Assembly: GCA_945874105.1 (NCBI GenBank)
Contig: CAMCFJ010000020.1
Location: 1 to 52,200 of the forward strand
Origin: Candidatus Nitrotoga sp. CP45
Lineage (GTDB): Bacteria; Pseudomonadota; Gammaproteobacteria; Burkholderiales; Gallionellaceae
Direction: 5' to 3'
Length of the DNA stretch: 52,200 nt
In this document: piece after piece, positions 1-52,200 of the stretch
Position numbering within the stretch: the stretch's first letter is position 1
Layout: each line of letters begins with the position of its first letter
The notes under the pieces: model-generated
Told to the model about the DNA's origin: nothing
The model's database searches: none
The model's input: only the letters and a program-made list of their open reading frames with translations
Program-made: the position numbers and the translations under genes

Positions 1-2
1 AG

Positions 3-890
3 GAAGCCTACGAGCAACTGCTGGCCGACGAAAAAATCCGCGAAACCTTTTATGAACGGCTCTCGGCCTACGCCAAGACGCTGGCCATCGCCATGTCCTC
101 CGAGGAATTCATCACCACCACCCCGGAGAATCGCCTCAAATCTTACAAGTCCGACCTCAAGCGCTTCACCAATCTGAAAGCGGCGGTGAAATTGCGCTAT
201 GCCGAGTCCATCGACTACCGCGACTACGAACCGAAGATTCATAAATTGCTCGATACCCACATTTCGGCCAACGAGGTGCTGAAACTCAACGAGCCGGTGA
301 ACATTTTCGACGGCGCGGCATTCCAGCAAGTCGTCGAGGAACAAGGCCAAGGCAAGCCGACCGCAGCCAAGGCGGACATGATCGCCCACGCCACCAAGCG
401 CGCCATTACGGAGCACTTGGACGAAGACCCCGCCTTCTTCGAAAAATTCTCCAAGCTTATCCAACAGGCCATCGACGATTACCGTGCCGGGCGGATTTCC
501 GATCTGGAGTATCTGAAGCAGGCGAGTGAGATCAAAGACGCGGTGGTCAATCGCAAGACCGATGACGTGCCGACTGTGTTGCATGGCAACGATCACGCGA
601 TTGCCTGTTTCGGCATCCTGGAACCGTACTTTGGCCGGCACGTCCCGGATGCCGCACAGGCGAAGTCGATTGCGGCAGAGGCGGCGGTGAGCATCTGGGC
701 CATCGTCGAGCGAAACCGCGTCGTCGGATTCTGGGACAACCTGGATGCGCAGCGCCGGGCCATGAACGAAATGGACGATTTTCTCTATGACGCAATCCGG
801 CGTGAGCGTGGCATCCCCCTGACCACCGAGGAGATGGACGAAATCATCGACCGTTCGATGCAGTTGGCCCGGCACCGGATGCCGACGTGA
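3..890 (+). CDS. hsdR: Type I restriction enzyme R subunit (HsdR), C-terminal part
   Basis: The reading frame is open from the first bases of the window, so this is the 3' end of a longer gene. The first internal ATG is at 93, but the frame upstream reads EAYEQLLADEKIRETFYERL without a stop, so 93 is not the real start. The roughly 295 residues seen resemble the helical C-terminal domain of type I R subunits, which docks the motor and nuclease subunit onto the M2S core. The DEAD-box helicase and PD-(D/E)XK nuclease parts would lie upstream, outside the window. The protein would cut DNA lacking the cognate methylation. It is followed after 7 bp by a YgjP-type metallopeptidase, a common arrangement in type I loci. 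Confidence 0.85.
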   Translation, partial: EAYEQLLADEKIRETFYERLSAYAKTLAIAMSSEEFITTTPENRLKSYKSDLKRFTNLKAAVKLRYAESIDYRDYEPKIHKLLDTHISANEVLKLNEPVNIFDGAAFQQVVEEQGQGKPTAAKADMIAHATKRAITEHLDEDPAFFEKFSKLIQQAIDDYRAGRISDLEYLKQASEIKDAVVNRKTDDVPTVLHGNDHAIACFGILEPYFGRHVPDAAQAKSIAAEAAVSIWAIVERNRVVGFWDNLDAQRRAMNEMDDFLYDAIRRERGIPLTTEEMDEIIDRSMQLARHRMPT

Positions 891-897
891 AGACCCA

Positions 898-1608
898 ATG
901 ACGACAATCAGGCAAGAGATCGTCTTTGGAACTGAAACCATCGGCTACGAAATTCGCTTCCTGCCGACGCGGCGCACGCTCGGGATCGAGGTGCACCCGG
1001 ACCTGTCCGTAGTCGTTCGTGCCCCGGCAGATTGCGACCTGGAAACCATCCATGCCAGAGTTGGCAAGCGTGCTTCCTGGATCAGCAAACAACTGACAAA
1101 TTTTCAGCGCTACAGCCCGAGGACGCCGGCGAGGCAGTACGTCAGCGGGGAAACACATCTCTACCTTGGCCGGCAATATCGGCTGAAAGTCGGCGCTGGC
1201 GAGACGGCGTCGGTAAAGATGAGTCGCGGCCATCTGATACTGACCCTGCCCGGAAAGTCTGATCCGGATCGGGTGAAAGCACTTCTGCATCGCTGGTATC
1301 TCGACCATGCCAAGCAGGTGTTCATTGATGTGATGGATGAGTGGCTTCCCCGCTTCAAGGGGTACCAGCGGCCACGCCTGACTGTGCGGGCAATGCAGTC
1401 TCGCTGGGGCAGCCTGTCGCAGGCCGGCACGATGACACTAAATGCCAATCTGATTCGGGCACCCCGTGCCTGCATCGAGTACGTAGTGGCCCATGAGCTT
1501 TGCCACCTCAAGTACCGCGATCACGATACGAGTTTTTTTCGCCTGCTCGGGCAGGTGATGCCGGATTGGGAGAGGCGGAAACAGCGGTTGGAAACGGCAC
1601 TACTCTGA
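898..1608 (+). CDS. YgjP-like (DUF45) zinc metallopeptidase next to hsdR
   Basis: A protein of 236 residues with a zinc-protease motif near the C-terminus: VAHELCHLKYRDH contains HExxH, followed by the conserved pattern around FFRLLGQVMPDWERRK. An upstream RSRWGS-like motif (here MQSRWGSLS) is also typical of the YgjP/SprT-like DUF45 family. Members are cytoplasmic, metal-dependent and of poorly known substrate. The gene begins 7 bp after the HsdR stop and is probably co-transcribed with it. Such genes often accompany type I restriction loci, so a role in controlling the restriction enzyme is possible, but that is inference. Confidence 0.85.
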   Translation: MTTIRQEIVFGTETIGYEIRFLPTRRTLGIEVHPDLSVVVRAPADCDLETIHARVGKRASWISKQLTNFQRYSPRTPARQYVSGETHLYLGRQYRLKVGAGETASVKMSRGHLILTLPGKSDPDRVKALLHRWYLDHAKQVFIDVMDEWLPRFKGYQRPRLTVRAMQSRWGSLSQAGTMTLNANLIRAPRACIEYVVAHELCHLKYRDHDTSFFRLLGQVMPDWERRKQRLETALL

Positions 1609-1713
1609 TCAAAAAAGGAGAAATAAAAATGGCAAATGAAACCTAGGTGAAGCAGTTGCTCGAATTGGCCGTGGATTACACGAAGACTACGGTCAATTAA
1701 CTCATCACAAACG

Positions 1714-1779
1714 CAGCACAATGAATATAAGGTGCGAAAGAAGTCAAAGTCTACCGCCAGCAAAACTGAAAAACAATGA
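1714..1779 (+). pseudogene. Relic of HigB-like toxin C-terminus (copy 1)
   Basis: The frame ending at the TGA at 1777-1779 reads QHNEYKVRKKSKSTASKTEK and then Q-stop, which is the basic tail seen at the end of HigB/RelE-type addiction-module killer proteins. Only about 21 codons remain; upstream of this I see stops in all frames and no toxin core. A short aborted ORF (ATG at 1629, after a good AGGAG) precedes it and ends after five codons. The tail lies 9 bp before the antitoxin start, exactly where a toxin gene would end. The equivalent sequence before the second antitoxin copy is longer and supports this reading. Confidence 0.55.
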
Positions 1780-1788
1780 AGTGATCAC

Positions 1789-2088
1789 ATGGCACTAACT
1801 CGAAATTTTAAACAATCAGTTATTGAGCGCGTTCAACGCGATCCTGAGCTTGCAAAAGCACTGCTTGATGAAGCAGCAACTTTGTTTCTGAGTGATAAAC
1901 CGGAAACGGCGCGCCTCATCCTTCGTGACCTCGTGAATGCCACAGTGGGATTTGAACAACTGGCCGTGCTGACTGACAAACCCAGCAAAAGCCTGCACCG
2001 CATGTTATCGCCCAAAGGTAATCCAAGCATGGATAACCTCGCTGCAATTTTTGGTGCTATCCGTGCGCGTCTGAAAGCCCACCAGTAA
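1789..2088 (+). CDS. HigA-like addiction-module antitoxin, copy 1
   Basis: A protein of 99 residues of the probable addiction-module antidote family. The C-terminal half (QLAVLTDKPSKSLHRMLSPK, then GNPSMDNLAAIFGAIRA) is an Xre-type helix-turn-helix. It should bind DNA as a dimer and, in an intact module, neutralise a RelE-fold toxin encoded just upstream. Only a remnant of that toxin is present here, so this is an orphan antitoxin. A second copy with about a dozen substitutions and a divergent C-terminus lies at 5180. The start is fixed by conservation between the copies and by AAGTGATCAC before ATG. Confidence 0.8.
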   Translation: MALTRNFKQSVIERVQRDPELAKALLDEAATLFLSDKPETARLILRDLVNATVGFEQLAVLTDKPSKSLHRMLSPKGNPSMDNLAAIFGAIRARLKAHQ

Positions 2089-2210
2089 CCCCTTTTTGTG
2101 CAGCAAGCGAACAACATGTTGCATGACCTGACTCCTCTGCGCTCAAGCCTGGGGGTATTTTTAATCCATGATCCAAAATCATTAGAACGGATAGATAAAT
2201 CAGCGTTTCC

Positions 2211-3425
2211 CTAGCGTAGCTGTAGCAGATTCAATTTGCGCAACTTAGGTGCCAGACGCGCGGTCGCTGCGACGATAGCCAAAGACATTACTCCGCCAAA
2301 AATTACAGAGGGAACTAATCCCATCACCCGGGCAGCCAAGCCTGATTCGAAAGCGCCCAACTCGTTGGATGAGCCGATAAAAATGCCGTTGATCGCAGAA
2401 ACACGACCGCGCATAGCGTCTGGCGTCATTAGCTGCATAATAGTGGTACGCAGCACCATCGAGACCCCATCGAACATGCCAGAGAGCATTAACAAGAAGG
2501 CCGCCACCCAAAAATGGCTGGTGAGGGCGAACAATATGATGCATACACCAAACCCGGCGACAGCTGCCAGCAACATCCTGCCCGCATTCTGGTTCACGGG
2601 ATGGCGTGCAAGTAGGACGCCGGTTGCGATGGCACCTATTGCAGGTGCTGCGCGCAGGATGCCCAAGCCTTCCGGACCATAATGGAAAACATCGTGGATA
2701 AATACTGGCAACATGGCGACCGCGCCGCCGAATAACACAGCGAACATGTCCAGCACTTGCGCGCTTAGAATGATCTGGTTGCTGAACACAAAGCGCAGCC
2801 CCTCCGCAATGCTGGAAAATACCGGTGCGCTCTCAGCTCTCGGTGGCTCTGCGATGCGCAACATGAATAAAGACGCGGCGGCACTAATGCTGAGGATCGA
2901 AGCCACCATGTAAGCGGTAGTAAGGCTGGCCCAACCAACCAGTATCCCGCCCAACGCAGGACCAAGCACCAGCGCAGACTGAAAAACCGAACTACTGATA
3001 CCGGCGGCACGCGCATAGTGCTCACGCGGCAAAGTAAGAGCAAGCAGTGCGTTGTAAGAAGGTCCGATGAAAGCGCGCGCGACGCCACCCGCGGCGATAG
3101 ATCCATAGATCCACATTAGCGTGGCGCCCGCTATCCCGCCGCTGGCTACAGACACAAGCACTAGAGCATTGAAACTTAGCACGATGCTTGCCAGCACACC
3201 AAACATTCGCCTGGAGTGATGATCTACGACATAACCCGCGAATAGCGCACAACAAAAATAGGGAATAACTTCCGCCAATCCGACCAGGCCCAGCGCAAAA
3301 GGGTCATGCGTTAGTTGATAGATGTGCCAGCCGACAACCACGGCGATCATCTGGTAGGCCAGCGAAATCTGAAAGCGGAAAATTAGCAGCTTGATAAAGC
3401 TGCTGTTGCGTAATGAAGATGTCAA
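2211..3425 (-). CDS. MFS transporter, EntS-like (MFS_3) exporter
   Basis: A 404-residue integral membrane protein with about twelve hydrophobic segments. The N-terminus has the MFS loop motif VGLAEVIPYFCCALFAGYVV followed by DHHSRR, and RGRVSAINGIFIGSSNELGA occurs in the second half, both typical of the MFS_3 family that includes the enterobactin exporter EntS. It probably exports a small molecule or drug by proton antiport at the inner membrane. The substrate cannot be read from sequence. It is transcribed alone, convergent with the antitoxin gene, and its start overlaps a small MscS-like fragment on the same strand. Confidence 0.85.
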   Translation of the reverse strand: MTSSLRNSSFIKLLIFRFQISLAYQMIAVVVGWHIYQLTHDPFALGLVGLAEVIPYFCCALFAGYVVDHHSRRMFGVLASIVLSFNALVLVSVASGGIAGATLMWIYGSIAAGGVARAFIGPSYNALLALTLPREHYARAAGISSSVFQSALVLGPALGGILVGWASLTTAYMVASILSISAAASLFMLRIAEPPRAESAPVFSSIAEGLRFVFSNQIILSAQVLDMFAVLFGGAVAMLPVFIHDVFHYGPEGLGILRAAPAIGAIATGVLLARHPVNQNAGRMLLAAVAGFGVCIILFALTSHFWVAAFLLMLSGMFDGVSMVLRTTIMQLMTPDAMRGRVSAINGIFIGSSNELGAFESGLAARVMGLVPSVIFGGVMSLAIVAATARLAPKLRKLNLLQLR

Positions 3426-3502
3426 ACGCGGCAGCCAAACTTGATGGCTAGGTCGACGAGAGTGCTCCGCACTTGTTCAATGAGAGCGAGTTGATTCGGC
3501 AT
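3422..3502 (-). pseudogene. Possible N-terminal fragment of a mechanosensitive-channel-like gene
   Basis: An ATG-initiated frame on the minus strand gives 26 residues, MPNQLALIEQVRSTLVDLAI then KFGCRV-stop, resembling the first amphipathic helix of small MscS-type channel proteins. The frame stops at the start of the MFS gene and nothing of the membrane domain remains. It could equally be a chance ORF or leader peptide for the MFS gene, whose ATG it overlaps. Weak call. Confidence 0.25.
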
Positions 3503-3726
3503 AACTTGACTACTATTTGTGTTGGTTGGATTAATTTAAAGAATACGCTTTGCATCGTGGCGATGCAATTGATAGTCTCTTCCATGATGTCAAAAAGCGA
3601 GTAAAAAATTCAGAGCCACACGCTATTTCACAATCTACTGATAGATTGGCATCCTATTACGTATTTCTGCAATGTCATGTTGCCGAAAAGTGTACCAAAT
3701 GGTGGCTGTAGTCTCTGGTTTAAATA

Positions 3727-3827
3727 TGACCATTAAACGATAGTTGTGTTGGTGGATTTTTGACCACATAATCCACGGATCCTGTTTAATTTTTAAGCGT
3801 AAGTAAACAAAGGTGATTACCAAGGTC
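3727..3827. repeat. IS21-like terminal-repeat remnant (copy at 3.7 kb)
   Basis: This sequence matches parts of two other places in the window. The part ending TTTTTGACCACATAATCCAC matches 48938-48970, and AATTTTTAAGC...AGTAAACAAAGG matches 47655-47685. The repeated TGACCA...TTTTGACCA spacing is the multiple-terminal-repeat pattern of IS21-type elements. No transposase gene is present, so this is a scar. The surrounding stretch 3503-3975 has no convincing gene; an ORF of 76 codons over it on the minus strand is a by-product of the repeat. Confidence 0.45.
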
Positions 3828-3975
3828 TTATACGCAAGGCGGATGCATTTTCGCGAATATCTCACCCTGAGCAGAATTCAGCGACGAACAAGTTCGTCAC
3901 CCAACCAGTTTGTTATGTGCATAGTTATAATCCATTTCATGAAATAACCCCAAAAAATTTGGACGCTGATAAATC

Positions 3976-4827
3976 ATGCTGCTAGACAATGAAAGAGAAA
4001 GTGAAAATATTGAGGATCGTCGTGGCGGCGGGCTTATTAAAGGGATTGGTATTGGAAGCGTGGTTATTGCCTTGATTGGCAGTTATTTAACCGGCTTGAA
4101 CCCGGCAACTTTGTTAGGCTTGATGGAGCAGGCGGCCCCTGTTCCGCATGTTAGCGCGCACAAGCCTGCTGCAAATGACAAGACAGCCGTTTTTGTGTCG
4201 AAGATTTTAGCGGAAACGGAAGATACATGGAGCGAAACATTTGCGACAAAGGGCAAGGAATACCGTAAGCCGAAGCTTGTGCTTTTTACCGGTAGCACAA
4301 CAACTGCATGCGGCCACGGTGCCGCCGCCATGGGACCGTTTTACTGTCCGTTGGATAGCAAAATCTATATCGATCTATCGTTCTTCTCGGAACTTCAAAA
4401 TCGTTTTCATGCGCCGGGTGAATTTGCTGAGGCCTATGTGCTGGCGCATGAGGTGGGCCACCATGTCCAGAACCTTCTAGGAATTTCCGCTAAGGTAAAT
4501 GCCGCCAAACAGCGGGCATCAAGCAAAGCAGAGGCGAATGCTGCGAGCGTAAAACTGGAGCTACAGGCAGACTGTTATGCCGGAGTTTGGGCGCGGCGCA
4601 CGGATAGTCAGAAACATATTCTCGAACCCGGTGAAATTGAGCAAGCTTTTGCGGCAGCCACCGCGATTGGAGATGATACCCTCCAAAAGAAAGCACTTGG
4701 GTATGCCGTGCCAGAGACCTTTACTCACGGATCATCGGGACAACGTGTCGCCTGGTTTAAGCGTGGGATGGAAACCGGCGACCCGGCTCAGTGCAATATA
4801 TTTGCAGCAACTAGACGAAGCGACTGA
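3976..4827 (+). CDS. Neutral zinc metallopeptidase, YpfJ-like
   Basis: A 283-residue protein with one N-terminal membrane helix at about residues 22-42 (IKGIGIGSVVIALIGSYLTG) and a large soluble domain. The zinc motif AHEVGHHVQ carries HExxH, and the downstream LELQADCYAGVWA contains the third ligand region, as in the YpfJ/KPN_02809 family. It is presumably anchored in the inner membrane with the catalytic domain in the periplasm. Substrate is unknown. The gene is monocistronic in appearance, flanked by an IS21-like scar upstream and a toxin-antitoxin relic downstream. Confidence 0.9.
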   Translation: MLLDNERESENIEDRRGGGLIKGIGIGSVVIALIGSYLTGLNPATLLGLMEQAAPVPHVSAHKPAANDKTAVFVSKILAETEDTWSETFATKGKEYRKPKLVLFTGSTTTACGHGAAAMGPFYCPLDSKIYIDLSFFSELQNRFHAPGEFAEAYVLAHEVGHHVQNLLGISAKVNAAKQRASSKAEANAASVKLELQADCYAGVWARRTDSQKHILEPGEIEQAFAAATAIGDDTLQKKALGYAVPETFTHGSSGQRVAWFKRGMETGDPAQCNIFAATRRSD

Positions 4828-5022
4828 CCTTATAGTTAGAAGGGTGGATTCATGCTTGGAAAATAAACTGGGCCCAGAAAGTAGACAAGGTTGAGGGCCA
4901 TTTCCGGTGACCAATCGGTGCGAAAAATCTTCTTGATTGTCCACTGCCGAATTGCGCTTAGGTGGTCTTTTCGATTGAGTTTGCAATTGTCCGTAGCAGC
5001 TATTAAAACCTGTTCGGGTTGA

Positions 5023-5175
5023 AAGGATGGTGACGCACTCATCATCTTGTTTGGCGGCGGCACCGAGCGCGGCCAGCAGAAAGATATTGATAAGGCAAAG
5101 GCATTGCACCACGAATACAAGGTGTGAAAGAAGGCAAAGTTTGCTGCCAGAAAAACTGAAAAAACAAAGAGGTGA
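5023..5175 (+). pseudogene. Relic of HigB-like toxin (copy 2) with in-frame stop
   Basis: Read from 5023, the frame gives KDGDALIILFGGGTERGQQK then DIDKAKALHHEYKV, a TGA at 5125-5127, and then KKAKFAARKTEKTKR-stop. This is the C-terminal third of HigB/Gp49-like killer proteins, whose hallmark is LLxGGxKxxQxxDIxKA. The N-terminal two thirds are gone: the frame is closed by a TGA at 5020. The internal stop and the missing core make it non-functional. It lies 4 bp before the antitoxin start, preserving the original toxin-antitoxin gene order. The rest of 4828-5022 shows nothing I recognise. Confidence 0.65.
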
Positions 5176-5179
5176 TCAC

Positions 5180-5503
5180 ATGGCACTAACTCGAAATTTT
5201 AAACAAACAGTTATTGAGCGCGTTGAACGCGATCCTGAGTTTGCAAAAGCACTGCTTGATGAAGCGGCAACTTTGTTTCTGAGTGACGAACCGGAAACAG
5301 CGCGCCTCATCCTTCGTGACCTCGTGAATGCCACAATGGGATTTGAACAGTTGGCCGTGCTGACTGACAAACCCAGCAAAAACCTGCACCGTATGTTATC
5401 GCCCAAAGGCAACCCAAGCATGGATAACCTCACTGCAATTTTTGGTGCTATCCGTGCGCATCTGAAAGTTGGAATTAAAGTTCATACGGTTGAATTAGCA
5501 TAG
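5180..5503 (+). CDS. HigA-like addiction-module antitoxin, copy 2
   Basis: A protein of 107 residues, nearly identical to the one at 1789 up to its last dozen residues, where it ends VGIKVHTVELA instead of KAHQ. The start is the ATG after GAGGTGATCAC, the same context as copy 1; a longer upstream frame (from 5027) reads out-of-frame through the toxin relic and is not credible. An Xre-type helix-turn-helix is expected in residues 50-95. Conserved coding sequence despite loss of the toxin suggests recent duplication or retained regulatory function. Confidence 0.8.
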   Translation: MALTRNFKQTVIERVERDPEFAKALLDEAATLFLSDEPETARLILRDLVNATMGFEQLAVLTDKPSKNLHRMLSPKGNPSMDNLTAIFGAIRAHLKVGIKVHTVELA

Positions 5504-5572
5504 CAAGTTGCTTTTCTTAATGAGTCAGAGCTGGTGCGGCAACCTTTCGTTTGCTGGCGTATAGTGAAAATT

Positions 5573-6175
5573 ATGAATGAAAAGGAAACCAGCCGCATTG
5601 AGGCTTTCAGCGACGGCGTTTTTGCTATTGCACTGACGCTACTTGCGATTGATTTGAAAGCTCCGGTGTTAGAAACAATTAGCAACACTAGTTTGACGGC
5701 GGCGATAGCCGCGCGGTGGACGGAATATTTCGCTTTCTTCAATAGTTTTGTCGTGGTTCTGTTGATGTGGATAAGTCATCACGGTATTTTCAAAATCGTT
5801 CGCAAAACTAACACTCGGTTTATGCTCGCTAACGGTTTGGTGTTGTTTTTTGTAGCGGCCGTGTCATATCCGACGAGCGTGTTGGCGAAATATATTTTGA
5901 CTGATGCCGCGCCAGCAGCAGCTGCATTTTACGCGGGGTATTCGGTCATTGCGAACGTCGCATTTATCATGCTTTTGCGCGTCGTATCAGGGAATAAAAA
6001 CCTATTGAAGAACAACGTAAGCGACGACGAGATAAGAAAATTATCGCGTGGTTTAACTATGGCTCTACCGATTTACATAGCGGCGACATTGCTTGCCTTT
6101 GTCAATGTTTGGATAACCGTTTCGATAACCACCCTGCTTTGGGTTTATTGGGCGGTAATACTAAAAAATGAATGA
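5573..6175 (+). CDS. TMEM175-like (DUF1211) potassium channel family protein
   Basis: A 200-residue protein with about six hydrophobic helices. The first helix carries the family signature RIEAFSDGVFAIALTLLAID (R-x3-FSDGVFAIA-x-TLL), which lines the pore of bacterial TMEM175 proteins. The start at 5573 puts this motif at the expected place, about eight residues in; an upstream ATG at 5534 adds an unrelated extension. The protein should form a tetrameric potassium-permeable channel in the inner membrane. It stands alone between the antitoxin copy and the tRNA genes. Confidence 0.85.
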   Translation: MNEKETSRIEAFSDGVFAIALTLLAIDLKAPVLETISNTSLTAAIAARWTEYFAFFNSFVVVLLMWISHHGIFKIVRKTNTRFMLANGLVLFFVAAVSYPTSVLAKYILTDAAPAAAAFYAGYSVIANVAFIMLLRVVSGNKNLLKNNVSDDEIRKLSRGLTMALPIYIAATLLAFVNVWITVSITTLLWVYWAVILKNE

Positions 6176-6227
6176 TTGGGAGAATCCGGACATTACTACT
6201 TGGGGCTAACATTGGACAAGCCTTAGT

Positions 6228-6256
6228 TTGACCTTTTATATGGATTGGGGTACTCT
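6228..6256 (+). promoter_or_regulatory. Probable sigma-70 promoter of the tRNA-Ser/tRNA-Arg unit
   Basis: TTGACC at 6228-6233 and TACTCT at 6251-6256 are separated by 17 bp, about 13 bp before the tRNA-Ser 5' end. The -35 box is strong and the -10 box weak, with a GC-rich stretch GCGCGACC just after it as expected for stringently controlled stable RNA genes. Confidence 0.5.
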
Positions 6257-6268
6257 GCGCGACCTTTA

Positions 6269-6361
6269 GGAGAGATGGCCGAGTGGTCGAAGGTACTCCC
6301 CTGCTAAGGGAGCGTAGGGTTTATAGCCTTACCGAGGGTTCGAATCCCTCTCTCTCCGCCA
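6269..6361 (+). tRNA. tRNA-Ser (anticodon GCT)
   Basis: Class II tRNA. The acceptor stem GGAGAGA pairs with TCTCTCC, followed by discriminator G and an encoded CCA. The anticodon stem-loop is CTCCC-CTGCTAA-GGGAG, giving anticodon GCT. A long variable arm follows, and the T-arm GAGGGTTCGAATCCCTC is perfect. It reads AGC/AGU serine codons. Confidence 0.95.
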
Positions 6362-6386
6362 AGACAGCAATATGAAAAACAGTTTT

Positions 6387-6463
6387 GCGCCCGTAGCTCA
6401 GATGGATAGAGTACTTGGCTACGAACCAAGGGGTCGGGCGTTCGAATCGCTCCGGGCGCACCA
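6387..6463 (+). tRNA. tRNA-Arg (anticodon ACG), integration target of the adjacent island
   Basis: The acceptor stem GCGCCCG pairs with CGGGCGC, followed by A and an encoded CCA. The anticodon arm CTTGG-CTACGAA-CCAAG gives anticodon ACG, whose first base is normally modified to inosine. The last 45 bases, from the anticodon loop to CCA, are repeated exactly at 12437-12481, so an element integrated at the 3' end and restored the gene. Confidence 0.95.
6419..6463. repeat. attL: 45-bp core within tRNA-Arg
   Basis: Exact 45-bp match to 12437-12481, starting in the anticodon loop (CTACGAACC) and ending with the CCA. Identity stops immediately on both sides, which defines the recombination core. 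Confidence 0.9.
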
Positions 6464-6470
6464 GTAAATC

Positions 6471-6503
6471 AAAGGCTTACAGCGATGTAAGCCTTTATTT
6501 TTT
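6471..6503. terminator. Intrinsic terminator after tRNA-Arg
   Basis: A perfect 11-bp stem AAAGGCTTACA / TGTAAGCCTTT with loop GCGA, followed by ATTTTTTC. It sits between the tRNA and the convergent integrase gene. It is supplied by the island; a different hairpin that probably served the tRNA before insertion lies beyond attR. Confidence 0.8.
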
Positions 6504-7547
6504 CTAGCTGCGTAGCCCAATCGTAGCCACTTCCCCTGAATCCTTGCCTACTAATTTCAAACTGGACAGGCGATCCACGTATTCGGTCAGATGTTCGCTG
6601 GATAGATGAGCATACTTCCTCACCATCTCGACGCACTCCCAACCGCCAAGCTCTTGCAGCACATGAAGCGGTGTTCCTGCTTGCACATGCCAGCTTGCCC
6701 ACGTATGCCGCAGATCATGCCACCGAAAATTCTCGATGCCGACCTTTGCCAATGTGTTCCGCCATGCCTTCGTGTTGACCTGCACCAGCGGATTGCCGTG
6801 GTAGCTAAATACATGCGTTGAATGATTGCCGATCTGCTCACGTATCACTATCACAGCGGCAGCGCTCAACGGTACTGCAATCGCCTTTCTTGTCTTGGCC
6901 TGATCCGGGTGTATCCATGCGGTGCGGCGAATGAGATCAATCTGTGACCACTGCAAGCCTGTGACGTTGGAACGCCGCAAGCCTGTTTCCAGAGAGAACT
7001 TCACCACGGGCACCAGATGTTTCGGCAAGACTGCAATTAGCCTGTCTGCCTCTTCTTGGGTAATCCAGCGCACCCGTCGATTTGGCTCAGGTAACATTCG
7101 AATGCGAGGGACACGATCCAGCCACTCCCATTCGTTGCTAGCCTTGCGTAATACCGCCCGAATCACTTCCATCACGCGATTGACTGAACTGTTCTTTACC
7201 CTTTCAGCCATGCGCACAGCCATGATCCTATCCAGCAATTCCCGGTTGATCTCATCCAGCATGCGACCATTCAAGAACCGATCCAGCCAGCGCAAATGCG
7301 TCTTGTCACTGGCCTGAGAAGCCTTGTGTGTGGTTTCTGCCAAATATCGAACCACCGATTCATTCCAAGTATGGCGGGGTTTGACCCCCAGCCGTGCCTG
7401 ATCCCACAAAGACGCCTTCAGCTTGTCGTGCAATTCTTCGGCTTTTGCCTTGTCGGCAGTGCCAGTGCTTTGCTGTATTCGTCGTCCGTCGTGGGTGATA
7501 ATTTTGATCCACCAATACGGTGAATCCTTGCGTTGGAAGAGTGACAT
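6504..7547 (-). CDS. int: Tyrosine recombinase (site-specific integrase)
   Basis: A 347-residue phage-type integrase. The N-terminal part MSLFQRKDSPYWWIKIITHD is the usual arm-binding start, a SAM-like core-binding domain spans about residues 60-150, and the catalytic domain shows R in ETGLRRSNVTGLQW, H-x-x-R in HDLRHTWASW, and the terminal Y in MVRKYAHL. It should cut and join attL and attR through a 3'-phosphotyrosine. Its 3' end abuts the tRNA-side junction. The gene overlaps the 3' end of the HTH gene and is the last gene of the Rep-HTH-Int set. Confidence 0.93.
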   Translation of the reverse strand: MSLFQRKDSPYWWIKIITHDGRRIQQSTGTADKAKAEELHDKLKASLWDQARLGVKPRHTWNESVVRYLAETTHKASQASDKTHLRWLDRFLNGRMLDEINRELLDRIMAVRMAERVKNSSVNRVMEVIRAVLRKASNEWEWLDRVPRIRMLPEPNRRVRWITQEEADRLIAVLPKHLVPVVKFSLETGLRRSNVTGLQWSQIDLIRRTAWIHPDQAKTRKAIAVPLSAAAVIVIREQIGNHSTHVFSYHGNPLVQVNTKAWRNTLAKVGIENFRWHDLRHTWASWHVQAGTPLHVLQELGGWECVEMVRKYAHLSSEHLTEYVDRLSSLKLVGKDSGEVATIGLRS

Positions 7548-7747
7548 AGTTGAACCTCCATATGATCACCCTGCAACACCCGCCGTTTGTATTGTGACCG
7601 GATATGTTCAATCAGGTCAAATTCAACGAATACCCAGCACTTGCCGATCTTGGCACCGGGGATTTCGCCCGCACGTGCTTTCTCTTGCAATGTGACCGGA
7701 TGAATCTTGAGCAGCTCGGCGGCTTGGGGCAGGGTTAGCGTAGTCAT
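7418..7747 (-). CDS. Excisionase/AlpA-like helix-turn-helix protein
   Basis: A 109-residue protein beginning MTTLTLPQAAELLKIHPVTL, the MerR-type HTH_17 motif of excisionases and AlpA-like regulators, followed by a short wing (AKIGKCWVFVEFDLIEHIRS). It probably bends DNA next to att or regulates the integrase. The ATG at 7747 is chosen because it starts 4 bp after the Rep stop; a longer frame from 7795 runs inside rep. The last 130 bp overlap the integrase gene in another frame, more than usual, so the C-terminal tail may be unimportant. Confidence 0.75.
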   Translation of the reverse strand: MTTLTLPQAAELLKIHPVTLQEKARAGEIPGAKIGKCWVFVEFDLIEHIRSQYKRRVLQGDHMEVQLCHSSNARIHRIGGSKLSPTTDDEYSKALALPTRQKPKNCTTS

Positions 7748-7751
7748 GGCA

Positions 7752-8681
7752 TTATTTCCAAGAACAAGCCCAACCAGCGAGCATGCCTTCCCCATCCCAC
7801 ACGAAACCGACCGAACCGCCTGATGCCTCTTTCAGTTTGTCGAGGGCAACATCCATCACGGGGCGCTCTGAGCGTAGTGAGAGGGTAAAGCACTCCATCG
7901 GCACCTGAATGTTGCGCGACGAGCGGAAACGATGTTTGTTGAGTTTCCTATCGCCTGTTGCAAAAGCTTTGACTAGATACTTACCGAGATATTGAACCAG
8001 ATAGAGCCGCTGATCTTTGCGAGTGCCTTTAGGGGCGCTTACGTCGATATTCCCTTCACCTACGATTTCGCGCCACAATCTGCGAAGCAACTCCACATCT
8101 TGCCGACCACGAACCGCCAGGTGCCAATGCCATGCGCCTCGCTCTTGCTGTTCTGCAACAGCCACATATAGCCACGGAGGTAAATGAAATTTCACTTTTC
8201 GGACGAAGCGATTCAAATCGTCTGATGCGCGGTTGAAGTCGGTGACATTCTCCCGGTAGGTGAGGGTAAGCAAGTGAGTGAGATTTGCGCCCAAGATGAG
8301 CTGACGTAGGCGAGACTTTGCGCGGCGAATTGCGCGATCTTCGTTATTGATACGTTGGGTTGACGAACCACGGGCAGCTTTGTGACTTGGACTTAATCCA
8401 ACAAAAGACCACCCCACTTCTGCAAGCCCTATGCCATAATTGCGTAAAGTAATGCGATTTTTAGCGGTGCTGGGTGTGTTGAAATATGTCCTCTTTTCAA
8501 GTCTAGGGGCGGCTGCGCCGCCCGAGGACTCTTCCACGGACAGCGGGTGCGGAACGGGCGCTATTGCCACCTCGCCGCATTCCCTAAATTTGGTACGTGG
8601 CGCGCTGGTGCGCGCCTCCGTACCAAATTTTGGAAACGCGGCTGCGGCGGCTCCAGTAAAACCTTCGAGTTTCTGATTCAT
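7752..8681 (-). CDS. rep: Rolling-circle replication initiator, HUH endonuclease family
   Basis: A 309-residue protein with three motifs of rolling-circle Rep proteins: motif 1 LTHLLTLTYRE, motif 2 GAWHWHLAVRG (the HUH metal site), and motif 3 YLVQYLGKYLVKAF with the nicking tyrosine and following lysine. It should nick one strand at an origin, stay bound to the 5' end and start unidirectional replication of the excised circle. Residues 1-80 are Ala/Pro-rich and variable. It leads the rep-xis-int set and has a good site AGGAG before ATG. Filamentous-phage, plasmid and satellite Reps share these motifs, so the kind of element is not settled by this gene alone. Confidence 0.82.
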   Translation of the reverse strand: MNQKLEGFTGAAAAAFPKFGTEARTSAPRTKFRECGEVAIAPVPHPLSVEESSGGAAAPRLEKRTYFNTPSTAKNRITLRNYGIGLAEVGWSFVGLSPSHKAARGSSTQRINNEDRAIRRAKSRLRQLILGANLTHLLTLTYRENVTDFNRASDDLNRFVRKVKFHLPPWLYVAVAEQQERGAWHWHLAVRGRQDVELLRRLWREIVGEGNIDVSAPKGTRKDQRLYLVQYLGKYLVKAFATGDRKLNKHRFRSSRNIQVPMECFTLSLRSERPVMDVALDKLKEASGGSVGFVWDGEGMLAGWACSWK

Positions 8682-8748
8682 GTTGTACTCCTGTGTTGTT
8701 AAGGGAGCACGAATTAGATTGCACAGATTTGGAGATTAAAATTGGAAA

Positions 8749-8762
8749 GTCTCAATTGAGAC
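8749..8762. promoter_or_regulatory. Palindromic operator candidate upstream of rep
   Basis: GTCTCAATTGAGAC is a perfect 14-bp palindrome 68 bp upstream of the Rep start, and a half-site ATCTCAATT follows at 8773. This is the spacing of a dimeric repressor or Rep-binding site, in an AT-rich leader between two co-oriented genes. Confidence 0.4.
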
Positions 8763-8830
8763 GAATATAAATCCATCTCAATTATTTATTGATTTAATGT
8801 CAATTTGTTAGAAATAATTGATACGAAAAT

Positions 8831-9955
8831 TTAGGTAGATTTATTGGGCTTACGTCCAGATTTATTTATAAGATGTGGGGGAGCTAAATCGATAATACGT
8901 TTGCGAATTGCGCTGTCCGATAGCCCCTTCGCCTTTAAACTAGGAATTTGTTTAAGTTGTGAAATGACTTCTGCAATAGATTTTGGATTTCTTGTTTCAA
9001 AAAGTATTTTGGCGGCAATTCTAATGGGCTCCCAAATTTCGGTTTGTGCTTGGGCGCGCTTGCCGGTATTTAGAGGCACTGTGGCTGGTACGGTTGGCTT
9101 GGAATAACTTTCCTGAACAGGAGCGGGTTCAATTAGTGCGCTGGCGTGGGCAAGTTGTAAAGCGATATGGTTTTCGAGATTATGTTCCTCAATGTATTCC
9201 AGCACCTTTGGCAATTCTGCTATTTCTTTTGCATGAAAATTCTCCTCTTGGGTCATCGCGTAATCTTCAAGTGAAGGCTCGCTGAGTAAGCATCTCCCCA
9301 AGTAGCTTCGGGGAATTAGTCTTCCTTCGCGGATATTTTCCAAGTCAGCCAGTTTTGTGGTGTAAGTGGGCATAGTCTTGCCAAATTTTTTGAACAACAG
9401 GCGAGCTGTTGCTTTTAGCTGGATGCGGGTAGGCCAATATCCCCAATCCCAGCCGTCTCCATATATGTGATAACGATATACGCGCTGATCGCCCAATTGG
9501 GCGATTTTTTCAGCCACGACCACAACCAATAGTTGCTGGCTGGGATCGTTCATGTCTAGTTGTTTAGTGGTCACGAGAGATTGCACGTAAAAATCGTCGG
9601 AATCGTTTTCACCATGATTTAGCAGTGCAAGATTTTCAAAGAATATTTTGGGTTGCTTGTAGCAAGAGAGGCAATCATAAATGCCACCATCCACCCCTTC
9701 GAGCCAATCTGTGCGAATACCAAAAAATTTGGCGGCCTGATCCAATATCTCAGGCGTAAGAACAGCAAGTAATGAGTTTTCAGATTTAAGATCATCCAGC
9801 TTTATTTGTGGCAATAGGCGCGGAATTTGCGATGGCTCCACACCATGATCAACAAACGCTTGGAGAAAATGCTGGGCGACAATACTCACCCGATGGGATT
9901 TTGATTTTCCGGCGATACGTTGCCAGAGTTTATTGACGCTGAGAGGGGCGGACAT
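8831..9955 (-). CDS. Island-encoded protein of unknown function, possible DNA-binding ends
   Basis: A 374-residue protein not assigned to a known family. The N-terminal region (ILDQAAKFFGIRTDWLEGVD) has the look of an HTH-associated segment found in phage and plasmid regulators, and residues 315-374 (SIAEVISQLKQIPSLKAKGL, then SDSAIRKRIIDLAPP) look like a helical DNA-binding tail. The middle holds aromatic-rich sequence (GDGWDWGYWPTRIQ) and two close cysteines in YDCLSCYKQ. It sits upstream of rep in the same orientation, so a role in copy control or regulation is plausible but unproven. Confidence 0.7.
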   Translation of the reverse strand: MSAPLSVNKLWQRIAGKSKSHRVSIVAQHFLQAFVDHGVEPSQIPRLLPQIKLDDLKSENSLLAVLTPEILDQAAKFFGIRTDWLEGVDGGIYDCLSCYKQPKIFFENLALLNHGENDSDDFYVQSLVTTKQLDMNDPSQQLLVVVVAEKIAQLGDQRVYRYHIYGDGWDWGYWPTRIQLKATARLLFKKFGKTMPTYTTKLADLENIREGRLIPRSYLGRCLLSEPSLEDYAMTQEENFHAKEIAELPKVLEYIEEHNLENHIALQLAHASALIEPAPVQESYSKPTVPATVPLNTGKRAQAQTEIWEPIRIAAKILFETRNPKSIAEVISQLKQIPSLKAKGLSDSAIRKRIIDLAPPHLINKSGRKPNKST

Positions 9956-9998
9956 CCAATGTTGTGATAGCTATTGACTAATGCATTATCCGTGTCGT

Positions 9999-10574
9999 TT
10001 AAACATCGCCGCGCTTCACTCTTTCCCATTCGTGCTTCAAAATGGTTTGGATGTGGCTGACAACGTTGTTTTGAGCTGCATGGAAATTTTTTTTAGCTAA
10101 CTGCTTCTGTTTCTCTGTCTCATTCAGAGGCGGATCTATGCACACATCTCCCAAGGCTCCTAGCAACTGTGCCAGTTTCTGGTGCTCCTTCTCCAACGGG
10201 TTTAATCGAAGTTTGATGCGAATTCCAAGTTCATGTGCACTTAAGCTAGCCGCAGCCTTCTCATCAAAGTTTTTCTTTTGATCTTCGTCGCAAAGATTGG
10301 GCGCCGGTCGTCTCAATTCCTCAAGGCGGGCGAGTAACGTTAGGAACTGGGATGCATCTCTGCGTAGCTCATCGATCCAGACCTGCCGCCTTGAAGAAAT
10401 ACTGTCGGCTATTTGTCGTTTTGCGATTTGCTGCTGAGTTTCGATCTGACGCTTGGCAATCTTGTATTGTATGTATGGCATTAATATAAGTGAGAGCAAA
10501 GGAACAGTTGCCAAGACGATTTTGTAATAATCGTCTAGTGTGAGGTTCGCGAAATAGCAATAAACGTGAGACAT
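9999..10574 (-). CDS. Membrane-anchored coiled-coil protein of unknown function
   Basis: A 191-residue protein with one hydrophobic helix near the N-terminus (YYKIVLATVPLLSLILMPYI), then a long helix (YKIAKRQIETQQQIAKRQIA) likely to form a coiled coil, and a charged helical C-terminus. The start at 10574 is preferred to the ATG at 10604 because AGGA lies seven bases before it. One-helix proteins of this shape are common as accessory genes in phages and islands, sometimes in exclusion or defence; no function can be assigned here. Confidence 0.65.
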   Translation of the reverse strand: MSHVYCYFANLTLDDYYKIVLATVPLLSLILMPYIQYKIAKRQIETQQQIAKRQIADSISSRRQVWIDELRRDASQFLTLLARLEELRRPAPNLCDEDQKKNFDEKAAASLSAHELGIRIKLRLNPLEKEHQKLAQLLGALGDVCIDPPLNETEKQKQLAKKNFHAAQNNVVSHIQTILKHEWERVKRGDV

Positions 10575-10667
10575 GTGTTTTCCTGCGAGAGTTGTCGATG
10601 GCAAAGTCTACACCAAGAAAAACTCGCAGCAACCAGGATTACAATGCCAGGATCACTGTGAATTGAT

Positions 10668-10791
10668 GTAGCCAAATCGTAACTTGATGTAGCTGTGTGT
10701 CCTGAATTATGGGCTTTGTGAAACTGTAAATGAAATTGGCTTGAGTTGCAGGCTATTGATAATTAATGAATTAATATTCTTTTCGGCTTCT
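10668..10791. repeat. 124-bp imperfect direct repeat of the island, internal copy
   Basis: This aligns without gaps to 12315-12438, with about 88 of 124 positions identical by hand count. Best conserved are the middle GGCTTTGTG, the end GTTGCAGG..TTGATAAT.AAT and CGGCTTCT. It lies in the gene-free stretch 10575-10903. In the other copy the repeat runs straight into attR. The sequence after this one, up to GGTTCGGACGAATC, weakly resembles the att core, so this may mark an old junction between two fused modules. Confidence 0.65.
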
Positions 10792-10903
10792 GGAATTAAC
10801 TGGGTTGCCGGTTCGGACGAATCTTGGCACTGGTCTTTGCGCGTGTCGATTTAACGTGGAGCTTAGGGGCAGCCGTAAGGAAATTAGCCATATTAAGGGC
10901 TGC

Positions 10904-11344
10904 TTACAAAGCAGGATTTGGGTTGTGCTTAATGCGTAGTTTCCCCGCAACCATTTCTGTGCCATCTGCAATAACAGTAACTAGAAGCGTCGCTGCTTTT
11001 TCAATTACAAATGGGATTAAATGAAATTGGGTTCCAATTGAAATGAGTTTTATTGGATCTTCAGTAGAGTTTTTTTGGGCTAATTCTAATTGCGTTTCCT
11101 GTAAGTCAGCTTGCTGTATGGTGCTTTCCTGCAGTATCGCACCATCTAAAGTAACTCGTATCGCCAAAGAATTAAATGGATTATCAAGCTCGGTATTGCA
11201 GAAAGTTGCAATGCTGAGTTTGGGCAGAACGACAGGAACAGCGGTCACATGAAGTTCACCAAGATATATTCCCATCATACTCATTTTGTGGCCAACTTCT
11301 TGCCTTATATCGTCGCAAAAAATGCAATAAGCATATCTGCTCAT
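10904..11344 (-). CDS. DUF6941-like protein
   Basis: A 146-residue protein beginning MSRYAYCIFCDDIRQEVGHK followed by MSMMGIYLGEL. The FCDDIRxExGxKxSxxGxY start is the hallmark of a small bacterial family of unknown function that I know as DUF6941; the family number is from memory. The protein is predicted soluble and beta-rich. It follows the antitoxin by 2 bp, so it is the third gene of the toxin-antitoxin operon. It may be passenger or a third component; there is no sequence evidence for either. Confidence 0.65.
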   Translation of the reverse strand: MSRYAYCIFCDDIRQEVGHKMSMMGIYLGELHVTAVPVVLPKLSIATFCNTELDNPFNSLAIRVTLDGAILQESTIQQADLQETQLELAQKNSTEDPIKLISIGTQFHLIPFVIEKAATLLVTVIADGTEMVAGKLRIKHNPNPAL

Positions 11345-11346
11345 GA

Positions 11347-11757
11347 TTAACTCGCCACAATAATTAATTCAGGATGCTTGGACATTTTCACCAGTTTTCG
11401 TAAGTCATCCAAAGTTATTTGAAGAGCATCTGCTATTTTAGTTGCCGTATCGAAATATATATCTACCTTGCCGGCCTCGATTTTGGCGACGTGAGATTGG
11501 CTCGTCCCAAGAATATTTGCTAATCCTTGTTGTGACAACCCTTTTTTTAGTCTACGCGTTGTTAGCGAATCCTCTGGCAACACATCTTCGATTTCATCGG
11601 CAAGCAACTTTCTCGCCTCGATCATCCTTGCCTTGAAAGAAACGTCATTTTGTTCACGTTCACGTAATACGTTTGATAAAGAGCGTTTTCTGCCGTGCGA
11701 TGACAAGCGTTCAGGCTTAGCCGAAACCTTCAACAAAAAATAATCGGGCGACCCCAT
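11347..11757 (-). CDS. Xre-family antitoxin
   Basis: A 136-residue protein whose C-terminal half is a clear Xre helix-turn-helix: LKKGLSQQGLANILGTSQSH then VAKIEAGKVDIYFDTATKIADAL. The N-terminal half would wrap the toxin. The start at 11757 (MGSPDYFLLKV) is chosen because it follows the toxin stop by 13 bp; the frame is open to 11868 but that would overlap the toxin gene. It should neutralise the upstream RelE-type toxin and repress the operon through the palindrome at 12281-12308. Confidence 0.8.
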   Translation of the reverse strand: MGSPDYFLLKVSAKPERLSSHGRKRSLSNVLREREQNDVSFKARMIEARKLLADEIEDVLPEDSLTTRRLKKGLSQQGLANILGTSQSHVAKIEAGKVDIYFDTATKIADALQITLDDLRKLVKMSKHPELIIVAS

Positions 11758-11770
11758 AGCTACTTCATTT

Positions 11771-12226
11771 TTAATTAAGCTTTGGAAGCCCAATCTGATC
11801 GTACTCGGACAGCACTCTCTTTGTAATTCTATGGTTTTGTTCGTAGTCATAATATTCATATCCTCCAATAATAGGATTCGCTGGCAATGGATCGGGTGCC
11901 TTCACAACGACAGCTAGTAGATATATCTCATCACTCTGCCCATTGTATGCATACAATATTCTATATTTCTTAAGTTTTCTTGATAACGGCCTAATTCTGT
12001 AAAGATTGAATCCGGCACTCTGCATTGAAGTTATTGCTCTTACATTAAAGTGCGGACTTGGGTTTATTGTTTCCCATTTTGTTAGCGACCATTTGGCATC
12101 TTCTGAAACCGCTATTTGCTCCAAAAAAACCCTAATTAGATCAGCGTCGTGGACTTCATATAAAGGATTTGACTGGATAAAATTTAAATCAGCCTCCGTA
12201 TGATCACCTTCGTATATTTCGATCAC
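11771..12226 (-). CDS. RelE/HigB-like toxin
   Basis: A 151-residue protein. The segment YRILYAYNGQSDEIYLLAVV followed by VKAPDP is a RelE-fold beta-sheet as in toxins paired with Xre antitoxins, and the tail NHRITKRVLSEYDQIGLPKL is typical of that group. It would inhibit translation, probably by cleaving mRNA on the ribosome. The start appears to be a GTG at 12226. Toxin precedes antitoxin, as in HigBA. In an island this is likely a stabilisation module that penalises loss of the element. Confidence 0.72.
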   Translation of the reverse strand: MIEIYEGDHTEADLNFIQSNPLYEVHDADLIRVFLEQIAVSEDAKWSLTKWETINPSPHFNVRAITSMQSAGFNLYRIRPLSRKLKKYRILYAYNGQSDEIYLLAVVVKAPDPLPANPIIGGYEYYDYEQNHRITKRVLSEYDQIGLPKLN

Positions 12227-12280
12227 TATATCACGCTAGGTATAATTAGTTAATGGGAACGTACATTTCAAACTCTTTGT

Positions 12281-12308
12281 TATTAGTGATAATACATTAT
12301 CACTAATA
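12281..12308. promoter_or_regulatory. Operator of the toxin-antitoxin operon
   Basis: A perfect 12-bp inverted repeat TATTAGTGATAA / TTATCACTAATA separated by TACA, 54 bp before the toxin start codon. Its position and symmetry fit a site for the dimeric Xre antitoxin that would autorepress the operon. A nearby TTGAAA on the minus strand could be the -35 box, though no good -10 is obvious. Confidence 0.6.
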
Positions 12309-12314
12309 GTTCAC

Positions 12315-12438
12315 GTAGCCAGAATGTAACTCAGTGGAGCTTTCTGCCCTATATTTGAGGCTTTGTGTAGCTGTGTATAATGTTGGCGAGTGTTGCAGGT
12401 TGTTGATAATAAATAAATTAAATTGACATGCGGCTTCT
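12315..12438. repeat. 124-bp imperfect direct repeat of the island, attR-side copy
   Basis: Partner of 10668-10791. Its last two bases are the first two of the 45-bp att core, so this copy forms the inner arm of attR. It may hold arm-type integrase or accessory-protein sites. Confidence 0.65.
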
Positions 12439-12481
12439 ACGAACCAAGGGGTCGGGCGTTCGAATCGCTCCGGGCGCACCA
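12437..12481. repeat. attR: 45-bp copy of the tRNA-Arg 3' end
   Basis: Exact copy of 6419-6463 without the 5' half of the tRNA. It marks the distal boundary of the island. Confidence 0.9.
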
Positions 12482-12490
12482 ATTAAGACA

Positions 12491-12527
12491 ATGGCTTGCA
12501 GCTTAACGGTTGCAAGCCATTTTTATT
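12491..12527. terminator. Intrinsic terminator beyond attR
   Basis: Stem ATGGCTTGCA / TGCAAGCCAT with a 10-nt loop, followed by TTTTATTTTT. It was probably the chromosomal terminator of tRNA-Arg before the island was inserted. It now follows a tRNA fragment. Confidence 0.75.
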
Positions 12528-12597
12528 TTTATCTGCTCAGGGGTAAACCAGAAATTTGTTAGGCGATTGAATTAGCTTCAGCAATCCTCGCAGTAAC

Positions 12598-12928
12598 TGT
12601 AGTGGTCAAGTAATTTTGGACACAACGATAGTTTTTTTTGCTGCTTTGTTTCGCTCAAAGACGGAGGGCGACAGATTGCCCAAAGCTGAGTGTATGCGAT
12701 TACAGTTATAGAATCCCACGATGTATGCGGTGATATCTGTTTTAGCTTCCATTTGATTGGCATATTCGCGCTGCCAAACGCGCTCCATTTTGAGGTTCAG
12801 GAAGAGGCATTCTGCCACTGCATTGTCCCAACAGTTGCCCTTACGGCTCATGCTGCAGACGAAGCCATGTTTCACTAGCAAAGCCTGATACTGGCTATTG
12901 AGGTGGCCGTGTAAATTAGACCACTACA
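12598..12928 (-). mobile_element. Internally deleted IS3-family element with both ends
   Basis: The left end TGTAGTGGTCAAG (12598) and the right end, whose reverse complement starts TGTAGTGGTCTAATTTACAC (12928), form terminal inverted repeats with 10 matching outer bases. The roughly 330 bp between them contain only the end of the transposase gene (12606-12881, minus strand): SMSRKGNCWDNAVAECLFLN, then FYNCNRIHSALGNLSP, the rve core C-terminus of IS3 OrfB. OrfA and most of OrfB are deleted. No flanking target duplication is visible. It forms one edge of the glycosylation island. Confidence 0.8.
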
Positions 12929-12973
12929 GGATCAGGCGGTCTAACCGTCGAGCACCATAGAATCAGGATGTCC

Positions 12974-13894
12974 TCATAAAGTCAGGTTCAGACCCGCAGC
13001 CTTCCCCCACTCGGCGATGCTACGTTCGTTGCCTGGCCCGTAGCGACCGAGGCTGCGCAGGTCGCCCTTGCCATAGACCAGGGTTTGAAGCCGGCTGACC
13101 ATTAGATCCGTTCGATCATTCTGCCACTGGCTACTCTTTACCTCCCACACCTTGTGCCGGTATCCGTTCGGATAATTATTGTAGTCTAGATGCCAGACCT
13201 GAATTTCGTCGGGCAGGTAAATATCGTAGCCGTGGGTGAACGTTCGCAGCGAAAGCGGCCCCTCGTGGCCAGCATTGATCATCGCGGGATCCTCCGGCAC
13301 ATCGAGTATCCATGCGCCATGCGTGAAGACAAAATTGCAGCAAGTAAATGCCGTCTTCTGATGAGGCTGGGATTTTCGTTCCGGCGACATCTGGATGTCC
13401 AGCCACCCTGCAGGCCGGATGATGTCGCACTTCATCAGGGGCACCCCGTCATACTCGGTTCCTTTCCAGGGTATTACAACATTCCTGGCCTCGTCGAAAG
13501 TAAAAGGTGGCGAACTCGTGGTGAGTAGCGGCTTGTCGCTCGGCTTGCTCTCGAGTTGAGCAATCAGGTTTTCATCCCAACCCGGCGCGAACGAAGAATG
13601 CGAGTCGATCAGCAGATGGTACTTTTCTCCGTCGTAGAGTTTCTGTACCTCCGCACGCGACCAGCCGTAACCGAGACTTGCGGCATAGGCATACTTACGG
13701 ATGCGAAACCTTGGGTCGCCAATGAAACGGTCAAGATTTTCGGTTTCGTCAGCCTGCCAGCAAATGCCGAAGACCAGACGATCCGGGTGCACGGCGTTGG
13801 CAATTGCGGAGTCGATCGTGAAAGGAAGGTACATATCCCGATACGATGCGATCGAGATGAATATCTGCCGCTCCTTTGTCACAGCGGCATTCAT
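12974..13894 (-). CDS. GT60-type GlcNAc-transferase-like glycosyltransferase (operon gene 7)
   Basis: A 306-residue protein of the PF11397 family: IFISIASYRDMYLPFTIDSA at the N-terminus, FGICWQADE, and the metal-site region YHLLIDSHSSFAPGWDENLI with the family's D-S-H motif. The prototype is the cytoplasmic Skp1 GlcNAc-transferase of Dictyostelium, which acts on hydroxyproline; the donor here is inferred to be a UDP-HexNAc. It is the last gene of the coupled operon: its ATG overlaps the upstream stop by 4 bp (ATGA). A role as a sugar-transfer step on the operon's hydroxylated peptide is inference from context. It is paralogous to the gene at 23030. Confidence 0.85.
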   Translation of the reverse strand: MNAAVTKERQIFISIASYRDMYLPFTIDSAIANAVHPDRLVFGICWQADETENLDRFIGDPRFRIRKYAYAASLGYGWSRAEVQKLYDGEKYHLLIDSHSSFAPGWDENLIAQLESKPSDKPLLTTSSPPFTFDEARNVVIPWKGTEYDGVPLMKCDIIRPAGWLDIQMSPERKSQPHQKTAFTCCNFVFTHGAWILDVPEDPAMINAGHEGPLSLRTFTHGYDIYLPDEIQVWHLDYNNYPNGYRHKVWEVKSSQWQNDRTDLMVSRLQTLVYGKGDLRSLGRYGPGNERSIAEWGKAAGLNLTL

Positions 13895-15012
13895 ACCGGC
13901 TCGAGCCTGAGGGCCCCGATGCGCTCGAGGCGTTTGACTACCACCTCAACATCGGCCTGCAGGCTACCGGGCGGCATTTCAAAGCGTGTTTCGAGCTCGT
14001 TGTTGATCTCGGCCAGGCTGCGGCTGCCATCGCAAACTTCCCAGATCGCAGCGCCCGAAGAATTCAGAGACACGGTATCCGCGCGGCCTGGAATCTCGAG
14101 GAACAAAGAGCCGAGAATTTTCCCCTCGCGTACCCCCTTGTGACGACAGGGTTTCAGAAATGCCAGCTCGATTCCTTGCGCACGCCGCTCGAGGAATTCG
14201 GCGAGCAAGGCAAGGAACTCCCGCCCGGGGCCGGCTTGGGCGCGCTCAGGCTGAACGGGATCCCCGTTCCGATAGGTGTCCGGATCCCACACGATCTCGT
14301 CGTCTGTCGACGCAATCGGGCGCTGGTAGTCAAGGATCGGGGCAGCGCTCTGCGGGGCATCTATCCTGGCACCCAAGTCAGCCAACGTATGCTGGATACC
14401 GGCCTCGGCCGCAGCGATCACATAGGCAATATTGTCGGCATCCGGCACAGGGCCGTGCGGCTTGCTTGCTGTCTCCGCGCGTATGATGCTCATCAGCTCC
14501 AGCCAGCGCGCCGCGATCTTGCGCAGGTCAGCCGAGTGGATCAGTATCGGCAGCTTCACTGCCGGGAGTTCGAGTGTGCGGTCCACGCAGAACCCTGTGA
14601 GGAAATCAAAACCCGAGCCCAGCCCGAAGGGGCCTTCGCCGCGCGGCAGGTCGGGCCATGCCGTCGCTCTGGCCTGCCCGCGCCCGACTTCGGATAACAC
14701 AGGAGATCGAAAAACACTGTCCGGTTCGAGCAACAGTACAGTTCCTTCAATCTTCTCTGTGAACAGCCATTCGAGTAACGCTGCCGCCTTATTGTAAGAG
14801 GGGTACATATCGCCCGTGTACGGATGCGGTGACCAACTCAGGGTCTCGACAACGCGCGCGAGCCGAGCGCGTGGAACCGGGTTCCCGGGCATGGATGCGA
14901 TCAGGCGCACCAGCTCGCCCGGTTGCCGGGCACGGCCCCACGAGTATTCGAGGAGTTCCGGCTGCCACTGCATTTCACTGCTGGCTGGGTTGCAGAAAAC
15001 GGTGTAGATCAC
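13891..15012 (-). CDS. HPAT-like glycosyltransferase with C-terminal PqqD domain (operon gene 6)
   Basis: A 373-residue fusion. Residues 1-270 resemble plant hydroxyproline O-arabinosyltransferases and peptidyl-serine galactosyltransferases: TVFCNPASSEMQWQPELLEY at the start, YNKAAALLEWL, and the metal motif LLLEPDSVF (about 94-102). Residues 297-373 are a PqqD domain: LNSSGAAIWEVCDGSRSLAE and a terminal RLERIGALRL. PqqD is the leader-peptide recognition element of RiPP pathways, so the enzyme should be recruited to a precursor peptide. The start is a GTG overlapping the stop of the upstream hydroxylase gene (GTGA). It would add a sugar to hydroxyproline or serine. Sugar identity is unknown. 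Confidence 0.8.
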   Translation of the reverse strand: MIYTVFCNPASSEMQWQPELLEYSWGRARQPGELVRLIASMPGNPVPRARLARVVETLSWSPHPYTGDMYPSYNKAAALLEWLFTEKIEGTVLLLEPDSVFRSPVLSEVGRGQARATAWPDLPRGEGPFGLGSGFDFLTGFCVDRTLELPAVKLPILIHSADLRKIAARWLELMSIIRAETASKPHGPVPDADNIAYVIAAAEAGIQHTLADLGARIDAPQSAAPILDYQRPIASTDDEIVWDPDTYRNGDPVQPERAQAGPGREFLALLAEFLERRAQGIELAFLKPCRHKGVREGKILGSLFLEIPGRADTVSLNSSGAAIWEVCDGSRSLAEINNELETRFEMPPGSLQADVEVVVKRLERIGALRLEPV

Positions 15013-15974
15013 AACTTGTTTCCTCTTTTGTCCTGGAACGCAGCAAACTGCGGCGCGACCACGCCACAGCGAAAGTGGCCCCAGCCAAACACTGCTCCAG
15101 GGTCGATGCGCGCGGCGCGGTGCAGCCAGGTCGTGACTGCAAAGCGGCTATCCGCGAATTCTCTCGACGGGCAGCGCACCGGCATTGCTTCGTGGAATTC
15201 CTCACTGGGGAAAACCACCAGGCGATTAGCGACGGGCTCCACCGTCGTGAAGGTATCTGCGGACCGGCGCGAGCCGCCAGCTTCAATGCAGTCGTAGAGC
15301 CGCAGATCCCCTCCCGCAAATCCGCGAGGCTCGCGATGAAGGTAGTAGACGCAGGAGAGCACTCTCGGGAGATCCAGTGCATCGTCACAATGCACCTTGA
15401 AATATTGGCCGTCTCCTGCGGCAGTCAGCTGCGACTCGACGCTTGCCAGCGGAAACAGCGGCATGCCAAAGGTCTTGGCGAGCAGCGGGAACCAAATCAG
15501 TAGCCGGTTCTGAATCAGCCGGCTGTGCACCGACTCGCCGAAGTTGATAATGACCAGATTCTGCCGCGTCTCCGGATCATACGAAGTCACGGTGCCCGCC
15601 TGGAACTGCTCCTTGGATAGCAGCGCGTAGGCGAGCAGTTCGTCGTGTTCTTTCGGGCTCATGAAATCGTCGATGACCACGAATCGGGGGCGGCGCAGCT
15701 TCGTAGAGAGGGGGATGTGTTCGGCACCATGCGCCTTGCGAAGCTCCATCACTACAGGGGGCTCGCTCTCTATCGAGACGAGTTGCGACGTCTGAAACGA
15801 ACAGGCGACCTTGCCCCCGTCAAGAGGGAGTTGTATAAACTGATTTCCAGACCCTGGAGTGGATAGCGCCGTAAAAATGGTCAACAGCTCCGGCGCATCT
15901 TCGCGCAGTGTCACCGCATGCTCATGGCCACCTGTCAAGCGTATCTTCAGCTGGATGTCGCGTAGCGTTGCCAT
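15009..15974 (-). CDS. 2-oxoglutarate/Fe(II) oxygenase, prolyl-4-hydroxylase-like (operon gene 5)
   Basis: A 321-residue protein with a double-stranded beta-helix oxygenase domain in residues 95-290. The iron triad is visible as H195-x-D197 in YFKVHCDDA and H261 in SEEFHEAMPV, and R277 in SRFAVTTWLH is placed to bind 2-oxoglutarate. The FVVIDDFMSPKEHDELLAYA opening is typical of P4H-type enzymes. The N-terminal 90 residues form a separate beta-rich domain. The start at 15974 overlaps the upstream stop by one base (TGATG); a longer frame to 16046 would intrude on that gene. The expected reaction is proline hydroxylation in the repeat of the operon's small protein, by inference. Confidence 0.82.
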   Translation of the reverse strand: MATLRDIQLKIRLTGGHEHAVTLREDAPELLTIFTALSTPGSGNQFIQLPLDGGKVACSFQTSQLVSIESEPPVVMELRKAHGAEHIPLSTKLRRPRFVVIDDFMSPKEHDELLAYALLSKEQFQAGTVTSYDPETRQNLVIINFGESVHSRLIQNRLLIWFPLLAKTFGMPLFPLASVESQLTAAGDGQYFKVHCDDALDLPRVLSCVYYLHREPRGFAGGDLRLYDCIEAGGSRRSADTFTTVEPVANRLVVFPSEEFHEAMPVRCPSREFADSRFAVTTWLHRAARIDPGAVFGWGHFRCGVVAPQFAAFQDKRGNKL

Positions 15975-17983
15975 CAGTCGGTGGCCTCGAACAGTGCATG
16001 GTTCCAGCGCGAGAGAAGTTGCGCTGACTCCTGCGGACGGTTCCAATAAAGTTGGGCGGCTGGCCGTTGCTCAAGCAGGCGGCATAGCAAATTCACGCCG
16101 TTATTTCTTTCGATTTTGAAGTCCAGTGACGCGCCGATCAGCGCGGCTACTGCGGTGGCGGGCGACATGGGTGTGATGGTCTCATCTCTTACGTGGAGAG
16201 GTGCCTTTACCGCAACCACTATACTTGTAAATGCTGTCGATATCCGGCCCGATTGCGAGCCTGCTCCCTCCGGTTGTGTCTTCGCCCCTAACGGAAGGAT
16301 TATGAGATCCTTGATGCGGATGGCGAACAATCCGCCATCAAGTAATTCCCATCCGTTCGTCTGCAAGGCTTGCAGAAGTGAGTCATTTGAGCCGCCGATA
16401 TCACCGGCAATCACCATGCCCCGCCCGTCCTTGGAAAATGCCGCAGCCTCAAGCCAAGCATACTGATGCCGGGCCTGTGCAAAGATTGTCACGATCTGTC
16501 GCTTGAGCAATAACGGCAGTTGCGCTTTGTCGCAGTGAGTCCTCTCCGGACGTCCTCTTTGTTCGATCCAGCAACCTGCGGCTGATATGGAAATTTCAAA
16601 ATTGGCGATCACATTGCTGGGCTGGGTATGGAGCTGCGCGCCAAACTCCGGAGCCAATCGTTGCAATATTGCAGCGTCATTGGACCAGACCGCTATCTGG
16701 ACATTCTCGAAGGTGATGTGAATAACTTCCTGTCGTGTGGAGGTGGCAGCATATGACGTGACAATATCCGCGCCGCCAGCCGGCTTTGCCGCAAGGGAGC
16801 CAGTTGCCAGCACCTCTGGCATCAGAAAACTCTCCGGCCACTCGCGCATCCAGGCAGGATTGAGCAACTGGCTGACACGATTCCATGAGTATGGCCCCTC
16901 GAACTGTTCAATCATCTCACCCCGCTCAAGCGGAATGCAATCACTGAAAGCATGTCGACCACGCTCGATCTCATGACCTGATTCCGGCAGTTCATTCCAG
17001 ATGTACCGAAACGTCTCATGCTTGCCACGATTCCCGCGGTAACGCTGAATGATTCCGGTGAAGGTACTCGTCATCGTTCCCATGAACTCCTTCGCCTCGG
17101 CGGCAACAAGTTGAGACAGAAAGGCGAGACTCAAGCTGTCGGTCTGGGGAAGCTGCGCGAATTCCGCGCCGTAGTTGTCGAGAATATGCCAATCTATAAA
17201 ATAGTGATTGGGGTAAGCGAGCTTGATCGCATTGAAAAACGGATCATCGCGCTCGTCGGTAACAATGACTAGAGGATCCTTGCGCTCGAACACCTGATCC
17301 ATAGCCTCAATCGCTTCGCAGGGCTTGCGGTCCAGGGTAGTCACGCCATAGGTGACCTTGAAGTCGCCGCGGCGCAGGTGCACCGCGTTGAAAGGGCCGA
17401 TGTCAAGGGCAACGCGTGCAGCCAATTCGGCGAAAGGTCGCTTGGCCTGCATACGCTGAAGAAGACGGTAAACCGATCGCCGCGTTTCATTGTCGAGGTA
17501 GAACTGGTAGCTGTAATTACTAAGGTTGGCGCGGTGGTGCTGGCTGCCGGGGACCAAAGGATCCTCGGAAAGCCGGAGCACTGGAATTTCCTCATGCTCG
17601 CCGCCAACCGTCAGCCAATGCTTGCGGCCACGGGCGAAATTTATGGCAGCGTTGCTTGACAGGTCTAGCGTTTTCGGAAAATAAAAAGCAAAGTCCCACA
17701 GCGACAAGTCCGTAAGCTCGATGCTCGCAAGCCCCTGCAAATCGACTGCGTCAGGCTCGACCCAAGGCACCGGAATGTCGAGCAGATCGGTGATCCGGCT
17801 CGGCTGCAAATTGCTCACACGGCCATCATAGGAAACGATATTGGCTGGTGGCGACACGTTGCCATCGAGAACAAGCAAGCGGTTGGTCAGGTGCGCGAGT
17901 ATTACGCCGACCTCGATCGACATGATGCCGTTGCTAAGCCCCGATCTGCCGGACTGGTAGTTTGTGTAGTAGAGATAGCGCAT
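15974..17983 (-). CDS. O-fucosyltransferase-like domain fused to degenerate HprK-like domain (operon gene 4)
   Basis: A 669-residue fusion. Residues 1-330 look like a GDP-fucose protein O-fucosyltransferase: NYQSGRSGLSNGIMSIEVGV (nucleotide-binding start), AVHLRRGDF (about 200-208) and MTSTFTGII near 303. Residues 425-640 match HPr-kinase-related proteins encoded beside PqqD, with AWLEAAAFSKDGRGMVIAGD and GWELLDGGLFAI. The P-loop position reads GDIGGSNDSLL, lacking the GK[ST] of Walker A, so kinase activity is doubtful and a binding role is more likely. Its ATG follows the upstream TAG directly. Donor and acceptor are unknown. Confidence 0.75.
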   Translation of the reverse strand: MRYLYYTNYQSGRSGLSNGIMSIEVGVILAHLTNRLLVLDGNVSPPANIVSYDGRVSNLQPSRITDLLDIPVPWVEPDAVDLQGLASIELTDLSLWDFAFYFPKTLDLSSNAAINFARGRKHWLTVGGEHEEIPVLRLSEDPLVPGSQHHRANLSNYSYQFYLDNETRRSVYRLLQRMQAKRPFAELAARVALDIGPFNAVHLRRGDFKVTYGVTTLDRKPCEAIEAMDQVFERKDPLVIVTDERDDPFFNAIKLAYPNHYFIDWHILDNYGAEFAQLPQTDSLSLAFLSQLVAAEAKEFMGTMTSTFTGIIQRYRGNRGKHETFRYIWNELPESGHEIERGRHAFSDCIPLERGEMIEQFEGPYSWNRVSQLLNPAWMREWPESFLMPEVLATGSLAAKPAGGADIVTSYAATSTRQEVIHITFENVQIAVWSNDAAILQRLAPEFGAQLHTQPSNVIANFEISISAAGCWIEQRGRPERTHCDKAQLPLLLKRQIVTIFAQARHQYAWLEAAAFSKDGRGMVIAGDIGGSNDSLLQALQTNGWELLDGGLFAIRIKDLIILPLGAKTQPEGAGSQSGRISTAFTSIVVAVKAPLHVRDETITPMSPATAVAALIGASLDFKIERNNGVNLLCRLLEQRPAAQLYWNRPQESAQLLSRWNHALFEATD

Positions 17984-18625
17984 CTATTTATCGGTAGTGA
18001 CTATCGACCGATCGGCCGGGTAATAGTGGACGAAGATGCCAGCATAGTAGTCCCCATCCAGCGGATAGGGGCGGCCATGCACAAGACGGGTCCCCTCGTA
18101 AAAGATGAACTCCCCGGGTTCCATGTTGACTTGGCTCACTTCGCCGTCAACGCTTTCGATGTGCAGCGGCCAAGGAGATTTCAGCACGTGATCCACGCAA
18201 ATCGTAGAACTGATGAAATGAGGCTGCCGATCCACGTGGTTGTAGAGAAAAGTTCCGCGCTGATAGCAACGGATGCCGTAGCAATGAGACAAGACGAGCG
18301 GCCTGCCTGCCCAGGCTTCATGCAGTGGCCTGAGATCTTCAGCAAGCCGTGCGTTGAAACCCTCGTCTTCGAACAGCAGCGTCGCGATGTTTCCCTTGGC
18401 GGCGGTCCCTATCTCATCAATCACGCCTTCGGCGCGAAAGTATTCGATATTGGCACGGAAGTGAGCAAGCAGGCGCTCGTGCACTTCTGGATCGAGTCTT
18501 GCCTTGCGAAACCCCAAGCCGAAGTAGGGCGCATCGGCCTGCATTTGGTCACACTTTTTTCGCAGAAACTCAGGGGCCTCGAACTCCGGCACCAATGCCT
18601 GTGCGTCAGTTGGCGCGCGACTCAT
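17984..18625 (-). CDS. 2-oxoglutarate/Fe(II) oxygenase, hydroxylase-like (operon gene 3)
   Basis: A 213-residue protein formed by a single oxygenase domain. The metal ligands are H130-x-D132 in LYNHVDRQPHFISSTICVDH and H183 in GTRLVHGRPYPL, with the family pattern MEPGEFIFYEG between them. The end YYAGIFVHYYP completes the beta-helix. It differs from gene 5 in size and sequence, so the two may modify different prolines or perform different hydroxylations. A good site AAGGAG lies six bases before ATG, although the gene overlaps the previous one by 20 bp. Confidence 0.82.
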   Translation of the reverse strand: MSRAPTDAQALVPEFEAPEFLRKKCDQMQADAPYFGLGFRKARLDPEVHERLLAHFRANIEYFRAEGVIDEIGTAAKGNIATLLFEDEGFNARLAEDLRPLHEAWAGRPLVLSHCYGIRCYQRGTFLYNHVDRQPHFISSTICVDHVLKSPWPLHIESVDGEVSQVNMEPGEFIFYEGTRLVHGRPYPLDGDYYAGIFVHYYPADRSIVTTDK

Positions 18626-19931
18626 GAAGTCTCCTTTTTGCAGCTATCGCCAGATCGAAAAAACATCGTTCTACATCGCTTTGGGCGCCCCTGCGAAAAC
18701 TCTCGAGATTTTCGACGAGAAAGTCCCTGTCGAGAAAGAGTTGTTTGTTCCACTCCGAACCGAGGAATGGCCCGCCGACACCATCGTTGATGTCGGCGTA
18801 GTAATGGAAAAAAGCCCCCTCTGGCAGCGTTGCCTGCTGCGGCTCAGGCACTGCAAATTCGGGATTGTCGAGCAGTTCGTAATCAATTTCGTTCGCAGTA
18901 AGTGCCATTGCAAAGCAAGCCATTTCCGCCATCCAAACATTGTGATCCCCTAGTCCCGCCGCTTTCCCAAGCAGGTAGAGAATCTGCGCAAAGCGGAAGC
19001 AATCCTGGATCACCTTGTTCGTGCCGATGGTAGCGCCGTTCATGAATATGGTCACACCGCCGCGTTTAAGCGTCCTGTCACAGCCTAATGAGCCCAGAAG
19101 CTTTTGCAGATCAACACCGACTTTCTGGCTGCCGAAGCCCATGAACAGCCTGTCATTGATGATAGTGTTAGACGCCATGGCATTCCCAGCGGGGAAGATA
19201 TCCGCACGCATGTCGCCATACAGGAACAGGTCAGTGTCCATGAGGCATACGATGTCGTCAGGATCAACGTGGGCAGCAATCGCTTTCAACGCTTCGACGC
19301 GGTTGAGTGCTACATAGCCGCCACCCCCCGAAGAGAAGTCGATTTTGTGGCTATGTGCGTGATTGGCACCGGTTATCGCACGCGCACCGTAAACCTTGAG
19401 CAAATGAGTGAGTTCTGCGGAAAGGCTTTTATAGTCGTTGCACACGACCACTGTTATATCCCAGCCCGTTGCGAGTTGCCCAACTAGCGACTCGAACAGG
19501 ATCGCCAGTTGCCAACAAAAGTAAGGCTTGTCTTCGATACCGAAAACGAAACGCACACGGGTGTCATGCTCAGATTGTCGGACGGAATTTACCGCAGCAG
19601 CACCCTGTTTGCCAGAGGATGAGGTGGATAGTTCAATCAGGCCGAGATGATAAAAACGGAATAATGCTTCGGAGAGATCGGCGAGCATGCTGACATCTTC
19701 GCCATCGTAACGCGCACGAAGCGAATTAAGCATATCTAACGGGGTATGTTGGCCGTCGCACAAGTTCCATACACCAGCGGCTGACTCGTTCAGTGCATGC
19801 GCCAATTCCCCCTCGGGCGACAGCAAAACGAGTTCATTAGCTACGGGAAATTCGGCAAATTCCGGTCGACGTCTTGGCCGCATGGCCAAATCTGGATGCG
19901 AGTGTACTGGGGAAACACTCGGGATACTCAC
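18606..19931 (-). CDS. PqqD domain fused to glycosyltransferase (operon gene 2)
   Basis: A 441-residue fusion. Residues 18-101 form a PqqD/RRE domain (LNESAAGVWNLCDGQHTPLD and FYHLGLIEL). Residues 125-400 are a glycosyltransferase related to the HPAT/peptidyl-serine galactosyltransferase group: YFCWQLAILFESL, IVCLMDTDLFLYG with the DxD metal motif (about 232-234), and FMNGATIGTNK. PqqD is at the N-terminus here but at the C-terminus in gene 6, so fusion happened twice. The start is a GTG within the precursor's stop (GTGA), giving translational coupling. It probably binds the precursor leader and glycosylates its repeat, by inference. Confidence 0.8.
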   Translation of the reverse strand: MSIPSVSPVHSHPDLAMRPRRRPEFAEFPVANELVLLSPEGELAHALNESAAGVWNLCDGQHTPLDMLNSLRARYDGEDVSMLADLSEALFRFYHLGLIELSTSSSGKQGAAAVNSVRQSEHDTRVRFVFGIEDKPYFCWQLAILFESLVGQLATGWDITVVVCNDYKSLSAELTHLLKVYGARAITGANHAHSHKIDFSSGGGGYVALNRVEALKAIAAHVDPDDIVCLMDTDLFLYGDMRADIFPAGNAMASNTIINDRLFMGFGSQKVGVDLQKLLGSLGCDRTLKRGGVTIFMNGATIGTNKVIQDCFRFAQILYLLGKAAGLGDHNVWMAEMACFAMALTANEIDYELLDNPEFAVPEPQQATLPEGAFFHYYADINDGVGGPFLGSEWNKQLFLDRDFLVENLESFRRGAQSDVERCFFDLAIAAKRRLHESRAN

Positions 19932-20458
19932 TTCGAACCGCTATCGTCCTCGGATCCACCACTGTTTTTTGATCTGTCTGCGCCAGCGGCGCCGATTCGA
20001 TCCATCACAAGCTTTGAACCCGTAGCAGCCAGAGCGCTGCCCAGAGCAGCGATACCAATAAGGCCAAGACCTGGGATCGGCACAGCGTTCACGAAAACCG
20101 TGGGTGCAGCCGGGGTGGGTGGAGCACTCGGCGCCGAGGTGGGTGCAGTAGTCGGCGCCGAGGTGGGTGCAGCACTCGGCGGCGGGGTGGGACTCAGGTG
20201 ACTATCTGCGTTGGCCTTGCCGGGCTTGGTGAGCAACGCCGCCGCCAAAGGCACAGACAGAATCACCGGAGAAACCCAGCCTACAAGAGATTGTTGAATT
20301 ACTTGGCGGCGCGTAATAGGCACCGAAAAAATGGGTTGGGACGATCCTCCTGATACGGATTGGTCTGAATTTGTATCGCGTGCCGCGAGTTGCGTCTTAA
20401 GAACCGCGATCTCGGCTAAAAGCTGCTCTGTTGTCTTCGTGTCGTTATGGTCAGTCAA
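19928..20458 (-). CDS. Candidate precursor: leader, RR-hydrophobic segment and APTS proline-rich repeat (operon gene 1)
   Basis: A small protein of 176-179 residues. In the 179-residue numbering: residues 10-31 form a leader-like helix (TEQLLAEIAVLKTQLAARD); 51-80 have a Tat-like ITRRQVIQQSLVGWVSPVIL then a hydrophobic stretch ending at KANA; 88-123 are a Pro/Ala/Ser/Thr repeat with 12 prolines, six of them exactly four residues apart (97, 101, 105, 109, 113, 117); 129-148 are a second hydrophobic segment; the tail is Ser/Gly/Asp-rich. The AGGAG site is correctly spaced for TTG at 20458 and too close for GTG at 20467. Its place as first gene before two PqqD fusions and two hydroxylases marks it as the likely substrate. 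That role is inferred. Confidence 0.72.
   Translation of the reverse strand: MTDHNDTKTTEQLLAEIAVLKTQLAARDTNSDQSVSGGSSQPIFSVPITRRQVIQQSLVGWVSPVILSVPLAAALLTKPGKANADSHLSPTPPPSAAPTSAPTTAPTSAPSAPPTPAAPTVFVNAVPIPGLGLIGIAALGSALAATGSKLVMDRIGAAGADRSKNSGGSEDDSGSK
20106..20198. repeat. 24-bp tandem repeat coding for the APTS motif
   Basis: Two copies of a 24-bp unit (20130-20153 and 20154-20177) are nearly identical, with more diverged partial copies on both sides. Each unit encodes eight residues (two tetrapeptides) of the proline-rich region of the precursor. Tandem units in frame can vary in number between strains. Confidence 0.75.
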
Positions 20459-20566
20459 GAGATGCACTCCTTTAAAATTATGTCATGAAGCCCAACTCAA
20501 GCTGAACCGGGCATTAACCCGGATTGTCCTTTGGATGCGCGAATCCAATAAAATAAAATCAATAAT

Positions 20567-20591
20567 GTTTCTAATGGATATCATTAGAAAC
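20567..20591. promoter_or_regulatory. Perfect inverted repeat in the operon leader region
   Basis: GTTTCTAATG / CATTAGAAAC, 10-bp perfect arms with a GATAT centre, 109 bp before the precursor start. It is the only marked structure in the gene-free stretch 20468-20785, in AT-rich sequence suitable for a promoter. It may be an operator or an mRNA hairpin. Confidence 0.45.
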
Positions 20592-20785
20592 TTCCCTGAG
20601 TTTTTCAATGAGACGCGGCTCTAATGGTCAATCTGGGATTAAGCGGCACTGCAATGTTGTAATACGATTTAAACACACTCCGGGGGCGGTTGGCAAGCTT
20701 GCGCGTACCGCACCTAGGCTAGGCTTTGGGTTTGAATTTATCCGCTGCGCCCTCCAAAAAAATCAATGCCCCATTGAATCCGTAC

Positions 20786-22225
20786 TTATTTTCTATATCG
20801 CCCCGGCGGAATCTTGAAGTCGTAGAGATTTTCCACAAAGTCATTAAAACAGTAGGCGTTGGGGTTAGCTTGGCACACATAAAATTCCGCTGCGCCCCGA
20901 TTATCCTTGTTCTGCTCCCAGAATTCGTAGCCGCTGGGTAATTTCTTTATATATTCGCTAGTTGCCCACCAAAAATTTCCACTGTAGTGGCTTTGACCGC
21001 ACTGAAGTTCCACCCCGCAGGTTTCGTACTCCTTCAGCATGGTTGCGCAATCCTCCCATTTTTCAATATTGAAGTATTCCATGTACTCGCGCCATGCGTT
21101 GGCGGCGTCTCGCGCCGGAGACTCGGCTAACGACGCTCCTTTGGTATGAAGGTAGTAACATACAAACGACTTTTCATTGTCTTGTGCTTCTTTCCACACC
21201 CTGGCCAATGTTGGGAATTCGTAATCTCTGATATTGTCCGTAACGAACACCTCAAACTTTGGGTCATCCAGGATCGGTATATTCAATTCGCACTCTCGGT
21301 TCGTCCCGCCGACGAAGCCGACGACGATTTTTTCACTCGCGTCATAGAGTCCGGACTCCATCAATTTAGCGTATTGTTCGGCGATTATTCTGCGCCAGGC
21401 ACCGATCACCCCAATATGCCAAAAGCCAATGATCTTCTTTGCTGGCTTAAACCGGACAACCGGTTTGCACCACAAGGGAGGCGGTGACAAGGGCCGTGCC
21501 GTCGCTTCGATCTGCCCATTTATGTCTGTGGGGCTGCTTTGCAATGGGATTGCTTCACTGCTCACGCGCATTATGCTCAAAGCACGAGCCTCATCCAACA
21601 ACTGGGATTTTCGTATAGCTATCATCATCGGATGGAACTCGACAGCCCTCACATCCCCGCTCAGTTCGTCCATCGTGCGGATCAGCTTGAGGAGAAGCGC
21701 ATCAAGATCCCCACGCCGATTCGGATCAAACTCTTCCTTGTTGTATGCCATACCGGGCCATTGCGGATCAACCGCGTCATAGCTGATCGCGGTATCCTCC
21801 ATTACATAGATTCCACCATCCATCACCATCGGCCAGAGAAAGCGGAAAGACTCGATCATGTGGGGGACGTAGTGGCTCCCGTCGTCGATGACTACACCGA
21901 GAGGAGGAAGCGAAGAGAGTGCCCGCTTGATCGCCCCCTGATCCGTCTGACTCGCGAGCACAAATTTTGCCCCATCCGGAACATAGTGCATTGCTTCTGG
22001 GTTCACATCCACCCCAATCACCTTCGCATTGGGGAAGTACTCTAGCCACATCCTTAAAGATCCGCCAAAGAGGACTCCGAATTCAATCAGGGTGAATTCT
22101 TGATTTCTCATTTCGCTAAACAGCCCCTCATAGACATCCAGATATGTCTTCCCTCGAAAACTATGGAATGGGTTATCTTTGTCAGTGTTGAAATGGCGAG
22201 CTTTATAGAGTTCAGGGAGTGTCAT
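20786..22225 (-). CDS. SAM methyltransferase (CmcI-like) fused to a glycosyltransferase-like domain
   Basis: A 479-residue fusion. Residues 45-200 form a class I methyltransferase of the CmcI/MycE type: LIEFGVLFGGSLRMWLEYFP, VIGVDVN, VIDDGSHYVPHMIESF and GGIYVMED. Residues 265-479 resemble a glycan-modifying domain with IIGFWHIGVIGAWRRIIAEQ, CYYLHTKGAS and SHYSGNFWWA; the HTKG and SGNFWW patterns recur in capsule-type glycosyltransferases. The ATG at 22225 is preferred because it starts at the conserved MTLPELYKARHF; the frame continues to 22330 without obvious conservation. It may methylate a sugar after transfer. It is co-oriented with the operon downstream but separated by 318 bp. Confidence 0.72.
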   Translation of the reverse strand: MTLPELYKARHFNTDKDNPFHSFRGKTYLDVYEGLFSEMRNQEFTLIEFGVLFGGSLRMWLEYFPNAKVIGVDVNPEAMHYVPDGAKFVLASQTDQGAIKRALSSLPPLGVVIDDGSHYVPHMIESFRFLWPMVMDGGIYVMEDTAISYDAVDPQWPGMAYNKEEFDPNRRGDLDALLLKLIRTMDELSGDVRAVEFHPMMIAIRKSQLLDEARALSIMRVSSEAIPLQSSPTDINGQIEATARPLSPPPLWCKPVVRFKPAKKIIGFWHIGVIGAWRRIIAEQYAKLMESGLYDASEKIVVGFVGGTNRECELNIPILDDPKFEVFVTDNIRDYEFPTLARVWKEAQDNEKSFVCYYLHTKGASLAESPARDAANAWREYMEYFNIEKWEDCATMLKEYETCGVELQCGQSHYSGNFWWATSEYIKKLPSGYEFWEQNKDNRGAAEFYVCQANPNAYCFNDFVENLYDFKIPPGRYRK

Positions 22226-22288
22226 AAATGCCGATTTATATATAACGTTATCAAGTTTGATTGTAGCAAATGGGGTTGAGCAATTTAC

Positions 22289-22933
22289 ATGGTTATTGAG
22301 CAAGTGGTATATCCTGCAAGACTCAATCAATTTGTTGCCAGCCTATTCTTCAGTGGCTTAAATATAAAATCCTTTCAGGAAGAAATACTGAAACTTCCTG
22401 TAGAAATCATTGAAGGTGATGGCGATGACTATGGCCTCTATATATTTGGTTTGTTCCTTGCGTGAAATTATTTTTAAAAATTAAACTTACGGGTCGGAAC
22501 ATCAGGGTAAAAATTTAATCTGGAATCTTGATGTGGGCGAACGCAACAAGGTAATTTTAAACCATGAAGATTTCGTAACCATAGACTTATAAGTACTGCC
22601 CAGCAATGCTTCAAAGAGATTAATGAATTATTCAAACACAAGCCAATATTGATAATCGGATCATATTTGCTGAAACGCGATAGTAATGAGCATACAAAAT
22701 GGGACGAGGCCGATACAACTTTAAACGATTATGTGAATTATTATCGAAAGCAAGTTCAGGAGAGAATTAAATTTTGCATCAAGGTTTATCAAAATATGGG
22801 CTATTTAGATATGACGGAACACACTCAAACGAAAAATGTATTAATAGATCAATATCATTTTAATCAGGCGGGTCAACAAATGCTGTCAGGCACAATATTG
22901 GATTGTATATCCACTCACTGCAAGCCAGAATAG
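22289..22933 (+). pseudogene. Broken AT-rich gene, SGNH-hydrolase-like end
   Basis: Three fragments in different frames can be read: MVIEQVVYPARLNQFVASLF onward to a TGA at 22465; TYGSEHQGKNLIWNLDVGER onward ending at ITIDL-stop near 22592; and from about 22600 a frame containing ELFKHKPILIIGSYLLKRD and ending DQYHFNQAGQQMLSGTILDC to 22935. The last has the D-x-x-H context (DQYHFNQAG) of SGNH/GDSL hydrolases. Together they look like one frameshifted gene much richer in AT than its neighbours, probably foreign. Nothing else is seen in 22226-23029. Confidence 0.5.
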
Positions 22934-23029
22934 TCAAAATCCATTGCAGCCTGGATCACTGCTGGGCTTTAAATGCGAGGGGTATTCATGAATGGTGTTG
23001 CGCAGTTGCTTCGAAAAGTCGCCAAGCAG

Positions 23030-24040
23030 TTAACCCCACGGCACCAGACCGAGCTCCCTGGCTTGGTCGAACGTGATACAGCGATCCCAGTCCGCTTCTG
23101 AATGTATAGTCACCGGGTTCGGGTTGGTGCCGGTAAATACGTCAGGATGAGCACGTTTGTTGCGGAAATCGAAACCCGAGTAGATTTCGTAATCGCGCAA
23201 TGAGCGGATCCGACCAAGACTGAATGGGCCGAGGCTGTGTCCTTCAGCACTGTATAGCAGTCTGCGCAATCGCTCAAAAGCAACGGCGTTGCGTTGTTGT
23301 ATGACATCCTCGCCATGTTCCCAGTGACGGCGCGGTGGCGCACCGCGATGCAGCATGTGCCACGCCACCACTTCGCTGGGCAGGAATAGATCATAACCCC
23401 AAGTAAAACTGCGTACAGTGATACTGAATTCCTCTCCCCAGTAGTAGTGGTCTGGGTCCTGAGGCACTTCCACATTCCATTGCCCACGGCTGAACGCGAA
23501 ATTGCCGTTCACAAAACGAGTTCTTCCAGGTTGCTGCAGGTTCGGTTTGCCGAAATCGAACCATGGTGCCCATCCCCCCTCCTCATTCCAGCCACTGACT
23601 TTTGTCGTCGGCACACCCATGTCGAAATTGCGCTGCAGCATCCCCTCATCGTCGTAATGAAACAACGGTGAATTCATCGTGATGATCGGTTTTTCGGCGG
23701 GCAATGCTTCCAGCATCTCGATCAGCCGGGCGTCCCAGTCCGGCTCGAATTTCATGTGCGAATCCACTTGCAGTGTGTAGGCCTCGCCACGCCACAGTGA
23801 CTGCGCCAGGTTGCGGGCCCATGGTCCTCCCTCGCTCTCCCGAACAGTACGATCAATGAAGCGAAAGCGGGAGTCAACTCTGAACCTCTCCACATTGATC
23901 GGTTGATCAGGATCCTGCTGCCAGCAGATTCCAAAACGCAGGTTCTCCGGCCAGCGCGCCATGGCGCCGCAGTCTTCCAGTGTACGCGGCAGTTCGGGGT
24001 CAGCATAGGATGCGATGGCAACAAATATCAGCGGTCTCAC
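23030..24040 (-). CDS. GT60-type GlcNAc-transferase-like glycosyltransferase, second copy
   Basis: A 336-residue protein of the same PF11397 family as 12974-13894: FVAIASYADPELPRTLEDCG, LRFGICWQQDPDQP, and YTLQVDSHMKFEPDWDARLI with the D-S-H metal region. The middle carries FVNGNFAFSRGQW and the C-terminal part AWHMLHRGAPPRRHW. This copy is closer to the typical bacterial form than the operon copy. It would transfer a HexNAc-type sugar to a protein or peptide. It is transcribed away from the exostosin-like gene, with 183 bp between them. Confidence 0.85.
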   Translation of the reverse strand: MRPLIFVAIASYADPELPRTLEDCGAMARWPENLRFGICWQQDPDQPINVERFRVDSRFRFIDRTVRESEGGPWARNLAQSLWRGEAYTLQVDSHMKFEPDWDARLIEMLEALPAEKPIITMNSPLFHYDDEGMLQRNFDMGVPTTKVSGWNEEGGWAPWFDFGKPNLQQPGRTRFVNGNFAFSRGQWNVEVPQDPDHYYWGEEFSITVRSFTWGYDLFLPSEVVAWHMLHRGAPPRRHWEHGEDVIQQRNAVAFERLRRLLYSAEGHSLGPFSLGRIRSLRDYEIYSGFDFRNKRAHPDVFTGTNPNPVTIHSEADWDRCITFDQARELGLVPWG

Positions 24041-24223
24041 CGGTGCAATAGCCCTTAAGAAAATAAATCTGTGATGTTGTGAAGAGGAAGTAAGCTGGCA
24101 GTATAAACGTAAATCAACCTAGCTTGGCTCGTGGCATCATTCCAGATTGTCGCAGCAGTAGTAGCATGCGAAGATTCGCAGGATGTACAATAAACCTCGA
24201 CAGACTTAGCTCCAGGACGATAC

Positions 24224-25195
24224 GTGATAGCAACAAATAGCCTAGATTCAAATGCAGTTGAAATATTCATATTGCGTCAAATCCGCGATGCCATTCGAGG
24301 TCACGATCTTATCGACTGGGCTATAGACGACTTCGAATCGTTTCTGTCGCTGTTTAACATCATTCATCTACAGGACGGAAGCGTCTCACGGATGAAAGAT
24401 GGTGCGATCTACCTCAACACGCTTCCGGATATGGTTCGCATGCATGCCAAGTGTAGAACTTCCCATATACTGATCACGCACCTGAACGAAAACTGGGGCG
24501 GGTTCTCGACAACGGTTCCCAATCGAACCGTAGACTGGGGTAATTGGCATTCGCATATGATCGACGCCGGATGCACACTCCAGATGGTGCAGCAGTACTT
24601 GGACGACCCCAAGGTGCTAGCCGTGGTCACAACTCAGCACACCGCCTTTGGGCATCCCTCCATTCTGTCAATTCCAATCGGCATCAAGCATCCTCAGGAA
24701 ATCATTGATCACCTTTTTCATGCGGATGGCGTAAAAACACAAGAGCTGCTGTTAAACAATAGCGGCTGGGGGCATCGCCAAGGGATCAATGAACGTGTTA
24801 TTGCAAACTTTTCTGGTCGCATCAGCAACGCGTATGGAATACACCAATCCGAATATTACGAGTCCATCACCCGCTCAAGATTTGTGCTTTGTCCATCCGG
24901 AATGGGTTGGGACTCTTATCGCATATGGGAAACCCTGCTGCTGGGAGCCATTCCTATCGTCGAGTATTCAGCAGGCTGGGATGCAGTACTCGATGATCTG
25001 CCTGTTTTATTCGTCAGGAATTTTGACGAGGTTACACCTGAGTTGCTCGCCGTGGCATATCCGGCCATCCTATCTCGATGCCAGAGCTTCGATTACGGCA
25101 AACTGACGAAACAGTGGTGGGTTTCAAGGATCACAGGATTACTGAACTGGGCGCCTCCCAGCATTAGAATTGAGTCTCATCGCAGAATTGCGTGA
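24224..25195 (+). CDS. Exostosin-like (GT47-related) glycosyltransferase
   Basis: A 323-residue protein. The C-terminal half has the nucleotide-sugar site of exostosin-like enzymes: YYESITRSRFVLCPSGMGWD followed by SYRIWETLLLGAIPIVEYSA. The N-terminal half contains ITHLNENWGGF and LSIPIGIKHPQEI, as in bacterial proteins of this type. There is no signal peptide, so it acts in the cytoplasm. The start is GTG at 24224. Donor sugar is unknown. It converges with the large multidomain gene and ends 25 bp from its stop codon. Confidence 0.78.
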   Translation: MIATNSLDSNAVEIFILRQIRDAIRGHDLIDWAIDDFESFLSLFNIIHLQDGSVSRMKDGAIYLNTLPDMVRMHAKCRTSHILITHLNENWGGFSTTVPNRTVDWGNWHSHMIDAGCTLQMVQQYLDDPKVLAVVTTQHTAFGHPSILSIPIGIKHPQEIIDHLFHADGVKTQELLLNNSGWGHRQGINERVIANFSGRISNAYGIHQSEYYESITRSRFVLCPSGMGWDSYRIWETLLLGAIPIVEYSAGWDAVLDDLPVLFVRNFDEVTPELLAVAYPAILSRCQSFDYGKLTKQWWVSRITGLLNWAPPSIRIESHRRIA

Positions 25196-25220
25196 ATGCC
25201 TGACTGGGTGCAGAAAGTGG

Positions 25221-28200
25221 TCAGGGCGTAATCCAGCGATCCGCCTGCCTGCTCGCCTCTCGAAAACATTGGGCAGTCTGCGCAGGATTCCGGCGTGCTT
25301 CGGAAGTCAGAAAGATTTCGCTTTCTTCTACAAAAAAAGCCTGGTATCCCCACTTTTGACAGAACAGCTTGCACTTCTGCTCATCGTACGCAGATTCAAA
25401 GAATTTCTGCCTGTAGAATTCAGCTTCAAACAATAATTCGTTATTCAGAATTCCGTACGCGAAGACGAAGCCGCGCTTGAAACTGGCATTGACAAGCAGC
25501 AAAGGTTTCTTGTCAATGGGCAGGCTTTTGATCTTCCATATCAGCCAGTGTATGGCATTCGGCTTGAGTCCTTCGTGCGATGATAGTGTAAATTTTTCGC
25601 CTCGGTAAGGCCGGTTCCCGCTGTTTACAAAGACATGCTCCGGACACTCATAGCCAGAATAGAGCGCTACAAACTCATCCATTTCCGGCGCGAAACGGTC
25701 ATACTGATGCACGGCATAGGAGATGTTGCCATCGTCATCCAGTACCCAGCCGTCGTGATCCCGACACAGCTTTAGTCTCCCCTGATCATTACGCGGAATA
25801 AAAGTAATTTGCGCCATTTCATCTGCGCTAAAAGGACGAGATTTCTGCAGCCAGTCAATTTCCGTGAATCCACAATTATTGACCAGGCTCTTGCCCGCAC
25901 GCGTAATCTTGATGCGACCGCAGTGATTCAGATAACCACTATGCGCCAGATAGTTCAGCGTACCCTGGTCTGCGAATTCAAAATTTTGTTGCGCCGTCAC
26001 ATCGGCCATGCTGTCCAGAAACGCCATCACGGCGCTGCGATTACCCATGATCGCTCCCGAATTCAATATAGCTTTGTCCGCGATTGCATCGGCCGCTGCT
26101 TTGCCGAACGGCTCGGCTACCCAGGCATAATTCAGCCCGTTCGGATGGTTCCCGACAGTCAGAAACTGGAATTCAGACATTAGATAAAGATCACAGTCCC
26201 GCATGAAAATTTCTACATCCGTAAATGGGTCGCGCTGGAAATAGGCGTCCCTGAAGTCCATCATCAAGGCATATCGAAAATCCAGGCCTCGCAGCCACTG
26301 CCTGTATTGCTCAAAGCGATATCCATTGACGACCTTATTGGGGGGCGTAATCGGCGGGACAAAAAAATAGTTCACGCCATTATCCAGCAGGTATTTTTTG
26401 ACCGGTTCATATTCCGGGCCATCGGATATTCCCAGCAAGACCGGGCAGTTTGCGCCGGTTCTGCGTAGTGTCGAAATGAATTTCCGGAACAGGTCTACGT
26501 CCTTGTAACCAGTCGCGATGCTGACGATAACATCTACTTCAGACTCGACTTGCGAGGAAAGCATGGGCTGGAGACTTCTGGCCTCGAGCTCTTGGATGAT
26601 TTCGCTGACACGATTAATAGACCGGTGATGCTTCAGGACGAATTCCCTGCCCTGCATCCCGATTTTTTGTCTTGCCGGATCATCGCCCAAATAGCGGATG
26701 AGCTTCTGTTCAAGGATTTCCATTCCCTCATCGGTCAGGTCGTAGAAAACAAGATGCTGTCCATCGATCAGAGGATTCTTGATCGGCGCATGCATTCTGT
26801 CGACGAAGACCAGGGCGCCTGAAGCCAGTGCCTCCCAGAGTCTGGCATCACCTTCCCACGGATCGGGGTTGGCATGAAGGATGATCTTGCTGTCATACAA
26901 ACACTGCTTGTACTTTGGAGCTATGTCCGACCTTCCGACCGGGCCGCATTCGGAAACTGTTCCAATCTGCATGGCGCGGCGATGATCGGCCGCCAATCGT
27001 TTGGCGAATTTCAATAGTCTTCCCCTGGCAAACTTGAGCCAGGGAGAGTCGATCACGTCGTCATCAAACAGGCAGGAGACATCGATACTCCTGCTGTTGT
27101 CATAACCAGCGGGCGGCTCACACATATCATTAACAACACAGTATGCCGTCGGTACGACAGGCAAGCCGGCATAGTCCAAGACCCGCCCACTTTCACGATC
27201 GACAACACTGCGTTTGAAGTATAGCTTCCACCTGAAGTCGTCGGCGTCGAAGAGAATTCCGGGATTATCATCGTAATCGAGGAGGATCGTTTTTTCTTTA
27301 TACTGATCCTTGATCGGGCGGAACTGGACGTGAAGGGGGCAGTGATCAACTAGATGGTTCTGACAAAAAATCAGGTAATCGGCAAGTTCGGGATGATCTA
27401 CCAGCGTCACCTGCGGATGCGCCAAGAGACCCTCATGGGTCAGTCGCATCTCGTTGCTTGATGACTCGGGATGATCAAACAGGGGAAAGTAGATCTTGTA
27501 CTTCAATCCTATCAGAAGGTCTGTCTGTCGAATGATATCCGTCATGACTTTGATTTCCCCTTCACAGTTTCCGCTGAACGGCCCTCCGGCATCGATGAAA
27601 TCCTTGTTTGCATAGATTACGTATATGCTGCACAAGTCATTTTTCAGTATCCGGATGCTGGTTTCTTCATCTGCGCAGTTATTCAATTTGACCAGAATAA
27701 AGAACAGGCCCGATATGTTGACGCACCGTTTTGCCATGAACTCACTGAAAGCCGTGAATATGTCTATCAGGTCGCTTTTCTGCCCGTTGTAGTCATGGAT
27801 CCCCATAATGGGGTGAATATAGACATAAATCTTCTTTCCGCTCTGCTCGAGCACCTTATGCAGTCGAGCTATTCTTCGGGAAAATGCTTCGTAATCCTGT
27901 GCCGATGACAGATCATGATGCGTCATTGCAAGCTGTAGATGATAGGTGGAACTGTCGGTCAAGTCTGCGCCAGCAACAGGCTTGTTGGCATCTTCGTAAT
28001 GCCGGTTAACCCTAACAATCTCACGGCAACACTCTTCCACCACACCGTCAATTGTATTTACTGTCAGGGTGTCGGCTTCAATGTAGTTTTGTATATCCAG
28101 AAACTCTTTGAAATCATTTTCCAGGCAGTCCTTGATAACGCTCAATTGGCATACGAGCGAATCAAAAGGCAATGATTCACTGTTCAGTTGGCACCTGTCC

Positions 28201-28262
28201 AATAGTGCAGCACTAGAACATCGATGGCCGAAAGGGATAAATACCGTGTTACTGCTCGACAT
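25221..28262 (-). CDS. 1013-residue multidomain protein: DUF1796-like, exostosin-like and C-terminal glycosyltransferase domains
   Basis: Three parts can be seen. Residues 1-230: TVFIPFGHRCSSAALLDRCQ, ESLPFDSLVC, the pattern of the DUF1796 papain-like family often fused to polysaccharide enzymes. Residues 270-570: YDSKIILHANPDPWEGDARL, WEALASGALVFVD, an exostosin/GT4-like donor site. Residues 575-860: ALMMDFRDAYFQRDPF with a D-x-R-D metal-type motif and NSGAIMGNRSAVMAF, as in GT-A enzymes acting on proteins. The last 150 residues are unassigned. Such size and combination suggest a bifunctional transferase that builds a disaccharide. Start ATG at 28262; no membrane segment. Confidence 0.72.
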   Translation of the reverse strand: MSSSNTVFIPFGHRCSSAALLDRCQLNSESLPFDSLVCQLSVIKDCLENDFKEFLDIQNYIEADTLTVNTIDGVVEECCREIVRVNRHYEDANKPVAGADLTDSSTYHLQLAMTHHDLSSAQDYEAFSRRIARLHKVLEQSGKKIYVYIHPIMGIHDYNGQKSDLIDIFTAFSEFMAKRCVNISGLFFILVKLNNCADEETSIRILKNDLCSIYVIYANKDFIDAGGPFSGNCEGEIKVMTDIIRQTDLLIGLKYKIYFPLFDHPESSSNEMRLTHEGLLAHPQVTLVDHPELADYLIFCQNHLVDHCPLHVQFRPIKDQYKEKTILLDYDDNPGILFDADDFRWKLYFKRSVVDRESGRVLDYAGLPVVPTAYCVVNDMCEPPAGYDNSRSIDVSCLFDDDVIDSPWLKFARGRLLKFAKRLAADHRRAMQIGTVSECGPVGRSDIAPKYKQCLYDSKIILHANPDPWEGDARLWEALASGALVFVDRMHAPIKNPLIDGQHLVFYDLTDEGMEILEQKLIRYLGDDPARQKIGMQGREFVLKHHRSINRVSEIIQELEARSLQPMLSSQVESEVDVIVSIATGYKDVDLFRKFISTLRRTGANCPVLLGISDGPEYEPVKKYLLDNGVNYFFVPPITPPNKVVNGYRFEQYRQWLRGLDFRYALMMDFRDAYFQRDPFTDVEIFMRDCDLYLMSEFQFLTVGNHPNGLNYAWVAEPFGKAAADAIADKAILNSGAIMGNRSAVMAFLDSMADVTAQQNFEFADQGTLNYLAHSGYLNHCGRIKITRAGKSLVNNCGFTEIDWLQKSRPFSADEMAQITFIPRNDQGRLKLCRDHDGWVLDDDGNISYAVHQYDRFAPEMDEFVALYSGYECPEHVFVNSGNRPYRGEKFTLSSHEGLKPNAIHWLIWKIKSLPIDKKPLLLVNASFKRGFVFAYGILNNELLFEAEFYRQKFFESAYDEQKCKLFCQKWGYQAFFVEESEIFLTSEARRNPAQTAQCFREASRQADRWITP

Positions 28263-28466
28263 GAAAGCTATTCCAGGGTCGCATCAGTGCTGGCTGTGAT
28301 CTTTTGGGCATGATATGGGCTTAGTTCGACCAGAAAAAAACAGGGGGGGAATTCGAGGAGAAAAAGCAGCGTGCGGAATTGCAGCAATTGAACAGGATGA
28401 GATATATGTTGTACATTATGAAATTATATCGGACTTACATTATGTTGGTAAATTTAGAGATGAATC

Positions 28467-29333
28467 ATGAGTCAGCCTGATCAAACGACCGGGGAAGCGC
28501 TATGGCGTGGTGAGCGGGAACCGAGAATCGCGATCCTTGTGCTTGGCTGTCTGCTGACAATTTATGACCGCTGCATTAGAACCATCCGCGCCACTTGGGG
28601 CTCTCAATCCAGAGACCACGTGGACATTTTTTATGTATACGGTGGCCAGCATGCAAACACCGACGAGGAGATGGTCGACATCGAGCGCCTCATCGGACGA
28701 CCCCGGCCACAATTGCAGGACTATGAAGTCTGGGTATCAGGTGACATCATCCTGTGTGGAGCGGCAGACTTGTATGACGCGCAGCAAGATTGTGTCTTGC
28801 GCAAGCGGCTGATAGCTTTTGATTATCTGGTTAATCAACAGCGCTATGACTTTATTTATACGGTATGCGCAACCAGCTACGTAAATATTGATGCATTGCA
28901 ACAATACGCCAGCAGCCTGCCTCCCTCGGGTGTGTACCATGGCCCGTTGGGGATACATGAATCCAGTGGTTACCCATTTGTGTCTGGGGCGTCGATTTTG
29001 CTCTCGAGAGATATTGCAGCCGATCTGGCTAATAGCGCAGAGGCCATCATTACCACCAACACCATTGCTATGCCTGATGATGTCGCAATCGGCCACTGGG
29101 TTGCGAGCAAATACTGTGCTGAATCAGAGGCTGAAATCTCCGGTCGCATTGCTACCGGAAAAAAGGCGACGAACAACCAGACCTTCGTTTTGCCATATGG
29201 CAAGGGAATGATAGATTTTGTCATGTCACCGGCATACAGCCATATTCCGCAGGAGCAAGCTTATCATTACCATTTCCATTCGCGCCGCACGTGGGAGATG
29301 GAGAACTTTCACCGGCGCTTTTTTGCGGCATAG
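28467..29333 (+). CDS. GT31-like (beta-1,3-galactosyltransferase/Fringe-type) glycosyltransferase
   Basis: A 288-residue protein with the layout of animal GT31 enzymes: CIRTIRATWGSQ near residue 35, the region LVNQQRYDFIYTVCATSYVN then IDALQQYASSL where the DDxFVN motif sits (here CATSYVN, with the acidic pair replaced), YPFVSGASILLSRDIAADL, and PDDVAIGHWVAS. The loss of the DxD acids makes catalysis uncertain or points to a metal-independent variant. It lies alone on the plus strand between two minus-strand genes; 28263-28466 holds only its AT-rich leader. Confidence 0.75.
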   Translation: MSQPDQTTGEALWRGEREPRIAILVLGCLLTIYDRCIRTIRATWGSQSRDHVDIFYVYGGQHANTDEEMVDIERLIGRPRPQLQDYEVWVSGDIILCGAADLYDAQQDCVLRKRLIAFDYLVNQQRYDFIYTVCATSYVNIDALQQYASSLPPSGVYHGPLGIHESSGYPFVSGASILLSRDIAADLANSAEAIITTNTIAMPDDVAIGHWVASKYCAESEAEISGRIATGKKATNNQTFVLPYGKGMIDFVMSPAYSHIPQEQAYHYHFHSRRTWEMENFHRRFFAA

Positions 29334-29423
29334 CGGAATGTAAACCCGCAGGCGGAGGTTGTACTTTGCCGAAAAACAAGTCAGGCAAAAAAGGTCATGG
29401 CGCACTGACCGTACTTTTCTGAT

Positions 29424-30893
29424 TCATCCAATCTTCCCCGCCTGCAGCCCTTCCCAGCGTTCGAATGGCCATGGATGCTTCCTTGCATTGACGTGACCGG
29501 GATCGAAGGCGGTGAGCTCTGGGCGCCCATGCAACAAGCGTTCGATCAACTCGACCCCTTGCATGAAGGAATGATCCTGATTGCTGACCTCGTATTTCCA
29601 GAGTCCGAAACGTCCGCGTGAATACACATCATGCTGTTCAAAGTATGGAATGATTTGCGTCAATGCCTCGTCCCGATGCAATCCCGGTGTCGGGTATCCA
29701 TAGTTGGCGCGATAGCACCAAGTCGAGACGATATCTTCCCGTCTGTGGATTAGTCGGGTATTCAATGCCCCCTGGATTACCTGTTCCAGCAACGTGCTCG
29801 GGTCTACCGGCTTGTGGCGTGACTCGGATACTTCGCACATTAAAGACCAATACTGTGCGCTATCTGGCACGTTGTTCGGCGAGAAGTTGCTGTACACGGT
29901 CACCCTGTAGAATGGGCAGTTTTCCTCCGGGAAATACATCCAGCTCTTGGTTGCCAACTCTGTTGTGGGTTGGCCGCGCAAGCCAAGGCCAATAATATTC
30001 GAACTTGAATGCAAGAGCCCCCGCTCTGCCGTCGGCTTCAGGTGTGATTGCTTGGAGTGTCGAATCAGTTCGTGCAACGGCATAGTAGAGATCAGAGTGT
30101 CGTAATGGAAAGTCTGGCCATCTTCGGTTCCGACCTCATGCCGATCCAAGTCGATGCGGCTGACTGACGTATTGAAACGAAGCTTTTCTGCGGGCAAATG
30201 CTTTGCGCAGGCACGCCAGATTGCGCCTGTACCTCCGTGTTTCGGGAATTGAAAGGTATTGTTCGGGCCCCATGAGCGGTCATCTGTTTTCAATGCCAGA
30301 CCTTTTGATAGCAAGGCTAGATCCGTGACGGCCACCCGCTCCCCAACCCAATCGGCATTCATCAACTCAGGGGGATAGGCCCAAACCTTGGAGTTGTATG
30401 GACGCATGAAAATTTCAGCGATACCAGCACCAAAGGTTGTTTCGATCCACTGACCGAAATTCGCTGGCTTTACTCGCGTTGATGCGGCAATCTTGACCAA
30501 ACCCTGCAAGCAGTGGGCCTGATCGTCCGCAGGTAGATGATGGATATTGCTCTGCAATGGGTAGGGAATGAATCTTTCACGCATCCATACCCACGACTCC
30601 CGCTGGTGGTGCAGCCAGCCATCTGCGCCAAGAAATTCCTGCATCGCCGCATCGAAATAGGCGTAGTGTGAAAACTGAACGTGCCCACCCACATCCCAAG
30701 TAAAACCTTTGTTATCAACAAACGAGGCTGCTAGTCCGCCAGCTTCGCTTTGAGCTTCCAGCAACATCCATGACGAGTGACCGTTGAGCTCTAATTGACG
30801 GGCGGCCCCCAAGCCGGTTGGGCCCGCACCGAGGATCAATATTTTCGCGTCTTGCACCTTGGTTGCCAACCGTCCCTGTGCATGAACTTTCAT
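29424..30893 (-). CDS. glf: UDP-galactopyranose mutase, eukaryotic type
   Basis: A 489-residue FAD enzyme that closely follows fungal and protozoan UDP-galactopyranose mutases: ILILGAGPTGLGAARQLE (FAD site), GGHVQFSHYAYFDAAMQEFL, EIFMRPYNSKVWAYPPELMN, FPKHGGTGAIWRACA, SWMYFPEENCPFYRVTVYSN and NQDHSFMQGVELIERLL. Bacterial Glf proteins are about 100 residues shorter and differ in these segments. It converts UDP-galactopyranose to UDP-galactofuranose with reduced flavin. In this cluster it would provide the furanose donor for one of the transferases. Its distance from other genes suggests its own promoter. Confidence 0.85.
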   Translation of the reverse strand: MKVHAQGRLATKVQDAKILILGAGPTGLGAARQLELNGHSSWMLLEAQSEAGGLAASFVDNKGFTWDVGGHVQFSHYAYFDAAMQEFLGADGWLHHQRESWVWMRERFIPYPLQSNIHHLPADDQAHCLQGLVKIAASTRVKPANFGQWIETTFGAGIAEIFMRPYNSKVWAYPPELMNADWVGERVAVTDLALLSKGLALKTDDRSWGPNNTFQFPKHGGTGAIWRACAKHLPAEKLRFNTSVSRIDLDRHEVGTEDGQTFHYDTLISTMPLHELIRHSKQSHLKPTAERGLLHSSSNIIGLGLRGQPTTELATKSWMYFPEENCPFYRVTVYSNFSPNNVPDSAQYWSLMCEVSESRHKPVDPSTLLEQVIQGALNTRLIHRREDIVSTWCYRANYGYPTPGLHRDEALTQIIPYFEQHDVYSRGRFGLWKYEVSNQDHSFMQGVELIERLLHGRPELTAFDPGHVNARKHPWPFERWEGLQAGKIG

Positions 30894-30965
30894 TTACTCA
30901 CGCTCCCTATCGCTTGTGAAGTAGTCTGACCTTGCCCCTGTAATCCGTACTTCTTAACGCGCTCA

Positions 30966-31114
30966 TTATGCGACCTTCTTCAACTGTGCCGCAAACCAGT
31001 TTTTCTCGAACTGCATCGAACTGATGTAATCCAGTGTCGAGTGAAGTCTTCCGTGGTTATAGTACATCAGCCAGTCAATCACTTCATCCATCGCCTGACG
31101 CAGTGTTTCAAATC
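30966..31114 (-). pseudogene. IS3-family transposase OrfB, C-terminal remnant
   Basis: The minus strand reads FETLRQAMDEVIDWLMYYNH then GRLHSTLDYISSMQFEKNWF and AAQLKKVA-stop, the end of an IS3 OrfB integrase. Only about 48 codons survive. It differs from the remnant at 12606, so a different IS3-type element was involved. It lies at the other edge of the glycosylation island. The remainder of 30894-31482 shows no gene I can support. Confidence 0.75.
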
Positions 31115-31482
31115 GCAGGCGTAGACGGCAAGATCATTTCTCTGCTCACCCAGTTGTTATAAATTTTCAAGTGCAAGTTGTACCGATAAAATTTCATCAA
31201 GAATCGAATTTTTATCGGAACAGTGTTTAAAGTACGGTAAATTGTTGTTATTAGCCCTAATATTTTACATTGGTGGCAGGTTAAAAATCGAATGAGTTTA
31301 GTTGGTTAGGTAAGGTGTACTGTTCGGGAATGCAGCCAACCCGTGCGAAGGCGTGAGATAATCGGATCTTATCAAAAAAATATTTTTAAACTTTAAACGC
31401 TCTATACCGATAACAAGTTCGTGGATTTCGATCTGGAATCCACTTGATTAAAATACAGACCACTACGCTACGAGGATTGGAT

Positions 31483-31836
31483 ATGGATAGCAAAATTACA
31501 TTTATCAAAACCAGCAAAGGTGAGGATGAAAGTAAAGGGATAACTAATTATTTATCCGGTGATATCAAGCGCACTTTCTATTTAATCGATAACAAGTCAA
31601 CTGTGAAAGAGCTGATGAAACGGGCTGCGCCAAGCTTGCGTGAATCGCTTGAATATATGCTGCAGGAACTGGTCAATGGAGGCTTTATTCAAGATAAAAA
31701 CAAGGTGGCTAGCGTTGCTAATGTTGCGATTCCACGCGACAGACGTGTGGGTAACGTTCTCAAGATTCGTATTGGCCGAGATAAACGGAAGGCGATACCG
31801 TTTGCTGAGGGTCACATTAGCTTACAGAAAATATGA
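31483..31836 (+). CDS. Protein of unknown function, possible regulator N-terminus
   Basis: A 117-residue protein beginning MDSKITFIKTSKGEDESKGI. The segment ITNYLSGDIKRTFYLIDNKS and the helical RAAPSLRESLEYMLQELVNG followed by GFIQDK resemble a small winged-helix-like sensor module found at the start of longer signalling proteins in related bacteria. This gene ends after the module with a basic tail, so it may be a truncated version. The start is preferred at 31483, after GAGGATTGGAT. Confidence 0.5.
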   Translation: MDSKITFIKTSKGEDESKGITNYLSGDIKRTFYLIDNKSTVKELMKRAAPSLRESLEYMLQELVNGGFIQDKNKVASVANVAIPRDRRVGNVLKIRIGRDKRKAIPFAEGHISLQKI

Positions 31837-31892
31837 CCTATTTAATGGTTCTTTGCGTAATCGAGTAGGAAAATTTCATGTTTTTTAGAGCC

Positions 31893-32405
31893 TCAGACGG
31901 TGCCGGACTTGCGAGTAACCGCAAATGCAGGCGGATGGGCCAGCGTTTGGTACACGACACAGTACCTCTCGGTAAGGCGCAGAAGGGTGGCGAGTTGCTC
32001 CTCTGAAGCATCGGTGTCGAGCGTGAACTGCAATCGGATATTCTGAAAGCCGACAGGAACCTCCTTCGAAAGTCCAAGTGTTCCACGAAAGTCGAGATCA
32101 CCCTCCGCCTGGAGCGAGGCATCTCGCAACTCAATACCAATTGCCGTTGCAACGGCGTTCAGAGTCACCCCGGCGCAGGCCACCAGAGCTTCGAGCAGCA
32201 TGTCACCTGAGCAGGCGCTGTGCCCGCTTCCGCCGGTGGCGAGATGTAAGCCGGCGACGACAAGCGCTTTTCCCGTCTCTATCTTGCAGCTGACTCCTTC
32301 ACCCAGTCGCCCTTGTGCACGTAAGGTAATGAGCGCCATTTCAGGTGCCTCGCGGTAGCGCTCTTTCAGAGGAGCCTGGACAGTGCGGAATTCTTCGGTA
32401 TTCAT
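31893..32405 (-). CDS. OsmC family protein
   Basis: A 170-residue OsmC-fold protein. The two redox cysteines are in LLEALVACAGVTLNAVA and LTERYCVVYQTL, as in OsmC/Ohr enzymes that reduce organic or fatty-acid hydroperoxides. It is cytoplasmic and dimeric in this family. The start codon overlaps the stop of a cupin fragment (ATGA), so both once formed an operon. Preceded by GGAGGGATCATC. Confidence 0.88.
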   Translation of the reverse strand: MNTEEFRTVQAPLKERYREAPEMALITLRAQGRLGEGVSCKIETGKALVVAGLHLATGGSGHSACSGDMLLEALVACAGVTLNAVATAIGIELRDASLQAEGDLDFRGTLGLSKEVPVGFQNIRLQFTLDTDASEEQLATLLRLTERYCVVYQTLAHPPAFAVTRKSGTV

Positions 32406-32566
32406 GATGATCCCTCCTGTTGGCTGCCGGGATGGGCGGCATTGCTGTCACCAATGCGATTGGGGAATGACACTTCCAACACAACACACCCGACGTCGGT
32501 CTTGAACGGGCCGTGAAGTTCTCCGGGGGGGGCGACTAGCGTAATGCCCGGGTTCGGTGGGCTGAT
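32402..32566 (-). pseudogene. Truncated cupin-domain gene
   Basis: The frame reads NPGITLVAPPGELHGPFKTD followed by VGCVVLEVSFPNRIGD and ends at a TGA that overlaps the OsmC start. This is the second half of a small cupin barrel. The first half is missing: the sequence changes to the end of the neighbouring PPOX gene at about 32570. A poly-C run at 32522-32530 may hide a frameshift. Confidence 0.55.
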
Positions 32567-32569
32567 GGA

Positions 32570-33121
32570 TTAGCCACATTTGTCTACGATGTGGGTGGGA
32601 ATACCATCAATACTCATTTGGTTCTTTTCTTCCCAATACTGCTTCAAGCCTTCGTCGCCTTTCTTTGTGGCCCATTCAGAGAGCAATTCTCGATTTCCGC
32701 TGTGCGAGAAATAGGGGACGGCCATACCACAAGAAGTTTGCACGAGATCGATAGTGACGTCGAAAATTTGCCGAGCGCCGGGTAGTGGCTTGAACAAAGA
32801 AAAAAGCTCATGCCACTCAGGGTCGCCCTTGTGAACGACCTTTGCGGTGCCATAGAGGCGCAAGATTAGCGGCGAGCCATCAAAGGCGCAGAACATGACG
32901 GTCATCCGTGGGTCTAGCTGCACATGGGCGGAAGTTTCATTACCACTGCCGGTAACATTTAGCCAGGCGATACGGGTGCTGGACTGAACTCTTAGCGAAT
33001 CCATGCCCTTGGGCGAAACATTCACACGACTGTCTGCAGTGGCTGTTCCAACGAAAAATATCTTCTGTTCAGCGATGAACTGGATATGTTTTTCGGATAG
33101 TTCGTTGAAGCGTTGACCCAT
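32570..33121 (-). CDS. Pyridoxamine 5'-phosphate oxidase family protein
   Basis: A 183-residue flavin-split-barrel protein: KIFFVGTATADSRVNVSPKG followed by MDSLRV is the FMN-binding start, and DPRMTVMFCAFDGSPLILRL YG-type strands follow. The family binds FMN or F420 and reduces or oxidises small molecules; the substrate here is unknown. ATG at 33121 has a well-spaced GGAG and is preferred to the TTG at 33145. Confidence 0.82.
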   Translation of the reverse strand: MGQRFNELSEKHIQFIAEQKIFFVGTATADSRVNVSPKGMDSLRVQSSTRIAWLNVTGSGNETSAHVQLDPRMTVMFCAFDGSPLILRLYGTAKVVHKGDPEWHELFSLFKPLPGARQIFDVTIDLVQTSCGMAVPYFSHSGNRELLSEWATKKGDEGLKQYWEEKNQMSIDGIPTHIVDKCG

Positions 33122-33156
33122 TGGGTTCTCCGTGCTGTTGGTCAATTAACGTAAAG

Positions 33157-33639
33157 CTAGGCGAGTTTTTTTTGCCAAAACAATGCCTTCCCCATTTTTG
33201 GATTTAGCTCATAGCCTTCAAAACCATAAGCCATATATGCGGCCTGAGCAATCCTGTTTCCTTCCAGAACTTCAAGAGTCAGCTTGCAGCAGCCGAGATT
33301 TATTGCCATTTCCTCTGCTCTTGCCAATAACCTCTTTGAAATTCCACGCCCTCTGTATTCAGGTGCAACAACCATGTCGTGTACGTTCAATAGTGGTTTG
33401 CACGCGAAACTGGAAAAGCCCTCAATACAGATGGCAAGCCCAGCGGGATTTTCATGAACAAACGCAAGAACGACAAAAATTCCTTGACGTTTTTTTAGCT
33501 CGGGGATCAGGTTTTGCTTCACTATATCAGGGAGCTCAGAGCCGCCGCCCATGTCATCTTTGGCGTACTCGTTTAAAAGGTAAACGACAGCGCCAGCATG
33601 TTTTGGAATGGATAAGTCAGCAATTAAAATATTTTCCAT
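33157..33639 (-). CDS. GNAT family N-acetyltransferase
   Basis: A 160-residue acetyltransferase. The acetyl-CoA loop is VVAPEYRGRGISKRLLARAE, with the conserved R-G-x-G-x-[GS], followed by LTLEVLEGNRIAQAAYMAYG, the usual beta-strand 5 and helix 4 ending in YGF. The substrate is an unknown amine. The start at 33639 is supported by CGGAGATCAC; the longer frame from 33666 lacks a site. Confidence 0.85.
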   Translation of the reverse strand: MENILIADLSIPKHAGAVVYLLNEYAKDDMGGGSELPDIVKQNLIPELKKRQGIFVVLAFVHENPAGLAICIEGFSSFACKPLLNVHDMVVAPEYRGRGISKRLLARAEEMAINLGCCKLTLEVLEGNRIAQAAYMAYGFEGYELNPKMGKALFWQKKLA

Positions 33640-33662
33640 GTGATCTCCGTTTGAGCAGTCGC

Positions 33663-33892
33663 TCATTTCGCCTGAAAGACGCCTCTGACCAGATCAATCT
33701 GACGTTCGCGAAGGCTGCACGATGAGTTATTAGCGCCAACGTGTACCGCGACTTGCCCCTCCATGCTGGTAAGCCGATTCAGCAATGACGCAGCGACACA
33801 ATAGTCGGGTGATAAATCGATGCAATCGACTTGGCAGCCGGGATTTGCGCCTCAATGTCGTTCGCTGAGTAATGTGCTTCCAGACCAGCCAT
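33663..33892 (-). pseudogene. Internally deleted SAM-dependent methyltransferase
   Basis: From the ATG at 33892 the frame reads MAGLEAHYSANDIEAQIPAA, the start of a class I methyltransferase. A frame change then leads into VDCIDLSPDYCVAASLLNRL and TSMEGQVAVHVGANNSS, the acidic-loop part of the SAM site, ending at a TGA at 33663. The glycine-rich motif I and most of the substrate domain are missing. The gene is dead. Confidence 0.6.
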
Positions 33893-33959
33893 TGCAAACT
33901 CCTTCTTTACTTATTCAGCGCGTTCGGCAGGTGGCGAGTGTATGCGGACCAGCATAGAG

Positions 33960-34086
33960 TTAAGGCTACGCTGAACAAGTCCCTCCGTTCGGGCTGAGCC
34001 TGTCGAAGCCAATAGCAACTTATTGATTCACAAGGAGTACGTTTCGACAAGCTCAACGCGAACGGACTTGTTCAGCATTGCCTTAA
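33960..34086. repeat. MITE-like inverted repeat
   Basis: Terminal arms TTAAGGCTACGCTGAACAAG (33960-) and, on the opposite strand, TTAAGGCAATGCTGAACAAG (34086-) match at 18 of 20 positions and continue inward through TCCGTTCG and GAGCTTGTCGAA. Total 127 bp without coding sequence. Half-copies of the GAGC(T/C)TGTCGAA core recur at 37465-37490. This is a non-autonomous palindromic element of the REP/Correia kind. Confidence 0.65.
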
Positions 34087-34132
34087 GGGCCCGCCCGCTT
34101 TTGAGCGAGTCCCACGTGAACGCCGGGTTAGC
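34087..34132 (-). repeat. attC-like half site after the dioxygenase gene
   Basis: On the minus strand the stop codon TAA is embedded in GCTAACCCGGCGTTCACGTG, followed by GGACTCGCTCAAAAGCGGGC, which resembles the 5' half of integron attC sites (TAAC-x-CGGC-x-TTC). The 3' half has been displaced by the MITE-like element at 33960-34086. Stop codon inside the first core box is usual for gene cassettes. Confidence 0.4.
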
Positions 34133-34937
34133 ATTCAGCTGTCCAAAGATACATGCTCGTCTTTTTGTTTAATATGCTCAATTCAAAATATTCCGAACAA
34201 GGTGCTTGTGCAAAGCCATAACAAACATGTAGTGGCAAAAAATGTTCTTCTCTAGGGTGACAATAGCGGGCATATGGCGCATTTTCCCAATCAATAAGCC
34301 TCTGTGCCCTTTCGCTTTCGGATATCTCAACGCTAGAACAAGTCTTTATTAACCAGTTCTCAAATGCTTCATTCATTGCGTTTGCCTCGATGGTTTCCGA
34401 AGCAAAAAAAGCCTTCATATTGTGGAAAGTAAAACCTGAACCAATAACGAGTAAATTTTCAACATCCAAGCTTCTTAAAGCTTTGCCTATATTCAAGTGC
34501 TCACTAGGGCTAAGACTCTTCACAAGGGAGAGTTGAACACATGGAATGTCAGCTTCAGGAAACATAATTTTGAGTGGTACAAAAACGCCGTGGTCAAAGC
34601 CGCGTTGCTCATCAAGCTTAGCTTCAATACCCGCATTTCCAAGCACTTCTTGAATCTGCTTGGCCAGCAAAGGTTTTCCAATGCAAGGATATTTAATATT
34701 GTAAGACTCTTCAGGAAATCCAAAATAATCATATATAAGATTTGGGCTTATCCCTGAGGTGATCGTTGGTATGTTTTCCTCCCAATGAGCACTAATTATA
34801 ATAATCACCGAAGGTTTATTGATTTTAGTTGTGATGTTTTGAAGACAATCAATCATCTCTTGATGGCCAGCATTACCAAGAAGCGGCATTGGGCCACCAC
34901 CATGTGAAAGGAATAATGTTTGAGTTTTATATTTCAA
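34128..34937 (-). CDS. LigB-type extradiol dioxygenase (4,5-DOPA dioxygenase-like)
   Basis: A 269-residue protein of the YgiD/DODA group: TLFLSHGGGPMPLLG with the first metal histidine, IIIISAHWEE with a second, ERGFDHGVFVPLKIMFPEAD-like sequence (here QRGFDHGVFVPL), and HPREEHFLPLHVCYGFA with the catalytic region. It would open catechol-type rings using zinc or iron. It is AT-rich compared with neighbours, lies between two attC-like sequences, and so looks like a single-gene integron cassette. Confidence 0.85.
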   Translation of the reverse strand: MKYKTQTLFLSHGGGPMPLLGNAGHQEMIDCLQNITTKINKPSVIIIISAHWEENIPTITSGISPNLIYDYFGFPEESYNIKYPCIGKPLLAKQIQEVLGNAGIEAKLDEQRGFDHGVFVPLKIMFPEADIPCVQLSLVKSLSPSEHLNIGKALRSLDVENLLVIGSGFTFHNMKAFFASETIEANAMNEAFENWLIKTCSSVEISESERAQRLIDWENAPYARYCHPREEHFLPLHVCYGFAQAPCSEYFELSILNKKTSMYLWTAEC

Positions 34938-34959
34938 ATTTTTCTCTTTTTTTGTAAGA

Positions 34960-35041
34960 GCCCCAACGCAAAATTATGCCGCGTTGCGTAGCAACGTCCG
35001 GCAGATCGAAGTGAAGCGTATTTATATGCCTTGTTGGGCGC
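34960..35041 (-). repeat. attC-like recombination site between the MAPEG and dioxygenase genes
   Basis: Read on the minus strand the ends are GCCCAAC (matching RYYYAAC) and GTTGGGG (close to GTTRRRY), about 70 bp apart. Between them is an imperfect hairpin GCCGGACGTTGC-TAC-GCAACGCGGC whose unpaired GA resembles the extrahelical bases of attC. Location between two same-strand genes fits a cassette boundary. The last base of the GTTRRRY box deviates. Confidence 0.45.
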
Positions 35042-35099
35042 TTTCAGCATACAACCAGTTCCATTTTTACAAATTCAAAATTTAAAAAGACCTGCATCG

Positions 35100-35489
35100 T
35101 TACATAAAAAATAGACCGATATTGGTAGCCACAGCCGCACCCCAGATCAGCGAGCGTAAGCTGCCGAAATTCATAAGGTACACCGCTATATACGCCACTC
35201 GCAACGCTACAAAGGTTAGGGCCAGCATGTCGATGCGACCCTGATCACCTTGAGCCATTTGGGCAAAAATCACCGCTGCAATAAATAATGGCAGGGCTTC
35301 ATAACCGTTGGAGTGTGCGGCAATTGCCCGTTTTTGCCAGCCTATCAATTTGGATTCCCACTCGCGAGGATTGTTGTTGTCGTATTTGCCGTCTTTGAAT
35401 GACAGGCGCAGCGAGCTAAGCTTGGGAAGCAATGCCGTCACAGCAGGTAGAAAACACGCAATCAATACACACCATTTGGCAATCGTCAT
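35100..35489 (-). CDS. MAPEG family membrane protein
   Basis: A 129-residue protein with four hydrophobic helices. The signature NPREWESKLIGWQKRAIAAH followed by SNGYEALPLFIAAVIFA is that of bacterial MAPEG proteins. Eukaryotic relatives are glutathione transferases or peroxidases in membranes; the bacterial function is not known. The attC-like sequence follows its stop after about 60 bp. Confidence 0.85.
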   Translation of the reverse strand: MTIAKWCVLIACFLPAVTALLPKLSSLRLSFKDGKYDNNNPREWESKLIGWQKRAIAAHSNGYEALPLFIAAVIFAQMAQGDQGRIDMLALTFVALRVAYIAVYLMNFGSLRSLIWGAAVATNIGLFFM

Positions 35490-35702
35490 TTAAATCTCCC
35501 CGGTCAGTGTTAGTGAAAATTGGAATCGAGCATGTCTTTATAAGTATATCTACTCATTTTGCATAGAGATATTATTCAAGAGATCAGCGCAACTATTACA
35601 GCTTGCATCCAGTAAATAATAGAAGTAACCTTGCCCGGGATAAATGGAGAGGGACTTTTTGTCCTTGGCTGAGCTTGGCTAAACTTGTTTCGGGAGAGAT
35701 AA

Positions 35703-37271
35703 ATGAATAAAACGATTTTTCTAGTCACGGCAATTTTTGCATCAACTATGGCGTTTGCCCAGGCAGGCAATACACCGGCTACTGCGCTCAGTGCTGCCGA
35801 GGCATATATTGCTGGCCAGGTTTCGATTCAGCCATCGGGGAGCATTCTTCAGGCAGGAGATTCCTTTGTCGACGAGTTGGGGCAGGCTCATGTCAGATAT
35901 CAGCATTTATATAAGGGAATTCCCGTGTTCGAGAGCGAGGCGATTGTGCATATCGACTTGGCTACTGGCGCTGTGATTGGATTCACCGATGCTCTGCTTC
36001 CATTTGCAGCAATTGAAGTGCGGCCAGGGGTTGGTCCGTCAGAAGCGCGCGGCAAAGCGCTGCAGCACTTCCAGCTGGATCGGGGCCTAAGTAGTCGCGA
36101 TGATCTGATGGTGCTTGTTAATGATGGCGTAGCTTCGCTAGCGTGGCGCGTCCGCATAGTCGGGGATGGTACTCATGGCCCGATTGATAAAATCGCCTTT
36201 ATCGGCGCTCACAAGGGTGTGGTGTTACGTTCGTGGGATAACGTAGAAACAATAGGAGTCCTCGGCACGGGAAAAGGTTTTTTTAATAAAGTGGTTGAGT
36301 TGACGACAGACCAGACTACCAGCTATCGGCTCAAGGATCCCACACGAGGCAATCAGCTTACCTGCGATATGCTGAACAGGCAGGGTAGTTGTTACTACAT
36401 GGACGATGCCGACAACAAGTGGGGCGATGGTGAGCTGTCTAACCGCCAGAGCGTGGCGGTAGACGCGCAGTACGGCACCGCAATGACTTGGGATTACTAC
36501 AATTTTATCCATAAGCGCAATGGGATTGACGGTAAAGGCACGGGCGCTTTTAACCGTGTTCATTACGGCAGAAACTACAACAATGCGTTTTGGTCAGATT
36601 CGTGCTTCTGTATGACGTATGGTGATGGCGACGGCAAAACCTTCAACCCTTTCGACTCGCTTGACGTAGCGGGCCACGAAATGACCCATGGGGTTACGAG
36701 CCGTACTGCCAATCTTACTTATACGGGCGAATCAGGCGGCCTCAACGAAGCGACCAGTGACATCTTTGGCACCATGGTTGAATACTACGCAAACAATCTT
36801 CCTAGCGATCCCCCCGACTATTTCATAGGCGAGAAGCTCTACAAGAATGGCACCAGTGCATTGCGTTCTATGTTCAAACCCAGCTCCGACGGCAGGTCTT
36901 CAGACTGTTGGTACTCCGGCCTTGGCAGTCTGGATGTGCACTACAGCTCTGGCGTGGCAAACCATTTTTACTATCTTCTGGCTGAAGGAACAGCGCCAGC
37001 AGGTGGATTGCCCAGCCCAACTTGCTTGAACAGTGATACGAAAATTGCCAACGGTACAGCTGCTATTACAGGCATTGGCCGTAGCAAAGCGGAAAAAATC
37101 TGGTACCGTGCACTGACAGTCTACATGACCTCAGCAACTAATTATGCTGGAGCTAGGGCTGCCACGCTTAATGCTGCTAGAGATTTATATGTATCCATCC
37201 CCATCCCGTCAACGGCAGAATACGACGCTGTGAACGCTGCATGGGCCGCAGTGAACGTTAAGCAATTTTGA
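35703..37271 (+). CDS. Secreted M4 (thermolysin-like) zinc metalloprotease
   Basis: A 522-residue preproenzyme. Residues 1-20 are a signal peptide (MNKTIFLVTAIFASTMAFAQ), 25-175 form the FTP/PepSY propeptide, and the catalytic domain follows. The zinc site is HEMTH (325-329) with the third ligand in GGLNEATSD (E349); the catalytic histidine lies in LDVHYSSGVANHFYYLL. It would be exported through Sec, self-cleave and digest extracellular proteins. GAGAGATAA precedes the ATG. A hairpin without a T-run follows at 37320. Confidence 0.93.
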   Translation: MNKTIFLVTAIFASTMAFAQAGNTPATALSAAEAYIAGQVSIQPSGSILQAGDSFVDELGQAHVRYQHLYKGIPVFESEAIVHIDLATGAVIGFTDALLPFAAIEVRPGVGPSEARGKALQHFQLDRGLSSRDDLMVLVNDGVASLAWRVRIVGDGTHGPIDKIAFIGAHKGVVLRSWDNVETIGVLGTGKGFFNKVVELTTDQTTSYRLKDPTRGNQLTCDMLNRQGSCYYMDDADNKWGDGELSNRQSVAVDAQYGTAMTWDYYNFIHKRNGIDGKGTGAFNRVHYGRNYNNAFWSDSCFCMTYGDGDGKTFNPFDSLDVAGHEMTHGVTSRTANLTYTGESGGLNEATSDIFGTMVEYYANNLPSDPPDYFIGEKLYKNGTSALRSMFKPSSDGRSSDCWYSGLGSLDVHYSSGVANHFYYLLAEGTAPAGGLPSPTCLNSDTKIANGTAAITGIGRSKAEKIWYRALTVYMTSATNYAGARAATLNAARDLYVSIPIPSTAEYDAVNAAWAAVNVKQF

Positions 37272-37319
37272 ATTTTAAAGACTGAAGTGACTGGCTGAAT
37301 AGTTCAGCTTGATTGGATA

Positions 37320-37348
37320 GAGCTTCCTCTTTCTTAAAGGGGAAGCTC
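37320..37348. terminator. Hairpin downstream of the M4 protease gene
   Basis: Eight-base-pair stem GAGCTTCC / GGAAGCTC with a 13-nt loop, 50 bp after the stop. There is no T-tract, so intrinsic termination is uncertain; it may protect the mRNA end. Confidence 0.4.
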
Positions 37349-37464
37349 GCAGTGAATACCTGCGCTACTTTTTTTCAGTGAACACAGATTGTCGAAGTAG
37401 CAGCATCCAGCGTTTTGTCGTCAATCAACGAATGCCTCCTTAACTTCCAATACTGTTCGCTTAA

Positions 37465-37490
37465 CCGTTCGTGGTGAGCTTGTCGAACGG
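37465..37490. repeat. REP-like palindrome
   Basis: CCGTTCG...CGAACGG hairpin with the core GTGAGCTTGTCGAA shared with the arms of the element at 33960-34086. It is followed by AATTTTTTTT, so it may also act as a terminator. The rest of 37272-37672 is AT-rich and without a gene. Confidence 0.55.
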
Positions 37491-37672
37491 AATTTTTTTT
37501 AACCAAACAGTAATACCTTAACTCCCCATTTTTTAACTAAAACTCAAATTCAAACTATTCTGGGTCAAATATTTTCTTGTCTGTTTGCTCACGCTATGCA
37601 GTCAACTTGCAATCCTTGTAGAGCGTTAATGATTACAACGGCAATCACGCCGTCATCGTTTAGGAGATAAGC

Positions 37673-37990
37673 ATGTTGAAAACAGTATTTAGCATCACCG
37701 CAATTACCCTCGCATTTGCTGCATCCAGCTATGCCGTCGAAACCCCAAAAATAGACAATCGTGAAGCCAAGCAGGAACAGCGCATTGATCAGGGTATTAG
37801 ATCCGGTGCCTTGACACCAAAAGAAGAGGCTAAATTAGATGCCGGACAAGCCAAGGTAGCAAAAATGGAAGAGAAAGCCAAAGCCGACGGCCAAGTAACC
37901 AAGCATGAACGCAGGCGCATCAAACATGAGCAGAATGTGCAAGACAAGAAAATCCACGATATGAAGCACAATGCAGCTCACACGCATTAA
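37673..37990 (+). CDS. Small secreted charged helical protein
   Basis: A 105-residue protein with a signal peptide (MLKTVFSITAITLAFAASSY-A, cleavage before VET) and a charged helical body: RIDQGIRSGALTPKEEAKLD and KVAKMEEKAKADGQVTKHER are two EF-hand-length, non-EF helical segments. It resembles small periplasmic proteins common in betaproteobacteria with no assigned role. A His-containing end (HNAAHTH) may bind metal. GGAGATAAGC precedes the ATG. Confidence 0.75.
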   Translation: MLKTVFSITAITLAFAASSYAVETPKIDNREAKQEQRIDQGIRSGALTPKEEAKLDAGQAKVAKMEEKAKADGQVTKHERRRIKHEQNVQDKKIHDMKHNAAHTH

Positions 37991-38001
37991 TCCATCATTC
38001 A

Positions 38002-38075
38002 TGTTTTAACTCGCCATTCGATGGGACGCTGCGCCAAAAATCGGCGTAGCGTTGTTCATTTGAACGTTAGCACTT
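38002..38075 (+). repeat. attC-like sequence after the small secreted protein gene
   Basis: TTTTAACTCGCCATTCGATG, GGACGCTGCGCC-AAAAATC-GGCGTAGCGTT and TTCATTTGAACGTTAGCA follow each other as in many attC sites (TAAC...CATTC, central hairpin, TTGAACGTTAG). The outer boxes are degenerate: GTTAGCA departs from GTTRRRY. It separates two co-oriented genes. It could also be a terminator without T-tract. Confidence 0.4.
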
Positions 38076-38103
38076 AAAAATATATCAGTACAAAGGAATA
38101 AAA

Positions 38104-39075
38104 ATGCCATCGTTCATTAGTCCAGGAAGATTGCTTCTCTCGGCCTTGTTCATGATAGTGCTGTTGGTCATGTGGCGACCGCTGCATGCTGGGCCGATCC
38201 GTGACCGCATCATTGAGCATCGCTTGGAGCAACAAGCAAGAGACTTTGAGGATAGTGAACATGCTGAGCCGGTGTCGTTGCCTGGCGGGGTGCGACTCGT
38301 GAGTGATGTTCCCTACGGTAGGGATAGCCAGCAGCGCATGGATGTCTACTTACCACAGCAACAAGCAACAAGAGCACCGGTGATCTTTATGGTGCATGGT
38401 GGCGCCTGGCGTTGGGGAGATAAAGGCGCAACAGGTGTTGTCCAAAACAAAGTAACCCGTTGGGTATCCGAAGGATTCATTTTTATCTCTGCCAATTACC
38501 GCTTACTTCCCAAAGCGCACCCATTAGAGCAGGCGCAAGATATTGCCAGAGCAATTGCCGCAGCTCAAAGCAGGGCAGCATCGTGGGGGGGAGACCCCGG
38601 GAAATTTATTGTGATGGGTCACTCGGCGGGCGCGCATCTTGTCGCCCTTCTAACCGCTTCACCCGACATGGCCTTTAAGCTGGGAGCAAAACCGTGGCTC
38701 GGTACCGTTTTGCTCGATAGTGCTGCATTCGACATGGTGAAGATCATGGAAGCGAAGCATGCTCGTTTGTATGATGTCGCCTTTGGAAAAGATCCTGCTT
38801 ACTGGCGAGCCGCGTCACCCCTTCATATACTTTCTGAAACTGCTATCCCATTCTTGGCTGTTTGCTCTACGACCCACACGGACTCATGCCCGTGGGCAGC
38901 CGAGTTTGTCGCTGAGGCAGAATCACTTAAAGTGCATGCAAGCGTTCTGCAGCAAGATCTCTCACACAAAGATATCAATCTGCAGTTAGGGCTCGAAGGC
39001 AGCTACACCAATGCGGTTGAATCATTCATGGGCGGGCTCGATGCGTCAGTAAAGCAAAGGCTAACAAATCATTAG
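38104..39075 (+). CDS. Alpha/beta hydrolase (BD-FAE-like esterase)
   Basis: A 323-residue protein with an N-terminal signal anchor (LLLSALFMIVLLVMWRPLHA). The oxyanion loop is MVHGGAWRWGDK and the nucleophile elbow GHSAGAHLVALL, both typical of the carboxylesterase family acting on short or feruloyl esters. The catalytic His is probably in LSHKDINLQLG. It would be exported to the periplasm or held at the membrane. A strong hairpin follows. Confidence 0.85.
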   Translation: MPSFISPGRLLLSALFMIVLLVMWRPLHAGPIRDRIIEHRLEQQARDFEDSEHAEPVSLPGGVRLVSDVPYGRDSQQRMDVYLPQQQATRAPVIFMVHGGAWRWGDKGATGVVQNKVTRWVSEGFIFISANYRLLPKAHPLEQAQDIARAIAAAQSRAASWGGDPGKFIVMGHSAGAHLVALLTASPDMAFKLGAKPWLGTVLLDSAAFDMVKIMEAKHARLYDVAFGKDPAYWRAASPLHILSETAIPFLAVCSTTHTDSCPWAAEFVAEAESLKVHASVLQQDLSHKDINLQLGLEGSYTNAVESFMGGLDASVKQRLTNH

Positions 39076-39077
39076 AT

Positions 39078-39117
39078 AAGGGGGCGCACTAAAGTGCGCT
39101 GCTTAATCTCCCCCCTT
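39078..39117. terminator. Bidirectional-type terminator between convergent genes
   Basis: Inner stem GCGCAC-TAAA-GTGCGC within outer AAGGGGG / CCCCCTT, placed between the esterase and the convergent PepSY gene. Confidence 0.6.
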
Positions 39118-39200
39118 CATTCGTGTTCCGCTGAATTGAGCACCGTCCCTTGAGCTGAGGCTCGTCATGAATTGATCTTGTTTCCGTTTTCGGTGTGGCG

Positions 39201-39917
39201 CTACATCAACGCCTGCATGGCAAATCCGATCACCAGCATGAGCGACGTTAAGCCTATGCCGAAGCCGATCATGCGGCGGCGATTAAGCTGCGTCCACAGT
39301 ACGACACCAGTTAATGACAGCAGGATAATGCTTCCAGCCAGCGTATCTGCGAATAGAATCCAAGGTATGCCAGCGCCGTTACCTTTGTGCAGATTGTTCA
39401 ACGTACCGAATACATTTTGGTCGCTACGTTTGACGGAGATGAAGTGGTTGCCGACCCAATATTCTGCCTGCAGGTTGACTTGGGGCGAGCTAAATGTAAC
39501 TGACCAGTGTGCAGGCTGCTTCAGGGTTTTGTCACCCCACGCCACAGGCTTGGCCGGTTCGCTACGCTCCCTTGAGGCAGGGCGATCGACCATCAATTCT
39601 TTTTGTAGCCAGCTTGCCATTTCTTTTACATTAGCAGGTGCGGGGGTAGGTAAAGGAATTTGCAGCATCGTTTCTTGAACTTGCGCAGCCGGTATTTTCA
39701 GCACGGTGCGATGATTCTGCAAGATACCTGTCACCCCAAAGAGCAAGCCTATGGCCGCACCCCAGAGACCGATCCAGCCATGTGTCTTGCGCAGCCATTT
39801 CAAGAAAACGGCACGCCGTGAACGGATGTCCCGGTCTTTGGAATCAATCAGATCGTTATCAGCGCCATTCGCTGGGCTGGCATTGTGAGATTTATTGAAT
39901 TGAACGGTTGTCGTCAT
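39201..39917 (-). CDS. PepSY-associated TM helix protein
   Basis: A 238-residue membrane protein. The first helix follows the family start KWLRKTHGWIGLWGAAIGLL then FGVTGILQNH; the middle is a periplasmic PepSY-type domain (WSVTFSSPQVNLQAEYWVGN) and two helices close the protein. Relatives are often linked to iron uptake or ferric-siderophore reduction, but no iron gene lies next to it here. The 39918-40163 stretch behind it has no gene. Confidence 0.82.
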   Translation of the reverse strand: MTTTVQFNKSHNASPANGADNDLIDSKDRDIRSRRAVFLKWLRKTHGWIGLWGAAIGLLFGVTGILQNHRTVLKIPAAQVQETMLQIPLPTPAPANVKEMASWLQKELMVDRPASRERSEPAKPVAWGDKTLKQPAHWSVTFSSPQVNLQAEYWVGNHFISVKRSDQNVFGTLNNLHKGNGAGIPWILFADTLAGSIILLSLTGVVLWTQLNRRRMIGFGIGLTSLMLVIGFAMQALM

Positions 39918-40163
39918 AGGGTTAGTCCAGCAATTTTTTTCGGAATGTGACCAGGTAAAGTCCCTGCGAAATGGTTTTGCGGAAGCGCACGCAGATAACA
40001 GTTAGTCTGTGGTGACGATGAAGGTAGTGTCATATCTTGGGAAATGGCACGGGAATATCCGGGTTTTGATGACGTTAGGTTTTGTTACGAAAGCTCTGGC
40101 TTTGTTGCCTGACACAATTGATGGACTACGTACCTAGGGATACGTAGTCTAGTGACAGAGAAT

Positions 40164-40400
40164 TTAAAGATTGTGTTCTTTTTTGTATAGCATGATCAAT
40201 GCGTACGCTTCATCTTTGAGAAGCAGTTTTTCTTTTTTAAGTATTTCAAGTTCAGTATCAGTCAGATGAACTTCGCCGTTTTCAGCTTTGGTGATTTGAC
40301 TATCAAGCGCATTGTGCTTGTCGAAAATTTTCAAAAAATGGGCATTAGCTGCATTGTTTTGTTTCATTTTGGTAATGACGTCGCGGTATTCGTGTAGCAT
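40164..40400 (-). CDS. YdcH-like (DUF465) protein
   Basis: A 78-residue helical protein. MLHEYRDVITKMKQNNAANA, then HFLKIFDKHNALDSQITKAE and LKKEKLLLKDEAYALI match the small DUF465 family. Function unknown; the fold is a helical hairpin. The preceding sequence on the minus strand is AAGGAATTTTA before ATG. Confidence 0.85.
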   Translation of the reverse strand: MLHEYRDVITKMKQNNAANAHFLKIFDKHNALDSQITKAENGEVHLTDTELEILKKEKLLLKDEAYALIMLYKKEHNL

Positions 40401-40526
40401 TAAAATTCCTTATGTAGTGATATAACTGAATAATTTTAACATGGAATATTCGAGTTAGTGCTGACCAAGAAGATAGGTTGTGACATTAACCCCTTTAAAA
40501 ACAGAGTTTGGTAAAGCCTTCTTGCC

Positions 40527-41564
40527 TTAACGTTTGATCCTGGCCAGAAATACAGTCACTTCTTCGCGGTCATGGTATAGCTGCTTCGCTTTCAAGCGAT
40601 ATTTGAAGCCTTTTTTATCCAGTATCTCGCGGATGCTGGCGAGCGCTTCGTTCAAGGCTTCCACGCGTTTTTTCATCGGCAATTTGAGGTTGAAGAAGGC
40701 GCGGCTGGTTGAGCCGCTGGCGACCCAGTCAGCGACCAGTGCGGCCACCCGTCCCGGTTGCTCTATCATGTCGCATACCAGCCAGTCTACCGCGTGCTTT
40801 GGGCGATAGCGGAAACCATCCTGACGCAGGTGTTTAACCGAGGGGTGGTCGGCCACCACGCCTTTGAGCGGGCCGTTATCAACTGCCTCCACCTGCATAC
40901 CCAGGCTGACAAGGTGCCAAGTCCAGCCACCGGGCGCTGCACCCAGATCGACGGCGCGCATGCCCGGCCTGATCCATTGTGTTTTTTCGTCTTCGGATAA
41001 AAATACCTCGAAAGCTTCGGCCAGCTTGAGTACTGAACGACTGGGCGCTTCATAAGGCATCTTCATGCGCAGGATGCCCATAGCTGCGGCTGCGCTGTTG
41101 CGCGGATCACTTGTACCAATCAGTGCACGATTCTTGTCTGGGAAAAAAATATGCAGGCGGGGCAGGCAGGGGTCTTCAGCCATGCGTCCGCTGGCACGCA
41201 GTTTTTCTTCCAGCAAGGGTTGAAAGCGCTTGATAAAGCCGGACAGGGTTTTGCCATCGTTGGTGTCAGGCGTTTCCAGCCACAGTGCGCTGAATTGCTC
41301 GGGCGTATCGGGTATGGCTGCAAGCAGGGGGGTGAGGCGGTCTCGGTCGGGCAGCTCGCTCACTTCGGCTAGCAGGGTGATCAACTGGCGGGTAAAGGTG
41401 AGTTGGTCATATTGCAGACGTGGTTTGCCTTGGAGGATGAGAAAGCCGTTGTTGGCACTGGCTTCGAGTGGCGATGCCTGAGTTTCCTGCAGGCAGTCTC
41501 GTTCAAAGCCGGGGCGACAATACAGTAGCCATTGTTGTAATTTTGTTGGATTGGGTGTGTTCAT
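40527..41564 (-). CDS. rlmM: 23S rRNA 2'-O-ribose methyltransferase RlmM
   Basis: A 345-residue enzyme. N-terminal THUMP-like and RlmM-specific parts (residues 1-180; LLYCRPGFERDCLQE) precede an FtsJ-type methyltransferase domain with the SAM site RAVDLGAAPGGWTWHLVSLG and the catalytic K-D-K-E lysines in VDWLVCDM and FFNLKLPMKKRVE. It methylates the ribose of C2498 in 23S rRNA, a late step of ribosome assembly. The start at 41564 is chosen from the conserved beginning; the frame is open to 41699 without homology. Confidence 0.92.
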   Translation of the reverse strand: MNTPNPTKLQQWLLYCRPGFERDCLQETQASPLEASANNGFLILQGKPRLQYDQLTFTRQLITLLAEVSELPDRDRLTPLLAAIPDTPEQFSALWLETPDTNDGKTLSGFIKRFQPLLEEKLRASGRMAEDPCLPRLHIFFPDKNRALIGTSDPRNSAAAAMGILRMKMPYEAPSRSVLKLAEAFEVFLSEDEKTQWIRPGMRAVDLGAAPGGWTWHLVSLGMQVEAVDNGPLKGVVADHPSVKHLRQDGFRYRPKHAVDWLVCDMIEQPGRVAALVADWVASGSTSRAFFNLKLPMKKRVEALNEALASIREILDKKGFKYRLKAKQLYHDREEVTVFLARIKR

Positions 41565-41607
41565 GGCGCACATGTTAGCAGCCTGTAGGTGAGGTTCAAT
41601 TTTTAAT

Positions 41608-42390
41608 ATGCCTCTAAGCCTTGACAAACATGCTAAATTTAATAAACTGTCATATATGACACAATCGTTATATGGCAAGCAGGACACAATTCTCGACAAG
41701 GTATTTTCAAACCTTGTCCAGATCGGTATTCCTAACTGTATCCTGGCAGGTGGAACTGCGTTGTCGCGGTATTACCTGCACCATCGAGTGTCCTACGACC
41801 TGGATTTTTTTGTGGGTGGCGGTTTCTCTCCAGAAAAACTATCAATAGCGATAGGCCGTATTGGAATCAATCTTAGTGACGTACATATCGAGTCTGGCAG
41901 CGTTTACGCGCATCAATTACACGGATATGCAAACGCCGATGAGTCCATCGTCAAAATCTCGTTTGTTGAAGACGTGTACGAGGACATGTGGCCAAAAAAG
42001 AAATTCGGCAATGTGATTACCGAGGAAATCGGTGGCTTGTATCACAGGAAACTTCGCACCCTGTCTGGCAGTGGTTATGGGAAGGATACGAAAGGGGCTC
42101 GCCAAACCGCGAGAGACTTGTTCGACGCTTATGTTCTAAGCAGTCAAATTCAGCCTATACATAGCTTTTTAATTGAATCGAATCAGCGTGGCGCCAATTT
42201 CCCGCAGGATGCACTCTGCGCGAACATTATGAGCATGCCGTGGATTGACCTTATGGACGAGTTTGAAGGACTTGAATTGCTTTCCCCATATCTTGGACTG
42301 ACGTTGATTGGAGATGTCAAACCGGTGTTGGTGAATGAGGCAATTGCTATTCAAGAATTAAAGAAGATTGATGATGAAAATCACGCTTAG
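41608..42390 (+). CDS. Nucleotidyltransferase toxin, AbiEii/AbiGii family
   Basis: A 260-residue protein with the MNT-like nucleotidyltransferase site: CILAGGTALSRYYLHHRVSY followed by DLDFFV gives the GG-T and D-x-D motifs. KFGNVITEEIGGLYHRKLRT and RQTARDLFDAYVLS continue the family pattern. AbiEii toxins inactivate tRNA or other targets by adding nucleotides and cause abortive infection. An internal ATG at 41656 is an alternative start. The next gene overlaps it by 20 bp and is the probable antitoxin, a reversed order compared with classical AbiE. Confidence 0.82.
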   Translation: MPLSLDKHAKFNKLSYMTQSLYGKQDTILDKVFSNLVQIGIPNCILAGGTALSRYYLHHRVSYDLDFFVGGGFSPEKLSIAIGRIGINLSDVHIESGSVYAHQLHGYANADESIVKISFVEDVYEDMWPKKKFGNVITEEIGGLYHRKLRTLSGSGYGKDTKGARQTARDLFDAYVLSSQIQPIHSFLIESNQRGANFPQDALCANIMSMPWIDLMDEFEGLELLSPYLGLTLIGDVKPVLVNEAIAIQELKKIDDENHA

Positions 42391-42904
42391 CCAAAGCGAA
42401 GCATGGGAACGCGCCAAGCGTATGGCCTTCTGGGATCAGGGTAAGCTAGACTGTGCCAAATGGTTGTCTGCGTTCAAATCCGGGAAGGCTAATGTCATTC
42501 GTCAAAGCATCAACTACATGCGAGCTGCGGATTTGATTGAGCTGATAGGCATACGGCAATTCATTAAAGCTTGGCCGTTATTGAGAAACACAAACGAACT
42601 TAATGAAATCAAGAAAACCATTTTGGATGGTACATGGGGCTGGTATGTGGCCGGGGATACTTCGTTTCCTGTATATGCTTCTGCCACTCGATTTCATCCA
42701 AAAAAGCTCGGGACATTGCGCGTGTTGGCAAAAGCAAGCGGGCACGATTCCATTTACCAGATTGCCAAAATATCGGGAAGAAATTATCGACGTGTTCATG
42801 ACGACATTATGGACTTTGTGAAAGACGGGATAGCAATCATTGCCACGGAGATCAGAGATGGACGCGTCTCTAAAGTGCCGCGTCTGTACGGTGTCCATGC
42901 TTAA
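42371..42904 (+). CDS. Probable antitoxin partner of the AbiEii-like toxin
   Basis: A 177-residue protein of unknown family. The C-terminal part LRVLAKASGHDSIYQIAKIS then GRNYRRVHDDIMDFVKDGIA is a winged-helix fold suitable for DNA binding, followed by a basic end. The N-terminal 110 residues are helical. Overlap with the toxin gene suggests translational coupling and a type IV-like antitoxin or repressor function, by inference from position. Starts at 42371 or 42374 are both possible. Confidence 0.6.
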   Translation: MMKITLSQSEAWERAKRMAFWDQGKLDCAKWLSAFKSGKANVIRQSINYMRAADLIELIGIRQFIKAWPLLRNTNELNEIKKTILDGTWGWYVAGDTSFPVYASATRFHPKKLGTLRVLAKASGHDSIYQIAKISGRNYRRVHDDIMDFVKDGIAIIATEIRDGRVSKVPRLYGVHA

Positions 42905-43059
42905 CAAATACGCTAAGTTTTGAAAATCAACACCGACAATCAGGGATCCGTTTAATCGTTAGCCAGGATTTGACAAATTTGTGTCGACAACCTGGTTGGC
43001 CGGATGCGCCGATTGCAATCACTCCTGCCTGGTAAATTCTCCGCCCGGTTGTAGGACAT

Positions 43060-44787
43060 TCATTTGAAGTAAGCCTTGGCGATGTACTGGTTCAGCATAC
43101 GTTCGGTGTTGAAAAACGAGCCATTGATCGCGATGGCGCTGCGCATCACCTCGGCATAGCGATCTTCTTCGTTGTAAAACATCGGGATGATGATCGTTTC
43201 GAGCTTGCTGTAAAGGGATTGAGCATCCACTACCCGCTTATCCATATTTTCCATGTTATCCAGGCCGAGATCCTGGCTGATGGCCCATCCGGTCACCCCT
43301 TCGATACACCCTTCTACCCACCATCCGTCCATCCCGCTAAGGGACGGCACGCCATTGAGGGCGGCCTTCATGCCGCTGGTGCCGGATGCTTCAAGAGGCG
43401 GTTGCGGCGTATTCAGCCAGAGATCCACGCCAGCGATCAGGGTTCTGGCCAGATCGATGCTGTATTCTTCGAGATAGACGATCTTGATTTTATCTTTCAG
43501 CATCGCTTTCATTTGATAGAGGTGCTTGATGATGTCCTTGCCGGCCTGGTCGTGGGGATGCGCCTTGCCAGCATAGATGATCTGGAAAGGGCCTGATTTT
43601 GCGGCGATGTCCACGAGTCTTGCGCTGTCCAGAAACAGCAGGTCGGCGCGTTTATAAGGCGTCATGCGTCTGGCGAAACCAATAGTGAAGACATCAGGGT
43701 TCATGCCCACGGGGTCGATCAGGTTCACTCGTGCGATGAGTTCCTGCTTAGCCTTCTGGTGTGCCAGCCAAATCTCCCGCTTGGAAATATTGACCGCGTG
43801 GCGCAGGCTGATGTTGTCTTCTCGCCAGCCCGGGATGTACCGGTCAAAGAGATCGGCCATGGGTTGCGATGCCCACGTGGCGGCATGTATGCCATTGGTG
43901 ATGGAATCTATTTTGTATTCCTGAAACATCTGTTGAGTGACTGTGCCATGCCGCTTTGCGACCCCGTTTATGTAGTGGCTATTGTCCACGGCGAGAGAGG
44001 TTAAATTCAGTACACCATCATGACAAAATTGTTTTTCGCGCTCGTCGAAGGCACCGTGGTAATCGGTGAGGACGCGATGCACCAGATCCAAAGGAAACTT
44101 GTCATGTCCGGCTGGCACGGGGGTGTGGGTTGTGAAAACGCACATGGGCTTGACCAGGTGGATGAGTTCCGGCGTTATGGCTTGCTTGATTGGTTCATAG
44201 GCCGATTCCCATGCCTGGCGTGCAAGCTCATAGGCGAGCTCCAGGGTGAGCAAGGCGGCATGGCCTTCGTTCATGTGGTAGCGCTTGATAACACTATAGC
44301 CCAGGGCGCGTAACATCCTCACCCCGCCTATCCCGAGAATGATTTCCTGACAAAGCCGGTAATGCTCATCCCCGCCATAGAGATAATCCGTCAGCGTACG
44401 ATCCCACTCTGAGTTTTCCGGCAGCGCGGCGTCCAGGAAATAAACGGGAACAACATAACCGTTGACGCCCTTTACCTCATACTTCCAAGCCCTCAGGTAA
44501 ACGATGCGCCCCTCGATTTCCACCTTGCAGCGCGGCGCCATTTCAATTAACTGCTCGGGAACTGGCCATGAAACAGGTTCCTCGGTTTGTGTGCCGGATG
44601 CATCCAGTCTTTGGCGGAAATAACCCTTGCGGTGCAGCAAGGTCAACGCAACCATGGGGATTTCCAGGTCGGCTGCGGATCGCACCGTATCCCCGGCCAA
44701 TATTCCCAATCCCCCGGCATAAGTGGGCATGGCATCCGCCAGCCCGATCTCCATGGTGAAATAAGCGATATAGTCCTTGCTGCCCAT
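43060..44787 (-). CDS. glgP: Alpha-glucan phosphorylase (short GT35 form)
   Basis: A 575-residue enzyme of the short maltodextrin/glycogen phosphorylase group. Residues 1-50 have MEIGLADAMPTYAGGLGILA then GDTVRSAADL, the glucan start; the PLP lysine lies in EASGTSGMKAALNGVPSLSG; FTTHTPVPAGHDKF and ITNGIHAATW fill the active site. It releases glucose-1-phosphate from glycogen or maltodextrin. The start at 44787 has AGGGGAG properly spaced; 44805 does not. Confidence 0.92.
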   Translation of the reverse strand: MGSKDYIAYFTMEIGLADAMPTYAGGLGILAGDTVRSAADLEIPMVALTLLHRKGYFRQRLDASGTQTEEPVSWPVPEQLIEMAPRCKVEIEGRIVYLRAWKYEVKGVNGYVVPVYFLDAALPENSEWDRTLTDYLYGGDEHYRLCQEIILGIGGVRMLRALGYSVIKRYHMNEGHAALLTLELAYELARQAWESAYEPIKQAITPELIHLVKPMCVFTTHTPVPAGHDKFPLDLVHRVLTDYHGAFDEREKQFCHDGVLNLTSLAVDNSHYINGVAKRHGTVTQQMFQEYKIDSITNGIHAATWASQPMADLFDRYIPGWREDNISLRHAVNISKREIWLAHQKAKQELIARVNLIDPVGMNPDVFTIGFARRMTPYKRADLLFLDSARLVDIAAKSGPFQIIYAGKAHPHDQAGKDIIKHLYQMKAMLKDKIKIVYLEEYSIDLARTLIAGVDLWLNTPQPPLEASGTSGMKAALNGVPSLSGMDGWWVEGCIEGVTGWAISQDLGLDNMENMDKRVVDAQSLYSKLETIIIPMFYNEEDRYAEVMRSAIAINGSFFNTERMLNQYIAKAYFK

Positions 44788-44851
44788 GAATGACTCCCCT
44801 GGCAATAAAATTACTTCAATGTAACCGTTCCCTCAAAGTCGCTATGCGCAA

Positions 44852-45457
44852 TCATCGCCCTGACTGACGCTTTGCAATTTCTGCGACATGCTTTCCCTGA
44901 AAGCGTGCAATGCCAAGTTCATTGGCTGATGGCATACGCTTGCCGTCTGCTCCGGTGATGGTGCCGGCGCCATAGGGCGAACCGCCGGTGATTTCGTCGG
45001 TGCGCATCTGTTCAGTGCAAGAATAAGGTACGCCTACGATCACCATGCCATGGTGCAGCAATGTAGTATAGAAAGAGAGGATGGTGCTTTCCTGTCCACC
45101 ATGCTGGGTGGCGCTGGAAGTGAATACGCTGCCGACCTTGCCAATCAATCGGCCATTTGTCCACAACTTGCCGGTATGATCGAGAAAGTTGCGCATCTGC
45201 GCGGTCATGTCGCCGAACCGGGTTGGTGTGCCGAAGATTATCGCGTCATAGTCGGGAAGCTCTTCGACGGTAGCAATCGGGGCGGGTTGATCGAGTTTCA
45301 CGCCCATCGCGAGCGCCTGGCCTTCGGGAAGGGTTTCCGGCACGCGCTTGATGACGACATCCACTCCCTCCACCTCGCGCACGCCTTCAGCCAAGGCTTG
45401 GGCCATTATTTCGATATGCCCAAACATGCTGTAATAGAGAACAAGAACTTTGGTCAT
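44852..45457 (-). CDS. wrbA: NAD(P)H:quinone oxidoreductase WrbA
   Basis: A 201-residue flavodoxin-fold enzyme: [20 protein letters not shown] is the FMN phosphate loop, and [40 protein letters not shown] and [12 protein letters not shown] are WrbA signatures. It carries out two-electron quinone reduction, avoiding semiquinones. It is divergent from umuDC, with 162 bp between the start codons. GGAGGTAGTT precedes the ATG. Confidence 0.93.
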
Positions 45458-45593
45458 AACTACCTCCTTTTGTGAGGGTGTCCCGGATGTTGTGTAAACG
45501 GGAATTCGTTACTGCCTTGGCATCCGGCCATCGAGCTGGATAGTAAACCGATTTAGAGCAGCTTTCCAATCGCGAAACATTGCTTGACCTGCT

Positions 45594-45622
45594 CATATGA
45601 TTATTGTTACGATAATCATATG
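45594..45622. promoter_or_regulatory. Perfect palindrome overlapping the umuD start
   Basis: CATATGATTAT / ATAATCATATG, 11-bp perfect arms with spacer TGTTACG. The right arm contains the umuD ATG. TTGACC at 45584-45589 can be a -35 box, with TACGAT at 45608 as -10. It does not match the CTG-N10-CAG LexA box of Escherichia coli, so the repressor may be of another type. Confidence 0.55.
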
Positions 45623-46225
45623 AAACAAGCCAACTTAAAATCATCAACACGCGGCGGAACTCGGCCCGGTGCTGGCCGTAAAGTCGGCTCAAGTCCCTAT
45701 GGCGAAAACACAAAGCTCATGCGTATCCCGGAAAGCGTAGTCGGTACGGTCAAGGATGTTCTTGCCGCCTGCAAAGCTCAACGGTTAGGGGCACGTTTCA
45801 AGAGTGACATCTTATACCCGGCCTTGGGTAGCCAGCCTATCCGGGTGCCTTTGTTCAGTCATAAAGTTCCAGCCGGGTTTCCGTCTCCTGCCGACGATTA
45901 TATTGAAGGCAGGTTAAGCCTGGATGAACACCTGATCACAAACAAGGATGCGACCTTCTTTGTGCGCGCCAAGGGCAACAGCATGGTTGATGCGGGCATT
46001 TTTGATGGTGATTTGCTGGTAGTCGATAAATCCCTAACCCCCTCATCCGGCAACATCGTCATTGCCATTATAGATGGCGATTTGACGGTAAAACGCCTTG
46101 TATTGCGGGACAACAAGACCATCCTCAAGCCAGAAAATCCACGTTTCAAAGAGATTGAACTCAAAGACGGACAGGAGCTGCAGGTGTGGGGAGTAGTGAC
46201 CTCCACAGTCAAGAAGTTCATCTGA
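45620..46225 (+). CDS. umuD: UmuD-like peptidase, LexA/S24 family
   Basis: A 201-residue protein. An N-terminal basic part (RGGTRPGAGRKVGS) is followed by the S24 peptidase domain. The catalytic Ser lies in FFVRAKGNSMVDAGIFDGDL and the Lys in GDLTVKRLVLRDNK; the cleavage site region is LFSHKVPAGFPSPADDYIEG, with AG before F. After RecA-stimulated self-cleavage it would join UmuC to form the translesion polymerase V. The ATG at 45620 lies in the palindrome and lacks a Shine-Dalgarno, so a leaderless mRNA is possible; a TTG at 45584 would be a poor alternative. Confidence 0.88.
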   Translation: MKQANLKSSTRGGTRPGAGRKVGSSPYGENTKLMRIPESVVGTVKDVLAACKAQRLGARFKSDILYPALGSQPIRVPLFSHKVPAGFPSPADDYIEGRLSLDEHLITNKDATFFVRAKGNSMVDAGIFDGDLLVVDKSLTPSSGNIVIAIIDGDLTVKRLVLRDNKTILKPENPRFKEIELKDGQELQVWGVVTSTVKKFI

Positions 46226-46234
46226 TATAAATTC

Positions 46235-47509
46235 ATGGCGCTCGCCCTCATCGACTGCAACAACTTTTACGTCTCTTGCGAGCGCGTTTTTCAGCCCAAA
46301 CTGGAAGGCAAGCCGGTCTTGGTGCTGTCCAATAACGATGGCTGTGTCGTCTCCCGTTCCAATGAAGTAAAAGCGCTTGGCCTAAGGATGGGCGAGCCGT
46401 GGTTCAAGCTGGAAAAGCTGGCCAAACAGCATGGCATCATTGCATTCTCAAGCAATTACACGCTCTACGACGATTTATCCACGCGCGTGATGTCCATTCT
46501 TTCCACGTTCTCTCCCCGCCAGGAAATCTACTCGATTGACGAATGCTTCCTTGATCTGGATGGCTTTGATCCGCAATCGTTGATGGCATACGGGCAGGCG
46601 ATGCGGCAGACTATCATGCGTAACGTCGGCATCCCTGTTTGCGTCGGTATCGCTGATACCAAGACGCTGGCCAAGCTGGCCAACCACTGCGCCAAGAAGG
46701 GATTCGCTGGTGTGGATGGCGTGTGCGATTTCGGCCTGCTGGATGAAGCGCAGCGCAGCGCACTCTTTGCCAGCATTCCGGTCGGAGATGTATGGGGCGT
46801 TGGTCGGCGCATTTCCGAGGGACTTCTGGCCATGAGAATCAAGACCATTGAAGATCTGCGCACGGCCAATCTTAAGCGAATTCGTAGTCAGTTCTCGGTT
46901 GTTCTGGAGCGCACTGTGCAGGAACTCAACGGTGTCTCTTGCTTCCAACTGGAAAAAATCGGTAAGCCACGGCAACAGATCATTGTTTCCCGCTCCTTCG
47001 GCACCATGATAACGGGGCTAAATGACCTGTCAGAATCTATTGCCTACTTCACCACACGGGCAGCCGAAAAACTCCGGCGAGACGGTTCGGTTGCTGCCAG
47101 CATTTCGGTTTATATCCATACCAACCCATTCAAGGAAGACGTCCCTCAATATAATGGGGCGACCATCGTGCAATTGAATCAACCCAGCGACGACACGATG
47201 GAACTCATCGGTGCCGCGCTCAAGGGCTTGAAGGAAATCTATCGCAGTGGCTTTCACTACAAGAAAAGCGGCGTGTTGTTGATGGGGCTACAGCGTAAGG
47301 GCTCGGCTCAAGCTACGCTATTTGATGACACAGACAAGCAGGCCAAGTCGGTCAACATGATGCGCACCCTGGATGCGATCAATAAGAAAATGGGGAAGGG
47401 GATTGTAACTTTGGCCGCCTCTGGCATAAAGCATCGTTGGGCGATGCGCAGAGAGAGGCAATCGCCCAATTACACCACTGACTGGTTTGAATTGCCGGAA
47501 GTAGAGTAG
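46235..47509 (+). CDS. umuC: UmuC-like Y-family DNA polymerase
   Basis: A 424-residue polymerase V catalytic subunit. [20 protein letters not shown] holds the first metal aspartate and steric-gate tyrosine region, [14 protein letters not shown] the second acidic pair, and the little-finger and C-terminal parts follow ([20 protein letters not shown], and [20 protein letters not shown]). It copies past DNA lesions with low fidelity. It starts 9 bp after umuD and forms an operon with it. Confidence 0.93.
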
Positions 47510-47628
47510 TCACCTTTGATTATCTGTTTCATCGCTCACTGATGAACAGATTGAAATTATGACACCTGTTACTGTTGGCGCCAGTTGACTAGTGATTGAA
47601 ACCCCGAGTTTGTGCCGAACGTAATTTG

Positions 47629-47745
47629 ATCAGGAAATTCACTTACCCTGCTAAATTTTTAAGCAGGAGTAAACAAAGGGTGATTGTCATGGTCAATTTT
47701 AAATCGGTACAGGTGGTCAGTTTTCAACCGGCATCAACACATACT
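47629..47745. repeat. IS21-like terminal repeats, left side of the AT-rich glycosyltransferase gene
   Basis: GGTCAATTTTAAATCGG and GGTCAGTTTTCAACCGGCAT are two direct copies about 25 bp apart, as at the ends of IS21-type elements. A short hairpin CCTGCT-AAATTTTTA-AGCAGG precedes them. The reverse complement of the same array lies at 48890-48970. No transposase is present. The rest of 47510-47876 has no gene I can support. Confidence 0.5.
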
Positions 47746-47876
47746 GGTTCATCTGTGTTCCTTTTGCTTGGTCGTTTAAGTGGCTCGATGCTCACGCAGC
47801 TCGCCACTTAAATTCGCTTATAAAAGGTGCACTTCAGAGTAGAATCCGCGACTCATGGGTACTTTACAAAATCAAT

Positions 47877-48707
47877 ATGCAAACAAGAAATAACAAAATA
47901 GGAATTGGTCTTATCACATGTGATAGGTTGGATTTTTATATAAAATCGTTTTTTAGTATAAAAAAAACCATCGGTACCGGAGAAAATTACGAATTTATAG
48001 TTATAAATGATGGTAAAGACGAAGTAACCACAAAACCATCTAACTATTTTAAAACAAAGGGTAGAGAAGGCGTTGCTAAAGCCAAAAATCATGCTTTAAG
48101 ATTTTTAATTGAAAAAAAATGTGAACATATTTTTTTACTTGAGGATGATGTCGAGGTTATAGATGCTGATGTTTTTAATTTTTACATAAATGCTTCCAAA
48201 AAAACTGGATTAAAACATTTCAATTATGCACTGCATGGAAATAATAATTTAAACCATTTAAACCAACCCAATATTTTAAAAACTATAAATTATCCGAATA
48301 CTGATGTATCAATAGATTTATATCCAAATGTGTTGGGTGCATTTAGCTATTATCATATAGATGTATTAAAAGATGTTGGTTTAATGGATGAGAATTTTTA
48401 TAATGCAATGGAGCACGTTGATCATACATATCAAATCATAAAAAAAGGGTATAACCCACCTTTTAGATACTTTGTTGATGTGAATGGTTCTAGTAGATAT
48501 TTAAAAGATATAGTACCAGATCACAACCAATCTAAAATTAGATCACAATCTGATTTTCAACAGGTGTTTAAAAATGGAGTTGATACATTTATAGAAAAAA
48601 ATAAATTTTCAGTAATACATGCGTATGGACCAGCTGAAAAAGTTGCAACACAAGATGAAGCTATTAAATCTTTAAGAGAAATATGGAAAAAATATTATCA
48701 GGAATAA
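47877..48707 (+). CDS. GT2-type glycosyltransferase, AT-rich
   Basis: A 276-residue protein: IGIGLITCDRLDFYIKSFFS at the N-terminus, EFIVINDGKDE, and the metal motif HIFLLEDDVEVIDADVFNFY (D-D-V) typical of GT-A enzymes of the GT2 kind. LGAFSYYHIDVLKDVGLMDE and NAMEHVDHTYQIIKKGY follow the acceptor-side pattern. Base composition is far lower in GC than its neighbours, showing recent acquisition. It is flanked by inverted IS21-like terminal arrays, so it may have travelled inside an element that lost its transposase. Confidence 0.78.
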   Translation: MQTRNNKIGIGLITCDRLDFYIKSFFSIKKTIGTGENYEFIVINDGKDEVTTKPSNYFKTKGREGVAKAKNHALRFLIEKKCEHIFLLEDDVEVIDADVFNFYINASKKTGLKHFNYALHGNNNLNHLNQPNILKTINYPNTDVSIDLYPNVLGAFSYYHIDVLKDVGLMDENFYNAMEHVDHTYQIIKKGYNPPFRYFVDVNGSSRYLKDIVPDHNQSKIRSQSDFQQVFKNGVDTFIEKNKFSVIHAYGPAEKVATQDEAIKSLREIWKKYYQE

Positions 48708-48759
48708 AAGTTGTAATTTTATCGTAATAATCGTCCTGATTATTATCGGCAAGTGTTGG

Positions 48760-48975
48760 CTGTCAACCCCAAGTAGTAATGTCAGGTTTCTCCCAAATAG
48801 AAATGTCCGCTGGGGCCGAAAAGAAGTCTCACGTGGCGAACGACTGCTTTCGTGCAGTCTGAATATATTCCCATACGCAAACTTCAGCTAACGTGTGTTG
48901 ACGCCGGTCTAAAAATGATCAGATAAACCTGTTTGTGCCGGTTGAATTTTGACCAGGTAATCCACTTATCCTGCT
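48760..48975. repeat. IS remnants on the right side of the glycosyltransferase gene
   Basis: TGTGTTGACGCCGGTCTAAA and GTGCCGGTTGAATTTTGACC at 48892-48955 are inverted copies of the array at 47695-47740. Between 48760 and 48830 AGTAATGTCAGGTTTCTCCC and AAATAGAAATGTCCGCTGGG form a second, different direct-repeat end of the same general kind. So at least two elements have left ends here. Confidence 0.45.
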
Positions 48976-49011
48976 TTGTGGACTGTCAATTTTTTAAAAG
49001 GAAAGTTTATT

Positions 49012-49629
49012 TTGCAAGAATCTTCTCTTAACGCAGTTAGAAAAACCTATAACCATTTAGCGAAAATATATAACTTCATATACGGCAAGACATTACAAAA
49101 TGGACGTAATGCTCTTGGAAGGAGTCTAACCTTCGAGAGCAATATGAAGATTTTAGAAATTGGAGTGGGCACTGGGCTGACACTTAATCTTTATCCTATT
49201 AACTCTGAAATTACAGGTGTTGATATTTCAAATAAAATGCTTGTTAGAGCCAAGCAAAGGATTCAGATGCTTGGTTTAAAAAATATAAAACTGATTGCAT
49301 CAGATGGTGAGCACACTGGACTTCCAAATGATTATTTCGATCATGTGGTTTTAGCTTACGTTTACTCTGTAACGCCTAAACCGGAAAAATTAATTCAAGA
49401 AGCATTCAGAGTTTGTAAACCTGACGGACATATATGGATCCTTAATCATTTCAGTGGAATGGGCGGCTGGAACATCTTAGAGGCCCTAATCGAACCTTGT
49501 AGTCGTTTCCTTGGATTTAAGTCAATCTTTCCTTTTGATGAGTTTGTCACTTCCAAAAACTGGAATATTGTCTCTATAAAAAGGGTTAATGCATTCGGTC
49601 TTTCTCGTCTCATAAAAATAAAGAAGTAA
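49012..49629 (+). CDS. Class I SAM methyltransferase (PmtA/UbiE-like)
   Basis: A 205-residue protein: YNHLAKIYNFIYGKTLQNGR at the start and MKILEIGVGTGLTLNLYP as motif I are close to phosphatidylethanolamine N-methyltransferases of the PmtA group; GVDISNKMLVRAKQRI and HVVLAYVYSVTPKPEKLIQE continue it. The expected product would be methylated phospholipid. The start appears to be TTG at 49012, with AAAAGGAAAG before it; the ORF upstream lies in the IS remnant. AT-rich. It ends 4 bp before the next gene. Confidence 0.75.
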   Translation: MQESSLNAVRKTYNHLAKIYNFIYGKTLQNGRNALGRSLTFESNMKILEIGVGTGLTLNLYPINSEITGVDISNKMLVRAKQRIQMLGLKNIKLIASDGEHTGLPNDYFDHVVLAYVYSVTPKPEKLIQEAFRVCKPDGHIWILNHFSGMGGWNILEALIEPCSRFLGFKSIFPFDEFVTSKNWNIVSIKRVNAFGLSRLIKIKK

Positions 49630-49633
49630 TCTA

Positions 49634-51451
49634 ATGCGCTTGAGACATATATTTCCTATTTTTTTAATGCAAGGTCTATCAGTCACAACATTTCTGTATT
49701 TTAAATTTGTAACGAGCAAGGCTGCTCCTTTGATGCACTTAATCTCGCTGGGCGTCATTCTCACCATCTTCATCACATTATTTCAACTATGCTTCAGAAA
49801 GAATGATAACTCTCAAAAAGCAAAAATTGCTTTCGCTTTTGTTTTTGGCAGCCTCAATTTTTTACTTTTACTCTTTTATGCATTAACAATATATGGCTAT
49901 TTTCATTGGTCTGCACCATTTACGTTTGACCTTTTTAAAGCCTACATAAATCAACTCCCAAAACTTTTAGCGATTGCTGGAATTCCGCTTTTTTACGTAT
50001 TAGTTTTAGCACTATGCTTTCTAGGTATCTTCTTGATGTATTACTATTTAAGTAAATTTATATTGCTCAATAGTAAAGATGTCAAAAATTTCAAAGCTAT
50101 TAAACTCAAATTTTACTCATTAGAGATTTTTCTGAAACCGATGGTTTGTGTCCGACTAACGACGGTATTCTGTATATTATTATATGCACTGACCTACAAG
50201 TTATGGTTTCCAAGAGAGCCTTTTTCTATTGCAGTTACTAATAACTTGAGCTTAAGTAATCTTGCCCCTAAAGAACTTTTTTTTACCAATTTTGAAGGTA
50301 AAAAATATGTAGCTCAACCTCCCATTATGGATTTAAACATCAAGCCTCGGCCTCTTATACTGATAACAATAGATGCATTACGCAGTAATCAAATGGGTGT
50401 ATACGGCGGAAATCTAGATAACACCCCTTTCTTATCATCATTACTTAAAACAAAACAGTTGCAGAGATTTGAAGTGGCACACTCAATTTGCACTCTTTCA
50501 TTTTGTGGTCTACTAGGAATATTGAGATCAAACTATTGGTCTGGACTTAAAAAACCTTCACCTACCATTAGCGATGCGTTGAAGGACAATAATTACCAAT
50601 CATTTTTTTTACTGGGTGGGGATCATACTAATTTTGCAGGGTTAAAGAATTTTTACGGAAGCAATATAAATTTTTATAAAGATGGCTCAGTCGATTTGAA
50701 CAAATACCCAAATGATGATTTTGAAGTATTGAAATGGGTAAAAGATATCCACCCAAAATACCCACAATCAACCTTCCTGTTTATTCACCTTATGTCAGTA
50801 CACGAGGCAGGATTGAGACATGAGAAATTTATGAGATGGCAGCCATCTGTTGTGCCACTATTTTCAGACTTCACTCCCAACAAGAGTTATGGGGTTGCTT
50901 ATCGAAATAATTATAACAATGGCATTCTTCAAGTTGATGAGATGGTTCGCGCTATTTTTAAGGAGCTAAAAGATAAGGGCATGCTAGACAATGCTCTTGT
51001 TATCATCTCAGCTGACCATGGTGAATATCTCGGTGAATTTAATCGCTTTCATCATGGTCAAGAGCCCTATGAGCCAGTTTCTCGAATCCCGTTGCTCGTT
51101 TATGATCCATTAAATCCTAAATATCCAGATAGACAATTGTCGAGTCAAGTAGATATAGCCCCTACATTTCTTTATGCGATTGGAGCAAGGATCCCATCTA
51201 ACTGGCAGGGAATACCATTACAAATTAAAACTCCGAGAAGCTCTGTATCAATTGCGTCAGGAGATACATCTGGCATGGTAGCGCTAATAGATGGCATGAA
51301 ATATAAATACCTGCGCAAAAGAGGGGATCATTCCGAATGGCTTTTTGACCTAGATTCGCCAGAAGCAGAGACAAGAAATATTGCAAAATTAAATGAAATG
51401 CAGGAAATCTTACTTAAAATACGTACCATAAATAATGCCGCAGAGAAGTGA
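49634..51451 (+). CDS. Membrane sulfatase/phosphoethanolamine-transferase-like protein
   Basis: A 605-residue protein with about five N-terminal helices (residues 1-185) and a periplasmic alkaline-phosphatase-fold domain. RPLILITIDALRSNQMGVYG holds the metal Asp, HSICTLSFCGLLGIL the nucleophile region, and IISADHGEYLGEFNRFHHGQ the second metal site. It may modify lipid A, a glycan or a lipid headgroup. With the methyltransferase in the same operon it suggests an envelope-lipid modification pair. AT-rich like its partner. Confidence 0.8.
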   Translation: MRLRHIFPIFLMQGLSVTTFLYFKFVTSKAAPLMHLISLGVILTIFITLFQLCFRKNDNSQKAKIAFAFVFGSLNFLLLLFYALTIYGYFHWSAPFTFDLFKAYINQLPKLLAIAGIPLFYVLVLALCFLGIFLMYYYLSKFILLNSKDVKNFKAIKLKFYSLEIFLKPMVCVRLTTVFCILLYALTYKLWFPREPFSIAVTNNLSLSNLAPKELFFTNFEGKKYVAQPPIMDLNIKPRPLILITIDALRSNQMGVYGGNLDNTPFLSSLLKTKQLQRFEVAHSICTLSFCGLLGILRSNYWSGLKKPSPTISDALKDNNYQSFFLLGGDHTNFAGLKNFYGSNINFYKDGSVDLNKYPNDDFEVLKWVKDIHPKYPQSTFLFIHLMSVHEAGLRHEKFMRWQPSVVPLFSDFTPNKSYGVAYRNNYNNGILQVDEMVRAIFKELKDKGMLDNALVIISADHGEYLGEFNRFHHGQEPYEPVSRIPLLVYDPLNPKYPDRQLSSQVDIAPTFLYAIGARIPSNWQGIPLQIKTPRSSVSIASGDTSGMVALIDGMKYKYLRKRGDHSEWLFDLDSPEAETRNIAKLNEMQEILLKIRTINNAAEK

Positions 51452-51539
51452 TTTTGCTAAAGCTGAATATGATTGAATTTAGTTGGTGGCGCATTCAACT
51501 CTGAAGTGCAACAGCATTATGCGAGAGAGTGTAGCTGCT

Positions 51540-51740
51540 TTACGAAGGCCTCGTGATGTTACCAGCGACTACTTTTAAAGCCGCCTCCAGTATTGCCACT
51601 CTAAGCCAACTTGCTCTACCAATATCATCTGGCTTGCCGCTTAGCTGTTCTTCCGCCCATATCGTCCATGTCATGTAGTTGCCTTGTGCCAGCCTATCTG
51701 CTGCCTGGATGCGCTTACCCCTCGTCACCCGCAGAACCAT
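51540..51740 (-). CDS. Small protein of unknown function
   Basis: A 66-residue ORF, MVLRVTRGKRIQAADRLAQG followed by NYMTWTIWAEEQLSGKPDDI, overlapping the next gene by 26 bp. I do not recognise it. Codon usage and conserved-looking Trp residues suggest it is real. Confidence 0.5.
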   Translation of the reverse strand: MVLRVTRGKRIQAADRLAQGNYMTWTIWAEEQLSGKPDDIGRASWLRVAILEAALKVVAGNITRPS

Positions 51741-51999
51741 TGTAAAGAATGTCGCCCGTCAACCTTGAAATCACCATCACTCGACTACTCCGCAGAGACA
51801 GCATTCCATCTTCCCAAGGTACATAGACATACCAGCAAGGCTGATCTGTATTGAAACAGTAGATGAGGCAGTTATCCGGTTTCTGGCTGTAACATTTGAA
51901 TTGCCCGTCATGAGGGGGAAACGCCCGCGCTGCAATCGCCAAGGCGAGCTGCTTGGTGATGGGCGGAAACTTTATGACGGTTGCAACGGGTAAGCTCAT
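51715..51999 (-). CDS. Small protein of unknown function with Cys pairs
   Basis: A 94-residue protein: MSLPVATVIKFPPITKQLAL, then GQFKCYSQKPDNCLIYCFNT and DQPCWYVYVPWEDG. Four cysteines and many aromatics suggest a compact fold; no family is recognised. It follows a partial gene by 6 bp, so the three genes form one minus-strand unit. Confidence 0.55.
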   Translation of the reverse strand: MSLPVATVIKFPPITKQLALAIAARAFPPHDGQFKCYSQKPDNCLIYCFNTDQPCWYVYVPWEDGMLSLRSSRVMVISRLTGDILYNGSAGDEG

Positions 52000-52005
52000 A
52001 TCAGG

Positions 52006-52200
52006 TTAGCTCGCATTGGTATTCAGCTTCACCGCAAAATCCGCCACACCGATCTTGAACAGAAACTTGGCAGCGGTATCCAGCGTTTTGAATTCCCGCG
52101 TTTCGCGCTTGCTGGTTTCCAGCGGATTGCCGTCGGCGACGATCATGTAGCCTTGCGCCATGACGGCGTAATGCAATTGGATGCGCTTGATGGCATTGGC
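52006..52200 (-). CDS. Protein of unknown function, C-terminal part (runs off the window)
   Basis: A frame open to the window end on the minus strand: ANAIKRIQLHYAVMAQGYMI followed by VADGNPLETSKRETREFKTL and ending FAVKLNTNAS-stop. The family is not recognised. It leads the small-gene unit behind it. Confidence 0.55.
   Translation of the reverse strand, partial: ANAIKRIQLHYAVMAQGYMIVADGNPLETSKRETREFKTLDTAAKFLFKIGVADFAVKLNTNAS

Follow-up and report, generated by a model that had tools for sequence, protein, structure and literature searches.

The hydroxyproline O-glycosylation of plant extensins and HRGPs involves HPAT, GT77 and GT47 enzymes. In streptococci, the repetitive serine-rich repeat adhesins are glycosylated in the cytoplasm and then exported by accessory Sec. 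RRE-dependent RiPPs, exemplified by lasso B1 and PqqD, provide a further point of comparison, as does the Skp1 pathway of Dictyostelium and Toxoplasma, where the hydroxylase PhyA acts before the glycosyltransferase Gnt1. Published descriptions of family GT60 place in it both Gnt1, which requires a hydroxylated proline, and the polypeptide alpha-GlcNAc transferase of T. cruzi.

The window analysed here, a 52,200-nucleotide stretch of Candidatus Nitrotoga DNA, carries a locus that probably directs leader-guided hydroxylation and O-glycosylation, in the cytoplasm, of an exported Pro-Thr-rich protein whose leader is lost together with its Tat signal. A preliminary description had placed seven coupled minus-strand genes at 12974-20467; all seven are stop-free reading frames, and their junctions on the coding strand are as described. 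P1 (19928..20458) and P2 (18606..19931) overlap by 4 bases at GTGA, P2 and P3 (17984..18625) overlap by 20 bases, P3 and P4 (15974..17983) abut, with TAG followed by ATG, and P4 and P5 (15009..15974) share 1 base in TGATG, while the P5/P6 and P6/P7 junctions are GTGA and ATGA, respectively (P6, 13891..15012; P7, 12974..13894). The likeliest start of P1 is the TTG at 20458, 8 bases past an AGGAG SD sequence (20471-20467), which gives a protein of 176 aa in place of 179; the CP45 orthologue also has a TTG start at the equivalent point. For P5, the start is the ATG at 15974 rather than the program-called TTG at 16046. The described span holds for the seven genes, but the system extends beyond it, since its core includes a second GT60 gene (23030..24040, minus strand). 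The GC content of the seven-gene block is 0.566 versus 0.479 in the remainder of the window, which, together with the recurrence of the block in seven genomes, indicates that the operon is more than a chance arrangement.

A search for the same neighbourhood elsewhere, as had been proposed, recovered all seven genes in seven genomes in all, including those of distant bacteria: two Nitrotoga (the window and CP45), two Gammaproteobacteria (Luminiphilus syltensis and OFTM78) and three that share a class, of which one is titled Deltaproteobacteria. The genes are contiguous and in identical order in five (the window, CP45, L016, L017 and L018); in G741 and G742, contig ends interrupt the set. Full-length matches between lineages show 37-56% identity for P2-P6 and 68-71% for P7. 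In searches of larger genome sets, P6 found its own genome and three matches, all to the PqqD part alone, among 398 genomes of the window's phylum. P2 matched 31 of 140 genomes of Luminiphilus's family, full length in Luminiphilus only, with 29 of the others confined to the PqqD part and one (G650) to profile positions 325-370. P3 matched 16 of 348 genomes of OFTM78's order, full length in OFTM78 only, and OFTM157 only among 395 genomes of OFTM157's phylum, G741 and G742 being absent among that draw's matches. There was no tblastn match to P2 or P6 in plasmids, and none of 70 pattern matches in viral contigs scanned with the P2 profile was confirmed. The tandem P3-like oxygenases of G732 (L058) were set aside as a further system, having neither P6 nor a precursor match.

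P1 belongs to a family of ten precursor-like proteins from the seven genomes, each with a conserved N-terminal leader, a twin-arginine signal and a variable Pro-Thr tail; the tail of P1 itself is rich in Pro, Thr, Ser and Ala, and is followed by a C-terminal hydrophobic stretch. The P1 leader and Tat signal (20207..20458, minus strand; the end is approximate) read KT..QLLAEI..L, then TRR...W.SPVILSVP and, further on, AxA. An alignment of eight precursors has 12 invariant columns in this region, with the twin arginine present in all eight, and diverges in the tails. No Pfam or NCBIfam family matched P1 at E up to 1; sorting by an IPTL-CTERM/exosortase route was rejected, with no NCBIfam match at the same limit. 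With P1 of the window as the tblastn query at E 1e-8, a precursor was recovered in just four of the eight loci searched, and the identification of the others rests on profile, position and motif. The full leader-plus-Tat profile matched all seven system genomes (E 2.2e-24 or better) and none of 73 control genomes. Some controls gave leader-only matches, down to E 1.5e-7, to the N-termini of PAS histidine kinases, a likeness that means sequence by itself does not prove leader binding. Pro-Thr dipeptides exceed the expectation from composition: none of 1000 shuffles reached the count in 7 of the 10 precursors, and 2, 13 and 15 of 1000 did so in the remaining three, although the dipeptides number only 4-6 in four tails (the window, CP45, Luminiphilus and the second of G534). 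TatC was found in 7/7 system genomes and in 11/14 controls, and its presence is weak evidence because it is so common among the latter. From their signal and the available translocase, P1 proteins are predicted Tat substrates and would be exported.

The preliminary description had proposed a leader-guided, hydroxylated, glycosylated and exported proline-rich protein, and had named lack of co-occurrence between precursor and PqqD fusions as grounds for abandoning the idea. The two co-occur in all seven cluster genomes, and a full-length precursor-profile match was seen in 0/73 controls, so the central inference passed this test; the details concerning the HprK-like and O-FucT-like parts of P4 and the HPAT-like part of P6 proved weaker.

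The pairing of a PHD-type hydroxylase with a GT60 enzyme is well supported by family scores, the PhyA match and the GT60 alignment. P5 has an N-terminal domain of ~75 aa that matches no Pfam family, followed by a domain that scored 65.1 bits against 2OG-FeII_Oxy_3 (PF13640; cut-off 27), with HxD...H...R invariant in five orthologues. Its best PDB match in a profile search was 6t8m, the Dictyostelium Skp1 hydroxylase PhyA (E 2.5e-11); PPHD and EGLN1 were the next-nearest solved relatives, and 4iw3 was also matched. By family, P5 is a PHD-type prolyl hydroxylase, as predicted from its sequence. P3 matched no Pfam family at E up to 1, but its AlphaFold2 model (mean pLDDT 71.8) was assigned a 2OG-type fold by Foldseek, with matches to 3dkq (the best, 1.1e-7), 4iw3 (1.5e-6) and PHD2, and its H130-x-D132 and H183 are invariant in five orthologues. 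The claim of two 2OG/Fe(II) enzymes with HxD...H is upheld by Pfam for P5 and by fold for P3. Sequence searches of the PDB with P3, P4 and GT60 profiles gave nothing useful. P7, previously assigned to GT60, scored 140.7 bits against the Pfam GT60 'GlcNAc' family (PF11397; cut-off 21) and keeps a DSH motif; the second GT60 enzyme scored 147.9 bits, and the D and H of the DxH motif are invariant in nine sequences. Each of the other six system genomes has an orthologue of the second enzyme (65-85%) near a precursor gene; tblastn found it in L015, L017, L018 and L065, and in L112 and L113 it is a fragment, truncated where the locus ends. The likeness to the Skp1 pathway lies in a PHD-type hydroxylase whose closest solved relative is PhyA, here encoded close to GT60 enzymes, and in a setting that would likewise be cytoplasmic. 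In contrast to that pathway, the candidate substrate is an exported Pro-Thr protein rather than Skp1, and the bacterial enzymes bear peptide-recognition domains and are encoded in a clustered operon.

Those domains are of the PqqD type. Pfam PqqD scores of 39.1 bits for P2 and 45.2 bits for P6 exceed the cut-off of 23.4 bits, bearing out the two fusions described earlier, and candidate leader-binding domains of this type occur on two or three enzymes per system, with a third such protein encoded after P7 in three relatives. In P2 the domain is N-terminal, and its AF2 model resembles TbiB1 with a bound leader (5v1u). The glycosyltransferase-like domain that follows matches no Pfam family and has a DTD invariant in an alignment of five; it was modelled at pLDDT 49, too poor for a family to be assigned, and the fold search was used for the PqqD part only. 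A role for these domains in PQQ biosynthesis was rejected (22.7 and 33.2 bits versus an equivalog cut-off of 46). The system resembles RRE-dependent RiPPs in its PqqD-type domains, which fold like TbiB1 bound to a leader, in the conserved leader and variable tail of its precursors, and in having two precursors in 3/7 genomes. It differs in that its core has no match to a cyclase, peptidase or ABC exporter, its product is a long protein, and the leader is fused to a Tat signal.

In P6 the PqqD-type domain is C-terminal to an HPAT-like domain that scored 25.4 bits against PF23452, barely above the cut-off of 23.9; at E up to 1, HPAT was matched in 4/5 P6 orthologues and PqqD in 5/5. At the presumed position of the acidic metal-binding motif, the seven orthologues read EPDS, ESNC, DSSC, DSDC, GGGS, DLRS and DSRS. 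Because this site is not conserved, the HPAT-like domain may be a non-catalytic, leader-binding part, and of the proposed PqqD-glycosyltransferase fusion both domains are confirmed over cut-off while the transferase activity is in doubt. For the described O-FucT-like/HprK-like fusion in P4, both family scores lie below cut-off. O-FucT (PF10250; cut-off 31.5) scored 25.1 bits in P4, 24.7 in L017 and 16.2 in L018, and HprK_rel_A scored 27.9, far under its cut-off of 200. The P-loop lysine is absent in 6/7 orthologues, OFTM78 alone retaining an intact GASGKS, and an HPr-kinase system was rejected on the score and the lysine. The likeness to plant extensin glycosylation consists of the HPAT-like domain in P6, an RXYLT1_C/GT47-like gene in Nitrotoga, and a PF03407 transferase, a family we take to be linked to GT77, at the OFTM157 system. 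The HPAT site is degenerate in the bacterial P6, however, bacteria have no ER or Golgi, and, unlike plant extensins and HRGPs, the window tail has no run of four prolines after serine.

These features suggest a pathway in several steps. P1 is encoded with an N-terminal leader ahead of its Tat signal. The PqqD-type domains of P2, P6 and, in three relatives, the third protein would, judging from domain family and fold, dock on the leader and deliver the enzymes to the tail. P5, and perhaps P3, would then hydroxylate tail prolines, as PHD-type hydroxylases do. Glycosylation would start with P7, whose sugar is most likely alpha-GlcNAc linked to hydroxyproline, as it is in Skp1; the second GT60 enzyme may act on threonine or another site. 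The glycan could be extended or decorated by P2 and P4, along with transferases, sulfotransferases and methyltransferases that are encoded nearby and vary between systems. Tat, a route open to folded or bulky cargo, would carry the finished protein out, and a single cut by signal peptidase would take off leader and signal together, leaving a mucin/extensin-like glycoprotein on the surface or released from the cell. The streptococcal adhesins offer a parallel, in that a repetitive protein would be glycosylated in the cytoplasm before leaving by a route suited to modified cargo; the differences are Tat in place of accessory Sec, the presence of hydroxylases and other transferase families.

The same substrate and leader guidance could serve a different chemistry, in which sugars are attached to threonine (and serine) of Pro-Thr motifs. 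The 2OG enzymes would then hydroxylate proline, some other residue or a sugar, but would not create the site to which the glycan is attached. GT60 enzymes are able to act on threonine too, and the T. cruzi polypeptide alpha-GlcNAc transferase acts on mucin threonine. Threonine is at least as abundant as proline in 4/10 tails, and in three others its share is no less than 80% of that of proline. Pro-Thr is the commonest dipeptide of the long tails, and non-prolyl 2OG oxygenases such as AviO1 and HalD lie at a comparable distance from P3. Against this, the closest matches of P5 are prolyl hydroxylases, headed by the enzyme that acts before GT60 in Skp1 modification, and the P5 and P7 genes share a contig with P6 alone between them in 7/7 systems. 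We consider threonine attachment of this kind rather unlikely.

Two further explanations question the fate of P1 itself. If P1 were an exported scaffold or anchor, the enzymes would have as their target a different protein or a surface glycan, which they would assemble or modify. Several flanking genes do look like those for transferases and sugar-nucleotide enzymes with a possible role in polysaccharide synthesis; other PT-repeat proteins are also encoded directly upstream in G741 and G742. In all systems, however, the precursor genes precede P2; their variation is concentrated in the tail, and three of the seven genomes have two copies with different tails. Enzymes that act on peptides, moreover, usually rely on PqqD-type domains such as several of these carry, which makes a scaffold role improbable. 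A classical RiPP, in which P1 is cleaved to release a short modified peptide that is secreted as a natural product, would fit the match to TbiB1-leader complexes of lasso peptide pathways and a Nitrotoga flanking protein with a DUF1796 domain, named as a putative papain-like cysteine peptidase. That domain lies on a Nitrotoga-only accessory gene, however; Pfam and NCBIfam place none of P1-P7 in a peptidase, cyclase or ABC exporter family; and the precursors are 124-331 aa long, carry a Tat signal and in several cases have long, repetitive tails. A RiPP product is very doubtful, and a lasso peptide pathway was rejected, there being no cyclase match.

Returning to leader-guided hydroxyproline glycosylation, there is perhaps an even chance that the locus represents a previously undescribed bacterial class, in which RiPP-type leader recognition yields a hydroxyproline-rich glycoprotein through a GT60-initiated cytoplasmic glycan, Tat export and one-cut removal of leader and signal, and that it is a bacterial counterpart of the protist PhyA-Gnt1 pathway, possibly related to that pathway's source. 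If so, bacteria would apply peptide-leader logic to hydroxyproline glycoproteins, a chemistry regarded as eukaryotic, and the system would offer a clue to the origin of the PhyA-Gnt1 pair. It would also provide a compact model for hydroxyproline glycosylation, with a described, cultured species, Luminiphilus syltensis, among its carriers, and a possible route to programmable glycoproteins, with the tail swapped and the leader retained. In nitrite oxidisers, the oxygen-dependent hydroxylases could tie surface properties to oxygen supply.

The genes around the core appear to be accessory. Between P1 and the second GT60 gene, the minus-strand gene at 20786..22330 encodes a methyltransferase-like domain and a conserved C-terminal domain; it is restricted to the two Nitrotoga loci, with the C-terminal part alone shared by CP45 and no match in the other loci examined, and its position suggests an accessory role. 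Farther out lie an RXYLT1_C/GT47-like gene (24224-25195, plus strand; RXYLT1_C over and Exostosin_GT47 below cut-off), a gene for the 1013-aa fusion of DUF1796 with a glycosyltransferase (25221-28262, minus), a sub-threshold Galactosyl_T/Fringe-like gene (28467-29333, plus) and an FAD oxidoreductase gene (29424-30893, minus), all four classed as Nitrotoga accessory genes. The genes from 24224 to 30893 have no match in the other loci examined beyond Nitrotoga, and all are kept in order in CP45, where an exosortase H also sits 1.2 kb outside the locus.

The seven minus-strand ORFs of the operon at 12974-20467 (P1 to P7) are present at the coordinates given in the preliminary description. Their junctions are also as described there, with overlaps, from P1 to P7, of 4 and 20 bases, an abutting pair, and overlaps of 1, 4 and 4 bases. 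Two of the seven gene starts, those of P1 and P5, had to be corrected; the ORF coordinates were otherwise borne out. P1 most likely starts at TTG 20458, 8 bases past an AGGAG, and its orthologue in the congener CP45 is likewise read from a TTG at the matching point; alignment of homologues places the start of P5 at ATG 15974. Pfam and NCBIfam searches assigned a PqqD domain to the N-terminus of P2 and the C-terminus of P6, the latter with an HPAT match barely above cut-off, 2OG-FeII_Oxy_3 to P5 and GT60 'GlcNAc' to P7. An O-FucT match in P4 fell under the cut-off, and P1 and P3 had no Pfam match.

The window is contig 20 of a 2.5-Mb genome. CP45 (G003) carries the full locus (12974 to 30893) with order kept and proteins 68-93% identical, P1 being 49%. 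P2 and P6 are each found in 2 of the 149 genomes searched (its own counted) and in 2 of 19 of the genus, four of these 19 being <90% complete. A scan of contigs by pattern returned 34 matching stretches, three of which are distant loci with the system: L016 in Deltaproteobacteria OFTM157 (G534), L017 in Gammaproteobacteria OFTM78 (G535) and L018 in Luminiphilus syltensis NOR5-1B (G536). A P3 profile search of 148 genomes of OFTM157's class matched four, OFTM157, G741, G742 and G732; the match in G732 is distant, and the remaining system genes are absent from that genome. The seven-gene neighbourhood singled out earlier does recur in other genomes, and direct comparison located P2 to P7 in all six other systems. 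Outside Nitrotoga, identity to the window is 48-51% for P2, 53-56% for P3 (66% for a 101-aa fragment in G741), 45-51% for P4, 45-50% for P5, 37-50% for P6 and 68-71% for P7. Five systems (window, CP45, L016, L017, L018) share one gene order behind P1, with no further conserved gene inserted within the P1-P7 block. In G741 the block is broken within P3 and lies over two contigs, while in G742 P1-P3 and P4-P7 lie close to the ends of two separate contigs, where ORFs past P3 look sulfotransferase-like by eye, the one tested being sub-threshold. The system was found in 1/140 genomes of Luminiphilus's family, 3/148 of OFTM157's class, 1/348 of OFTM78's order and 1/395 in a draw from OFTM157's phylum. 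This patchy spread, together with the raised GC of the block (0.566 vs 0.479 elsewhere in the window), suggests that the operon may have moved between lineages as one unit by transfer.

The gene preceding P2 in every system encodes a three-part protein, consisting of a leader (KT..(Q/E)L..E(I/L)..L), a twin-arginine signal (RR...W..PV(I/V)L..P) and a Pro/Thr-rich tail. Ten such precursors range from 124 to 331 aa, and a leader-plus-signal alignment of eight has 12 invariant columns. The tails are highly divergent between systems: those of Nitrotoga have short, Pro-rich stretches, that of OFTM78 has NPT/SPT repeats spanning ~200 residues, and the second G742 precursor has SPTQEPTR repeats. Five of the ten (both Nitrotoga and the second of G534, G741 and G742) have at the C-terminus a hydrophobic stretch and a tip that is either acidic or rich in Ser/Gly; the other five lack this ending. 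With the tail taken by rule to begin 12 residues past the Tat core, Pro-Thr dipeptides lie above composition, their count being reached by none of 1000 shuffles for seven precursors, and by 2 (CP45), 13 (second of G534) and 15 (Luminiphilus) for the others. Immediately upstream of the precursor, G742 (L057 5929-7611) and G741 (L060 2892-4256) encode PT-repeat proteins with a hydrophobic, Arg-rich C-terminal tail and, by eye, no leader.

Evidence that precursor and PqqD fusions co-occur, as the preliminary description required, came from searching a leader-plus-Tat profile in 80 genomes. Seven of these carry the system; the 73 that do not comprise 17 Nitrotoga, 20 members of Luminiphilus's family, 21 of OFTM157's class and 15 of OFTM78's order. 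Controls were picked in handle order, G732 excepted, and each had already been screened with P2, P6 or P3. All seven system genomes matched (E 2.2e-24 or better), with ten strong matches (1.3e-18 or better), and a second precursor, its tail unlike that of the first, is present in each of G534, G741 and G742; one weak leader-only match each in G741 and G742 (E 0.06-0.07) was left out of the count. Eight of the ten precursors were used to make the profile and match by construction, so the fair, blind positives are the two outside it, the second precursors of G741 (1.5e-19) and G534 (1.3e-18). None of the 73 controls had a full-profile match at E up to 0.1. Partial matches at that threshold occurred in 16, the longest covering profile positions 1-52 (G690, 2.6e-4) and 19-73 (G695, 0.05). 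The best control match (G685, 1.5e-7) falls on the N-terminal ~30 residues of a protein that Pfam identifies as a PAS histidine kinase, and several others look like PAS histidine kinases by eye. The leader helix is thus similar, in sequence, to a common N-terminus, which calls for caution about its uniqueness. PAS histidine kinases in L095 (Pfam), L096 and L101 (both by eye) have first ~25-30 residues close to the precursor leader, and descent of the leader from PAS-kinase-like N-termini is possible.

The P5 residues H195xD197...H261...R277 are invariant in 5/5 orthologues. The best PDB match of the P5 profile is 6t8m (E 2.5e-11), followed by 4iw3 (P. putida PPHD, an EF-Tu hydroxylase) and human EGLN1. 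The 6t8m protein is Dictyostelium PhyA, whose hydroxylation of Skp1 enables glycosylation, according to PMC7864055. P3 has invariant H130xD132 and H183 in five orthologues, and its AF2 model (pLDDT 71.8) matches 2OG oxygenases, PPHD and PHD2 among them but also AviO1 and HalD, so this 2OG oxygenase-like protein may act on proline or on another residue. The GT60 family of P7 includes Skp1 Gnt1, whose activity depends on PhyA, and a T. cruzi polypeptide GlcNAc-transferase (PMC6939170). Orthologues of a further GT60 enzyme, encoded at window 23030-24040, occur in L015, L017, L018 and L065 (66-85%); in G534 and G741, fragments at 65-68% lie next to the second precursor. Because orthologues or fragments are found at the other six systems, this gene is, judged by conservation, part of the system core. 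P2 has a domain with an invariant DTD beside PqqD; although the AF2 model of the protein scores badly as a whole (pLDDT 49), its PqqD part matches leader-bound TbiB1 (TM on target ~0.8, E 3.7e-4 to 5e-3). The acidic site of P6, presumably the HPAT catalytic site, varies (EPDS, ESNC, DSSC, DSDC, GGGS, DLRS, DSRS), so the HPAT-like domain may be a scaffold. P4 has the O-FucT-like and HprK-like parts proposed earlier, but the P-loop lysine is gone in 6/7 orthologues. Since P4 of OFTM78 keeps it (GASGKS), the kinase site appears to have been present originally and lost since.

After P7, G534, G741 and G742 encode one more protein with a PqqD domain, the third of its kind, whose GT25 match is above cut-off in G741 only. 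A ~75-aa domain at the P5 N-terminus, with no Pfam family, recurs on a PF03407 transferase (L016 6642-7862), a methyltransferase (L018 16815-17654), a protein at L065 307-1644 and an oxygenase fusion (L085 8504-10162). Two modules common to many enzymes fit recruitment of these enzymes to one substrate, which either module might bind. Directly 3' of P7 in OFTM78 (L066 1274-8140) is a 2288-codon ORF with sulfotransferase, glycosyltransferase 92 and two methyltransferase regions above Pfam cut-offs; by eye it starts like the post-P7 PqqD-bearing proteins of G741 and G742, with no PqqD match.

The observations cover the content, order and conservation of the genes, their domain families, the architecture of leader, Tat signal and tail, and co-occurrence. 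From them a pathway can be proposed in which the PqqD domains would bind the leader, P5 and perhaps P3 would hydroxylate prolines, GT60 would prime a glycan on hydroxyproline or threonine, and P2, P4 and variable neighbours would extend it. The product would leave through Tat, with a single cut taking off leader and signal. The appeal of Tat is that 2OG enzymes and nucleotide-sugar transferases work in the cytoplasm as a rule, and that glycosylated cargo would be better suited to Tat than Sec. TatC is present in 7/7 system genomes, yet 11/14 control genomes also have it, so its presence only permits this model. Both halves are known, as RRE-guided peptide modification and as hydroxyproline glycosylation by PHD and GT60 in protists. 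No description of the leader and PHD/GT60 combination was found among the titles and abstract openings of the open-access papers listed. What appears new is the joining of both halves in bacteria, on proteins predicted to be Tat-exported and rich in Pro-Thr; a separate, bolder reading is that this is a new class of system.

A transposase fragment (window 12606-12881; Pfam rve_2 and rve_3 above cut-off) lies directly downstream of P7. A mobile element near the cluster (6504-8681) encodes a phage-integrase family protein at 6504-7547 and, at 7752-8681, a REP_ORF2-G2P replication-associated protein. The products of window 20786-22330 and CP45 142043-143425 (L014) have ~290 C-terminal aa in common (68%), and their N-terminal domains differ, being methyltransferase-like in the window and, by eye, glycosyltransferase-like in CP45. 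Two further CP45 genes (L013 11508-14381 and L014 16334-16948) lie outside the locus, an exosortase H gene past one end and, past the opposite end, the gene of a large choice-of-anchor U protein whose IPTL-CTERM match is sub-threshold. In G732 (L058 3826-5026), two tandem P3-like oxygenases adjoin a gene that is nucleotidyltransferase-like by eye, with no P6 and no precursor match, and this is possibly a different system. GC falls to 0.34-0.40 at window 48001-52000, where genes look glycosyltransferase-like, methyltransferase-like and sulfatase-like by eye.
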